Below, piece after piece: positions 1 to 64,000 of a stretch of 64,000 nucleotides of DNA (position 1 is its first letter; each line of letters starts with the position of its first letter). Source of the DNA: Melampsora larici-populina 98AG31 (taxonomy: Eukaryota > Basidiomycota > Pucciniomycetes > Pucciniales > Melampsoraceae). Below the pieces are notes generated by a model, which saw only the letters and a list, made by a program, of their open reading frames with translations, had not been told where the DNA came from and did not search any database. A program made the translations under genes and the position numbers. The stretch spans positions 350,686-414,685 of the forward strand of contig NW_006768809.1 in assembly GCF_000204055.1 (NCBI RefSeq), written 5' to 3'.

Positions 1-240
1 CTAGGCTTATGTGGTCCTCTTCTCCAGTCGATCGACTGGAGAACAGGCCTAGGTGGTCCAAGTTCAATAGGAGGACCACCTTGGCTTATGTGGTCCTCTT
101 CTCCAGTCGATCGACTGGAGAACAGGCCTAGGTGGTCCAAGTTCAATGGGAGGACCACCTTGGCTTATGTGGTCCTCTTCTCCAGTCGATCGACTGGAGA
201 ACAGGCCTAGGTGGTCCAAGTTTAATAGGAGGACTACCTA
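1..240. repeat. 80-bp tandem palindromic satellite inside foldback copy 1
   Basis: About three units of an 80-bp repeat. Each unit contains the perfect palindrome CCAGTCGATCGACTGG and imperfect palindromes built on CCTAGGCTTAGGTGG. The array is cut by the window start, and a diverged unit follows at 240-330. Confidence 0.85.
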
Positions 241-901
241 GGCTTATTTAGTCCTCTTCTTCAGTCAATAAACTGGATAGAGTACCATGGGACCAGTTCC
301 AGGGCTTTTTCTCCAGTTTCTTGACTGGAGAAAAAGACCACCTAAGCCTAGGTGGTCTATCTAATAAAGTTTGACCACCTAGTCTTAGGCCTTCAAGGCT
401 GTTGTCTATATACCACCTAAGCCTGGGTGGTCAAATTTGATTACATGGACCACCCAGGCTTAGGTGGTCCTCTAGTGATCATGTTTGTCATTGTGTCCTT
501 TGATTGTGTTGCCTTTAATGAATTTTGTAATGGCAATATCAGTCATTGATATTGACTATGTGTACCATTGAGCAAAATCCCAGTCCACAACTGGTCACAT
601 GACCTTGTGTGTTTTGTTGTTTTTTACGTTTGTGAATTTTGACATGTTGAAAATTTGATTTCTTGAAATTTTCGTGTATTATTTGTGCCAAAGTGCCAAG
701 TCAATGGTTGTAATTTGAGTTGCGGTTTGCAAACAGGGGAAACTGGCAGAAAGTTTGGTTTTATCCCCAATACAGGGGGTTTCAGACCAGTATTTGAGTT
801 AAATCTGGTGTTTAATCCAGTTTTGTCAATTTCTGACCCGGGGATTCTGAAATTTCCAATTTTGAAATTCTATTTGTCACTTTGACACACCTCGCATTCC
901 G
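1..901 (+). mobile_element. Right arm of satellite-bearing foldback element, copy 1
   Basis: Only the right part of the element lies in the window. It runs from tandem palindromic repeats into a unique arm and ends at GCATTCCG (position 901). The same sequence, reverse-complemented and almost unchanged, forms the left arm of the complete copy at 55782-57658. The end was placed by comparison: the complete copy is flanked by TACATATGTA on both sides, whereas this copy continues with unrelated sequence (tagattgc), so the terminus is GCATTCCG. No transposase is encoded. The 66-codon open frame at 685-885 recurs in the other copy only because the DNA is repeated. Confidence 0.8.
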
Positions 902-2034
902 TAGATTGCTTTGTTGTCTTTCTTGAGCGAGATTGTCAATTTAGTTGTTGAATTGAAAAGTGTATGTAAATGAGCTCACTGATTTGGTGTCTCGATTAGA
1001 TCGATCCGTTTTTATCTGGTTCGATCTGTTTTGATTTGTTTCAATCTGATTCAATTCAATTTGGTGTGATTCGTTTTGAATTCATCCAATCCGATTGAAT
1101 GCAACACAGATACATCTTGATATTTAATGGGTACTGTGATTGGAGAAGACGATCTAATAAGAAATTTGATTTATTAGAGCTTCAACACGCACAAGCCATT
1201 GGATTGGATGAAGTGATTGAATCTCAACTGGTATTGATTGAATGATTAAACTGATGTGGAAGAACTTGTGAATGACTTCTGAGGAGTTTAAAATGGTATT
1301 GTTATTGGTCGATTATTTGCCCAAACTTGTACTGTTACGTATAAATCTAATAGACGACTCAAACATCAAAGAATGAAATAAGTCAAAGAAAAAGTCGATT
1401 GGTATGTCTGATTAAAAATTTCCTTTTGCCTTTAATTCTTAAACTGATTGAACGTGATGATTTGTAAACTGATCGAATTCATTTGATAGACCATCCTTGA
1501 ATCCACTTGGTCCGGCCATAATGAATGAGTTCCATAGGAAACATGGACCATAAGCTTGTGTAGGATTTGAAAGTCTTGCTTGAAGCCAAGATGAGGGATC
1601 ATATTCCGTTGAATGATAGCATGGGCCATTTGACATTATTTTCTCTAGTCCACTAACTGATGGAAGACTTTAGAGATCTTCATCCGAGTCATTACTATTG
1701 AGAGTATGATCTTGGTAGTGATTGAATGCAGCAGAAGTGAGACAGAAGGAATTGAGCATTAGGATTTGATGAATAGGTTCTTGGGTAAGGTCTGAAAGAA
1801 AGAGATAAAGAGTGGTATGCGTGTTGATTGATACAAAGTTATCTACACATACTAATGAGTGGAAGTCAGTTCACACATCATTCCATGAAATTCTAGAGAA
1901 GGGTGGAATTCAGCTCACCACAATCGAGTTGAAGTGGACCAAAAAAACAGCAACATTGTGTAAGCTTGAAAGAAGCTTGCATTTACGGTTTTGCTCGTAT
2001 TGGTGAACACAATCACTAACTCTGGACAATGAAG
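902..2034. other. Gene-less stretch, no recognised content
   Basis: AT-rich sequence with only short open frames and no domain, splice-linked exon series or RNA gene that I recognise. It probably belongs to the Helitron whose 5' end lies at 2265 on the minus strand, but no internal homology proves this. Confidence 0.4.
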
Positions 2035-2265
2035 AGGTGAGGTGATGGTGGATACGGCGGGTGAATACAGCAAGCGGGAGGATAGTGTGAAGACTGGTAG
2101 GTGGTAGTGAAATAATTAGATGAGAGGAATGAGGAGCCAATTTGGGGTGAAGCGCGTGGTAATCAGATTAAATGTGGTGAGCGTGTAAACCTGGAAATTG
2201 GTAGTAAGGATTGGGAGTTTAATCAGGTTTTGCCGGCGAACACGGTTTGCCTTTAACTTGTATGA
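2035..2265 (-). mobile_element. Helitron 5' terminal segment, copy 1
   Basis: On the minus strand the segment starts with TCATACAAGTTAAAGG next to an A and matches, over roughly 230 bp, the 5' end of the Helitron that interrupts the LINE at 36459. A third copy starts at 25718 on the minus strand. A 5' TC next to an A is the established Helitron 5' signature. No matching 3' end on this strand was found downstream, so the copy is truncated or interrupted. Confidence 0.7.
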
Positions 2266-2441
2266 TGATGTAAGACTACGTAAACAAATTATGTAACTAC
2301 TAATGATCTAATGATTCATGAGATAGTAGATGATGTAAGTTTGATGGAAAGCACACAACGTACAAATAGACAGTCAAGGGAAGAGTCCCACAATTAGTGA
2401 TCAGTACGTATTCCCAACAGAATGAAATTTGATTCAATGAT

Positions 2442-2468
2442 GCGGCGCCCGCCGCACAGTTGTGCTAG
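2442..2468 (+). mobile_element. Helitron 3' terminus (hairpin plus CTAG)
   Basis: The GC-rich hairpin GCGGCGCCCGCCGC (2442-2455) is followed after nine bases by CTAG (2465-2468) and then T. This is the Helitron 3' end pattern: a hairpin 10-12 bases before CTRR, inserted between A and T. Hairpin sequence and spacing are identical to the 3' end at 44158-44184. Its own 5' end was not found upstream in this window. Confidence 0.75.
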
Positions 2469-4052
2469 TGTTCTTTGTATACCCAATTCACACATTTCCT
2501 TTCAAGCCTGTTTGGTTGGTTCAAATCGAGTTAATGAGGAGATTAATTGATGGGAGTTGGTGGTAGAGATGCATTGTGAGATGGACAAATAACATCAGAT
2601 TGATGCCAATTGGCAAGTGATATGACGATGGGCCTTGTGAGCCCTTCTCTCATTGGTTTCCTGTAGATTGATATCTTGTTACATCACCTCCAGCACCTTC
2701 CTCCCAACCCATCTCAACCTGGACGGCAAGACGTATCGGGTCCTTCCAAGCAAGATAATCTGATATAAGACATCAAGAATATCACTCCAAGTGTAGTGGA
2801 AAATGTAGAGTAGATGTGGGGCAATTGTGAACTGGCTGACCTTCGTCCATAGACTGTCATTGTCTCCCATGCCTAAATCTCCAATTCTTTGTGCCCCCTT
2901 GACTGTTTGCCCATTAACTTGTTAGGCTATCTGTCTATGATCTTGCCCATTGCACTTTGAAAGTTTAGAAATAGATACAAAACAGTGGATCAGTTTGAAA
3001 GCCTCTCAATTCAAGTGGAATATGATGTGATGATCTGAGCTCCTTTTAGATATTGTACAAAGCGGGAACTGTGTGTCACCAACGGTATAAGGGCTAAGAG
3101 TGTTCCTGTATGAGGATGAATCAAAGCAAAAAGGAATTTGATGACTGATATTCAATCAAAAATCCTTCATGGTATACCACTCATGCGCAGGAAGTAAAGT
3201 TGAAGTATGAGAAACCAAAGATTAGGCAGACTCATGACCAACAAAAGTGTTCATGTGTACAATTCCCCAAGGCAAACAGGACAAGCTTTAAATTGCTGAG
3301 GTCAAGTTGATCTTGAGGCGTAGGCTTGAGAATCTCGAGCATGTTGACCGCATCATCTGTGGGCTCTTGAAAACCACTAATTGATCTTCGGACATCTGAT
3401 TGAGTGTATCAAAGTTGTAACTGTTAATCATATTTAGATCATAAGGACAAAGACAGACTGAGTTCCATCAGGACGGGGTTGGATAACGCACTCATCCAGA
3501 TTGACCACCAGACTGCTGATTCCATATCAAGATTTAGCTTCCTTTGCCAATCTGGTTGTGTAATCTTCGGCTGTGTCAGCCTGAGAACCATAGAAGATAC
3601 AAACTTTCTTCTCCTAAAAAACCAAACAGGAAAGGCTTTGGTCAAGAGTATTAGGTTGTACCAAATCAAGAAGAGGCTCAAACCTGCAATTGCATGACAA
3701 AGTCTCAACTCGCTTCTGGAAGGTCAGCAGACAAATTTCTGGCTTAAAGTTTTCATTGAGAGTTGGAACCTTTGGGTTTGAGGTTGTGGATTTACGTGAA
3801 GAGACAAGGAAGTAAAGCAAGATAAGTGCACGCGAGTGAAGGGACAAAGAGGTCGAGTTGGTATGGGTCATGATTGAAGTGTAGTTTGAGCAGATTGGAT
3901 TCATAATCAAACCCCTTTGAACCAAGATGTTCACTGGATTCCAAAATCTAAACGGAAGTTGAACTTGGATGTCAAAACCCCAATACTCTATCTCAACTTT
4001 TACTGTGGTGCACTTGAATGTTCACCGTCACTCTTTTCCCCTATGACAGTTG
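2469..4052. other. Gene-less stretch left of the KDZ element
   Basis: I see no convincing gene here. Overlapping short open frames on both strands around 3439-3934 show no recognisable domain. The stretch ends at the left copy of the KDZ target-site duplication. Confidence 0.4.
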
Positions 4053-4060
4053 TATAGCGG

Positions 4061-4135
4061 CACCTGTGGCTACCCGACCCCACGAGTATAAGCCGGTAGG
4101 AAAAATGACGTTCCCAGCGGCTAGTGGCCGTAACG
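4061..4135 (+). repeat. KDZ left terminal inverted repeat, outer block
   Basis: Inverted match to 24048-24126 with a few substitutions. The repeat is cut after CCGTAACG by a foldback element inserted at 4136. Confidence 0.88.
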
Positions 4136-4740
4136 CACTGTAAACATCATTCAACTTCCCCAATTTGGCAGAGGAAAATGATTAATAGTACAGTTTTTCA
4201 TAAAAGAATCTAATACTGCACACCTGGGCCATTTCACCCACACTACATATGTGCAGCAAGCTAAGTCAATAGTTGTCTATCATGTACATACAGGTCTGCT
4301 CAGTTTTTTGCCCATCAGAATAAATAAATCACATGTTATACCACATGTAACTTTTTCGACTGAAACTTTTTTCCCAAAAATTCACTACATATAATTCTGT
4401 AGCTGCTCAGGCAATATTGTTGAAGCTATGTCTTAGTAACAGAAAGTGTGTTACATGCAGTTGAGTTGATGAGATCACACCAAAACATTGAGTCAGTGTA
4501 TGTAGTCAATCTTTTGGAAGCTTTTTTCAATCTGAAAGAAGTTACAGCATGTATTACATATGAATAACTTGTCCTGATGAGCAGATAACTGAGCAGAACT
4601 GTATGTACATGATAACCACATATTCACTGAGCCTGCTACACATATGTAGTGTGGGTGTATGGCTCAGGTGGGAGTGATAGACCATTTATGACAAATCATA
4701 CTCCCAATCATTTTTCCCTGCCCACTTGGGGAACCCGAAT
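4136..4740 (+). mobile_element. Foldback element inserted in the KDZ left terminus (end in gap)
   Basis: Near-identical to the complete 623-bp element at 44852-45474, starting with CACTGTAAACATC. The last 13 bp or so (which would end in CAGTG) fall in the N gap. It encodes no protein. Its two halves form long imperfect inverted arms. Confidence 0.85.
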
Positions 4741-4840
4741 NNNNNNNNNNNNNNNNNNNNNNNNNNNNNNNNNNNNNNNNNNNNNNNNNNNNNNNNNNNN
4801 NNNNNNNNNNNNNNNNNNNNNNNNNNNNNNNNNNNNNNNN
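4741..4840. other. Assembly gap of 100 N
   Basis: A run of exactly 100 N, the usual placeholder for unknown length. By comparison with other copies it should hide the end of the foldback element, about 90 bp of KDZ terminal repeat and the left half of a CACTA-like element. Confidence 0.95.
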
Positions 4841-5222
4841 CGAAGAGATTACACATTTTGAGTCGAAACGAAAAGTTTGTAGTTCAGGAAATTAAGCTCT
4901 CTAATGCACCCCAAATCGAGTGTTTTGAGCCAGAATTGACAAAGTTATGGGGTTTTATAGTAATCAAAACTTTCTCTCAGCACTGATCAGCCAAATTCCA
5001 GCATCTGTTACAGGTGGTAATCTGGTGATTATGAGGGTTTATTGTTAGTACACTCACCAATATGAACCCCAAAAATACGGAAAAATATGCAGATTGGAGA
5101 TCTCATACCAAGGAACAGGATGCATATTTTTTCACATTTTTTGCTCTGTTTCTGACCTTTCCAGATTTTTGTATACAAATAATTTAATTTTCTGCCCAGA
5201 AAATGTTATGTTTCTTGTAGTG
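4841..5222 (+). mobile_element. Right half of an 816-bp CACTA-like element
   Basis: Matches the right half of the complete element at 8713-9528 and ends in CTTGTAGTG. The left half falls in the gap. The next three bases (TGT) are part of the KDZ repeat, so this element appears inserted in the KDZ terminus. Confidence 0.75.
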
Positions 5223-5500
5223 TGTGGCGCCGTCCGCCACTATATAATGGCTAATATGTCAAGGTCAGCCACAATATTGGAAATCCGCATCACACATATG
5301 TGAAATTCAATCACATATATGTGAATCCAATTCACACCCATGTGAATGTTGTCATTGCCACGGAATGTATATACAAAAAATACACCTATACCAAGGATTC
5401 ACACATATGTGAATTGATTCACGTGCAAATACAAAACAAGCCAATCCAAACAAATCACACATATGTGAATCCAATCACACATATGTGAATGCAATCACAT
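5223..5500 (+). repeat. KDZ left inverted repeat, inner block
   Basis: Starts TGTGGCGCCGTCCGCCAC and matches, inverted, the block ending at 23958 on the right side (TGTAGCGCC on the minus strand). The match runs through the first palindrome units and remains close to base-for-base over at least 270 bp. Confidence 0.85.
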
Positions 5501-6500
5501 ATATGTGGTTTCAATCACATATATGTGAATTGAGTTATGCGTAAATACAAAACACACCTATACCAACCAGTCACCCGTAGGTGAAAGTGTATCACCCTTA
5601 GGTGAAAGTGTATCACCCTTAGGTGAAAGTGTATCACCTGTATGTGAATATTAATCATTGATATTCACATACATGTAGATCAATCACATATATGTGAATT
5701 CCAATCACATATATGAATCACATATATGTGAATTTCAATCACATATAAGTGAACCTGAATCACATATATGCAAATCTCAATCACATGTATGTGATTGGTA
5801 TTCACATATATGTGAATCTGATTCACATGTACGCAAATCCCAGCTCCACATATGTGAATCTCAATCACATATATGTGAATCTCAATCACATATATGTGAA
5901 TCTCAATCACATATATGTGAATCTCAATCACATACATGTGAATCTCAATCACATATATGCGAATTGTATGTGATTGCCATCCACATATGAATCACATATA
6001 TGTGAATTTCAATCACATATATGCAAATCTCAATCACATGTATGTGATTGAAATTCACATATATGTGAATCTGATTCACATGTACGCCAATCCCAGCTCC
6101 ATATATGTGAATCTCAATCACATATATGTGAATCTCAATCACATACATGTGAATCTCAATCACATATATGTGAATTGTATGTGATTGCCATTCACATATA
6201 TGTGAAACTGATTCACATGTACGCAAATCCCAGCTCCATATATGTGAATCTCAATCACATATATGTGAATCTGATTCACATGTACGCAAATCCCAGCTCC
6301 ATATATGTGAATCTCAGTCACATATATGTGAATATCAATCACATATATGTGAATGATATTCACATATATGTGACTGAGAGTCACATGTACGCAAATCCCA
6401 GCTCCATATATGTGAATCTCAGTCACATATATGTGAATATCAATCACATATATGTGAATTCCAGTCACATATATGTGAATACCAATCACATACATGTGAA
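5292..6500. repeat. Left subterminal TCAC/GTGA palindrome array
   Basis: Dozens of units with the form TCAC-N6-GTGA-N7, period 21 bp. The usual core is ATATAT; ACATAT, ATACAT and others also occur. A sub-array at 5570-5640 uses cores CCGTAG and CCTTAG with linker AAGTGTA. A higher-order block containing GTACGCAAATCCCAGCTCC is repeated five times between 5830 and 6410. Long open frames here (HIYVN- or SHICE-type repeats) are by-products of the repeat and not genes. Confidence 0.9.
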
Positions 6501-6933
6501 TACCAATGTGCGAATTTAGGAATCCTAATCTGCGAATTTAGTCAATGCATATGTAAATAAAACACCCCTATAATAACCAAACACACATGTTAATATACAA
6601 TACATCATATTACACATATGGGAATCAGCTTCACCGCTACACTGCGGCATGCATTACATATGCCACCACACGTGCGTGATTGTCATTTTCAGTCACATAT
6701 AGACTTTGACCTCACAACCTCATCTACCCATATGTGAAGGCAAGCACATCAGGGGAATTTGCAATCAGTAATCTCATGAGATATATAGAAGACTCAAATT
6801 ACGAGGCTGATTCATCACAAATTAAATAAGAACAAGCTTTGAAAAAAAGAAGTCACAAGCGGGTTTTTTATTCAATTTATGATTCAAAAACCTATTCAAG
6901 ATTTTATAAGGTATAACAAGAAGGGACTGCTCA

Positions 6934-9900
6934 TTAATCATCATCTGAGATCACACCCTTCTCACAGTTTGGACGAGTGATCATGAAGCATTCCCTGCGC
7001 CATTGTTTATATACATCGATATTATCAGCAAACCAATCTTTCCAATCTTTGGCTTTAGGAGAACTGATGGTGCGCCAATCCGGATGGAGGTAAGGAATTG
7101 GTAGGGTGGGAGAAAACTTGAGGTCCAGAGAAATACAGTGAGTATCCCAGATGACGCCAAGAATGATTGGTCGAGTAGTACCTATTGGGGCTGAAAAAAA
7201 AGGTAAAGTTGTACATGATGCAGTAGCCACCAAGGAGTATGATATGACTGGTCTCTTGAAAGCATTTGCTATAACACAACAGCCACCGGGAATTGGATAC
7301 CACAACCTTTGTGGTGCGTGGTTCTTCCCATATTCCAGTATATTCAACATATGGGTGACAGTCGTGCCGGATGCGCTGAGTCTTGGCAACTGCTCCTTGT
7401 ACCATTCGTAGTTGGCTCGTACTTCGCTAGCCATCGTCGCTCGCACCTTCACAGCATCGCTTTCAGGACGTCCAAGTGACACCGCAACAGATGCAAAAGC
7501 ACAAAGTCCGTTCCCTTCGACATTTGTTGCCGATTTGACAAAAGGAATGAGCATCGTAGGCAGCTCTCTTAGAAAGTCCCACTTCTAAAAACGCCAGGCC
7601 AGGTATGTCAGTATATTAAAGATCGTGATATTGATACTCTGAAGGTTAGATACTCACAATCAACACTTGTTCCTCTGGGCTGGCATTTAAGAGCTTTTCT
7701 TCTTTTCGTTTTTTTTGTCTTTCAAGTTGTTCTTGTGCTTTGGCGGATATATTTTCAAGCGAAAACTAATAGGTATGTTAGCCAAATCCTATTTGATGAT
7801 TGCAAGCTTTGGAGACTGATCAAAGCTCCAAACAAGACTTACAGGTTCCGAATTTTTCGACCCCGGTGCAGGTTTTTTTGGCATCTCAGAACGTTTCGGG
7901 CGCTTGCTTACTGGGAGATCCTGCCAAACCAAAAGTAAGTATGTCAGAGCTTTGAAAAGAGAGCTTTGAAAAGTTGAACATTCAAAGCGGTCATCGACCT
8001 ACATTTTCATCCAAAGTTTGTGAGATCACTCTCACAGATTTGCGAGTCCCACGACCTCCATCTTTTATATTATCAGACGGGGTTGCCTTCTTCTCCGCAT
8101 GAGCCGCATGCCTAGTTCGAGTGGTGACAGGGGTTGGATCCGGATCCTCCCCCTGCGAGGTGAGGGGGGAGTCAGGTCTTTCAGGCCTAACTCCATTGTC
8201 TTCTATAGTGGCTTTTCCCTATCAATGGCAAACAATCAGCTATTCAATATAAAATATTGATCAATTCAAGGTTATAGACTAACCTTGCCACCATCCACTT
8301 CGTCTTCTTTGCGTGATCGGGATTCGATGCTAGTTTGGACCTTCTTGGTTACTTTCTAAAAGATATTAAAAAAACAATCATCTACCCAACTAATGTAAAA
8401 TACTGATCAAATAAAAATTATATACTAACGTTGCCAGCGTCCTCTTCATCTTCATCTTCTTCTTCGGGGGTTTGTGAAGAAATGCTGGCTTTGCCCTTCT
8501 CCGTAAATTTCTAAATGACATTAAACAAAGATTCAGATACCCAACTATGTTCAATACTGATCGAACATAGATTATAAGAACAAAAATTTTAAACTAACCG
8601 TGCCAGCATCCTCTTCTTCTCCATCTTCTTCTTTGGGAAGTCGGGATATGGTGCCCGTTTTGCCCTTATTCGTAACTTCCTAAAAGACATTAAACAAACA
8701 ATCAGATACCCACATTACACAAAATATAATATTTTCTGGGCAGAAAATTAAATTATTGATACACAAAAATATTGAGAGGCCAGGAGAAGGGCAAAAAATA
8801 AATAAAAATATGCATCTTGTTCCCTGCGGTGAGAGCTTCACTCTCCATATTTTTCCATATTTTTACAGTCCGTATTGATAAGTGTACTAACAATAAACCT
8901 TCATAATCATCCAATTACAACCTGTAACAAGCACTGAAATTTGGCTCATTAGTGTTTACAGAAACTTTTGATTTCTGAAAACGCCTATAACTTTGTCAAA
9001 TCTGCCTCAAAACACTCGATTTTAAGTGCATTAGACAGCTGACCTCTTCCTCTCGAACTTTAATAAGATCAAGAACTATGTAGCTAGTATGGTAATCATT
9101 CTATAGATCTGTATGTACAAATGTATAAAAAAGATGACATCTTTTCTAGCAGACCAGCATGCTGTGTGGTCCCATTATGAACTATTTGGAGGACAATTCC
9201 AGCTTACCAATGCACCCAAAATCGAGCGTTTTGGACCGGAATTGAAAAAGTTATGAGTATTTTCAGAAATCAAAAGTTTCTCTAAACACTAATGAGCCAA
9301 ATTTCAGTGCTTGTTACAGGTTGTAATTGGATGATTGTGAAGGTTTATTGTTAGTACACTTATCAATATGGACTGTAAAAATACGGAAAAATATGCAGAG
9401 TGAAGCTCTCAACGCAGGGAACAAGATGCATATTTTTATTCATCTTTTGCTCTCCTCCTGGCCTCTCAATATTTTTGTGTATCAATAATTTAATTTTCTG
9501 CCCAGAAAATATTATCTTTCTTGTAGTGCCAACTAATGTTCAATACTGATCTTATAAAAATTATAAACAAACCTTCTCAGCATCCTCTTCTTCTTCTTCA
9601 TCTTTGGGTGATCGGGATATGATGCTCGCTTCGCCCTTCTTTTTTCCTTCCTAAAACATATCAAACAAACAATCATGAGGAACGAATGCTTGAGAGGTTT
9701 AATCACAAACATTCGCACTCATACAAGAAGAACTCACAATCTTGGCTGAAACTTGGTCGTCTTTTGTTGAATCGTAAAGCACCTTGGTGATTTCGCAATC
9801 TCGTATGAATTGTCTGATCAGCAAGCGTTGGGTTTTCTCATCAAACTTCTTCATCATATTCTTGAGGGTCTTGTAATCATCAACAGCTTCTTGATCACTT

Positions 9901-10499
9901 TCGTCGGGGTCTTCAGATTCATAAGTAAGGTCAAGAACAATGGCATCACTTCGTTGTTTTCGTTTCTTAGCCTGAGTGGGTACCAGAGACGGAAGCTTAG
10001 GTGGTTTCAAGTTCGGTATGGGGCCATGATTGTGATTAGGATGATCGATAACGATCAACCACGTTTTGCTACTGGTTTGGTATTTTGCGGAAACTATGAA
10101 AGGACAAGTCGGAATCGAGGCGTGTGGATCTTTCGCTAGCTTCTGCAGTTGCTTTTGATTTGGGCCTTGGATACATTTCCATTTTTTGAACCTTGCCTTT
10201 GAATCCATGGATGATAAAGCGTAATCATTCGAGTGGGCAAAGTTCTTGAGAAATATCTCAGCAGCCGCGCTGCTTTCATAGGATCCTCCTGCAGGAGGAC
10301 AAGGAAGAGTTGGATTGGCACTAGTCGAAGAATCGGCAGAAGTGTTATTGGCACTGTTCATATTGGCAGGATTCGTATTGGTAGGATTCGTATCGGCAGG
10401 ATTCGTATCAGCAGGATTCTTATCGGCAGGATTCATATCGGCAGGATTCGTATCGGCAGTAGGGTCAGAGCTAATGGTCGGATTAGTTTTTGGGTCCAT
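6934..10499 (-). CDS. FAR1-type zinc-finger protein with C-terminal OTU protease domain
   Basis: A multi-exon gene of about 700 residues. Exon 1 (10499-9738) begins with a degenerate NPAD/TNP repeat of about 30 residues. A FAR1/WRKY-GCM1-like finger follows near residues 100-160: a Cys in WKCIQG, Cys-Pro-Phe, then HPNHNH. Next come four duplicated acidic exons (9650-9573, 8679-8599, 8510-8430, 8355-8284), a linker exon ending in LDEN, two lysine-rich exons, and the OTU exon (7584-6934). In the OTU domain the Cys motif reads GNGLCAF where families usually have GDGNCGF, and the His motif reads THCISLDLK. All joins keep frame with GT..AG borders. FAR1 fingers bind DNA and OTU domains cleave ubiquitin-type bonds; here they lack a transposase core. 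The gene sits in the left third of the KDZ element. The changed Asp and Asn beside the Cys leave activity uncertain. Confidence 0.75.
8284..9650 (-). repeat. Four tandemly duplicated exon-intron modules
   Basis: Exons of 78, 81, 81 and 72 bp, all phase 0, each preceded by ...TTTTAG and followed by GTTAGT or GTTTGT. Each encodes a short basic-to-acidic peptide with the pattern K-G-K-x-S-I-x-S-R-x-x-K-E-E-D...A-G. The adjoining introns are also similar to one another, so whole exon-intron units were duplicated. The oldest-looking intron carries an inserted 816-bp element. Confidence 0.85.
8713..9528. mobile_element. 816-bp CACTA-like non-autonomous element in an intron
   Basis: Right end CTTGTAGTG, left end CATTACACAAAA (a diverged CACTACAAGAAA). 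The 3-bp duplication CCA is found at 8710-8712 and 9529-9531. The arms of about 380 bp are inverted copies and contain the AGAAAATTAAATTATTGAT block. There is no coding capacity. CACTACAAGAAA-type ends with 3-bp duplications are the mark of CACTA (En/Spm) elements. Confidence 0.85.
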
Positions 10500-10574
10500 C
10501 TTGAGGTGAGGAATTGAGGTAGGTGAAAAATGAAGAATTCGATTTGAAGGGGTAGAGAAGTAGGGGTGTTGGTT

Positions 10575-11225
10575 GAAAATTCGTTCACCCCAATGTGGGT
10601 GAACTTACATTTCACATATACGGGAAATCTAAGTTCACCCACATGTGACAGAGGTACACATACGTAATCTGCCATCACACATATGTGTTGGACAGTCACA
10701 TAGTGTGATATGGCAGATTACGTATGTGTACCTTCCTTCCCATATACGTGAATGTGGATCACATATATGTGAAGCACACATATAGATTCACATATGGGTG
10801 AATATGTTTCACATATGGGTGAATATGCTTCACATATATGTGATGCACATTCAGCCCATATGTGATCCACATTCACGCATATGTGAAACATATTCACCCA
10901 TATGTGAAACATATTCACCTATATGTGAAACATATTCACGCATATGTGAATTTGGATCACATATATGTGACCACACATATAAATTCACATATGCGTGAAT
11001 ATGTTTCACATACGCGTGAATACATTTCACATATATGTGAAACATATTCACGCATATGTGAAACATATTCACGCATATGTGAATTTAGATCCACACATAT
11101 AAATTCACATATGCGTGAATATGTTTCACATCAGCGTGAATACATTTCACATATGCGTGCATATGTTTCACATATCAAAATCATATTCACGCATATGTGA
11201 AACACATTCACATATATGTGAGACT
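10575..11225. repeat. Intergenic TCAC/GTGA palindrome array
   Basis: The same construction as the subterminal arrays, lying between the divergent-side ends of the FAR1/OTU gene and the next gene. Cores vary (CCATAT, GCATAT, ATATGC, ATACGC, ATATAT), while linkers are 7 bp (AACATAT, ATATGTT, ATACATT). It begins about 75 bp upstream of the FAR1/OTU start codon, so it could act in that promoter (inference). Confidence 0.88.
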
Positions 11226-11539
11226 TTAATAATATTCTCACATAGGACACTTTATCTCACTCTCTCAGCCGGCCTTGTTCTACATAAGTAAGTCTCAATG
11301 AAAGATTGAGACTGACAAAGAAAAATAAAATAAAATTTCATATTGATCCGATTTCATAATTCAATCAATTTGATTTCGACATCTGAAACTATCAAAAATA
11401 TAGAATATAGGCAAAAACTTTCATGATTTTCTACTTGCTTATGTCGTGGTCAAACCTTCAAAATGAATGATAAAACAAGGTGCAAGTTGACGGTTTTGAG
11501 TCTTTCGAGCATGTTGAGCAGCAAGGCATTGCAGTTGTT

Positions 11540-12035
11540 TTTTCTTGCAAGCAAGCCACCGGATGTTGTCGTGGATGATCTTCAGGCTACATATGGAGAT
11601 AATTGGTTAGTTCAATACAAAATACTCTTTAATAAGTTTGGGAAGTTTTGTTTACTTACTTGATAATCTTGTGGAAAGTTTGACCAATACCTCTCCATTG
11701 TCTCTCCATCCCAAGTATGAGGTTGCGCCTAGATAATGAGATATATTAGTACGCGAGGTTGCAACATGGGTTTGCAACAGATGAATACTTACTTGGTCAT
11801 GGTTTGGATAGCTTGACAGAGATTCTCCACAGATTGGGTTTTGTCGTTTGTGTTTTTCCCATACCACGGGGTTGAAATGGTCGAGTGTAAGAGGTTTCCC
11901 GACACCATTATGGAAATCACGGGTATAGAAGTGACGAATGTTGTTGAACCGACCAAACGTAAAGTGGTCGTACTGATGAGAAAGGTCCATCTTAAGGAAG
12001 TTGTTTATGAAGGTGGGGTTTGTTGTCTGATTCAA
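11540..12035 (-). CDS. Small gene of unknown function inside the KDZ element
   Basis: Exon 1 (12035-11793) starts MNQTTNPTFINNF and ends at a GTAAGT donor. Exon 2 (11726-11660) contains HTWDGETMERYWS and ends at GTAAGT. A third exon probably begins at 11580 or 11587 and encodes a basic, Cys-containing tail; its exact end is uncertain. I recognise no domain. DGE..ER.WS faintly recalls the DGEG..ER.WS motif of KDZ transposases, but this is too short to rely on. It lies tail to tail with nothing and shares the spacer with the Tet-like gene, facing away from it. Confidence 0.4.
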
Positions 12036-12719
12036 AGCAAAGAGAGAGAAGTAGGGATGGTAATTTTAATGACTTAAAATTACCATCCCAAACCTAACCC
12101 ATGCTTGAGCTGGGTGGTACAAACCAGACCTAACCCGGATACCGCGTAAGCTCAAATGAACCAAAGACCTCCAGCAGCCTCCACCTGCGATCATTCAATC
12201 GCAAAGGACCAAACGAATCATTATTTCATCCCATAAAGATCTCTCCACCTGCAGATTGAAGCTGCTTTCTCCTTCGTTGTCGGACTCCGTGCTACGAACC
12301 GGGAGAATTTGGCCTTCTCAGGAAGGAAGTTCTATATTAAATCTTTTTATTCGCTCTTATTCTGTTGGTTTCAATCCTTAATTCAAACTATCGAACAAAG
12401 TCTCACTACTTGGAATCTGTGCTAGGAATCCGCTTAGGTTAGTAGAATCATCATGCTACTATACTTGAATGAGTTGGAAACTGATCGATCGTTTCTTAAA
12501 TCCATTCAATTCTGGATCTTTCATTTATAGAAGCGATTAGTTTATTAGCTGGACTCAACTTTTCTGATCCTACTGGTGATCTTATTACATTTGTGAGTCT
12601 CATTACGATGAATATTGAATCTATCTGCTTATCAATGATCGGATAGACTGAACTAATTGTGGTAACCTTTTATCTGTAGTTTGTAACTTCACAATCCTCG
12701 TTTTACACCTGATTGTACC

Positions 12720-14224
12720 ATGACACGTCAAAGAAGTACACTTCGAAAGAAAAAAGCGGGTATTCATGTCTGTAGCTTCAAGTCTAGAACCTCTCCGAGC
12801 TACTACAAATCCCGTGCTAAATACAGGAAAGAAAAAACGATTGGTCAGGTTTATCGTCGTCATCATGCAAAGCGAACACAATTGAAAAGACAACTGGTTG
12901 AAGAATTAGGTTTACCTCTAAATACTAAATTCATTTTTCGTTATAGTATCATTGACAGACCTTTAGTAGTACCTTCCAAAATTATCATCGACTCTGGTAC
13001 TGTAGTGGTAATTAATAAAAAGGATCTTTCTATTGTTTTGATTGTCCGATTCACTCCTTTTGAAAAGATGGATAAGGATCTTAGGGATAAATATAATCAT
13101 TCTATGTCAACAACCTTTCTTCATGCCCGAGCTAGAAATCAGTGCAAGATTCATACCTCGCTTAAAAAAGGCGAACTAGAAGAAGGAGAAGAGGAAGAAG
13201 AGCCTTTATCTGGCTGGATGGGTTGTACTGGATGGCGAGGTGGATGTGAGAAAGATAAATCCGCAGGTATGTGATTGGCGTTCTGAGTATAATTCCAAAT
13301 CTTTACTGAATTGGATAACATATCACCATTTTGCATATATCTATCTATAGGTCCCTATACTTTAAACGCTTTCACCTCTGCAAATATAGATAGAATCCAG
13401 ACGGATAAAGAACGGATGGAAGAGTATCATCGGATACAAGATTTTTGGGCGGAACGATTTTCTAGTTTATCATTGAAGGTATTTAAAACGAATGTTGATC
13501 TTGCTTTGAAAGCAAAGGTACCAGGTTTTCACGAATTAAAATGGCAATTAACCCAAAATGGTTTGGTATTTGCATCTAATCTTGTGGTTACGTGTGAAGG
13601 GTTTTACAATTACTCACACACTGACAAGGATCATACTAGATACGGTTTTGGAATGTGGGGATTGATTCTAAAAGCATCAGGAGTACTATATGATAAGGAG
13701 AAAGGAATTCAAAATTGTGAAAAGGACTCGGTGAAGCTTGGAGAAGTTAAAGGTGCAAATTTTTGTATAGATAGTTTTGGAATTGAGGTAGCTATGGGTG
13801 TATGTAATGGTGTGGCAGATATGGTGTGGGATACAACCGTAAGTAATTTTATTTTTGATTTGGAATGACTCTTGGTTTTATTTAATCCAAGATTGTTTAT
13901 ATGTAGATTCCCCATTATACAACTCCCTCGAAAGCTTATGATGGTCAAGGTAAGGAGATTGACCACAAAAAAAGCATAGTAACTTTATACGGTTCCTCCT
14001 GCCAGATATCTGAGGCTCTGGTGAATAGGATTAGGCTACTAGGTGAGAAGCAAGCTGGGATGACTGATTCTCAATGGAAGCAGCACTGCGATGCAAGGGT
14101 GAAAACTTATGAGGAAATGTTTGAAGACAAAGTTGAGAAGGCAACTAATAAGTTGAAATCTAAATCTGAGAAAATTTCTAAAAACCTTGTGGTCAGGAGG
14201 AAAACAAAGAAAAGCCAGGGTTAG
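12720..14224 (+). CDS. Tet/JBP-like 2-oxoglutarate Fe(II) dioxygenase
   Basis: Three exons (12720-13266, 13351-13838, 13907-14224) with GTATGT..TAG and GTAAGT..TAG introns give an uninterrupted protein of about 450 residues. The N-terminus (residues 1-70) is strongly basic. The double-stranded beta-helix core holds the Fe-binding H-x-D in YSHTDKDHTRYGFGMWG (near residue 285) and a distal His in DTTIPHYTTPS (near residue 345). A coiled, Lys-rich tail closes the protein. Tet/JBP enzymes oxidise 5-methylcytosine or thymine in DNA, and expansions of such genes inside KDZ transposons of basidiomycetes are established. The gene lies 685 bp from the small upstream gene on the opposite strand. No stop or frameshift is seen, so activity is plausible. 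The residue that would bind 2-oxoglutarate was not identified with certainty. Confidence 0.78.
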
Positions 14225-14333
14225 CTTTTTGGTGACTTCTAAAGTTGTATTTAGATGCGTAACAATTTGATTCTGTAAGAAAGGTCATATATTGTTTAAA
14301 TTTGTGAGAAGTCTATCCTACATCCCCCTAATC

Positions 14334-14535
14334 ACACCAGGTGAATGCGGTTCACCTGGTGTGAATTCAATTCACACCAGGTGAATTCAATTCACACCAG
14401 GTGAATGCAATTCACACCAGGTGAATGCAATTCACACCAATCAATTTTGAAGAAAATACATATTCTACATTCCACAGTTTGACGGCCTGGCCCCTTTTCA
14501 GGCACTCTGTGTTTCCACTGTTCCACCTTCACAGT
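14334..14535 (-). repeat. Inverted duplicate of a transposase exon and its repeat array
   Basis: The reverse complement closely matches 19665-19885: the exon segment encoding VEEWKHRVPEKGPGRQTV, the following GTATGT-type donor region and the first TCAC-N5-GTGA units (core ACCAG/CTGGT, period 20). It is a local copy made within the element and is not a separate gene. Confidence 0.85.
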
Positions 14536-14810
14536 CATCCAGAATCATCTAGGTGATCACAGAGATGTGAATCTCTACTTTAGGCGGATTTCTGGAGTTT
14601 GGTTGGATTCACATGGAGGTGATTCCACTGAATCATTATTATAAGATCAGTGATAACTTCTCAATTGGATGACTTGGGCCTCCAAGTCATATACATATGA
14701 CTTGTAATGTCGGAGATATGTGTATATATTAATCACATTGCACATTGTGTTTAAGATGTATGAGATTTTTAGGCTGATAATGAGTAATATACACATTATC
14801 AGATCTAATA
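14536..14810. other. Spacer before the 180-bp tandem repeats
   Basis: No coding sequence recognised. Several short palindromes on GTGAATC/GATTCAC are present. Confidence 0.4.
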
Positions 14811-15480
14811 CCTGGATGTGAAAGAGTCCATATTACCACAACTTTTACAGTTTTGGGAAATGTCTGGATCTGAGTTGATTTTTGGAATCAGACAGGTTTA
14901 TTTACCTTATGGCAATACTTGTTAGCCATGAGGTAGAGGATGTTTTGGGGTAAGTTGAGACCACTTCACATTCTCAGATATATACGCATACCTGGAAGTG
15001 AAAGAGTCCATATTACCACAACTTTTACAGTTTTGGGAAATGTCTGGATCTGAGTTGATTTTTGGAATCAGACAGGTTTATTTACCTTAGGGCAATACTT
15101 GTTAGCCATGAGGTAGAGGATGTTTTGGGGTAAGTTGAGACCACTTCACATTCTCAGATATATACGCATACCTGGATGTGAAAGAGTCCATATTGCCACA
15201 ACTTTTACAGTTTTGGGAAATGTCTGGATCTGAGTTGATTTCTGTAATCAGACAGGTTTATTTACCTTATGGCAATACTTGTTGACCATAAGGTAGAGGA
15301 TGTTTTGGGGTAAGTTGCGACAACTTCACATTCTCAGATATATACACATACCTGGATGTGAAAGTGTCCATATTACCACAACTTTGACAGTATTGGGAAA
15401 GGTCTGGATCTGAGTGGATTTTTGGAATCAGATAGGTTCTATTACCTTATGGCAATACTTGTTAGCCATGAGGTGTTTAC
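14811..15480. repeat. Tandem repeat of 180 bp, about 3.7 copies
   Basis: Units start at about 14811, 14991, 15171 and 15351 with CCTGGATGTGAAAG or CCTGGAAGTGAAAG. The first two are almost identical and the fourth is most diverged and shortened. There is no conserved open frame. The repeat lies between the convergent ends of the Tet-like gene and the acidic gene. Confidence 0.92.
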
Positions 15481-15519
15481 CTGCAAGATGTTACAACTTC
15501 TTATCAAGAATGGGTGCAG

Positions 15520-15640
15520 CTTGAAATCACCGCTGTGTGAATGTCATTCACACGGGGTGATTGTCTTTCACCATGATGTGAATGACATTCACCCCGTGTG
15601 ATTCACCTTCATACCAAAATGTGTGAATGCGTAATCAGGC
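15520..15640. repeat. Short TCAC/GTGA palindrome cluster
   Basis: Three or four units with 5- or 6-base cores (ACGGG, CATGAT, CCCGT) and 7-base linkers, following the same rule as the large arrays. Confidence 0.75.
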
Positions 15641-15871
15641 CATTCACATGGCCTGAAATGAAATGAGGCCTTATATAGATATTCAATGTGTTATGATGAG
15701 TAGGTGATCATGAATCATATTGACATCATTCAAAACAGATGAATACCATAGATTTTGGAAAAATATAAAGATGGAAAAAGAGAAAAGGGAAAACAAAAGA
15801 TTTTGGACAAATAGAATAAAGATGGAAATCCATTTTCCATTGGTGTATATTTTTGAAATGAATGTATAAGA

Positions 15872-17949
15872 TCATTCGTCCTCATCAACATCCTGATCAA
15901 TATCTCCAAAACCATTCCACTCTTCCTCTGATTTGTCTAAGTCTTCATCCACATCCATGTCGAAGTTGTCATTTTCCTGATAATCCTGAATATCCTGTGT
16001 CATCATCACTTGATCTTCTGTTGCTGAAACACTTTCATCCGCAGTCTCTTCAAGAGGTTCTGAATCTGCTTTGATTTTTTCCATCTTGAACTTACTTGCT
16101 TGTACATTGTCCAGCCAAAGGCTTCTACGACTATTCATGGCATTAAAACCCAGTTTCAGGACCTCAGAAGGAAGTTTGGAACCTGGCAGTTGGATAATAT
16201 TAATACCATGGTCTTCCCGTAACAAAGAAACTGGGTCTGGTCCACGGGGGAAACCTTGTTCCTTCCCGGTCAAGGAACCTGTCATAAATTATAAATATGT
16301 ATTTGTTAGATATTGACAAAGATTATCCAGCTATTTCTGATAGCTTTGTACGTACTGAAACTTCCTCGCAGCAACAGTGCCAGATCAGCTTTGACTATAT
16401 CACCAGGATCGGTTTTTCGAACCTTTCCACCATTTGACATAACATTGGGTCCAACTATTTGAGCAACTGCCTCGGCCACCGAAAGGCCTTGGGCGTGTGC
16501 GGCAAATACCTTGCCGAAGTTGCTCTTCTTATTGACATATACAGCCATTGCATCGTGAGACGTGAACTCCCTAGCCCATCCAGGCGATCCGCAGGAAGCC
16601 TCAGTTGAAGCATGGGTGCTACAAGCCAAGAGGTAGTATGAGAACTCCATGTTATTGGATTCGTTTTCAATCTATGAAAGAGAACCTTTTTTCAGTTAAG
16701 CTATAAAGTTTTGATATTATCTGACAACTTACATCGCTGTGGATCCGCTCTATGCATTTGAGAGATTTGCGGTTGAAATCGGGAAGAGAAGGACCACCTT
16801 GCCCAGATGCAAGTTTCGCATATTCCTTGGCTACCTTGTCTTTACAAACCAAATCATCGTAGAATCCTTGTAATTTAGCAAGTACTTCTGGCTGAAGCTG
16901 AAGTTTCTCTACATCACTTTCATCGTCATCATCCCCCGAATTGTGAACCAGGCCCGACAAAGTGTAAAAGACTGAAGGCTCAAACACTTCTCGATGCTCT
17001 AGAGGCATAGCTGTCCAGATCTTCCCTAGCTTACGGTTTCGAGCAGCCAATATTCCCTTATGTCCTTTGCCTGCAGGCACTGTATTTAGTGTGTGGAAAG
17101 ATCAGCGTGATTAGATCTTGATTAGATCTTGATTCTATATGTAGAGAGATGTACTTACTTCGGTAATCACGTCTTGCTTTGCTGTACTTTAAGAATATTT
17201 GATAGTGTCCGCCTTTGCGCCGGCCTCCAAGCTCACCCCTGAAAACGGGTTGTCAAAAACGCGAAGTCAAGAAATCTCCAAAAAGACAAAAGTGAAGTAA
17301 TAGGTATGATTACTTACAAAGCTTTTTGAAGAGTGAACATACTTATATTGCCCATGATGGTCAGCATCGCCTTCTGATGTTTGTAAATCTTTCGAATCGC
17401 TCTTGCTTCCGTCAAGATATGCGGAGGAACAGCGGTTCCTTTCTTCTTCTGAGATCGTTTGACTTCCGCAATGCGACCAAGTGGCCACTCGTTCAGCAGG
17501 TTCTTGTATTCCTTAATGGTAGGTAAGGGTGTTTCCGATTCATCGAGATGAGCAGTCTCCCCGGTTTGTTGGGTTGCAGTAGTTTTTGAAAGTCTTGTTT
17601 TACGGTGATCGTCATCCGAGTTGATTTGTCTTGCAAGTCGATCAAGTAACTCAGCATCATCACTTTCTTCATCCGAGTTCACTCGGGTTCTTTTGTGTTG
17701 AGTGGGTCAAAGTTGCAAATCAATCACTTCATCTTCGATATCTTCATCATCTTCCGTTTTGTATTCATCTTGGCTTTCATCATCGTCCTCTATGTTCTCT
17801 GCTTGACGAGAGGCTGAGACACGGCGTTGGGGAGCTCGACTTCCATTGGAACCAGTGGCCAGCTTTCGAAGTTTAGCGCGGGAGTTCGTTACAGTTGAAG
17901 GGTTTGTGGTGGAACCCTTTAGTGTTTGAGATCTTGTGTTTCTTGGCAT
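15872..17949 (-). pseudogene. Acidic KDZ-borne gene of unknown function, one premature stop
   Basis: Five exons on the minus strand with GT..AG introns. The first encodes a basic start (MPRNTRSQTLKG) and a very acidic stretch. An in-frame TGA at 17707-17709 follows DLQL, after which the same frame continues with TRVNSDEESDD and a basic segment. Later exons encode RRKGGHYQIFLKYSKARRDYR, a segment with HREVFEPSVFYTLSGL, then CSTHASTEASCGSPGW, and a C-terminal acidic tail (DMDVDEDLDKSEEEW). The alternation of basic and acidic blocks suggests a nuclear chromatin-type protein, and the GHKG..LWxAM..EHREVF style segment vaguely recalls HMG-like regions, but I do not claim a family. It stands divergent to the transposase, 498 bp apart. 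If TGA was CGA the reading frame would be complete; alternatively translation starts downstream. Confidence 0.6.
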
Positions 17950-18446
17950 CTTGTAAGGGGATTATCAATCGTAGAATATTGATGGAAGTGATCAGTAATC
18001 AGAACGCAATAAATATAGTGAGGGCAGGCAGGTCAGGAGAAGTATTGAGTCAGTGAACTTACCAGAGCGAGACTGTATTTTGAATTAGTGGGAATGTGAG
18101 AAAATATTTGAAATATCCTACGTCTATCAAATCAGACTTTGAATCTTGTCGCACAACATTCAAGGTGTATTGTCAACTGTATTAATCATCGACCTTTTGG
18201 AAGGATATGCCACTGATGAGCTACGAAAGTATTGTGGCTTGGCTCATAAAACAGAGAGAGGGAGCTTTGAAATTTTTATATAGGGGCTGTATCTTTAGAC
18301 ATTTAGCTCCTTTGGGTAGACAGGGGTGAAGTTGCCCCATCCGTTTTGAGTATTTCCAATTGAGGTAACAACCAACCTGTGATCGTTCTTTTTCAGATAT
18401 CATGCTTTTAAACCGCAACATTTTACTATCTTAAGACCTACGATCC

Positions 18447-21400
18447 ATGGCTAAAGGGAACAAAATCGACTGTCCACTGGGTGGTCCATCCAATAAGAAA
18501 CGACGTACTCAGCGCGAAGCTCAAGGCTCTGCCATCCTGGCCGAAGAACTCAATGCTAATGAAGCAAAATACATCAATAACCGCATCAAAGAAATTGAGC
18601 GTGCACTTAATGACGCTTCCAACGGTCAGGCAAATCAAGTTGAGGGCGGCGACATCGAGCTTACTGCGGCAAAAGAAAATCCAAACGCTGATAACGACAA
18701 CGGGCTTTATAATCACGTCGAGGAGTTCCTTCCGCATCCCCATCCAGAGAATCCTGAAGGGGTTCCGCGGATGGATGTGCCATTTGCTGAATATGTTCAA
18801 GGGTCTTATTACAAAAGCAAACGGTTGGCAGAAAAGAAAAATTGGCAGAAGGCCTTACCTGCTATGTTTCTCTCCTACATGACCTTGTGCCAGGAGACGT
18901 CGCAATGGGGGAACAGAACCCGCTGGAACCACGACTACAACAATGCAGTCTGTGCGTGTGGGGGAGGAGACCTGAAGATTCGTAAGGTTGACATGGTAGA
19001 TATTTTAGGTGAGTATTTGTTGTTAGGAATGCGTTTCATGACATTAATATTAATGTCATGAAATGGGATTGCATGTCAGAACGTAGGCAAGAAGAAATCC
19101 GGTTTTGTAAATGTACATTAGATCAAGTTCGTCTGATCCATATGGGTTACATCGGAGGGTCCCCAGTGCATCCTCAAGTAGCATTTTCTATCAGGCTACT
19201 GAGGTTGCACCATGCATTGTGGAAGTATTGTACGGTCAGAACCCAGGGATTTACTCTTGGGTTGGATGAGTTTCTCGACCCAGCCAGCCCTTTGATATTG
19301 GTTGCAAAAACAAATCAAGCAAGTTTCGTTGAAAATCATCATCTGATGTTTTTCCACGGATTCTGACTTATGATGGACATTGCAGCCTTGAAAGTGGCGC
19401 AGGCTTTTCTCTTCAGCCATTGATGCATATAGAAACATGCTACGCAAAGGGCAGCAACTCACAATATGCGCATTATATCTCACAGCTTTGGATCAACTGG
19501 CTATGAATTGCCCAAGATGTTTTGGACCACTTCAAGGAAATGATCAGGCAGACAAGACAGACTATCATGTCTGTACCAATGGAAACTTTCAACACCGCCG
19601 ACACCTTGCTGCAAGCCGCGAGTACGAGGAAACAGAAATGGAAACTCCGCCTCTTTTCCTGGATAATAGTAAGGTGGAAGAGTGGAAACACAGAGTGCCT
19701 GAAAAGGGGCCAGGCCGTCAAACTGTGGTATGTAGAATATGTATTTTCTTCAAAATTGGTTGGTGTGAATTGAATTCACCTGGTGTGAATTGAATTCACC
19801 TGGTGTGAATTGAATTCACCTGGTGTGAATTGAATTCACCTGGTGTGAATTGGATTCACCTGGTGTGAATTGAATTCACCTGATGTGAACCGCATTCACC
19901 TGGTGTGATTTGCATTCACCTGGTGTGATTTACATTCACCTGGCGTGATTTGAATTCACAAGGCGTGATTTGAATTCACCGGGCCTGATTTGAATTCACC
20001 GGGCCTGATTGCAATTCACCTGGTGTGATTGCAATTCACCTGGTGTGATTACAATCACCTGGTGTGATTGCAATTCACCTGGTGTGATTACAATCACCTG
20101 GTGTGATTTCAATTCACCTGGTGTGATTACAATTCACCTGGTGTGATTACAATTCACCTGGTGTGATGTGAAATCTTTGGATTTGACCAAACTCACATCA
20201 GAGCGATAGAATTGACCTCTCTATGGGAGTCACACTGGGTGATTTCAAATCACATCAGGTGAAATAAAATCACACTGGGTGATTTTGATTCACATTGGGT
20301 GATTCATAATCACGTCGGGTGAATTTGAATCACATCAGGTGAATGGGTTCACCTGATGTGAATGAGGGTCACACTGCTTGGTCGAGATAGATCACTGGTC
20401 TCTTGAGGTGATAGAAGGACTAATGGTGCTTTCATTTTACTTTAGGACCCATGTACGGCCTCTCACACGGCTGCATCAGATGTACGGGGAAAGTCAACTT
20501 GGAAGGGATGTGATGAAACCGGACTCATTGGTTTGGCTTGCAGACACGATCACGTATTGAACTTTGTCAATGTGGTACAGAGCGGAGAGAAGTGAGGTTT
20601 CCCACAAATATGAAATAGACTACGCAACTACTGATATCCACGTTTTTATGAAATAGGCAGTATTTTGTGCTTGCATTGCTTGATCAGCTGATGAAAGATA
20701 CCGCAGAGCCAGGCAAACCAACCAAAAGCATGACAGTTTTCTACGACATTGGTTGTACGCTAGAAAAAAGTGTACAGAAGGTAAAGTTCTTATATTTGCA
20801 TTTTCCGCTCACATGTCTCTGATTCAGGAGCTTCATTTCACAGAACAAATATTTTGAAGATGAATACCAGCGTGGACTTCTCAGATTTGCAACTAGTGCA
20901 TTTCATGCGTATGCACATAAATGGACTTGTCAGCTCAAGTACAATCCCCGGCTGAACAAGGGTAATGGATTGACAGATGGAGAAGGAAATGAGAGGATCT
21001 GGTCTGACCAGGATCCTCTCATAGCGCCAAATAGATCTTTGACCAAACAACACCGAGTTGATGCTATAGATTTAAAGGCAAGTCATGGAAATGACACAAG
21101 ATGTAATAATGCAGGTATGTAATGTTACCTAAAAACGCAATGATGATGGAAATTAACAGGACACAATCTTATATTTGCAGCACTTTCCACGGAGGTGAAA
21201 CTATATACTGCACAAACACAATTCAACGTGGCATCTGCTACACTCGAAAGGCTGGAATCTCAAGATAGTTCTTTCACATATGTCTATTTTGCCAGGCAGT
21301 GGGAGCGGCAGAAGGCCACCCAGTTGGCTGCCATGGAAGACGGTGGAGCAAGAAAGAAGCTAGAAGATTATTTGATTGAACTTCTTGACCTGGAAGAGCA

Positions 21401-22798
21401 GGTGAAGGAAGCGCAGTACGTTGTGGTAATTTAATTTCAGTATTCTTGTGGATGCGTGCTGACTGTAGTGTTTCAACAGCCAAGAGCTAAAGCGTCTTCG
21501 GAGAAAGAGAAGAAGCAATCGGACGGAAGATGAAGTGGCGCAATTCCTGACTTTGCCAGCTTCCATTGTTGAACTCGAGATGGCAGTTGAAGATCTGAGA
21601 CAAGAGTTAGGAAACCCTGAGTTCACTCAACTTAAAGCAGCCACAAGTGGGTTTTGGTGATATATTCAACAAATCTAAATATTGACTGACCTCTTTGTTC
21701 TCAATAGGTCCCAAAGCACAAGCCTTGATACGTGTGCGTCTCGCCAAGATGAGGCTATATGAAGCTAAAGTTGGGATAGTGGAAGCCCAGAAAAAGTGGG
21801 ACAAGGATGGTCAAGGCGAGTTTTTTTATTTTACAACGGCTACAAGCATGCATTCATGTATGGAATGTTTATGTATTGTAGGTACAAAAGCACAACAAGG
21901 ACTAAAGACTTTCATGAACAAGAAACAATTGGCGTTCAAGAGGAAGTGGACATCCTACCAGTCTCAGGTGACGCAGTACAACAAAATTCGGCCCGTGAGC
22001 CGGATGGTCTGTCCATCACTCGACGAAGCCAAAAGACTACCCTTTGAGGATATATTCTGGAATGTGGGGGCTCTTTCTCATCCTACAGAGAAGTGGGCTA
22101 TAGATCCTGGAACAATTGAAGGTATACAAGCATTTTTACAGCACCGTGCGTGTAGTGAAGAACTTCGAAGGATTGGACGAGAGACCCAGCAGATGGTACA
22201 TCAGGCTTTAAAGACTGAAGAAAAACTAGATGGACTACTGGCTTTGTGTAGGAGTGGTAAGTTTGTCTGTTTTCCTGGTTTCTCTGTTATGTTTTCTAAT
22301 CTAATGTTTTATGGTCTTGTGTATATGTAAGATTATAATCCGGAAAATGGTGGAAGGGATATAATTGAATTAGTGCAGCCTGGACAGCGTATCTCCAAGG
22401 ATGTTTGGGATTTGAATGTGTTAGTCTTAAAAGCCCTCCATGACAATCTGCGTCAGAAACATTGCAAGAGATGGATGATGTGGAATTTAAATCTGGTGGA
22501 ATTGTTACAAAGGTCATATGTTTATACAAGGTCAACAGCGGAGGAAATTGATATATTGATCAAGCGCTGGGAGGGTTTGGTTTGTAGAGGTAAATCAACT
22601 TGGGAGTGTATTGTAAAGGCAGGAAGTGTAGAAGCAACCACCCTGGATGAATTGGAAACTTTTGAGCAAGATATGCTGCATGGTGAGGATGACGTAGCAC
22701 AACTTAATCAGCAGGCGGATCGCCTGTACATATTTGATGAAGAGCCTGAAGAGGAGGAGGGTTGGATGGACAGTGGGATGGACGTGATATATGAATAG
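18447..22798 (+). CDS. KDZ family transposase
   Basis: About ten exons. Exon 1 (18447-19008) has a basic N-terminus. Exon 2 (from 19080) carries a CxC1-type Cys cluster: FCKCTLDQVRLIHMGYI, then GGSPVHPQVAFSIRLL. Downstream are CPRCFGP, the NGNFQHRRHLAAS segment, then after an intron filled with palindromes DPCTASHTAA, GCDETGLIGLACRHDHVL, SGEKQYFVLALLDQL, FYDIGCTLEKSV, SAFHAYAHKWTCQ and GLTDGEGNERIWS, all hallmarks of KDZ transposases. The C-terminal third is helical, with coiled-coil character, and ends with an acidic tail (PEEEEGWMDSGMD). The usual DGNFQ is NGNFQ here; if that Asp is catalytic, as I believe, the enzyme could be inactive. All joins I traced keep frame. It is divergent from the acidic gene at 15872-17949. 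Confidence 0.88.
19762..20365. repeat. Palindrome array inside a transposase intron
   Basis: About 20 units of TCAC-CTGGT-GTGA with 7-base linkers (ATTGAAT, TTGCAAT, TTACAAT), period 20. From 20220 a more varied set follows, with cores ATCAG, ACTGG, ATTGG, GTCGG. The array lies between the exon ending GPGRQTV (about 19727) and the exon starting at DPCTASHTAA (about 20446), so it must be spliced out if the transposase is expressed. Confidence 0.9.
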
Positions 22799-22889
22799 AT
22801 ATACTATTTTTTGTGTTTTATTTGTTGTGTTGTGAAATGAAATTGAAACAAGTTCTTGAATGTGATCCTATCCTGTACATCATATCCTA

Positions 22890-23905
22890 TACACATTCAC
22901 CTACAGGTGTTGTGTATTCACCTGGGTGTTGTGTATTCACCTGGGTGTGGATTTTATTCACCTATGGGTGATTTGTGTTCACCCATAGGTGAATTTTATT
23001 CACCTATGGGTGAATTTTATTCACCTATGGGTGAATTTTATTCACCTATGGGTGAATTTTATTCACCTATGGGTGAATTTTATTCACCTATGGGTGAATT
23101 TTATTCACCTATGGGTGAATTTTATTTACCTATGGGTGAATTTTATTTACCTATGGGTGAATTTTATTCACCCATAGGTGATACACATTCACCTATGGGT
23201 GAATTGTATTCACCTATCGGTGATACACATTCACCTAAGGTTGATTGGTTTGTATATGTGTGTTTGGAATTTACAAGTCACTCACTACACATAAGTGGGA
23301 TTTGGATTCACACGTGTGATTTGTTTGTATGGGTTTACCTTGTATTTACATGTGGCGGCATTGACTCATTGCAATTCACATATATGTGATTAGGATTCAC
23401 ATAAGTGTGATTGGTTTGTATAGATGTGTTTTGGTGTTTTTTATTTACACATGACTCACTTCACATATATGTGATTAGGATTCACATATGTGTGACTGGG
23501 TCGTATAGGTGTGTTTTGTATTTACACGTGACACAATTCACAGAATTCACGATTTATATTCACATACGGGTGATACATTTTCACCTACGGGTGACTGGTT
23601 GGTATATGTATGTTTTGTATTTACGCATAACTCAATTCACATATATGTGATTGAAATCACATATATGTGATTGGATTCACATATGTGTGATTGGATTCAC
23701 ATATGTGTGATTTGTTTGGATTGGCTTGTTTTGTATTTGCACGTGACTCAATTCACATATGTGGGATTGGGATTCACATATGTGTGAATCCTTGGTATAG
23801 GTGTATTTTTTGTATATACATTCCGTGGCAATGACAACATTCACATGGGTGTGAATGGGATTCACATATATGTGATTGAATTTCACATATGTGTGATGCG
23901 GATTT
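22890..23905. repeat. Right subterminal TCAC/GTGA palindrome arrays
   Basis: From 22930 to 23180 about ten units of TCAC-CTATGG-GTGA-ATTTTAT, period 21, are nearly homogeneous. From 23180 to 23905 follow units with varied cores (CCATAG, ATATAT, ACATGT and others). The last 280 bp are the inverted counterpart of 5223-5500. Confidence 0.9.
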
Positions 23906-23958
23906 CCAATATTGTGGCTGACCTTGACATATTAGCCATTATATAGTGGCGGACGGCG
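23670..23958 (-). repeat. KDZ right inverted repeat, inner block
   Basis: Reverse-complement partner of 5223-5500, including the palindromes and the GGCGGACGGCGC motif at the outer side. Confidence 0.85.
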
Positions 23959-24047
23959 CTACAGATGGTTCCATGCCTTTTCTCAATGGAAGCAGCCCTC
24001 AGAAATCACTTTGAGTCCGACGCGTCGGGACGGCGGCGTGTCGGTGG

Positions 24048-24126
24048 GTGACGTTACGGCTACTAGCCGCTAGGAATGTCATTTTTCCCACCGGCTTATA
24101 CTCGTGGGGTCGGGTAGCCACAGGTG
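24048..24126 (-). repeat. KDZ right terminal inverted repeat, outer block
   Basis: Partner of 4061-4135. It ends ...GGGTAGCCACAGGTG, directly followed by the duplicated target TATAGCGG. Confidence 0.9.
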
Positions 24127-24134
24127 TATAGCGG

Positions 24135-24697
24135 AAACAAATACATACCACTGAAGCTTATTCTATCAAGGCATCTTAGAACTTTCCATTCTTGTCTTTT
24201 ATCCGGTGAAATGGTGATAGCTTGATGTACACCAACAACATCCAACTTGTTACATCTTGTGTAAATTGTTTTGCTATTTGTGTCAAATCAGGCATTGCTT
24301 TAAGATGATCCTCTTGAAGTTACTTTCAGACTGAGGATGGAATCTTTCAAGGAATTGCCAGACTGGGGAATGGATTGTTTGATGAACTGCTAGAAAGAAG
24401 GTTCATGACAGTGATGGCCGCACATATGTGTAGCTACCAATTATGGAGTTGAGAACCGCGATAGTCAAGAAGACAGAATATGTGCAACTTATCAAGACCC
24501 GAGCCTGGTGCGAGACCACGTACAGGAAGGTGGGTTGGTGTTGAGGGCGGTTTGGATTGTTGGTGAGATTGAGAAAGGATTGTCTGTTTGTGATTGGTAA
24601 CAATGTTGGGTCACTTAGGGTGGTGTTGGTGAGGTTGATTGCATTGGGTGATCCAAGGGTAACAATGAGGAATGCAAGTATTGTCAAATGACACTGA
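24135..24697. other. Stretch right of the KDZ element without a gene
   Basis: No gene recognised. It likely belongs to the interior of the minus-strand Helitron whose 5' end is at 25718. Confidence 0.35.
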
Positions 24698-25582
24698 GGG
24701 AATTGATAAGTATGAAACTCAATTGAGCAAAGTTGTGGTGTCCGAGTCCGCAACTTCCTTCAATCACGGGTTTTGTTTGCAATATGTTCACATTACATTT
24801 GCAGGTTCCCCTCGGGCTGCCCTGTATGCGCACGTCTAGTCAAATTTCATGTATCATGTATTTTGTTTTGTCACAATTCTGTCTCCCTCAGTTCCTTTCA
24901 CATGATGATCAAAGGCCTCAAAAGGGACCTTATCCGCACCAGTAACTTATCAACACACTCGTTCTTAGCTTGTTCTCAAATCCAGATAAGGTTAACTCCA
25001 AATTCAATGGTCCTTGAGTGACATCAACAACTTGTTGTATCAATCCTTTGAGATTTGTTTATAATTCTTATTGAGGTATTTTTCCATACATAATCATCGA
25101 AACAAAGTCTAAACACAAATGAATTGATCAAATTTGAACTTGATTTCAAAGAACAATTACAAACAGAATTGAAATCGAACACAAAAATGCAAATATAAGA
25201 ATTAGGAAGAGAAAGGACAATCATAATCCTACATGTAGATTTTCTGATTAAGAGAAACAAGAGGGGGTAGGTATTTGAAATAATTGAGAAAGATACATGA
25301 TTCATAGCATGAAATTGGATTGATGCAGTGAAGCAGGAGTTTGTTTGACTTACGTTAAAAGAGGATTGAAAGTGTCCACAAAAAGAGAGGACAAAAATGA
25401 AAGACAAATTTTTTCTTCTACTTGAGGATCCATGAGGGTCTACATATGTAAACATGAGGGCAGCTCAAGGGGAACCTGCAAACGTAATGTGAACGTATTG
25501 CAAACAAAACCCGTGATTGAAGAAAGTTGCAGACTTGGACACCACAACTTTGCTCATTCGGGCTTCATACTTATTAATTCCC
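24698..25582. mobile_element. Element of about 885 bp with 126-bp terminal inverted repeats
   Basis: The left arm (24698-24823) and right arm (25457-25582) are inverted copies with scattered differences; both start GGGAATT(G/A)ATAAGTATGAA and contain CAATCACGGGTTTTGTTTGC. No clear target duplication and no transposase. It is a non-autonomous DNA element of unassigned superfamily. Confidence 0.75.
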
Positions 25583-25589
25583 GTGGTGT

Positions 25590-25718
25590 GAAGTAGTGAT
25601 GGGAACATGTGAGAGCAAAATTAAATGTTCAGGACGTGTAAACCTTCAATTTTGGAGTAGTAATTGGGAGTTTTGTTGAGTTTTGCCGGTGAACACGGTT
25701 TGCCTTTAACTTGAATGA
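25590..25718 (-). mobile_element. Helitron 5' terminal segment, copy 3
   Basis: On the minus strand it starts TCATTCAAGTTAAAGG, preceded by A, and shares about 110 bp with the Helitron 5' ends at 2265 (minus) and 36459 (plus). No 3' end was found on this strand. Confidence 0.7.
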
Positions 25719-27078
25719 TAAAAAGGGTATGTAGTACCTGGTTGTTCCTGCTTTCTCTCGACACCAATTTCCTCCTTCCCATAGCAATAGATCTTTATCC
25801 ATTCAACTCATCCACTTGTTCTGCATATACCTGCGTTCTCTCAATAAAAAACCTGTCCCTCCTCAACAAACCACTATTTAGCCTTTGAACTTATCATTTC
25901 ACTTGTCAAAGAACTTTACTGCTTTTTTGTATCAACTGCTTTGTCCCAATGCCTTATTCCTTGTAGGTAAAAGTCTCATTGATTCTTCTTACTCTCCCTT
26001 GAATCATTCAACCATGCAGCTTGGATTTTCCAACCTCATCTGCTATTCTGTTCTTGTTGCTTTTTTTTCTTGCGCATTACCATGGCAAGTACTACCCCCT
26101 CCACCAAAGCAAAGGCTTGCACCCTAAATGTCTACAAAGTTGTGAGTATCCTATCCATCATTTGTTCCTTTTACTGTTTTGGATAATGTTTTTTTTTTCA
26201 TTTATCCACAAATAGCACTTCTGCATACCCATATACTCGTGGTATCTGGATTTATTGAACTTGGAAAACCAATCCACCCCGCCCAAACTAAGTTTCTTTT
26301 GACTTATCAAGTCATTATAAAACTACCTTTATTAATTATTGGTCTATTATCTTTATCTGTTCCAATTTGTTGCCTACAATCTTGTAATTTAAAAAGAAAA
26401 TATTGTTTCAAAAGGATACATATCTTCCTTCTGTTTTCTAAGAATATATAGCCATACATACCCAATAGTTAGACTAGACAAGAGATAAGTCCATAAATCA
26501 GAAAGAGAGTTGTTAAATTGAGTTTTGTTGATTTTTTCCATCAATACTTCTCAGACAGAAGACAATTTTGGAACTCATGAAGAATGAGAATTGTGATTCA
26601 GCTACACCCACAATTTGATCCCAAGAGACTGACTCGAGTTCAGATCTTCATCCACTTCAATCCTTGTGAGTGAAAAATTGAAGCCTTAAAAATATTGAGT
26701 CCTTTATTATTCTGCAAGTAAAGGAAGAAGCAAAATTAATTTCTTTGTATGAAACCCTATTTCCAAATATCAATTTCTTACACCCGGCTCAGCAAGTTTA
26801 GATCAGTGCTCCCTTCTAGTCAATCACCAAATTCTTCCACGGAGACAACAACAATAGGTCCACCCCAGAATTGAATGTGCATACCTGATTCAGAAGAATT
26901 GGACTGGCAAATTATCAGAATCTATCATATCCTCAAGTTGCTGAATTTGATCAACAAAATCAAATCATTGATACTTGTGATGATCATCAATTTCCAGATC
27001 AACTGGATGTATTTACTCCAAATTGATTAAAACCTATCAATTCTTTGAGCAATAAAGATGTTCCTAAACAAAACCATT
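25719..27078. other. Stretch with one possible short signal-peptide frame
   Basis: AT-rich. A frame at 26015-26127 (MQLGFSNLICYSVLVAFFSC...) has a hydrophobic, signal-peptide-like run but stops after 37 codons. An overlapping frame from the ATG at 26081 reads to a GTGAGT donor. Neither is recognised. No other content seen. Confidence 0.3.
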
Positions 27079-27378
27079 CACCATGTCAATATTTGTGTAG
27101 CACGTCGACGTGCACACATGGAGAGTTTTGATCTAAATCTCAAAGTCTTTTGGTCAGATTTAGACTGAGAGTGTTGTTGTGTGCCCTTTGTGAATAGTGG
27201 TTTATTCATAGGATTTGCGGAATCCTTTGTCATCAGCTGGGGTCAACTGACTTTCAATGTCCCAGTTGATAAGTGGATGATGCACCTGTTGTGGAACCTC
27301 TTTGATGGGTCTTTACAGGTTCTAAGCAAAGTCTTTTGTGTGTGCATGTCGACGTGCTACACAAATATTTACATGGTG
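27079..27378. mobile_element. 300-bp inverted-repeat element
   Basis: Both ends begin, inverted, CACCATGT(C/A)AATATTTGTGTAG and continue through CACGTCGACGTGCACACA, giving terminal repeats of about 42 bp. A 3-bp repeat ATT flanks it (27076-27078 and 27379-27381). No coding sequence. Confidence 0.75.
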
Positions 27379-28051
27379 ATTAATATAGCTTGTACTCAAT
27401 TTATGATTTACTTGCAGTGTCCATTCCTACTGCAAACACTACATTTCCTTTATCTTTAATTCATCAAGATGAAAACCTGATGAATGATTCATATCCCCAT
27501 TCTACTCTTGCTTCACTTTTGATTCTGTGCAATGGTGAACAATATAATCCAAAATATCTAAATCATTCAAAGTATGGATTCAAACACAGAGTTGATGTCA
27601 GGAATATAAATTCTAAAACATAACTTTTTACTCCCATATACTGTCACAGTGACAAGACAAATCTGAACATGTATTTGTTGTTCAGACTAAGTACAGTGAC
27701 CACTTTAGAAAACTTTGTTTGCCTTGCATATTTTTCTCCATGGGAGCCTTAAACAACTGGTTCATTGAGACACTTAATAGTGGAGGGGGTCAATAAAGGT
27801 CAATCTTTCCAAGTATTATCTTTCTGTAGATCTTGAAGTGGGATACTGATTTTTCCCTAATATTCTCCTGGTCAAGGGGTATCAGTGATAAAACAATATG
27901 GCCAGTTGAATGCCTTGGGAGGATGGGTTTATAAATATGTATGATGTGGAGCAATGTGCCATTCCTTGTGGTTGCTATACATTATCCAGTTTTTACAGTA
28001 GATGTTGACCAATTTGGAACAATTGGATACAAAATGATATAAGAGTTCCCC
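27379..28051. other. Gene-less stretch
   Basis: No gene, repeat or RNA recognised. Confidence 0.4.
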
Positions 28052-28253
28052 TGTTGCGGGCATGCCCGCATATTCTCTAGTTAGTATTAAGTCCGTATAG
28101 AGGGGGTATATGTTGTCTGTTCCTCTCCTTCCTTCCTTCTTTTCTCTTGGTGATCTCTTCTCCTCCTCTCTCAAGTTTCTAGTTCTTTTCTGATCTTTCT
28201 TTGGGGTCTGGGTATGGTTCCCCTCCTGAAATCTATCGGCCCAGTGAAATACA
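28052..28253 (+). mobile_element. Possible solo LTR fragment
   Basis: Starts TGTTGCGGGCATGCCCGCA, followed by a pyrimidine-rich run (TCCTCTCCTTCCTTCC) and a segment near TTGGTCATAGATCAG that resembles a primer-binding region. A 7-bp repeat GTTCCCC occurs just before it (28045-28051) and again at 28217-28223. The layout recalls Copia-type LTRs of rust fungi, but the expected ...CA end and a 5-bp duplication are not clear. Confidence 0.3.
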
Positions 28254-29014
28254 CATTGGTCATAGATCAGTCTAAGCTTTGGCCTGCAAGTCCAATCCCA
28301 GTGAAGGTCGAGTGATCCTCGATCTTACAGCATGAGATCACAATTGTTTTAGAGGGCTCATTTGTAAGATTATGAAATATTCATTCAATCAACCTCAACT
28401 GAGCTGGTATAAGTACTGGTATACATGAAAATCCATGTGGATTTGATCCATTTTGGTCAAAGTGATTAAAGATCAGGATATTCTGATTGTGTGGTTTGAA
28501 AGAGCGGCATGTGCTTGCTGTCCTTTTGTGAAGGGCGGCAGTGTAGAGGGGCTCAGGGAGGACGTGGGAGCAGGTTACAGTTGCTCAGTATCATGAAATG
28601 ACAACGGTTACCAAAAGTGATGATTGTGTTTTGATAATTATAACTTTTCAAAAGCCTTTTTCGAGCAAAGGCGCCGCTAAAGTCATTGATCATTGGTCTG
28701 TCAAGTTGCAAAAATTTCGCCGGTGCAAAATCTCGTGCAGTTCGTGTTGTCATGGCCCATGGCTAACTTGTTGAATGGGTCGCAAGGCATCCAACTCTTC
28801 ATTCTGTCAGCATAACAGATGGAGTCTTTGCAACCGCAGTGGCATTTGATATCTTTTGTGGGGACACATATCTCGGTGGCGAGTGTCGACTCTATACATG
28901 CATATGAACTTTATTCATACAAGCCATCATACTTTCAGTCCAGCTGAATATCTCGGCTGATCATACCTTCTCATAGTAACGGCCTTGTGGGCGTATAATT
29001 GATTGCGGGAAGCA
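28254..29014. other. Stretch with a possible minus-strand first exon
   Basis: A minus-strand frame from 28753 (MTTRTARDFAPAKFL...) reads 37 codons to a GTTATA site. It might be a first exon or a gene remnant. I recognise no family. Confidence 0.25.
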
Positions 29015-30612
29015 ATGGATCACCGGTACCCTTGGTACCTGCTCCTGCAATTCTCTGAACTCATGAAGCTTACAGAAGCTCAATCGAAGCAAATCATCAT
29101 CTATCTTATTTCAAATTTCATTTGTGAAGATATTTTTTCTCCCAAGCTCTTCTCAGCACATCTCCTACGAACGGAAAAGGAGAACTAAATGGGAAAGCAG
29201 TTCCCGAACAAAGTGGTACATCAACTTTTCTACATGGCCAGAGTTTTGAGTATGCCTAGATATCATTGAGCTGACCCTTCTTTGTCATAGATTGATGGCT
29301 CCCGCATCCTCAATCGAAGATTGCGGCACTCCTTTCGCCAGCTGGTTTCTGGCGAAACAGCTTCATCTTTACCGGAAGGGGGTAAGCGTGTCAAAAGCAT
29401 AAAAATGTTGCATAAGATAGGAAAAGTGTGTCACTCTTCAAAAAACTTGAGGACATGTAGCTCTACCCTCTACCATCACAATACTCAACTAACATATTTC
29501 TGCATTCTCTCCTTACCGCCTCAATCACAGGCTCCAGGATCTGTCATCAATGGTATAGGTGAAATAGTAAACAAGTTCATTTATAAAGTACGCACTCATA
29601 TCAGAGGCTTTCACCCAATCGTAAGTCTACAATTCTTGAAGTACCTATGTGACCCAGACCACAACGCAAGTGCATGTATCAACACATCTGACTCTCTTTC
29701 TTTTGCTTCCTCTTGATTCATTTAAATTGTTAGGTCACACTCAAGGCATGGCAAGGCTCAAATCTACATGGCGCATGCCGATCATCCGAAGTGAGTGGCA
29801 TCCTTGATTCCTCGATTGATAGAGAATTTTTTGTTGATATTTGTTCGAGTCCTCGATAGTCACTTCATTCTCCCTGGCCTATCTCGACTCGCCTCACAGA
29901 CCAGATGTGGTTTGAAAGCCTCATCAAAGCCGCGTGGGACTCGGACACGGATTCTGATCTCCAATCTGATCAGCATGATCTTGATCAATATGATGAGACT
30001 CATGTCGACTTCGCCGCATGGAAGGATGATTTCACAGCGCTGACAAGTTCTCCGGAAATGGAAACTTTACCTATTTCACCTACAAGCTTACTATACAGAA
30101 GTGTGGATTGCCAGGTACAAGTGATCACTGGCCCCTGGTACCCATGTTTTGCCACCACCATAGGCACAAAGGTCAACACCAAACACATTGACAGTGAAGG
30201 ACACAGCAGTCCCAGATGCATGACTCTTTGCAATTCGATTTCATCCCCTGAGCCGACACCTCATGTCATGAGCTTGCCATCACTCGACACTATGCATGTT
30301 GGAACACGCCTTAGTACTCCAGTTTACCCTCTTCCAACACATCCCTTGCTTGAACTTCAAAAAGCAAGGAACATACTGACTCAAGACAAGCATCTTCATC
30401 TTGAGGTGGGCCCAGGGAGTTTGAAACACGACAATGCAAAAAATCCAGCGAAGGTCCAATTGCAAAGTTTGTCATATGCAACAGATGTATTTAAATCCGG
30501 AGTCTCCACAAGGATGGGTGAGTATGAAAGACTTCAAAATCAATTCAGGTGGAGGATGATACCATCTATTGAGCCTTTGAAAGAAGGGATTATGGACCCA
30601 ATCAGCTTGTAG
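29015..30612 (+). CDS. Unrecognised multi-exon coding region
   Basis: The ATG at 29015 opens a 57-codon frame (MDHRYPWYLLLQFSEL...). Further open segments follow at 29291-29620 (GSRILNRRLRHSFRQL...) and 29905-30612, the last a 235-codon frame beginning MWFESLIKAAWDSDTDSD and ending STRMGEYERLQNQF...MDPISL. Acidic and Ser/Thr-rich stretches dominate the last part. Exon joins are not secure. I see no known domain; it may be a host gene, a degraded one, or transposon cargo. Confidence 0.35.
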
Positions 30613-32477
30613 ATATCAAAGTAACAAAAGATTCACTCATGTAGCCTGCTGTAGTGCTTCTATCATTTACATATGGACTTGTTTCTTTTCAATGATTACC
30701 TACAAACTGTATCATCACCAGTGAACTTGGTTGCTTTCAAAATTTTGTACAGTATGGTATTCTTCTGAGTTTTACATTGTTTTGTACAAACAGTCGGAGT
30801 GTGCACATTTTTTGCAGCGCAGGTCGACAGCAAGTTGTATAAACAGGTGCACATTCAACAGTAAATTGACACTACTTTGATCTCAGTCATGATGGTAGTA
30901 ATGTGCTGTGCTGAGAAAAGGTCCCAACGCCGTGCTAACCAGGACACTGCAAAGTAGAGAGCTCAATGAAGTTTGAATGCTTTAAGCGCCGTATGTAAAG
31001 AGTAAAAACAACCTGGGGAATCAGGTGCAGCATAAGCAACACGGCAACAAGTGTGATTCCACTCACTTTCAGGGGGTGAAAATAGGTGGGAAGTAACTTG
31101 AGGTTTTCATTACTAGGGAGCTGCGAGGTCTTTATATAGACGAGCATCTTTTGGCAAAGTACAAATAAGGAAATAAGGTGGTACAATAAGAACAACAGGA
31201 TTGTTGTGATACAAGATAAGTGGAGGACGCGAAAGGCCGGATCCGGTACTGCAGGATCCGGTTACAATTAGTGTTTGTCTACAAGATGTAAGTGATCAAG
31301 ACGGATCTGGTAAGGTCCGTTTTGATAAAGAAAGAAAATAGGGACTTTGAAAAGCAAAGAAAAGTAAAATAGAAAAAGAGAAAAGCGCAAAAGCACGTAT
31401 GCAGAGAACAAAGGGAACTAGTCACATAAGGGAATCACACAAGCCTTCGAGCTTCAGAGCTACAAAAAAGGAAAAACACCTGGGGAATCAGGTGCAGCGT
31501 AAGCAACACCGTCACGGAAACAAGCCTCCGCGCTTCAGAGCTACAAAAAAGGAAACACACCTGTGCGCAGTGCAACAGGGTAGGAATTAGGCAAATGGAA
31601 TGAAATGGGTACCCAAAGGCACGACGGTACATATGTATTCCAAAAAAATCAAGAGACAAGTGAAGTAAACGGGAAAAACCCAGTACTAAATAATGGTATG
31701 TACTGCACCGCCAACATATTTACCTCGGATTTTGTAATCCGAGGTATCCTCGGATGCAAAACCTCGGACAGAAGCTTCCCGAGGTTTTGATCCGAGGTTA
31801 TTTCCAGGGCAAAAACCTCGGACAAGGTCTGTCCAAGGATTTGCCTCCAATGATGCCTCGGATTTCTCAACCCGAGGCATCTATGCTGGCAGTGCTGGGT
31901 AGGATAAGATTGACACGTGTACTCCAATAGATGTGAAAACTTTCACTATCTACTAATTATCCCACATTCCTCACCACTAACACAATCTCACATAAATGCA
32001 AGTACACAAATCAAGATAAATTATTATTGAACAAAAAAAATCTTTTTCCTCCCGCCCATCCCTGCACCCTACCTATGCAGAGAGCCAACCTGTACACGGG
32101 ACCACGGCCTATTGGAAAGATTCCGTCGTTAGGTTCCTGGTTCAGGATGCTTCTACTTAGTGGTTTTCTCTCAGATCATTAAGATCTTAAGCTTATGATA
32201 TGTTCCTTATTGTATTATTAACTAGTTTTCTGTTGTGCCTTATTCATATTTTTTTCTTATTTATATAGTGTTATGTTTCTCTAGATTTATCTTTTCTTTT
32301 TCTGATCAAAATTCAAACGTGATGGGGAACTTGTATCTTCAATACAGGTCTGGTCTTGAACGATTAAACCCGTCTGGTTGATTAAGAAAGTTGTATTTCT
32401 AAAAAGGAGAATAAGATAATAATAACCTAACCCTAACCCTCCCTCACCGTCCTTCAAGCGCCGGTATCTCTTGACTG
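30613..32477. other. Repeat-rich spacer before the LINE
   Basis: Three short direct repeats of the type CACCTGGGGAATCAGGTGCAGC...AAGCAACAC and GCTTCAGAGCTACAAAAAAGG lie at 31010-31050, 31448-31510 and 31530-31570. A palindrome-rich block follows at 31719-31900. A short telomere-like CCTAACCCTAACCCT lies at 32427-32441, close to the LINE start. No gene recognised. The LINE 5' untranslated region probably begins in the last few hundred bases. Confidence 0.45.
31719..31900. repeat. CCTCGG palindrome block
   Basis: Repeated CCTCGGAT and ATCCGAGG boxes form at least four potential hairpins, e.g. CCTCGGATTTTGTAATCCGAGG at 31724-31745. It probably is a small foldback element; no target duplication was determined. 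Confidence 0.6.
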
Positions 32478-34175
32478 ATGCCACCTGGCGCGTCCGACAC
32501 GGGCCAGATGGTCAAGGACGACTCCCTCAACCATTTGGTCAAAGGAACAATGGATACGGACGCAATCATCAAATCTATCGATGTGAACGCCTTTCCCCAA
32601 GGCAATTTGGATGAGACCCTCTCCCAGACCGAGATCTTATCAGACAAGATCAACATCATCCCTAAACGCAATCCGGTGCCCTTACTTGCCGAGTTCTCAA
32701 AGAAGAAGGCTCGGTCGGCCACCCCAGGCCTGGACGTTCAAGACGGCTTCAAGACCACCCCCAACACTCCTTGATCCGAAAGGATCAGCCAAATGCTCCC
32801 TGGCGGCGAAGACAACTGCACCCTTGAGGCTCTACTAACCAAACTGGTCTTGGTAGCAAACTCTGCAATCCAGCTCCTGGCCAAAATCCAAGTCGATGTC
32901 GAGTCATGCGCCAACATCCTAGTTTTGATAAACGCTGCATATGACAAGCACCAGATCAATGCGACGAAGAAGGCACTCTTCCATAAACCGGCATCCAGCC
33001 TCAAATGCCCCACCAGGGTGGCTGTGCTGTTAGCACCCCTAGCGCTGAGCTCCAACACCGCGCATGATTTCCAAATCAGCTCTCTTGCAGAGAAATTCGA
33101 CGTTCTGAATGAGAAAGTCTCTTTTCTTGTTTCATCTCTACCTGCTTTATCAAGCCCCAGTGCCCAGAAGCAAGCTACAGCTCGAAATCCAGGCTCATAT
33201 GCTACCAAAGTGGCAAAAGCCCCCGCAGCAAGTGCAAGACCAGCGGCCAAACCAAGTTTGGCACCGCTAGCCAAGAAAAGATTGGCAAACACTGTGACTT
33301 TGGTCCAAGTCGACAAAGTGCAAGTGGCTCTGAAGGAACTGTTGATTACTCAGCTCATCCAAGGCTTTAACAACACCTTTCGCCTCAACAACCTAAGGGT
33401 AAACAAGTCCAACGCGACTACCATAACCGTCAAGATGGTTCAACGCCACCCGTCCAACAATTTAGTTCTGCACTTTGAAAGTGCTGCCCACGCCAAAAAG
33501 ATCCAACAATTGGAACAAGTATGGCTTCCCCCCATCACCATGGCCCTGAAAGTGAGACCAGCTCACTACACGGTGCTCATTCACGGCATCCCGACCTCTT
33601 TCAACCAGGAGGTTACCCACCACAGTGAGGAGCTTATAGCTTCCAACCCTGATTTATTACAGGAGACAGCCTTTATTAGGTGGCTGAACCCCAAAATAGC
33701 AGACGACCCGTCAAAACGGTACTCAACACTGCTGATAGGCTTCAACGCTGAACATCAAGCTGAAAAATGTGTCAGAGACAAGATTTGGTTTGGTAGAGGC
33801 CTACACAGAACCATCGCCGGTAGGGAGCCACCTAAGTGGTGCTATAACTGCCGGAAGATCGGCCACACGTCCTTGTTGTGCCAAGAAAAGGCTATGTGCC
33901 CATACTGTGGAGGGGAGCATCAGGCTCATCGATGCCCCCAAAAAGGCATAGCCCCTTTGAGATGCACGGCGTGCATCCGATCCCTGATTGCGCTGGACCC
34001 ATCCACCTCAGTCAAACACTTGTTTGAAACCAATAACAATGACCTCTTACACTCCCCTTTCCACCCACAATGTGCCACACACATTTCTGAGGGTCTACCA
34101 CCATACAACCCAAGTACGTTGCCCAAATTGGTCGTCACTGCCCAAGAAACAGTTGTTGCTAACTCTCCATGTTAG
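32478..34175 (+). pseudogene. LINE ORF1 (zinc-knuckle RNA-binding protein), one stop
   Basis: The frame opens at MPPGASDTGQMVKDD and runs 99 codons to a TGA at 32772-32774. It then continues in the same frame to 34175, about 565 residues in all. The C-terminal part contains Cys/His knuckles: CYNCRKIGHTSLLC, CPYCGGEHQAHRC and CTACIRS. This is the usual ORF1 (Gag-like) layout of Tad/I-type LINEs, which coats the RNA. ORF2 starts at 34169, overlapping by 7 bases. Apart from the stop, which is probably a mutated CGA, the frame is intact. Confidence 0.8.
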
Positions 34176-35622
34176 AACAACTGCAACAACGTATAACCTT
34201 GCCTGACACCGCGTCAATACTTCAGTTGAACTGTTGCCACTCACCAGACATCTCCAACTCTCTTTTTAATTCTGAACTCACTGCTTTGTTTTTCATTCTG
34301 TCCTTACAAGAACCCGCTGTTAACAAAGTTGACTACTTGCCGCAGGAGAACTCCAACTGGATGCTTATCAGTCCTACTCCTGCTGCAAAGACCACAAGTG
34401 CTCGACCTAGAGCGTGTATATATATCCGAAAAGACCTAAATGCCCAAATCAACCCACTCCAATCCCCTTCTGGAGATATAGCGGTGTGTACAGTCACTTT
34501 CACATCCGGCTTCACACTGCTTGTTATAAGTGTCTACAACGACCCTGCAATATTCTCGGGATTTGGAGCTTACAAGACTCTAATGAAAAGTGTCCCTCTG
34601 GACATCCAATTGCTACCCACAATACTCAACACCGACTGTAATCTACATTACTCTCTATGGAACCCGGCCCACATCTCCACGCAGGATAAAGATGCGGAAA
34701 GGCTTGTAGATCTGATGTCAAGTTGGGACATGCGCCTCCAATCACCGGGTGGGGTTGCAACCTTTGGTGTTGGCTCTCGCAACACTTTAGGCACTTCAAT
34801 CAACCAAACATGGGTCAATGAATTACTGGACGATGTCATCCAGCAATGTATCATTGATGAAGACAACCTCACCAGCCATTTTTCTGACCACCAGACCCTC
34901 ATCACGACCTTCCTCACGCATAACAACTCAACGACGCCCAACACCAACATTGCACAGCCCCAGAAAAACTGGAAGAAGGCCGAGAAGATTGCCCTAAAGA
35001 CTGAGGTCCAGGCAAACCTGCCGGCAATCAAACCACTAACAACCAGGGAGATGATTGACAATTTTGATCAAGCTCTAATCAACGCGATCACAAACGCCCT
35101 CAACAACAATGCCCCGTGGAAGCCTCCTATAGGTAAGCATAAGAAGTGGTGGGACCCAAAAGTCTTAGAACCACTTCGCAGGGAGGCCTCCAAAGCTGAA
35201 TGAATCATGAAGAAGACCCGTAATGAAGATGGCTGCCTCAAGTTCAAATCAGTGCAAAACGCCTTCAAGAAATCCGTCGACAAGGCCAAGGAGAACAGCT
35301 GGAGGACTTACCTTTCCTCTCTAACCCACGAAACGCTGTTCCAGGCAAAGAAGTTTGCATCTGGGAGACAGCCTTCCCCAGTGATCAGCACTTTGATCAC
35401 CCCTGAGGGAACCGCCGGTACATCAAACGAAGCAAATGCTGACGCTCTATTTGAAGCAACATGCGTCGCAACCCCACCTTGTGACCTTGACAACACCACA
35501 CCTCTCTTGCACCCACTAACCGAACCCACCAAGGACATCAAGTCAACCATGCCGTGTCTCCTATTGTCCCTCAACCACAACTCCCTCAAAACCATTGTCA
35601 ACGCAAGTCCCCTGCTGAAAGC

Positions 35623-36103
35623 AACACGCAAACGCACCGTTGCGGCCCGCAGCACCTGCCTGACTGCGACGACGATGTGATCTACCGCAGTGTCGTCTTG
35701 ACGCCATTGCAGCGCAGTCGCAGTCACCTAAAAGCTCCCTGAGAAAGCGATGTGCAAAAAAAAATTGCTGCACATCGCAGGCCCTCGCGCTGTAAAAGAA
35801 ACGCAGTGCGCCGCAGGCCGCTGTGTGCAGCGATGAAATGCCGTGTAAGGCGCAGATTTGTCAAAGAGAAATTATATTTTGAAGAAAAAAATAAAAAGTA
35901 TGATACAAATTCGATTAAAGAAAGTATAATAAAATATAACTATAGAAAACATATTTGCTGCGTCGCAGGGTACCCCCTGTGGTGCTTTCACTGCAACAGC
36001 AGCCCGGGTGTACCTCAGGGGCTGTCCGGTTCACTGCAACAGCGGCTCGACCACAACGCTGTCGCAGCGCAGTCGCAGTCCCTGGCGGGGGGGGTTGCGT
36101 GTT
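35623..36103. mobile_element. 481-bp non-autonomous element in LINE ORF2
   Basis: Ends AACACGCAA...TTGCGTGTT, flanked by GCTGAAAGC on both sides (35614-35622 and 36104-36112). Removing the element and one flank restores the LINE reading SPLLKAPGRDGIQNW. The outer parts are GC-rich with GCAGCGCAGTCGCAGT motifs, and the centre is very AT-rich. A 9-bp duplication suggests a MULE-derived element. Confidence 0.88.
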
Positions 36104-36938
36104 GCTGAAAGCCCCTGGCAGGGACGGCATACAAAACTGGGTCTGGCAGACGCTTTGGCCAGTGGTCAAGAATCACATCTTGGCATTATTCCAATGCATC
36201 ACAATCACAGGATGTTTCCCGACGCGCTGGAAGGAAGCGCGTACTGTGATGATACCAAAACCCGGGAAGTCGTATTATACTTCACCGTCCTCCTTCCAAC
36301 CCATAGCTTTACTCAACACTATCAGCAAGCTTTACAAGAAACTGATCACAATACATCTTTTGCAGCAGGTTGAGCCCCTTCAACTACTCAACAAAGGCCA
36401 CTACGGTGGCCGCCCGAACCGCTTGAGCCAGGAGGCCCTAGTACACCTTGTATCATCATCATTAATGTTAAAGGGGAACCGCATTCGCCAGCAAAACCCA
36501 ATTAAACTCCCAATCAGTACTCCAAAATTGAAGGTTTACATGCTCACCGGATTTAACCTGATTTCCACGCGACTCACCCCAATTTGTTCCCCATTCCTCT
36601 CATCAACTTGATTTGTCACCACCTACCAATCTTCACCCTATCCTCCCACTTGCCACATGTACCCGCCAGAATCCAAGTATGTATCAACACTTTTTACACC
36701 ATTTCAAAAACAAACAAACCAAGTCCATCATCAATACATTCAAAAAAAAATCATTCAAACTTTCAACGGAACAAATTATCAACTTCAAGCTCCAATGACC
36801 TTTATTTGATATCATCCAACTTGACCAATCATCAAATCCAAACTCAAATTGAACTCGATACACTTCATGAACAAGTTAAGTTATTTCAATCCCACTCTGA
36901 TATTGATGGAAATAATTATTGATTTGATGTTTTTCCAG

Positions 36939-37304
36939 CTTCAATTCTACCTGGTACCACACCACCTATCTGAACTGAAATCAGATCCAACTAAATCAGT
37001 TAGATGGCGTAGACCTGTACTTGTACTTATGAATGTTCAATCAGGTTTAGATCGAGTCAATATCAATCCATCATATTGCAAAACCATTGAGGTAAGTCAA
37101 TCTGAAACTTCACAACACACAACTTTCCTTGACTCTAATGCTGCTTTAAATGTCAGGCTACGTTCACATTCCCACAATCAGTAGGAATAGCAGGAGGAAG
37201 ACCATCACAATCGCTCTTTCTGTGGATTTCAATCTGATTCATTATTTTACATCGATCCACTTTGTCCAAGACGAGCGATTCCATTAGAAGAACCACCAGG
37301 CTAA
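36939..37304 (+). pseudogene. ATG4-like cysteine protease gene fragment
   Basis: A first exon (36939-37091) after an AG acceptor encodes a segment with WRRPVLVLMNVQSGLDRVN and INPSYCKTIE. An intron with GTAAGT..CAG (37092-37156) follows. The second exon reads ATFTFPQSVGIAGGRPSQS and, after a frameshift, DSLFYIDPLCPRRAIPLEE. These match the order and spacing of the ATG4 autophagy protease core (LGLD.INP, PQSVGIAGGRPSSS, LFYLDPH). Only this middle part is present, the catalytic Cys region is missing and the frame is broken, so it is a captured dead fragment. A retained intron indicates DNA-level capture. Confidence 0.72.
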
Positions 37305-38122
37305 TTATTAAAAGCAGCAAAATTGATACCATCAATGAGTGATTTAAATAATTGATCGGTCCAATCGATCGATTAGAAGTTAGACGTGATGTGGATTGGG
37401 AACAAGTTCTGAGTCTGCTTCACAAACAATTCACTGATTGGATCATAACTACAGTTTACAAGATCTCGATCGGTTCGGATCAGTTTAATAGATTCAAGTG
37501 AACAATCCCTCCAGAACCTGAAAACAAAAACAACACAACCCGAGAAAGTCGTTTTAGATCAGAAGTTCTATAAATCAACTTCAAGACCCTACATCAATAC
37601 CATCAACCAACACATTTACCACCCCACTTGAATGGTTAAACCAGCTCCAGCCCTTAAATCATGATATCATTCAGTATCATTAGATAATCAAACCCAAGCC
37701 AAAAGTATTCTCAGAAATACAAAAAAAAAGATGATTGTCATGACAGAAAGATTGAATGTGTTATAAATGATTTGGTGGAGCTTATCAAACAATATAGAGT
37801 TTTTAAATTGATTGACTTTGAATATAAATCAAACGTAAATGATAATAATATATTAGAATTGATTCAAAAAGTTAATTAATTCAATCTAAATCATAATCAT
37901 AATCACAATCATTTCAAGGTACTCACTCAAAAACACTTTTTCAAAATTTTTTGGGTAGCAAATCAAAATACTTATTTTGAAGTTGTTCTTTTTCTAAAGT
38001 CATGTAATTTCAGCATTTGAAGAACAACTTCAATGGCCGTAACCAGTAAGATATCCCATAAATCCAAAGATGTCCTATAAATCCAACTCATCCAAAATTG
38101 ACTAGAATTTTCAAAAGCATTT

Positions 38123-38938
38123 CACTACACCAAATGTAATCTTTACCGGGCGGTAAAGAAAACTACTGACATAGAAAAGTCCTGAGGCAACAGGAAGAGA
38201 GCTAAAAATCTGAAAAAATATGCACCTTGTTCCTAGATGTTGGGGCGTCATGATGAGTATTTTTTTGTATTTTACACACAGATATTGGTTTATGTACTAA
38301 CAACAAACACTGAAAATCATCAAAAACGCACATGTAACAATACCTGAAATTTGGGTCATGAGTATGAAGACAATATTTTGTGGTCTAAAAACTTCAATAA
38401 CTTTTGCAATTCTGCTCCAAATAACTCGATTTTTGGTTCATTCAAAAGCTGAACTATTCTCCTTCACACTTCATAATGTCAGTAAGGTTCTATCTAGTCA
38501 TTTAAACACTCTACATATGTCCAAACAGTTCTGCATGAATAGCTCTGTAGGATCTTTTTTAGACCAGCTACAGATGTGATGTCCCAATGAAAAATGTAGA
38601 GGAAAGGCTCACCTTTTTAATGCACTTCAAGTCGAGTGATTTGATTCAGAACTGCGAAAGTTATTGATGTTTGAAGATTCCAAAATCCTGTCTTCAAAAT
38701 CAAGGGCCAAATTTCAGGTATTGTTACAGGTGGGTTTTTGATGATTCTCAGCCTTTATTGTTAGTACATTAACCAATATCCGTGTGTAAAATACAAAAAA
38801 ATACTCATCATGACGCCCCAACATCTAGGAACAAGGTGCATATTTTTTCAGATTTTTAGCCCTCTTCCTGTTGCCTCAGGACTTTTCTATGTCAGTAGTT
38901 TTCTTTACCGCCCGGTAAAGATTACATTTGGTGTAGTG
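38123..38938. mobile_element. 816-bp CACTA-like element inside the Helitron
   Basis: Ends CACTACACCAAATG...CATTTGGTGTAGTG, 3-bp duplication TTT (38120-38122 and 38939-38941). Inverted arms of about 380 bp include the palindrome CTTTACCGGGCGGTAAAG. Length equals that of the related element at 8713-9528, with which it shares interior motifs (e.g. GTACTAACAATAAA). Confidence 0.88.
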
Positions 38939-39951
38939 TTTCAAACAATTTGTCAATTTTAAAGCAGGTCATTTGATCTTGCTTCCCTCTTTCTCGAATA
39001 TACTCAATGACTAACATTCATTTTATTTTTGTCTGTGTATGTATAGATTTGGACATGAAATGATGAATTTTTCATATAAAAAAGATTGATTTGAATTATG
39101 GAATGGTTTTGTTTCCATTACCTAATTTGAATGCAAGCAATGCTAAGTCTATTGGACTTAGTTTTAGGTATCATTTTGATAGTTGAAGTCTACAAGTTGA
39201 TTAGACAAGGTAAATATCAATGTTTTCACTTGGTTTATGTTTTATTCATTTAACTCTTTGGTTTTTTGGAATAGACTCAATGGTATTGATCATATACTTC
39301 ATTGACTAGAAGAATATGATAGTTTTATAAAAAGATACCTCCAAAGCCTAATGAATACAAATGGATATGATCAGTCAGATGCAATGGTCAGTTCATCACC
39401 AAACCCACAACAAAAAATAAACTGAAGGAAAGACTTGCAGTTTTTTCTCTTGAACTGAATTTTCAACTTTGTTATTGTAATGATTGAAAGAAATTAAAAC
39501 AAATTATATCACAAGTATCAGAAATTAAGCCAATTTTAGCACATACAATTTGTAGGTCTATTGAATCATTCATATCTTAATTCCATTTGTAACTTATATC
39601 AGACGCTTTTTGTATTTTTGACTTCAGATTTGATTATGAATCGGAGTAGCTTCAAAAGTTTCATTTGTTCACAATCATTCAAATCGACTGGTATGTTTTG
39701 ATTCCTCACTTTTTGATTCTTCAGAGTGCTATCTTTGGGCTAATTTTTACTGTTTTATCTTTTGATTGAGCCCCCCAGGAATTGACACCTGCCCTCATCT
39801 GCCTGTCTGTTCAAATCGATTATCACCGGCTTCCATCAATTACTATCATTCAACAATCATACATTTCATCTATCATCCCACTTACAAGTGACCCAGCCCA
39901 TGTCTTCTCCCCAAACATTCTCATTCAAAACCCAGTCTAAACCACACCACT

Positions 39952-40440
39952 TTCTCTCAACACTATTGGCTCGATGCTTCTTATTGTAAAGAAGGAGGGC
40001 CTGTTCTCATATTAGATGGTAAGTTGAGAGGGAATTCCTTTGCCCTTTTTTGTGATTAGTTCTTCAAGATCGAATCACAATTGAATCTCACTAAATTCTG
40101 ATTTTTTGGTTCTATGTGGTGGTAGAATAGCACCTGCATTATTGATCATCACTCCAACTATCAGATGCATCAAACCAAACTCTTTTCATCAGACCCGACT
40201 ACCTTCCATTCAATACAAGAATTGAATTCCTGATTTCATTAACCTTTTATTACAATCTCAAGTCAAGTGAATATTTAAAAGGAAATGATGATGTTCATTT
40301 TGTTGGGTTTTGGGTTTTGATTTGGTTAACTTCAAGAGAATCATCAATTCTATTTTGAATACCGATTGGAAGAACCATCAGTGGAATTGAAGATCGTAAT
40401 AAATTGCAAAGACTTGCTGAGCAAGCATGAAATATGGTTA
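39952..40440 (+). pseudogene. S28 serine carboxypeptidase-like gene fragment
   Basis: 39952-40018 encodes FSQHYWLDASYCKEGGPVLI followed by LDG and a GTAAGT donor, directly preceded by NHTT. This matches the N-terminal signature of family S28 (prolyl carboxypeptidase/PRSS16 type: TF.QRYW....YYKPGGPVFL). Around 40370-40440 a weaker segment reads TISGIEDRNKLQRLAEQ and then a stop, compatible with the next S28 exon (GETSGI.DR..FL). The catalytic Ser region is absent. It is a decayed captured fragment in the Helitron. Confidence 0.55.
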
Positions 40441-40569
40441 TCATATTGTCTTCTGGTGTATAGGAGTGGTATGTAACTTTCTTTCTTCATTTTATCAACC
40501 AATTAGTGTGCAAAATTCACTAATCTTTGATTGAATTCTTTGCTTTTCTTTCTAACAATTTTTTTCTAG

Positions 40570-40764
40570 ATTTCCTCATCTCATCCTTTTGTTAAGAATT
40601 CAACAATATCCGCATGACTATCCACATTATTCAATTTTTGCTCTCACAAAATTCTATGACTCAGCTCAAGCTGCTTTTTGGAATCAACAATTAATTGTTT
40701 TGAATCGGGAGAAACCTGAAAAACATCATTATCAAATGCTTGCTCGTAATTTTCATTAAGATGT
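40570..40764 (+). pseudogene. Unidentified exon-like fragment in the Helitron
   Basis: After a TTTTTCTAG acceptor an open frame of about 62 codons contains IQQYPHDYPHYSIFALTKFY and DSAQAAFWNQQLIVLNREKP before TAA. Composition looks like real protein rather than chance, but I cannot name the family. It is probably another captured exon. Confidence 0.35.
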
Positions 40765-41099
40765 CTCAGGTCTGAGTTCGAGTTACTTATTTGAATGAAT
40801 TTTGTTTCAGATCATATTGTCACTATCTTTCCAATCTGTGGTTGTTATTATGGTCAACGTTACTGGTATTCGTACAGGAATTTGTGTCATAATGGATGGA
40901 TAGGTAGTTCTTTCCACTTTTGTCCATCCAGTTGAGCGAGTTGAATGATGAGAACCTTGGACCAACCAGCAAGTTGAATACGCAATGTGGTTTGGGTGGA
41001 TTTTCTACTCAATCATGACACCATTCCATTTTGAATGTGATGGATTTCATCAAAGTCAATCCAGATTGATTGTTCACATTTGGAGGACCATGTATGTCA

Positions 41100-42780
41100 A
41101 TTTCATCCGCAATGATCTCACTCAATTGAGTTTTCAAATGTCCCTTTGAATAATCCTGGGAATTGCAAAGATAGATATCCTGAGGAGGCCATTGTTGTCA
41201 AATGGGATAGTTTTCTTTGTATGAAAGAAGTTTATTGGATTTTTCAGTTCTAGAGGAGTGAATTTGTTTGTTCACACATTCATTGTGAGAGACGTGAATG
41301 AATACAATCAATGTTCAACTTGTAGGTCAACTGATAGGCCATCTTTCAAAGCTTGAAAGACTTGATTGAAACTAAAGGACACCTTTTTATGAGTGTTAGC
41401 TTTTTGTAAGTCTAAAGACTCTTACAAGAAATTAAATCCTTGGTTGTCCATTGAATTGACAGTTTTGCACAATCTAGGTTGCCAAAATGTTGAAGTACGT
41501 AGGTGGGGGAGCAGCCTGTGATAGCATCTTTGTAATCGTTGTACTCATGGATTTACACAAGATACTCTTTGCATAAATGATCTTGGCTATCTATTATGTA
41601 TCATTCATCTCAACTGTGTGGAACATGAGCTTTGATAAGTTATTCAGTGATTCAAAATCACACTACAGGCTTCCTAGAATCCATGCAATCAGTATCAAAG
41701 CATTTAACTCAAATTGATCAATGCATGTAACTCAGTGAACAGAATTTCATTTAGATAGCAAACTAATGTGCAAGTGGTATCAATGATTGTTTGACTCTGT
41801 ATACTTGATATGAGCTCTGCTTCCACCAATATCAAGTCTCAGGTTGTGGGCACGCCGCGTCACGCCTAGGTGTCAAAGAAATTTGCAAATCAAGGTTGGT
41901 GCACCTTTTAAAAAAAACACCAAATCTTAAGAGTTCTATGTCCTGTCACCAATATTGTGGACTTGGATACTTGCTGTGAGCTTTGAAGACAGCTCTTTTT
42001 AGCTTTTCTCACCTCTAAAGGTCAATTTTTTGGTTGTGATAGCTCTAGCAATACAAACAGAGAATAAATAACAATGCAAAAACAGCATTTTGGTTCTTGG
42101 TGTTTTTTTGTAAGAAAACACACCCACCAAGTGAAGCCTTGGCATGAAAATATACAAAAAAGCATGTCTCAGTGCACCTATAAAAATATCAGCACACCCA
42201 CAACCTGAATTAAATCATCACTCATTCTCAAATTTCAGCTATTGTAACTATGTATAGTAACATATACACATGAAGAAAACATCAACCCCATGAACAAATG
42301 AGAAAATCTACCTCTAGGTACTCTAATATGGAGATCATTACAGTTGGGAGTTAGGGGTTGGGTTTAGGGAGTTAGGATCAGGGTTGAGACCATCATCATA
42401 CACAGAAGACAGTTGTTAACACCCCCTCATCTTGACACCCTCTTTCCTTTTTGCCATGGGTGTTCCACAGAACCTACCAATACATTTGATATCTCCATAT
42501 TAGTGTCTTAACTCAAGATCCTCTCTTTGTGCATAGTCATTGAGATTCCCTCAAAGCATGTATGTTGCTTTTCCTTCACCAGACCACTTTTGCAATCACT
42601 TTCATGATAGGATATCCTATGTCATAAGTTTGCACAATTAACAGGCAAAGATGGCAATACAAACTCTGCAATTCAAGATACATAGTTGATTACAGAGCTC
42701 TGCTACAAGCCCATTACCATATTTCAATACTAAAGTTTTTAGGTCACCCAATGGGAATCCGGCATAGTCAGTTCATTTAC
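41100..42780. other. Helitron interior without recognised gene
   Basis: AT-rich. Contains a 13-bp inverted pair CTAATATGGAGAT at 42323-42335 and 42491-42503 that may bound a 181-bp foldback element. A possible exon-like frame lies just downstream at 42820-43030 (LSEYITQLCKAKKQRRD...). Nothing else recognised. Confidence 0.35.
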
Positions 42781-43460
42781 TTACTTGGATACAATATCTT
42801 TGGCCATTGAAAGGGAGGTGTGCTATCAGAATACATTACCCAGCTTTGCAAGGCCAAAAAACAAAGGAGAGATAACAATTACTCTGCTTTGGAGAGTATG
42901 GCAATTCATTTGGCAAAGAATCACATTTTTGAAGACTCAATTCTTTGGGTTGATAAATGGGCGGGCCAAGTAGCTTACAAGCAACACACACGTCCTCAGC
43001 GCAGAGCAGGGCAGAATGTGCTAAACTGTGCTGCACCAAAAAAATCAAAAGTTCTTGTTGAGATTCAATCAACACAAACATACAACTTCTTGATCAATAT
43101 GCTTGTAGCCAATTTACCCCAACCATTTCATGTATATATATATACATTTGTCTATCCTCATTCTGGCTTCTTTTCCTCATCTTTGAAAATAAGACTGTCA
43201 GTTCACTGATTCCTTTGATCCTCATTTTATATCTTTATTAAACATTTATCTAACCTTTATACTTCAATTACAGTTTATCTCGAGTTCTTTTTTCATTAGA
43301 TCCAGATCAGAATCTGAATCTACTTGTATTTTCCCAACTTTAGACTGTATTCGAAGACTTCCACAGTTCTGAAACCCACTGCACAGCGCAGTGGGCAAAA
43401 AATGTTTTATTTGTGGATGGAAAGCCCATTGTCTCAATTTCCCATAATAGAACATACATG

Positions 43461-43769
43461 CAACACTGAGACAGCTAATCTACCCATAGCTGATAGCCCA
43501 AGATAGCGTAGCTAGAAACATGCCGCAAAGCTACAGCTAGCAGGAATTAGCATGAATGAATCCCAGCTACCCTATGCAGAGTCCCAGAAAATCTCCAGCT
43601 AACCAAATTTTGGCCCTGTAGCGTAGTGTAGAGGCACAAAACTCAGCTACAGTAGCTTGTAGTGTGTCAAGTTACAATATCATAAAGGTCAGATCTGTGT
43701 TAACTGCATACAGTTACGCTACATACAAAATGCATGGTAGCGTGTTGTAGCGTAGCTGTCTCAGTGTTG
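43461..43769. mobile_element. 309-bp inverted-repeat element inside the Helitron
   Basis: Ends CAACACTGAGACAGCTA...TAGCTGTCTCAGTGTTG, flanked by the 7-bp repeat ATACATG (43454-43460 and 43770-43776). The interior is rich in CTAGCTGTAGCG-type boxes. A hAT-like origin is likely from end structure and duplication size. Confidence 0.78.
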
Positions 43770-44851
43770 ATACATGGGAGTGACAGAACCACTGTGCTGA
43801 GCCACATGAGTTAGATTATGATTCAGTAGAGCACAAAGGATCAAAGTACAAGTATTAAGTGCATGCTAGCCATCATGAAATTGGAGTGTACAGATCCCAC
43901 AAGTAGATGCATCCATCAATTTCATTTCAGGAAATGTGTGAAATGATTGTACTTCAGCTGCCTAAAGTCAAAGAGTAGAGTTTGTCACTCCAAGATAGCT
44001 GTTGTCATTGGCAGTGGCACCAATGAACAACAACTCATTGTTTAGTTAATCGTGTCAGGAGAATAAGGCAAGATTCAAAAAACGGAGTGTATAGAGTATG
44101 ATAAGTTGATGTTATCTTGCAAGGGTTGTCAAAGGAAGGCTTTCCACAAAGGTGACTGCGGCGCCCGCCGCCCAATATGGCTAGTCCTACATACAAGGTG
44201 AATGGGCCAAAGGCAACATTGTCGGTGCGATGTTTGCAGATGTCAAATCGGTGTTCCCCTTTGGTTCACCACCCCCGGCTGATGGACACCCTCACGAAAA
44301 AGGGTGTCCATTCAGAAACCCTCAACATCATTAACGACTTCTTGGCAGCTTGGTCGACTCAACTAGCCTTTAACGGCTTTGAGTCAACGCCCTTCAACTT
44401 AACTCACAGCCTGCCACAGGGCTCACCCCTTTCCCCTCTCCTATATTTACTCTATGACTCATCCCTACTGGACATTGCTGACATCTTACCTTGGGCCAAG
44501 TCTTTAGGTTTTGTTGACAACGTCATCTTGTTGGCTTCAGCAACGGACTCTCACCAGCTCCAGTCTAAGATGAAGACTCTGACTTATTGCCAGACAAAGT
44601 GGGTGGAACGTCACGGGGCCATCTTTGACACAAAGAAAAGCCACTGGATGATCTTCAAAACCAAGAAACAAGACAGGAAGGATGAAAACCCGCCTACTAT
44701 TGATTTTGGCTCACGAAAGAACCTTGTGCCACAAGACACTGCTAAGTGGCTGGGTGTCACATTTGACAGCCAACTTACTTTCAACAAACACCATCAGGAT
44801 GTCACGGAAAAGGGGAAGCAATGGTCAGGTTTTATTGCTTCCCTGACAAAA

Positions 44852-45474
44852 CACTGTAAACATCATTCAACTTCCCCAATTTGGCAGAGGAAAATGATTA
44901 ATAGTACAGTTTTTCATAAAAGAATCTAATACTGCACACCTGGGCCATTTCACCCACACTACATATGTGCAGCAAGCTAAGTCAATAGTTGTCTATCATG
45001 TACATACAGGTCTGCTCAGTTTTTTGCCCATCAGAATAAATAAATCACATGTTATACCACATGTAACTTTTTCGACTTTGAAATTTTTTTCCCAAAAATT
45101 CACTACATATAATTCTGTAGCTGCTCAGGCAATATTGTTGAAGCTGTGTCTTAGTAACAGAAAGTGTGTTACATGCAGTTGAGTTGATGAGATCACACCA
45201 AAACATTGAGTCAGTGTATGTAGTCAATCTTTTGGAAGCTTTTTTCAATCTGAAAGAAGTTACAGCATGTATTACATATGAATAACTTGTCCTGATGAGC
45301 AGATAACTGAGCAGAACTGTATGTACATGATAACCACATATTCACTGAGCCTGCTACACATATGTAATGTGGGTGTTATGGCTCAGGTGTGGAGTGATAG
45401 ACCATTTTATGACAAATCATACTCCCAATCATTTTTCCCTGCCCACTTGGGGAACCCGAATAATGTCTGCAGTG
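44852..45474. mobile_element. 623-bp foldback element in LINE ORF2, complete copy
   Basis: Starts CACTGTAAACATC and ends GATTATTCG-type inverted sequence closing in CAGTG. Flanked by AAAA on both sides; reading the LINE across with one AAAA gives the expected LTKVEWGVPPHLMRT. Inverted arms cover most of its length (CCCACACTACATATGTG / CACATATGTAATGTGGG). A second copy sits in the KDZ left end at 4136. Confidence 0.85.
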
Positions 45475-46222
45475 AAAAGTAGAATGGGGTGTCCCTCCAC
45501 ACCTGATGAGAACCCTGCTCAAAACCACAGTCCACACGTCAACTGACTATGGCGTAGCAGCTTGGCTACCCTTTGACCCTCCGAAATACTTGATGGAACA
45601 CCTGGCAGCCATGGACAAGACTTGCTCCAGGGCCGCCCTGGGTGCACTCCACACCACACCAACACCGTTTCTGTGTCAGGACCTGAACCTCCTACGACCC
45701 GCAAGGCAACTCAAAGCTAAGTCCATGTCCTTTATTGCTATGGCCCTTACAAAACCCAGTCACCACCCCCTTTATTCCATCATTCAGCAGGCTCAAACCT
45801 CAAAACCGACCTCTCACCAAAATGTCTTCCACCAGTTCTTCCAACACAATCTGGGACAGAAGTTTGATGAATTCACCACGCAGCTACTGGTTGACCCATC
45901 CGCCATCCTGCTACGACCTACCAACCTCTCCACCATCATTCAAGATAAGGACAACATAGCAATTGCTGGTACAAAGAGTCTCAAGCATTCTGCCAAGCAC
46001 CCCATTATCTACACCAACGGCTCACGAATCCCGACAAAGAACACGTCGGTGGCCGCCTGGTGCCAAAATACCACCAAGTTGATCGCCCAACATCTTGGCA
46101 AAGCCCGCCTACACGGGATCTATCAAGCCGAGTACAAGGGCGTTCAACTTGGCCTCACACTTGCCCTGCGCACGGTGTGGAAATCAGATCCAACAAAGAC
46201 ATACCACACTTCTGACATCTCA

Positions 46223-49090
46223 TCCTTTCACTTGGAAATCAAAACCTTTATCAAAATCTTTTATTTAACTCACTCTCTGTCATGCTAAAAGCAAAGTGCA
46301 TATCTACTACATATACAAGTAAAAAGGAAATTCATCAAGATCTCACTATGGCTCCTTAGTTTTTTTGAATCCATATTATTATTAACAAATCTCATTGCAT
46401 TAATTCATCATCATCTTCTTACAACAAATATACAACAAACATGATAAAATCAACAAAAGAGAAATGCTTGAAAACACAAGCTACTATCTAACTTACAAGA
46501 AATCAACATGAAAGTTCAAAATCAAAAAGCCTACATATTATCTCTTACCATTCATTGATATTGATTTAGATTAAGAAACATATAAAAATGAACTGAAATC
46601 AAATTGAATGTGTTTATTGAACAATCTAGAACATTCTCAGACAGTCAAGAGAAAAGTCAATTAAATCAATGAATAAAACCAGCAATTAGTATATGTAATT
46701 ATGTAAAGCAGTTGGAAGGAGAAAGCAAAATGAATTAGAACAACTTACTAGTTCAATATCGGTCGGAGGTTGAATCACAGGATCAAATTGAAAAAAATCA
46801 AACTAGATTTATATTAAGAGAGAATGAATTGAAGGAGGCAGTGTTGATATTAGTAAAGATAAGAATAGAAGAGTTAAAAGAAACAGATGATTGAGTTACT
46901 GTGAATTCAAAAGTCGAGTTTGGAAGGGAATCAACTGGTTAGTGTGAGAGAAGCGAAGAGATCGGTCCAAATTGGTCGGAGCAAAAGGAACAAAGCGGGG
47001 AAAGATTGAGGAAAGAGCTTGAGGCCGAGTTGTGGTTGAGGTTGAGAAAGAATATAAAAGGGCCTGTTGTATGCAAGTAGTCTGGGGGATCTCATGTGTG
47101 TGTTCGTGTCTGGAGAACCTTTGTCTGTGTGTGTTTTTAAAAGTGTGTCCAGGTGTGTCTTCAGTGATCAAGTGTGCGCTTAAGAGTGACATTGAGTTTG
47201 AGTTTTTTTTAAAAAAAAGGTGTCTTTGAGTGTTCTAGATAAAAATCTAAAGAGTTAGAAGACAAGAATAAGAAAGTTGTTAGTTATATGATTATCAGAT
47301 TGAGAAGTGAAAGTTAAGAATAAAGCCTTACCTTGATTAAGAGACTATTGTGTTTGACTAGTGTTGTTTCTTTTTTTGTTTGTTAGCTGGTGCTGAGTTA
47401 TTTGTTGCTGAGCTGAGGCGTAAACTAGTGGTGGACTTGTCAAAATCAGGACTGCTTCAAGCTCAACTTTGCCAAACCCGCCTCTTGATTCAAGTCAAGG
47501 CCGGGTCGAACGGATCCCGGGCTACATAGACCGGACCTGTGTGTCCTTTATTACACATTGCCATAAAATCTCTAAAATTCGAAATTTGCATACCTTTGCA
47601 TCACAACATTGTGTAGAGTTGTGTGTGGTATCATCGGAGTCCGGCAAACCTTGCAGATCCTTTGGAAATATTAAAATTGTGTTACAGGAGGAATTCATAG
47701 GGATAGAAAATTGTTGAGAATTGCTCTAGTTCTTTTTCAAACTGCGCTAAATTTAAGGTTGAAGGCAGCGTAACGGCACCGTAGTTTAATCCGCTCTCTT
47801 GAGTGGTGATTCTTACCTTCACCGGCTCAACCTACGCTACACTGCGTAGGAGTTCTACAGCGGCAACACTAACCACTCGACAGGACCCCTGATAGCCCCT
47901 ATAAAGGTCCATTGTGTCAAAACTTGATTTTTGGCCCTTTTGGCTCTGAGTGGATTCGCTGGTTGTTGCCCCAAATCCCATTTTGGCTCCAAATTGACAA
48001 CATACATTTGAAAAAAGCACAAAATTTTGCCTAATTTGGCTCCAGGTAGACAACCAACATCTGAAACTTTGTTGGGTGTTTCAAAGGCCTTGGATGAAAC
48101 AAAAGATTTGGAAAAAAAAGTTGAAAAATGAACATTTTGAGAAACAAGTAAGTACACAGCCGCTAGAGATTAAAAAAATCTACTTTTTCTTTTTGCTTCT
48201 CTGGCGTTGACCAGCTAAATCTTGCTGTACAGATTGTATGTAACTTTTTTGACACATGGAAGCTAACAAATAACAAATGTTTCTCTTAATAAGAAGTATA
48301 CCATCTTCAGGCTCAGTCAGATCCTGCTGAGTAGCATCAAAGAGATATTGGATATCAGCTGCAGTAGTGAATGCATAGGTAAGGTGTTGAGGTGTATCTC
48401 CTTGATAGTCCAAGGCAGTTGAACTATTTGCCTTTTTTGGCGGGTTGTTGTGGGGTAGAAGGTTCAAAAGTTGCTTGTTGCTTGACATAAAATGAGTTGA
48501 TTGGTATGAGTGAACTCATAAGTCTGGTCTTTTACTTGCATGACTCTATATGACATATGTACCAAGATATTAAATCAGTTTGACTGTGGTGGATTCAGAC
48601 TTTTCTTTTGTAATCCAAGTAAAATTTGCTGGATTATACACACCTGTAAGACCACAATGGCAAATTAAATAGAAAGAATCTCCTTTATTTGTTATCTTAC
48701 AGATACCACACGGGTTTTGACGACATTTGCAGAGTATTGTATCCGGGTCAAAGGGTTTGCTTTGGCTGGTGGACATCTTCTTGTGACTTTGCAGAGAGTA
48801 AAACTGCTGAAAAATGATGTGTCTAGGTGATTCTTCCGTTTTGGGCTGGACTGAGACTGTGGCAAGTCTAACTAAACTGAATTGCTCCGTAGAAACAATA
48901 CACATAAAATTTTAGACCAAAAATCAGGTGTTTTTGGCTCCAAGGACACAATGACCTTAAGGAAAAAAAAAACCAAAAATTTGTCTTTTTGGCTCCAGGT
49001 TTCACAACAAACATATTTGCCAAGAATTGCATTTTGGCTCCAGCAAGACAATGGGGCTTTGGTGGTGCTATCAGGGGTCCTCACTCGACG
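46223..49090. mobile_element. Composite insertion in the LINE RNase H region
   Basis: Flanked by the direct repeat CATCTCA (46216-46222 and 49091-49097). Reading the LINE across it restores TYHTSDISIILNNQSVIKD. Ends are TCCTTTCACTTGG and ...CACTCGACG, without an obvious inverted repeat, so its class is unknown. The interior 46223-47880 shows no recognised gene; its last 1.2 kb are a nested hAT-like element. Confidence 0.65.
47882..49081. mobile_element. 1.2-kb hAT-like non-autonomous element
   Basis: 15-bp terminal repeats AGGACCCCTGATAGC...GCTATCAGGGGTCCT with a perfect 8-bp duplication CACTCGAC (47874-47881 and 49082-49089). Subterminal boxes TTTTTGGCTCC / GGAGCCAAAA recur on both sides. 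Minus-strand frames at 48180-48488 and 48570-48905 (the latter with Cys pairs CKCRQNPCGIC) show no transposase motif. Confidence 0.82.
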
Positions 49091-49826
49091 CATCTCAATT
49101 ATCCTCAATAACCAATCAGTCATCAAGGACTTGAGCAACTGTCCTCTGACCATTGCCTCCCTCCTGGACCGGAAGGAGACCTTCAAGATCCTTTTGTACC
49201 TGGCTGTGGCCTTTGTAAACGCGAGGGTCACAATCCAATGGTGACCGGGCCACAAAGGGGTGAGAGGAAATGAATCCATAGACAAAATTGCTAACAAGTT
49301 GGCCAACCGCGATCTTCCCAGCACCTTCACATCAACCCCCACTCTCGCGGGTTTCACCTCTGCAATAAAAGAGTGGTCCAAGCAGGACACCAACAATTTC
49401 TCTGACTTAGACATCAAACGACTGGGCCAAGCGCCCTCCGTGAAGCAACATCTTAAGGCGCTGAGCAACCTACAGAAGCACAAATGTGCATCCATTACTC
49501 AGCTACGTTCCAATCACGTTCACCTCAACTCTTACTTATTCAAATTTAAGCAGCGCTTTGACCCTGTGTGCAACTGCCAGGAAGGGGTCAAATCCATTGA
49601 TCACTTCCTTTTTGTCTGCCACAGATACACCAGCCTGAGGAAGAAGCTCTCTGCAGCACTACACAAACTCCAACTCAACGAGTCAACCACCATCCTCAAA
49701 GATCCACAAGCATTCAACGGCATCGCCAAATTCTGCACCTCAACCTGGCGGCTTAAACAACGCTGGGTTTGGGCCTCAATCACAGAGGAGGAGACCCCTA
49801 CACATGTCTCTGCCCCTGCCGTTTAA

Positions 49827-50045
49827 AACACATACACATTTGTCCTGTAGCGCCACCATTTGTACGTCCATAACACTTGTATTACCTTAAACAGCCAGCA
49901 CGTGTCCTTTTGCCCACAGGGGTTTTTACCGGAGCAGAGCACAAGTAGTTACAGTGCCTGATAGCCTACGGCTCAGGAGGCACTTTAAGCAATAACGGTA
50001 CTCAAAGTAAAAAGGTGGTTTCTGCCTACTTCAAGACCTAGAACC
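49827..50045 (+). other. LINE 3' untranslated region
   Basis: Follows the ORF2 stop. Part of it (GGTACTCAAAGTAAAAAGGTGGTTTCTGCC) is repeated inverted near 58095-58160, supporting a LINE 3' tail. The exact end is not clear because no poly-A or target duplication could be fixed. Confidence 0.5.
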
Positions 50046-50529
50046 TACTTTGTTTTTTTGGCGGGGACTTTTTTTCCAAGTATTTTTTCCTCAACCGGGT
50101 GGCTTTGAGGACCCTTTCTCTACTTTAAACATATGTACCTTCGGCTTTTGGCAAGAACTGTCTGGATCTGGTTCATGCATCCGGAAAGTTCCTATTGGGC
50201 GTGTATTCCACCTTGCAACCTTCATCCTCCTCTATCCTCCTTCATCTTACATTGGCTCACCACTTTCACCTCCAGATCATGACAATTTTTGATTTGAAAT
50301 CAGTCAATTGGTTTTTGAAACAATTGATTGTTTCAACTCTCACTTTCTAAAAGACAGAATTGTGCTGAGCAGTCTCAACTCAGGCTTTTGTTTGATTGTA
50401 CTTCAAACATTTCATTTCAGAGATGCCCAAAAAAGAAGAAAGAAACACACAAAAACCTTGACCAATCAACGCCTGAAGCGATACGCTGCACAATGTTTTG
50501 GTGTGATCTCATCAACTCAACTGCATGTA
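50046..50529. other. Spacer between LINE and hAT element
   Basis: No gene recognised. The last part (50491-50535) is a perfect 45-bp inverted match to 45164-45208 inside the 623-bp foldback element. Confidence 0.4.
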
Positions 50530-53500
50530 ACACACTCGCCACCGCTTTGGATTTTTTTTTTAGCGGGTCAACACGTCCCGCCACCGCCCTTACCCAAAAT
50601 CTGGGGTGGTAGCGGGTTGTCAAGGAGGCGGGGCGATATAGATTTACGCCCCGCGACCCCTTCTCAGAGCGGTTTGTAGCGTTCTGGGACAGCTGATGCG
50701 AGATATCGACAGCCAAACACTTTCTCAACAATCTTTGGCGCCTGTGGCACTGCTTGGCTACCTTGGACAAGCCCAAGACCCCTTTCAAATCATTCGATCT
50801 CGCATATCGTCAACCTTTTGGACAGTCAAATCTTTGACAAACACCTCTTATCGACGTCTCAAGGGTTTTGGATGGCTCAAATCATATCTGGTGAGTTTTT
50901 TTGTGCCCTTGATCCGTTATTCCAAGACCAAACTAACTGAAGTACCCCAACCTTTTCATGCATCCCTTCCGGTCATCGGATGTAAACTTTTGAAGCGACA
51001 CCATAGAGGCAGGCTGTTCATTTCAAGGGTATCCACTCAATCCGGTCTTCATAAGCTGAGCACTTCTCCCTCCCAATCCCCTCCTCGCACGATCGTTAAA
51101 CAATTAATCGTAAAAACTAATTAGTTCTTATTAGTTCTTATTATATTATCCTTGATTTATCACTTGATCTTATCTTTTTTGAATCACTTTGAAAACTCAC
51201 CTTCGAAGTCTTTTCTTCCCTGTATCCTTCGTACCTTCGATAGATTTTATCAAATGGCTCCTTCTACCACTTCATCTCTTGCTCCACCGATGAACACCGG
51301 TCCTACACTTCGCCCACGAACCCCTCCTAGTCCTAAGGAGGGGTTTGTTGTTCAATCTCCTGACTCCAGAGTTTCTGTCCAGCGTCCGATTCCTTCCAGC
51401 GACAGCGAACTACCCGGAGACATAGACTTTGATAGTCTTGCCTTCGATCCTTCTCAGGTTCCCAACGACTCCGAGTCCGAAGCTGAATCATCTGTTGTTG
51501 AGATTGTCAAAGCCAAGGATTCCGTGACAAAGATCAAAAAGAACAAAAAGAAGAAAAGTGTTTCTAAGCGTCGTCCTCGGGGTTCTGGCTCTTCAGTCAT
51601 CTTGATTCGAGGCCCAGGAAAGAAACCCAAAAAGGCCATTAAGGCCGTTGCACCAGTAGTAAGTCATGATTTCAATCTTTGATTGCTTTCATTAACTGAC
51701 GAATCTTTCTTTTTGATGTTTGTCTCTTGATACCATCAGACTGGTATTCCAGACGGTATCGACATCAATCAGGACTCCGATATCGAAGTGGTCGAAACCG
51801 AAGGGGTTCGCCGTGCCCAACTGGGACGGGTCTCCAAACTGTTGGAGTACTTCGAATCCCCAACTCACATCAAAGGCGAGGTGAGGCCTATTTCTATTTA
51901 TCTTTTTCTCATTTCAATGGAAGGTAATTCCAATGCTGATATTTAAATTGATCATTGTTTCTATTTTTCTTCTGTAGAGTGGTGATAATCCACATTCCTA
52001 CAGGTGCCGATGGTGTAAGGGAAGATTTGTCCGAGGTCTGCGAACTCACTACAATCTATACGCCCACCGCGACGGCGCTAAGGGACGGTCTGCCTGTCCA
52101 CTTCAATCTCGTTCCATTCAAGCTGGCTGTGTTCTTCCACCCTCATGGGCTCAAGAAAACGCTGCTACAGAAGTTGCTTTGAATGAAGCTAATGGACAAC
52201 CTACCCTTGATTCGTTCTTATCACGCACTACCTTCAATGTGGACTTGTGCAACACAGTCCTTGTGATGTGGATTCTTTTGCACGCTCTCCCTTTCAATCG
52301 TTTCTTTGATGCCCCCCTTCGTGCGGCATTTAAACTTGCCAATCGACGTGCCGATCTTAGGACTCCAACGTAGGCTGCTGGTGTGGCTAAGGACTTGTAT
52401 AGTAGCTTAAGAAAGTCGGCTATCTCTTTGATTAAAGTGAGTCACTTTTCAAATTGTTATGATTTGTTCTTTCACCCAAACTGATATTTGAAACACCTTG
52501 TCACAGAACAACTCGAGCAAGTTCTCTCTCATCCATGATGTATGGACGACGAAGGGAAATCGGTTCGCCTTCATCGGTGTATCAGCAAACTACATTGACG
52601 ATGACTGGAATTTCCGAACGATCCACCTCACCTTGAAGTTAGTTGCATGGAACAAGTATGGGTACCTCCTAGCCAAAACAGTTGGGCGATTTTTAATGGC
52701 TCACGACTTGCACACCAAGATAAGTAATTTCATATATCTTTCAATCATCTATTTTCCTATCAGTAGCTAATTTGATCTTCAATTATTTACATGCTAGGTC
52801 AGACAACGGATTCGGGTGCTTCTAACAACACAATGGCGCGCGAAATGGAGATAATGTTTTCAGAAGGTGACAATCCTACTGACTGGGACTCTTCACAAAA
52901 TCACGTCAGGTGCTATGCCCACAAGCTTGGATTAGTGGTTAAGAAGGGTCTTAAAGTATTGGGTTTGTCCGCTGGTCATATCAAACCTACCACCCCCGCC
53001 AACACTTCAGTCCCTATCCCAGCCATCGTGCTGAATGATGATTTGACTGAAAATACCATCGAACACGACGATTCCGATGATGAAGATGATTTCATTGATT
53101 CTGACATCCACGCAAGACACGAGAGGGCTGGGGATGATGAAAAGTCTGACGATCCGACTTGTGATGATCTTCCCACCAATGGCTGCATTGTAGTCAAAGG
53201 TGCATTGAAGGTACGTTTTCTTTCTTGTTCTCATCACTTCGCTTTGCTTTCATCTCATAGCTGACATCACTTCACTTCAGTTGAAGGAATTCAATGCCCT
53301 TCTCACTCGCAGCAATGCCCGGCGAGGTGAGTTCCATGCTCGAGCTGCTCAGATGGCCTACGATGGACCGGGTCCAATTGCGGGTTGGGGTGTTTGATGG
53401 AACATCGATCTAGAGATGTTTTCTCGCCTAGTAGCTGCAAGAGATGTAAGTGGTTTGGTCTGATTGATGCAGTCAGGTACAGAAGAGCTACTAACAGTAT

Positions 53501-55035
53501 TTACATACTTTTGCAGGTTGTGGATTCTATTCTTATCGCAGACCGTAAAACTAGATATTATCAAGGTATTATGATGACGATGGATGAATGGGAAGCTGTC
53601 GATACGCTATGCAAGATTTTAGAAGTGAGTAGCTATGTCAAGCTTTGTTGGTTCTCTATGAAACAAGTGCTGACACTCTCAATTTCCAGGTGTTTCGTCG
53701 CTCGACCAAGCGTATGGAAGGCAATGCCCCAACGGGTGCTATTCTCCTTGCTGAGTATCTCAGAGTACGCGACCTGCTCACTGAGATCAGTGGTTCAACC
53801 ACTTTTCCAAGCCTTGGTATTATGGTAGATACCATGATCCAACAGCTTGATAAATATCAATCAGAAGCTGTCTCTGCCGAGGTCATTGTACTGGTCACAA
53901 TCCTCAACCCTAGGTACCGACTTAAATTTTTCAAACTGCACTACCCAGAAGAATCTTCGCAAGCTCAAACATGCATGGAGGATATTTTCAAAAAGACCTT
54001 GGAAGATTGGCCTGCTACCCCACCCTCTACCCCTAGTCCAACTCCTTCGCCTTTGGGTGGAGTATATGACCAGTTTGACGTGTTTACTTCATCTGCAACC
54101 TTTCAAACACCCGAAACAATGCGAGCGGCTGAACTAGACCTCTATCTTCAAGGAAATCACCCAATTCTCCCTGGCCAATTGGAGCTGTCTTGGTGGATGG
54201 TAGGTTTTGTATCTGACTCGTGACTCAGATACAATAGATGACTGACCTGATATCTTCTGCGACAGGATAATGCTTGTCACTACCCTGTCCTTGCATCAAT
54301 TGCAAGAGACTATCTCAGCATTTCAGCCACTTCTTGCGCAGAAGAGCGTGTATTTTCTTCCGCGGCCGATATTGCTGTTCCTGGCCGAGGGTCTTTGAAA
54401 CCCAAAACAATCACTCGTGCTGTTGGCTGTCGTGAATGGCTAAGATACAGAATAACTACCGAAGACACTTTCTCAGAGGCCCTTACTTATCTTTCTTCGT
54501 ATAAAAATCATACACGCAAATGATCAATTGTTTTACATTTTACTTTAATTTTTGTTTTCGAGTCACTCATTATTGGTTTCTTTAAGTATCATCTTTTGTC
54601 TTTTTTCTTCCTCTGATAGTCTCTTGTGGTTGTTTTTCTTCTTTATTTTTATCTTCACTTTTTTAATGTTTCGAGTCACTCGTTTTCCATCATTGTCCTA
54701 TTTTTGTTTTGTTTCCTCCATGTTTTTGGTTAGAATTATGCTTTCAAGTCACTCCTTAATTATGTTTTTTAAGTATCTTATTATATATACATGTACCTAT
54801 TCAGTTCGGTGTTTATATTGAAAAAAAAATTGTGTATAGAAATATCGCCTCGTGCCGCTCCCTCGGCTTCAAAATGGCGGAAGCGGGGCGAGAGCGGGTC
54901 CCACGCGCGCACCGCTCTGGCGCTCGTGTATCGGCTCTTGGACATGCAGCGGAGCGAAAGCGGTTCAATATGTAGCGGCACAACGCTCCGCTGCAAAAAA
55001 ACCCCCAAAAAGCGGGGCGAAGCGGGGCGCTTCAG
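50530..55035 (+). mobile_element. hAT transposon with GC-rich ends
   Basis: Both ends carry GC-rich sequence in inverted arrangement: CGCC(A)CCGCTTT...AGCGG near 50537-50570 on the left, and its counterpart CCGCT...AAAGCGGGGCG near 54960-55030 on the right. The whole encloses a hAT transposase. The precise termini and the 8-bp duplication could not be fixed by eye. Confidence 0.6.
51254..54523 (+). pseudogene. hAT transposase with BED finger, two stops
   Basis: Start MAPSTTSSLAPP at 51254. Exon 1 (51254-51658) is a Ser/Pro and Lys-rich N-terminus. Exon 2 (51740-51880) ends in THIKGE. Exon 3 holds a BED-type finger (YRCRWCKG... THYNLYAHRDG) and the start of the catalytic core. Further exons give FSLIHDVWTTKGNRFAFIG, DSGASNNTMA, NHVRCYAHKLGLVVKKGL and an acidic insert. 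The C-terminal dimerisation region reads LELSWW, then after an intron YPVLASIARDYLSISATSCA and EERVFSSAADI, typical of hAT. A TAG at 52371-52373 and a TGA at 53395-53397 (before WNIDLE, where Arg is usual) interrupt the frame. Length of about 850 residues is normal for the family. Confidence 0.82.
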
Positions 55036-55592
55036 GTGTTGGACCAATCAATCATTTTTGAAAACAATCAATCATCACAGCTTGCACGGGGCCACAGAGT
55101 AATCATACCAATCAGCTTTCGAACCATCTATTGTTTCTAAAATCTACTGTTAGTCACAACTCTCAAGACTTTAGAATTAAGATTGTATCAGTCAAGAATT
55201 CAGGGTGTGAAGGATTTTATTGAGATTGACTAATCTGATGATACTTTTCATTAAAATAATCAGAAACCAATTCCAATTGATCCAAATCAAATCCATCTTC
55301 AACTTGATGATCATTTGGTATATCAAATGAAAAGAATGTAATCAGGCACAATACAATACTAGAATGAGGTGGTAAGTCTAGAATCTGTTGATTTGAATGC
55401 TTGGAATGAGTAGGTGAATTGATTGAAGTAGTTGAACAGGCAGATGATTTTGTCAATGCTAAAGGGTTTGCTCTGAAATTGAGTTGTGGGTGAATTTGGA
55501 GAGGGAGACCAATGGGTTGAACCTTGCAGGATAGGATGGTGGTGATGAGCGGAAATTGAGCCACCGGCACGGCGTTCTAAAGAGTGCTTGCC
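54524..55592. other. hAT 3' region and spacer
   Basis: A T-rich 3' region (54524-54790) contains three copies of a CGAGTCACTC-type box (near 54558, 54671, 54748), followed by the GC-rich hAT end. 55036-55592 has no recognised gene. Confidence 0.4.
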
Positions 55593-55781
55593 AAACTTAA
55601 CAAAGTCCCTCGCCAAAGGCCCAAGCCCCAGCAAGGGACTTACCGCATAAACTGAAATGCTGGCGTGAGAAGTGAGCTGTATTTGCTCCAAATTCTCTAC
55701 ATCTGTTTGTTTTTTTCTCTCTCAACAAACATGTCTTGCAACAAAGAAAGAAGAAAATGGCAAGGGACCATTACATATGTA

Positions 55782-57658
55782 CGGAATGCGAGGTGTGTCA
55801 AAGTGACAAATAGAATTTCAAAATTGGAAATTTCAGAATCCCCGGGTCAGAAATTGACAAAACTGGATTAAACACCAGATTTAACTCAAATACTGGTCTG
55901 AAACCCCCTGTATTGGGGATAAAACCAAACTTTCTGCCAGTTTCCCCTGTTTGCAAACCGCAACTCAAATTACAACCATTGACTTGGCACTTTGGCACAA
56001 ATAATACACGAAAATTTCAAGAAATCAAATTTTCAACATGTCAAAATTCACAAACGTAAAAAACAACAAAACACACAAGGTCATGTGACCAGTTGTGGAC
56101 TGGGATTTTGCTCAATGGTACACATAGTCAATATCAATGACTGATATTGCCATTACAAAATTCATTAAAGGCAACACAATCAAAGGACACAATGACAAAC
56201 ATGATCACTAGAGGACCACCTAAGCCTGGGTGGTCCATGTAATCAAATTTGACCACCCAGGCTTAGGTGGTATATAGACAACAGCCTTGAAGGCCTAAGA
56301 CTAGGTGGTCAAACTTTATTAGATAGACCACCTAGGCTTAGGTGGTCTTTTTCTCCAGTCAAGAAACTGGAGAAAAAGCCCTGGAACTGGTCCCATGGTA
56401 CTCTATCCAGTTTATTGACTGAAGAAGAGGACTAAATAAGCCTAGGTAGTCCTCCTATTAAACTTGGACCACCTAGGCCTGTTCTCCAGTCGATCGACTG
56501 GAGAAGAGGACCACATAAGCCAAGGTGGTCCTCCCATTGAACTTGGACCACCTAGGCCTGTTCTCCAGTCGATTGACTGGAGAAGAGGACCACATAAGCC
56601 AAGGTGGTCCTCCTATTGAACTTGGACCACCTAGGCCTGTTCTCCAGTCGATCGACTGGAGAAGAGGACCACATAAGCCTAGGTGGTCCTCCTAGTAAAC
56701 TGGGACCACCTAGGCCTGTTCTCCAGTCGATCGACTGGAGAAGAAGACCACATAAGCCTAGGTGGTCCTCCTAGTAAACTGGGACCACCTAGGCCTGTTC
56801 TCCAGTCGATCGACTGGACAAGAAGACCACATAAGCCTAGGTGGTCCTCCTAGTAAACTGGGACCACCTAGGCCTGTTCTCCAGTCGATCGACTGGAGAA
56901 GAGAACTACATAAGCCTAGGTGGTCCTCCTATTGAACTTGGACCACCTAGGCCCGTTCTCCAGTTGATTGACTGGAGAAGAGAGCCACCTAAGCCTAGGT
57001 GGTCTATCTATTAAAGTTTGACCACCTAGGCTTAGGTGGTTTAGGCTGTGGTCTATGCTACCTTACCAAAGGTGATCAAACCATAAATAAAGGGGATTTG
57101 GTGGTCTTTGACTGGAGAGAGTACCTGGGGACTGGTATGTATACTTGACTAAAGCTGTAGACCACCTAACACTGGGTGGTCCAACCCTAAAACCAGGATT
57201 ACGTAGCCTGTCTGAAGCAGCTACCTGGGGACCGGCGGTACACCCATACCAGTTTTCTTCAGTTGATTGACTGAAGCTGTGGGCTACCTAAGACTAGGTC
57301 AATCATGATTGTGGAAGAAGTAGGTTTTGGCTAGTATTGTTGTTGTGTGGTAGGTGTTATGTTTTGCCTTCTGTGCTTTTTTAAGTTGGCGAATTTTGAC
57401 ATGTTGAACATTTGATTCCTTGAAATTTCCACGTATATATTGTGCCAAAGTGCCAACTCAGCAGTCAAAATCGCAGTCGTGGTTAGTAAACCGTGAGAAC
57501 TGGCAGAAAGTGTGGTTTTATCCCAAATACAGGGGGTTTCAGACCAGTATTTGAGTTAATTTTAAAGTTTAATCCAGTTTTGTCAATTTCTGACTCGGGG
57601 ATTCTGAAATTTGTTTTTTGGAAATTTGATTTGGCACTTTGGCACACCTTGCATTCCG
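55782..57658. mobile_element. Satellite-bearing foldback element, complete copy
   Basis: 1877 bp, ends CGGAATGCGAGGTGTG...CACACCTTGCATTCCG, flanked by the palindromic 10-bp duplication TACATATGTA (55772-55781 and 57659-57668). Each arm has a unique part of about 400 bp, and the centre consists of 80-bp palindromic tandem units. The unique parts of left and right arms differ by about a fifth, whereas the left arm is nearly identical to the copy at 1-901. Confidence 0.85.
56400..57020. repeat. 80-bp tandem palindromic satellite
   Basis: About seven units, starting near 56479, 56559, 56639, 56719, 56799, 56879 and 56957 (GTTCTCCAGTCGATCGACTGG). Each has the 16-bp palindrome and GGACCACCTAGGCC / GCCTAGGTGGTCC boxes. 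Neighbouring units differ by only a few bases, a sign of recent homogenisation. Confidence 0.92.
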
Positions 57659-58094
57659 TACATATGTACCAATTGCAACCTCCTTTCTATCTTTCTGGGA
57701 AGTTATCTTTTTGAGTAGTTGAAGATCAATTATTTTGACCGCTTTCTGAGAAATAAAGGCTTTGAGCCGGCTCACCGCTGCTGAAAAATGAAAACAGACC
57801 CATTTTTGATTCCCCAGTAGCCCAAGTTCCAGACCAGATTTGGGGGAGCTTGCAATTGGCTCATATGTAATGAATATTTGCCATCATCCTTTTATTTACC
57901 TCCGAGACCTGTTTATTTAGGAACAAATCAAAGAATTCAAAGTAGTGTTTTTTGAGCCAATACAGGCTACTTCTCACGCCAGGATTCCGTTCTATGCGGT
58001 AAGTCCCTTGCTGGGGCTTGGGCCTTTGGCGAGGGACTTTGTTAAGTTTGAGTGCTTGCCTACTTTTTCTGGGTGGTGCCTAGTTTTTACAAGT

Positions 58095-58165
58095 AGGTTT
58101 CCCTAGGTTTCCCAGCTAGGCAGAAACCACCTTTTTACTTTGAGTACCGTTAATGCATTTAAAAA
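58095..58165 (-). mobile_element. LINE 3' end fragment
   Basis: Reverse-complement match to the LINE 3' untranslated region at 49990-50030 (ACGGTACTCAAAGTAAAAAG, GGTGGTTTCTGCC). Only the tail is present, as expected for 5'-truncated LINE copies. Confidence 0.65.
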
Positions 58166-58523
58166 AGGACGGCACTATTTGGCGCCCGGATTTTAAGGTC
58201 TGACACCCGGTTGTCGGATAGTTGAATTTTCACACAGCCCGGTTTGAAAAACCGGGCTTAAAAACGGGGCTGCATGCGTCTTTTTTTGCATAGAATTTCT
58301 CACTGGCCTTAATCGTCACCATAAGTCTAAATGTTGTGGACCTTGGTACAACTCGGTATTACCCTGGTTAGTCATATATATAGCATATGACATGTAAAAG
58401 AAAGTCAAGTCACATTTGATTTTATTTCATGAAACTTATACAACTTTAAAACGAGTGTGATGAGTAAATGAATGTGATATGATAACAACAGAAAGAGACA
58501 GATGAACACAACACAAAAAGTAT
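58166..58523. other. Spacer with CCCGG-rich hairpins
   Basis: Contains CACCCGGTT, AGCCCGGTTTGAAAAACCGGGCT (hairpin at 58218-58240) and related boxes. Similar GCCCGG boxes recur at 63780-63860 on the far side of the MULE gene, so the two may be subterminal regions of one MULE element. Confidence 0.4.
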
Positions 58524-61500
58524 CTATTTACTGGGGCCAGTCTTGCCTAGTTCGGCCCAGGTGTGCATATGACCTTGATACTTTTCAATCCAACTCAACA
58601 TCTTAGTATTCTCGAGCACTGCTGCATTGCGGTGCTTACCAAATACATCCGGTAAAGGCAGAACAGATGGGTCTTTGATCTCCAAGGCGACAAAATGAAT
58701 TTTATTGACAAACACAAGTACAATTGGGGTTTGCGTGTTTGGTGTGGTGCAATAAGGGAAAAAAGTGTTGCAGTTTTCTTGGCAAGGATCCAACAATATG
58801 ATTGGACAATCATAAGCACTTGCTATCACAAACCCCGTCCATGGCATTCGTAACCAGTAACGGTTAGAGCATTCGACTTCGTGGTGATCAAGTCGAATGA
58901 GTAGATCTTGAACTATCTCGGCAGCCGCTGATACCTGGCTCTGAGTCTTCATGGGACGTGTTGGAGTCGTAGATATAAGCAATTCATGATCTTGAGCATG
59001 CAAAGTAAGTTCGTCGAATAACTTCTGTCAAACATCTGAATATGAATTTTCAGAAAAAGAACCAATACTATGTGCAATAGCATAGTACAGTCAAACCTCT
59101 AAAATCCGGTGGGCTTGGTGGACGCCTTTTGGACCGGATAGCAGAGGTTATCGGATTTTAGAGTTGAACTCCCTGCTAAAAACCCAACTTGGTGGACCAA
59201 AATTTGACCGCATATCAGAGGTTATTGGATTTTCGAGGACCGGATTGCAGAGGTTTGACTGTATCCACAATTTCCAAAAGCAGGCGGGTTGTATGTTGAC
59301 TTGATGTACGGTACGATGAAGGCAGGAAGCTGTTGCAGGATCCACTGATCTTGACCCGAGGTAAGAACATTTTCCCCAACATTTTTCTCGACTAATGTGT
59401 TCAAGTTGGCTTTGCTGTCTTCTATAGCACCTTCTTCTGACATCGGGAAAACTGCATTCCCAAAGACTCGGCTGGCTTCAAGTGTAATTCTGACTTTTGG
59501 ATCACTTGTTGGATAGCCCAAATCTTTGGCGATGAGCAACATGGAAACTTTGGGAACCAGCACACGGCGAATGAAGAATTCAGGAGGAAAAGGGGCCGCT
59601 TTGTCGGCATCCAGTGCAGCGGTGGAAGATTTGGACAAAAACATTCTGGTGAGTGTGTTGAACAGGATCACAAATCCTCGTTGGCCATAGCTGAGAGGTA
59701 ATGGAATGTGATTAGTCATTTAATCAAATAACAACTGTGGAAGTACCAGACACTTACTAGCCGGGGTGCTCCACTTCAAAACTCTCAAAGTTGCTATCCA
59801 AACTGAACATGTGTTGTCTTTGTTTTTTCCACTTGATTCTGATATCCTCCAGAAAAGGCAAAGAGGTTTGATTATTAACAATCTGCACAAGATAATCCAT
59901 GTGCTCCTGAATGCGCCTAAGACACCAATTGATTAGTGCTACTTCTAATCAAGACTCAGCAAGATGAACTTACTGCTCTAGCATGCTAAAGTCGATTGTA
60001 GTTGGCTAACCTTCACGTATTCCAAAAGGTATCACGGCTCGTTCAACATGCTGTAGCTCACAATGCTCTGTAGTTGTTGGCCACTGAAGTATTACTGATC
60101 AGCAAGTCTGATAAGTACTTCTTCAACAAAGACATCACTTACAATCGCATCTGGCATAGCGTCGAGAATAGCTTTCATTGCCAGAAGTTTCTTGGATGGC
60201 TCTGACGGATAAGGCTCTTTGCAATATGGACACTCATTCGCGTCATCATCTTCCTGTGCATCCGACATACTGACATCAGAATGTGATTCATGATCTGATG
60301 GACTTGAAATAAAATATTCGACTGATGTAGGACTCTGAGGGGCCGCTTCTTCAAGAGGAATTGGTGCTGGTAAATTTGTCAGGGTTGGACAATAATTTGC
60401 ACAATGTCCTGCCACCTTGCAGGTGCTACATTTGAAAACTCTCTTTACCTGAGGAATTGAAGTTGTCGAGAGTCTAGACGCTGAGATTGGTTGAGAAAAA
60501 GTTACAGTTGACTTTGACGACTGTTTGACCCCCTCAGGATCATTACAGGTCGAAGTTGAGGCTGGATTCGGTTGAGAATAAGACTCATTTGGTTTGACTG
60601 GTGGAACTTTTGAAATGGTTGAGACTTTGGAATTTTTGGAAGCTTCGGATTTTGAAGTCAAAGCCTTAGGTGTTTGAGAACCTTGATTTTGAGATTGTGA
60701 AGAAGATCCTTTTGCAGTCGAAACACGAGCCTTCTTGGCTGCCCTTGTAGCTTCTTTTTCAGCTTCCTTGGCTTCCTTGATTTCTTCTAACTCAAAATCT
60801 GACTTCCATCGCCCTTCCTTTTGAGAGGCACCAGGACGTTTCAGATTGTTTCGAGGCCTGCCACGGTTGTTTGTTTTGACAATTGCGTTTTGAATCGGAA
60901 TAAGTGAATAGCGGCCGGTTTCTAGTTTTGAAAGTTCCTCATAGATCTTCCGGAGGGAATGTTCTGGAAGTTCAATGAGTTGATCTAACTTTGACCTGAC
61001 AGCTTTCTTGAGGTCATCGAGACATCCCGGAGGGGCGACAAGGCTTGAATGCCATTGGGGATGAACCAGATCGCGCAATAAATTATCAGCCATTTCCAAA
61101 GACCGGGCTAACTCATGAGAGCATGGCAAACCCCAAGCACCACGAAAGGACTTGGTGCACGGCCGTTTGAATGAATCAGAAATGAGATCATATTGAGTTT
61201 TAATTTTGTTGAGAGCGAAATGAGTGACATGCCGATTGAGGTCTTGAAAACAACTGGGCAGGCTGAGGAGGGTTTTGTGGCTCTCAACACCAGTCGAAAT
61301 GGTGATCTCCTGGTATTGTAAATCACCTGCGCGCTTGAAGGCCTTGAAACATGTAAGCAAGTCATTGTTACGACCATCTAAGAACCTTTTGAGTCGATAG
61401 TGGCCACCTTCCACCCAAGAGGTCAATGAATTTCCAAAATGAGGTGCTTGATGAGCAGTGAATAGCGCTACAAACTTTTCGGTTCGGTTAAGCCAGGTTT

Positions 61501-63588
61501 TCTCCAAGTAATCCAGGATATGATGTTGTCAAACCATGGTAGTTACGGCTTCAAGGTTTGCATCATAATCTTCTTTTGTTGAACTTTGCATAAATTGATT
61601 CCATAGTTTCATAAATTGAGTAAATTCGGGTCCTTTGAATTTTTTTTTGCAGTTTTTGCCGATGTTGTGATTAATGTGCCATATGCACAAGAGATGACAA
61701 GAGCTAGGAAATGCTTTGGCAATTGCATTGTACAAAGCTGGCTCGGCGTCCGTGCAGAAGGTCTGTGGTTGCTGAATGTTGGTGTTCTCGGTGTCACCTT
61801 CAAAGACAACAGACTTTAACTGTTCTAGAGCCCATACATATTGCTCTTCGACCTTGCTGTGCATGAAACAGAGGGCTATTGTAAAGGTTTGGTGGGTGTT
61901 GGTGGTGCCTAAAATGTGAAGGAGTGGAAGTTGTAATCTATTCGTCTTATAAGTGCAATCAAGGCCTATCACGGTAGGGAATCGACGAGCCATTTTGATT
62001 CCTTCCGGGCTAGCGATAAACAATGATTGAAGAGTGCCTTCTGCTGACGTGGTGGGGCAATATGCCCATTTAGCTTTGGAGATGAGATCAAATAAACCTT
62101 GGATTGGGGTTCGTCCGGCTAACCACTTATCACGTTGTCGATACAATGCATTCCGAATTTCTCTGACAAGAGGTTCAGACCCAGGAGCAAAATTCATGAG
62201 CGCTCGGATCTGGGCAGGCCGACATCCAGCAGAAGGGAGGTCCATCTGATGAAGAGCCTCTTCTGAAAACTGTCGATTTTTCGAGTGATAGTTAGGTTGA
62301 TCAAATGGCTCGTGGTTGTGTTTGTGTTTGTCTTTGTTCTTCAAGTCCTGCTTCACGACCCATCGGTCAATAGTTGATAGGTAGTTGATGGAGATCTCGA
62401 AAGGACAGTTAGTCATTTTGGTGGAACTTTTTCGTTCCTTGGCAACCGAATTAACCTGGCGACCAAGAGAGCATCTGTAGTAAACTCAAACTTTTTGATG
62501 ATGTTTGGTCTTGCCACTTTTGATTGAAATTCCATATCCTTGATGACGAGCCACCGTGTTCATGTACATCATACCACTTTTCAAATCCTTAAATTCCTTG
62601 CCAATTATGGGGGATTTCATGAGTCAAACAGGTTCGACACCTAACACAAGAGATAAAAGACAAGAAGGAAAAAAAGGAAAACAAAAGTTAGTTTTTGTTT
62701 GTGATCAATCATCAAACATTAATTTAGACTGAAAAACGTACCAATAGGAGGCCAATCCTCATCACGTTCAGCTTGAAGATCAAGGACAACAAGCAAGTCC
62801 TGATGATCATCGCCTACGTCTGGATTGGGATCTTTGACTGGTGTGATGACTGGATCTGGATCGTTGAGGCTTGGAGCGATGACCTGTGGGTTGGTTGATG
62901 TTGAACCAGTTGGTTTGATCACTTGCGCTACAACTGGTTTGACTGGTGCAGCAGGTTTTGGAGTTGGTACCAAAGATTGGACACTGGTGCTTGATGTAGC
63001 GTTGCTGGGGTTGTGTGTGTTGGTGCGGATGTGAGAAGACAATTCAAAAGCTTCGGATGTGGGGCTTTGAGGGGTTATCGTATGACCGCGCTGTGGAATG
63101 TCCGGGGGAGTGAAACGATATCCGTTTGAGGTTCAGTGATATGGGTGTGGTGGATAGGTGGGTGGTGGTGGATACATGTATGGGTTATAAAAAGGAGGAT
63201 ATTGCCAGTTTGGTTGATGAGGGTCAGTGTCATCTTCAGGAATAGTGTTCCTCAAATTCAAACTTGGATAATGATAAGGATTTGGCCAGTGATGGTGATG
63301 ATGAGGGTACATAAAGGGATTGTAAGCATTTGGATGAAAGGGTGGATGAAGTCCAAGTTCAGCTCCCGGGTAAACAGGTCTGGGGGGAGTGATGGTGTTT
63401 GGCAAGACTGTTTTGGACCGAGGTGGTGGTGACAAAGGTGTAGTGTTGTTTACGGAGTTTGGAATGGCTGTTTGATGGGTTGAGAAATAGAGTTGATGGT
63501 GGAGGACTTGGTGATCGCAAGTTACCGTCAAAGTAAAGAATGGCCAGGGAGAAGAAGGGTTGGGCAAAGGGAGAGCTGGTATCAGCAC
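58524..63588 (-). pseudogene. MULE transposase with FAR1 finger, zinc knuckle and OTU domain
   Basis: Minus strand. The N-terminal exon (63588-62741) is Pro/His-rich. A FAR1-type finger follows (YYRCSLGRQ, NCPFEI, HKHNHEP). The MULE core reads VIGLDCTYKTNRLQLP, HILGTTNTHQTFTIALCFMH, FCTDAEPALYNAIA, HLLCIWHINHNIGKNCKKKF. Next come a SWIM-less Lys/Ser-rich region and a zinc knuckle (FKCSTCKVAGHCANYC). The OTU part has FGNCGY split from YAIAHSIG by an insertion at 59088-59261, and HFVALEIK. In-frame TGA codons lie at 63133, 62624, 62486, 61529 and 59028. MULE transposases with FAR1 fingers are well known, and OTU fusions are frequent in rusts. The TGA codons and the split active site make it non-functional; otherwise the order and length (about 1400 residues) look complete. 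Confidence 0.8.
59088..59261. mobile_element. 174-bp Tc1/mariner-pogo-like element in the OTU exon
   Basis: Ends CAGTCAAACCTCTAAAATCC...CAGAGGTTTGACTG, flanked by TA on both sides (59086-59087, 59262-59263). Removing it with one TA restores GNCGYYAIAHSIG in the OTU domain. Internal boxes CCGGAT and TCGGATTTTAGAG form hairpins. It has no coding capacity. Confidence 0.92.
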
Positions 63589-64000
63589 TAAAGGTTGAAA
63601 AGAGTGGACATGGTGAAATCAGAACGTGGCTTACCATATTGGGAACTTGTCCAATTGTCCTTCGATGGATGCGGTTGGTCGACAACAGGTGGGTGGAGGT
63701 GGGTGGGGTGGTTTCGACTTTGACAAAAGGGGAAGTGAGAGGCGAAGAGATGAAGGAAGTGATAGCGGGCTGTGCTATCACTTACTTGCAGCCCGATTGG
63801 TTGACCAAACAGCCCGGAAACAAGGTGACAACGCCCGGTTTTGTGATGTTACAGCCCGGTAACAAAGAAATGGGCACTTAGGTGAGAGCATCCACAATCG
63901 TCTCGGTAAACAGCCTTGGTACGGTAAATTTTACCGTACCAAGGCCCAAATTCCCCACTCGTGTCCAAAATGCCCATTGGTACCTACTGAATCAGCAGAA
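63589..64000. other. Spacer with GCCCGG boxes and a strong palindrome
   Basis: AGCCCGG and GCCCGG boxes lie at 63788-63856. A sequence GAGCATCCACAATCG at about 63886 resembles ends of hAT-type small elements, and a perfect 33-base palindrome follows at 63913-63945 (GCCTTGGTACGGTAAA arm). The element, if real, runs off the window. Confidence 0.4.

Follow-up and report, generated by a model that had tools for sequence, protein, structure and literature searches.

A single clade of KDZ transposons in the genome of Melampsora larici-populina, with 25 members, is marked by arrays of short palindromic units arranged according to one spacing rule. We propose, at odds slightly better than even (about 0.56), that these arrays are an element-wide address code of the transposon family, read by its own AFT/FAR1-type protein. 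An earlier note on this DNA had formulated one rule for all KDZ arrays; that generality was lost, as the rule holds for the one clade, and elements of a sister group show this geometry with different arms.

The window, a stretch of 64,000 nucleotides of strain 98AG31, contains a KDZ transposon at positions 4061-24126, flanked by an 8-bp target duplication, TATAGCGG, whose left octamer (4053-4060) is identical to the right one (24127-24134). The narrower limits of the earlier note, 5292-23905, were rejected because the target duplication sits further out. The outer part of the left terminal inverted repeat (4061-4135, forward strand) starts with CACCTGTGGCTACCCG and is 94.7% identical over 75 bp to the right end; the right terminal inverted repeat (23374-24126, reverse strand) also aligns with 5223-5817 (81.6% over 620 columns). 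Two structural features of KDZ transposons, the 8-bp duplication and terminal inverted repeats starting with CACCTGTGGC, are both present. The left repeat has received one or more later insertions (4136-5222, including an assembly gap of 100 N at 4741-4840); segment 4136-4740 is 98.7% identical to 44852-45461, and 4895-5222 is a repeat with a second occurrence at 8711-9040.

The element encodes, on the reverse strand, a predicted AFT/FAR1-type (WRKY-GCM1 fold) DNA-binding protein of 266 amino acids (9702-10499), the proposed reader of the arrays. On the forward strand, a TET-like 2OG-Fe(II) dioxygenase gene (12687-13865) comprises the open frames 12687-13271 and 13293-13865; the second matches PF20515 (E 6.8e-30) and the first, with no Pfam match, probably belongs to the same gene. 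A TET/JBP-like gene inside the element, as found here, is a trait of the TET-positive Dileera subgroup. The transposase, also on the forward strand, is made up of a CxC1 cysteine cluster at 19013-19363 (PF18802, E 4.1e-27), an exon at 19392-19725 with a weak KDZ match (E 0.041) and eight homologues, among them one of Melampsora americana at 70%, an intron at 19726-20445 carrying arrays, whose GT...AG borders are predicted from sequence alone, and an exon at 20823-21119 that encodes the C-terminal portion of this domain (PF18758, E 3.7e-23; 82.8 bits, the curated cut-off being 26.6). The exon after the array intron is conserved among the aligned relatives.

The window contains 116 exact TCAC-N5/6-GTGA units (33 N5 and 83 N6), all between 5290 and 23896, with none in the 44 kb outside the element and none starting within the seven exons listed for it. 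They are placed in both terminal repeats, upstream of the AFT/FAR1-type gene, next to the TET-like gene and in an intron of the transposase gene. Every array listed in the earlier note was recovered: the left terminal/subterminal one (5290-6499, 35 N6 units), that upstream of the AFT-type gene (10635-11221, 20 units), five N5 units at 14332-14424, four units with N5 and N6 mixed at 15527-15601, the first and second intron arrays (19776-20166, 18 N5 units with a period of 20; 20230-20361, seven N5 units) and the right terminal/subterminal one (22958-23896, 25 N6 units). The exact unit scan that located the mixed array added two isolated N6 units at 14557-14622. The arrays had been taken as separate, but the one at 14332-14424 is not independent, being part of a 93% copy, in inverted orientation, of the border between KDZ exon and intron at 19671-19868.

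Of the 123 occurrences of TCAC-Nk-GTGA (k = 0-15) in the element, 116 have the proposed core of five or six bases, and GTGA-Nk-TCAC has k = 7 in 94 of 115 cases and k = 6 in 11. A linker of 7 bp with very few exceptions describes touching units well (70 of 77 gaps below 10 bp), but not the total of consecutive gaps (70 of 115); among the longer gaps of the window, 8 of 38 measure 28 or 49 bp, equal to a 7-bp linker extended by one or two full periods of 21 bp. The half-site consensus is AWTCACMY, and each unit consists of two half-sites, the orientation alternating. Measured from centre to centre, the arms are separated by 9 or 10 bp over the core and by 11 bp over the linker; since one half-site is encountered every 10-10.5 bp or so, successive half-sites fall on one side of the helix. 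In 200 dinucleotide shuffles of 5223-23963, the means were 0.49 N5 and 0.39 N6 units, and pairs spaced by 7, of which 70 are observed, never appeared. Double units across the genome, counts of which most are not placed relative to elements, outnumber the reversed pattern by 834 to 1 (N6), 41 to 0 (N5) and 11 to 0 (TCCC). A chance origin of the arrays was rejected on the basis of (i) the shuffles, (ii) the reversed patterns, (iii) the unit-free 44-kb remainder and (iv) other KDZ loci devoid of pairs.

The intron array recurs throughout the clade. Introns of 23 of the 25 members were examined, two of them being assembly gaps, and all 21 readable copies carry an array in the same KDZ intron, with cores and linkers that differ and a constant geometry. 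The arms are TCAC in 20 of these; the remaining element, C49, has a TCCC-N6-GGGA array. Within the clade introns, N5/6 accounts for 219 of 251 TCAC-N0..15-GTGA and N7 for 193 of 230 GTGA-N0..15-TCAC, so that the linker lengths of other copies form a sharp peak at 7 rather than being spread as by chance. The same picture was obtained when no motif was preset: Tandem Repeats Finder returned a unit of 19-22 bp in 21 of 21 introns, the cores differing, and dyads located by self-complementarity only, in one chosen unit per array, showed a common register of the TCAC arm for 19 of 20 TCAC arrays (C77 was one base out), TCCC occupying that register in C49. Homogenisation within arrays was confirmed for the KDZ introns, N6 cores differing at 1.40 of 6 bases within arrays and 2.84 between, and linkers at 2.49 and 3.51 of 7, respectively. 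On the other hand, no array was found in 105 kb of KDZ sequence from other clades (30 loci, each taken with ±1.5 kb on either side of its match), which hold five single units and no pairs, and in which a scan for any four-letter dyad gave scattered hits and nothing more; the idea that every KDZ element carries arrays was rejected on this count.

As to the protein that could read the arrays, the window's AFT/FAR1-type protein attains 21.5 bits with the AFT profile, the cut-off being 21.6. Seven of nine group members match it at E ≤ 0.01 (best 2e-6), and a Pfam scan of the nine gave AFT only at that threshold, the VANC domains DUF1985 and DUF287 being absent. Aligned homologues spanning the KWKC, TCPF and HxH motifs conserve them, with H156 and H158 invariant, and we take the conserved C-C-H-H residues to be zinc ligands. 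The protein models as an AFT2/WRKY fold: the top match in the fold comparison was AFT2 bound to DNA, followed by four WRKY domains. Upstream of first-group AFT-type genes, TCAC units are present in all 19 tested out of a group of 21 (18 of 18 besides the window's), while upstream of the second group TCCC units are present in five of five, and TCAC in none. The AFT-type, TET and KDZ genes tend to stay linked: 17 of 21 first-group and four of five second-group genes have a TET gene no more than 12 kb away or a KDZ exon of the clade no more than 25 kb away. Among the genes tested, the AFT-protein score separates the two dialects without overlap (TCAC at least 109 bits, TCCC 70-74).

These dialects weigh on the alternative that the KDZ/CxC1 transposase binds the arrays as subterminal repeats in order to assemble the ends, those of the intron and promoter being by-products or autoregulatory copies. 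The two largest arrays are indeed subterminal, the right one starting 230 bp from the element end, within the terminal repeat; the elements with arrays fall into a single transposase clade, and for a hAT transposase extensive contacts with the end of its transposon are reported (PMC10368747). However, arrays recur far from the ends, both inside an intron and in the region upstream of a different gene, and the KDZ exon of C49, despite the TCCC arms, is nearer to the window's (83% identity, 12th of 25 by score) than that of most TCAC elements (72-78%) and sits among them in the KDZ tree, clustering with the subset C4/C11/C77/C27/C15 (support 0.887). We therefore regard the transposase as a possible but improbable reader. 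In TET score, C99, C68 and C49 (69%) come 7th to 9th, ahead of many TCAC elements. The dialect is thus sorted by the score of the AFT-type protein, not by that of the transposase or TET. From the readers named in the earlier note, sites for an element-encoded protein are best supported, with the FAR1/AFT-type protein foremost, whereas the transposase and the TET-like enzyme do not track the dialect. The change of dialect is a single event. A clean protein swap for C49 was considered and is not claimed, as KDZ and AFT evidence looked incongruent, but C49 groups with C77 and C27, whose AFT proteins are themselves among the most divergent of the first group (35 and 38%), and for this reason only the dialect change is claimed.

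Alternatively, the arrays could be read by a DNA-binding protein of the host or through nucleosome positioning, the element borrowing that reader; a period of 20-21 bp and flanks rich in A/T would be compatible with both. Yet two arm dialects coexist in one genome, each keeping to its own element group where tested, which a single host reader would not lead one to expect, and we hold this explanation to be unlikely. Slightly less credit is given to neutral satellite growth, in which an ancestral palindrome multiplied through slippage and conversion, its spacing being simply inherited. It would account for the homogenisation within loci, for an array position common to copies through common descent, and for array lengths that vary between copies, as between the window's element and C38, a second copy of its left end (84%). 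Against it, cores and linkers diverged between loci and arms and spacing did not; 20 of the 54 intron gaps of up to 80 bp other than 7 measure 28, 49 or 70 bp, in phase beyond chance; and C49 has TCCC arms at the intron and upstream of its AFT-type gene alike. Least likely of all, transcribed palindromes would form hairpins feeding or blocking small-RNA silencing, which their location in an intron and upstream of genes would permit, but hairpins leave the 7-bp linker and the fixed arm word unexplained, and the cores, once described as often self-complementary, are perfectly so in a minority, 130 of 675 pooled N6 cores.

For an address code read by the AFT/FAR1-type protein we propose the following model. 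Each half-site would be bound by the WRKY-GCM1 domain, and the predicted helical C-terminus could pair molecules. Contacts between molecules over the constant linker of 7 bp and over the core of 5 or 6 bp would lead to cooperative coating of the arrays. The element marked in this way would recruit its own TET-like dioxygenase and/or transposase, and may escape silencing, control its own promoter and have its ends recognised. The arrays would be renewed by tandem duplication, and therefore cores and linkers would drift with arms and spacing held; the arms would change once the protein lineage changes. The address is presumably coupled to the encoded TET-like dioxygenase through putative binding and demethylation. 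More tentatively, self-recognition might rest on a one-sided, cooperative WRKY-GCM1 filament, with one molecule per helical turn on the non-coding parts, that brings TET to erase silencing marks; it would have originated independently of plants, new families having a changed arm word and the same geometry.

The closest parallel is VANC of the Arabidopsis VANDAL transposons (Hosaka et al. 2017, PMC5735166; Sasaki et al. 2023, PMC10398659). The available parts of these papers give YAGTATTAY and AGTTGTCC/AGTTGTAC as motifs, short tandem sequences with rapid turnover in introns, intergenic and terminal non-coding regions of the protein's own element; related VANC proteins use different motifs, and anti-silencing was demonstrated. 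The rust arrays share the tandem sites in non-coding parts of the own element, the fast turnover and relatives with different motifs. They differ in being spaced dyads, the VANC motifs not being described as spaced palindromes in those parts; moreover, VANC carries DUF1985/DUF287 whereas the rust protein matches AFT, the rust element additionally encodes a TET-like dioxygenase, and its anti-silencing is inferred. By analogy, the AFT-type protein may be functionally VANC-like, yet it is not classed as VANC because Pfam gave AFT only. Known AFT, FAR1 and WRKY-GCM1 members are host regulators or Mutator-like transposases. The rust protein shares the fold of the DNA-binding domain with AFT1/AFT2, FAR1/FHY3 and WRKY-GCM1 regulators, AFT2-DNA being the best structural match, but is a separate small protein encoded inside a KDZ element. 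In hAT and En/Spm elements, subterminal transposase sites are short repeated sites near both ends; the rust sites resemble them there and differ in also filling an intron and a gene-upstream region with rigid dyad spacing.

TET and KDZ transposons were reportedly treated together by Iyer et al. in 2014. TET+ Dileera (KDZ) DNA transposons occur in rust fungi, and one Dileera, Zisupton-1_PGr, has an 8-bp target duplication, according to Kojima 2025 (PMC12730594). The window's element agrees with them in its KDZ-type transposase, TET-like gene, 8-bp target duplication and rust host; it differs in its palindrome arrays and AFT-type gene, neither of which is described for Dileera in the available parts of that paper, the terms 'subterminal', 'tandem repeat', 'TCAC' and 'FAR1' being absent from its main text. 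Among the papers listed in literature searches, no title or abstract opening describes arrays of this kind for KDZ transposons. An address code whose reader is a partner protein of the same element would, if true, supply a mechanism for the targeting of transposon-borne fungal TET enzymes, and would be a second independently evolved self-marking for anti-silencing after Arabidopsis VANC. The arm dialects are natural experiments on the joint change of a protein and its many sites, and the strict dyad spacing predicts a nucleoprotein structure that can be tested.

The arrays had been expected to be confined to KDZ-related DNA. Their absence from the 44-kb remainder of the window agrees with this, as does that of TCAC or TCCC arrays from 17 kb upstream of distant AFT-type genes (17 regions, from among 38 further matches), but KDZ relationship is not sufficient, given the 30 array-free KDZ loci. 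Two of the distant AFT-type genes have other repeats upstream: 14 ACAC-N2-GTGT dyads at C1, and at C11 a 21-bp repeat with GTACCGGTAC.

Exact TCAC-N5/6-GTGA palindromes number 116 in the 64-kb window, all of them inside 5290-23896 and none elsewhere in it, and both dyad spacings, across the core and across the linker, are sharply peaked. With spacers of 0 to 15 bases allowed, the TCAC-to-GTGA distance is 5 or 6 in 116 of 123 cases and the GTGA-to-TCAC distance is 7 in 94 of 115. Dinucleotide shuffles of the element, the comparison that the earlier note had called for, produce on average less than one unit per class and never a pair spaced by 7, against the 70 pairs observed. The proposed TCAC-N5/6-GTGA-N7 construction is real. 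Its linker, described as 7 bases with very few exceptions, needs rewording: consecutive gaps are exactly 7 in 70 of 115 and 6 in 7, while 38 are longer; eight of these, at 28 or 49, exceed 7 by whole periods of 21 bp.

The transposon that carries the arrays extends from 4061 to 24126, starts with CACCTGTGGCTACCCG and has the 8-bp duplication TATAGCGG on either side; its limits were set from the inverted repeats and from a second copy of one end (C38). Later insertions and an assembly gap interrupt the left repeat at 4136-5222. It contains an AFT/FAR1-type gene on the minus strand, and a TET-like gene and a CxC1-KDZ transposase on the plus strand; homologues of the KDZ exon and of the AFT-type protein appear under the name Melampsora americana with 65-70% identity. 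Both terminal repeats hold arrays, as do the stretch upstream of the AFT-type gene, the KDZ intron (19726-20445, its borders taken from the sequence) and three smaller sites between the TET-like and KDZ genes; no unit starts within the seven listed exons (0/116). The small array at 14332-14424 duplicates the KDZ exon/intron border. Also within the element, 14808-15474 is a tandem repeat with a 180-bp unit, present in 3.7 copies that match at 94%. Open frames at 15875-17961 (-) and 6937-7584 (-) gave no Pfam match at cut-off, for four of five pieces of the former and for the latter, and the element may therefore encode additional proteins.

The genome holds at least 207 KDZ matches. Scoring 150 of 286 candidates delimited a clade of 25 loci with at least 70% identity to the C-terminal KDZ exon of the window, after which identity falls to 63%. 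The intron preceding this exon was inspected in 23 members, two of them assembly gaps; 20 of the 21 readable introns contain TCAC units (3 to 25 exact ones each), the other, at locus C49, has a TCCC-N6-GGGA array. Tandem Repeats Finder, run without preset motif, returned a repeat of 19-22 bp for each of the 21. Cores and linkers are alike within a locus and unlike between loci, in agreement with the homogenisation described earlier. As a rule for KDZ elements in general the construction is wrong: 30 KDZ loci outside the clade (105 kb) have no array, only five single units and no pair.

From 517 distinct N6 and 47 N5 units the half-site consensus is AWTCACMY, its four arm letters being fixed by unit selection, and the middle three linker bases hold almost no information (0.01-0.16 bit). 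The centres of neighbouring arms are separated by 9 or 10 bp when the core lies between them and by 11 bp when the linker does, giving one half-site per 10-10.5 bp. Since the linker remains 7 with either core length, a contact across it is suggested. When dyads were located by self-complementarity alone, 19 of 20 TCAC arrays and the TCCC array of C49 fell in a common register; that of locus C77 is shifted one base.

Genome-wide, double units number 834 (N6), 41 (N5) and 11 (TCCC); the reversed patterns occur 1, 0 and 0 times. Each of the five loci with N5 double units has an array 0.5-1.1 kb from a clade KDZ exon; among the first N6 places, those listed on C2, one (C2:168 kb) is without a clade KDZ gene in the match tables. 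The TCCC-type double units of locus G000 (C32:771076-772070) have no nearby AFT-type gene in those tables. The 64 matches to the AFT-type protein comprise a first group of 21 (at least 109 bits), and a second group of five (70-74 bits); the other 38 are weaker or partial. Of the 26 genes in the two groups, 21 adjoin a TET or clade KDZ gene (chance expectation below one per kind). TCAC units precede all 19 first-group genes tested, the window's included (6 to 30 exact each), and TCCC units all five of the second (3 to 7 exact each), where upstream TCAC units are absent (0/5).

Among the readers that the earlier note had considered, the FAR1-type protein is the best candidate. The AFT score sorts the arm dialects, and the scores of the other two encoded proteins do not, because TCCC elements fall among TCAC ones in both the transposase comparison (C49 at 83%, 12th of 25 by score) and the TET comparison (C99, C68 and C49 at 69%, 7th to 9th). 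In a tree of the 158-bp KDZ exon C49, which has a second-group AFT gene at 20 kb, clusters with part of the TCAC loci (support 0.887; the root is unresolved). Caution is called for, since the dialect switch is one event and since C77, a TCAC locus, stands close to the TCCC group in one respect: its DNA-binding domain is 40% identical to the window protein, versus 40-41% for the TCCC group, so that identity does not part the dialects and only score does (85 versus 70-75 bits). Upstream of a distant AFT-type gene, locus L095 (C1:2671471-2672470) has 14 ACAC-N2-GTGT dyads with a period of about 12, possibly a third dialect with different geometry.

The layout closely parallels that of Arabidopsis VANDAL transposons, in which the protein VANC removes methylation. 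The short motifs to which VANC binds are arranged as tandem repeats that evolve fast and occupy introns, intergenic DNA and terminal regions, and related VANCs use different motifs (PMC5735166; PMC10398659). The KDZ element differs in its protein family, its rigid dyad geometry and its own TET-like gene. What the data establish is the geometry, the positions, the dialects and the association; beyond this, the AFT-type protein would bind the arrays, perhaps cooperatively, and could recruit TET and counteract silencing. TET-positive Dileera occur in rusts according to Kojima 2025 (PMC12730594), the cited portions of which give neither such arrays nor a third gene for Dileera.

Inverted copies at 1-906 and 55777-56682 (99.8% identity), with a 79-bp satellite in which the palindrome TCCAGTCGATCGACTGGA occurs (4-277 and 56406-57031), may be the two ends of a far larger structure around the KDZ element. 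A separate transposon lies at 60095-62485 (-), where a MULE transposase domain (61532-62485, minus strand) adjoins a long open frame.
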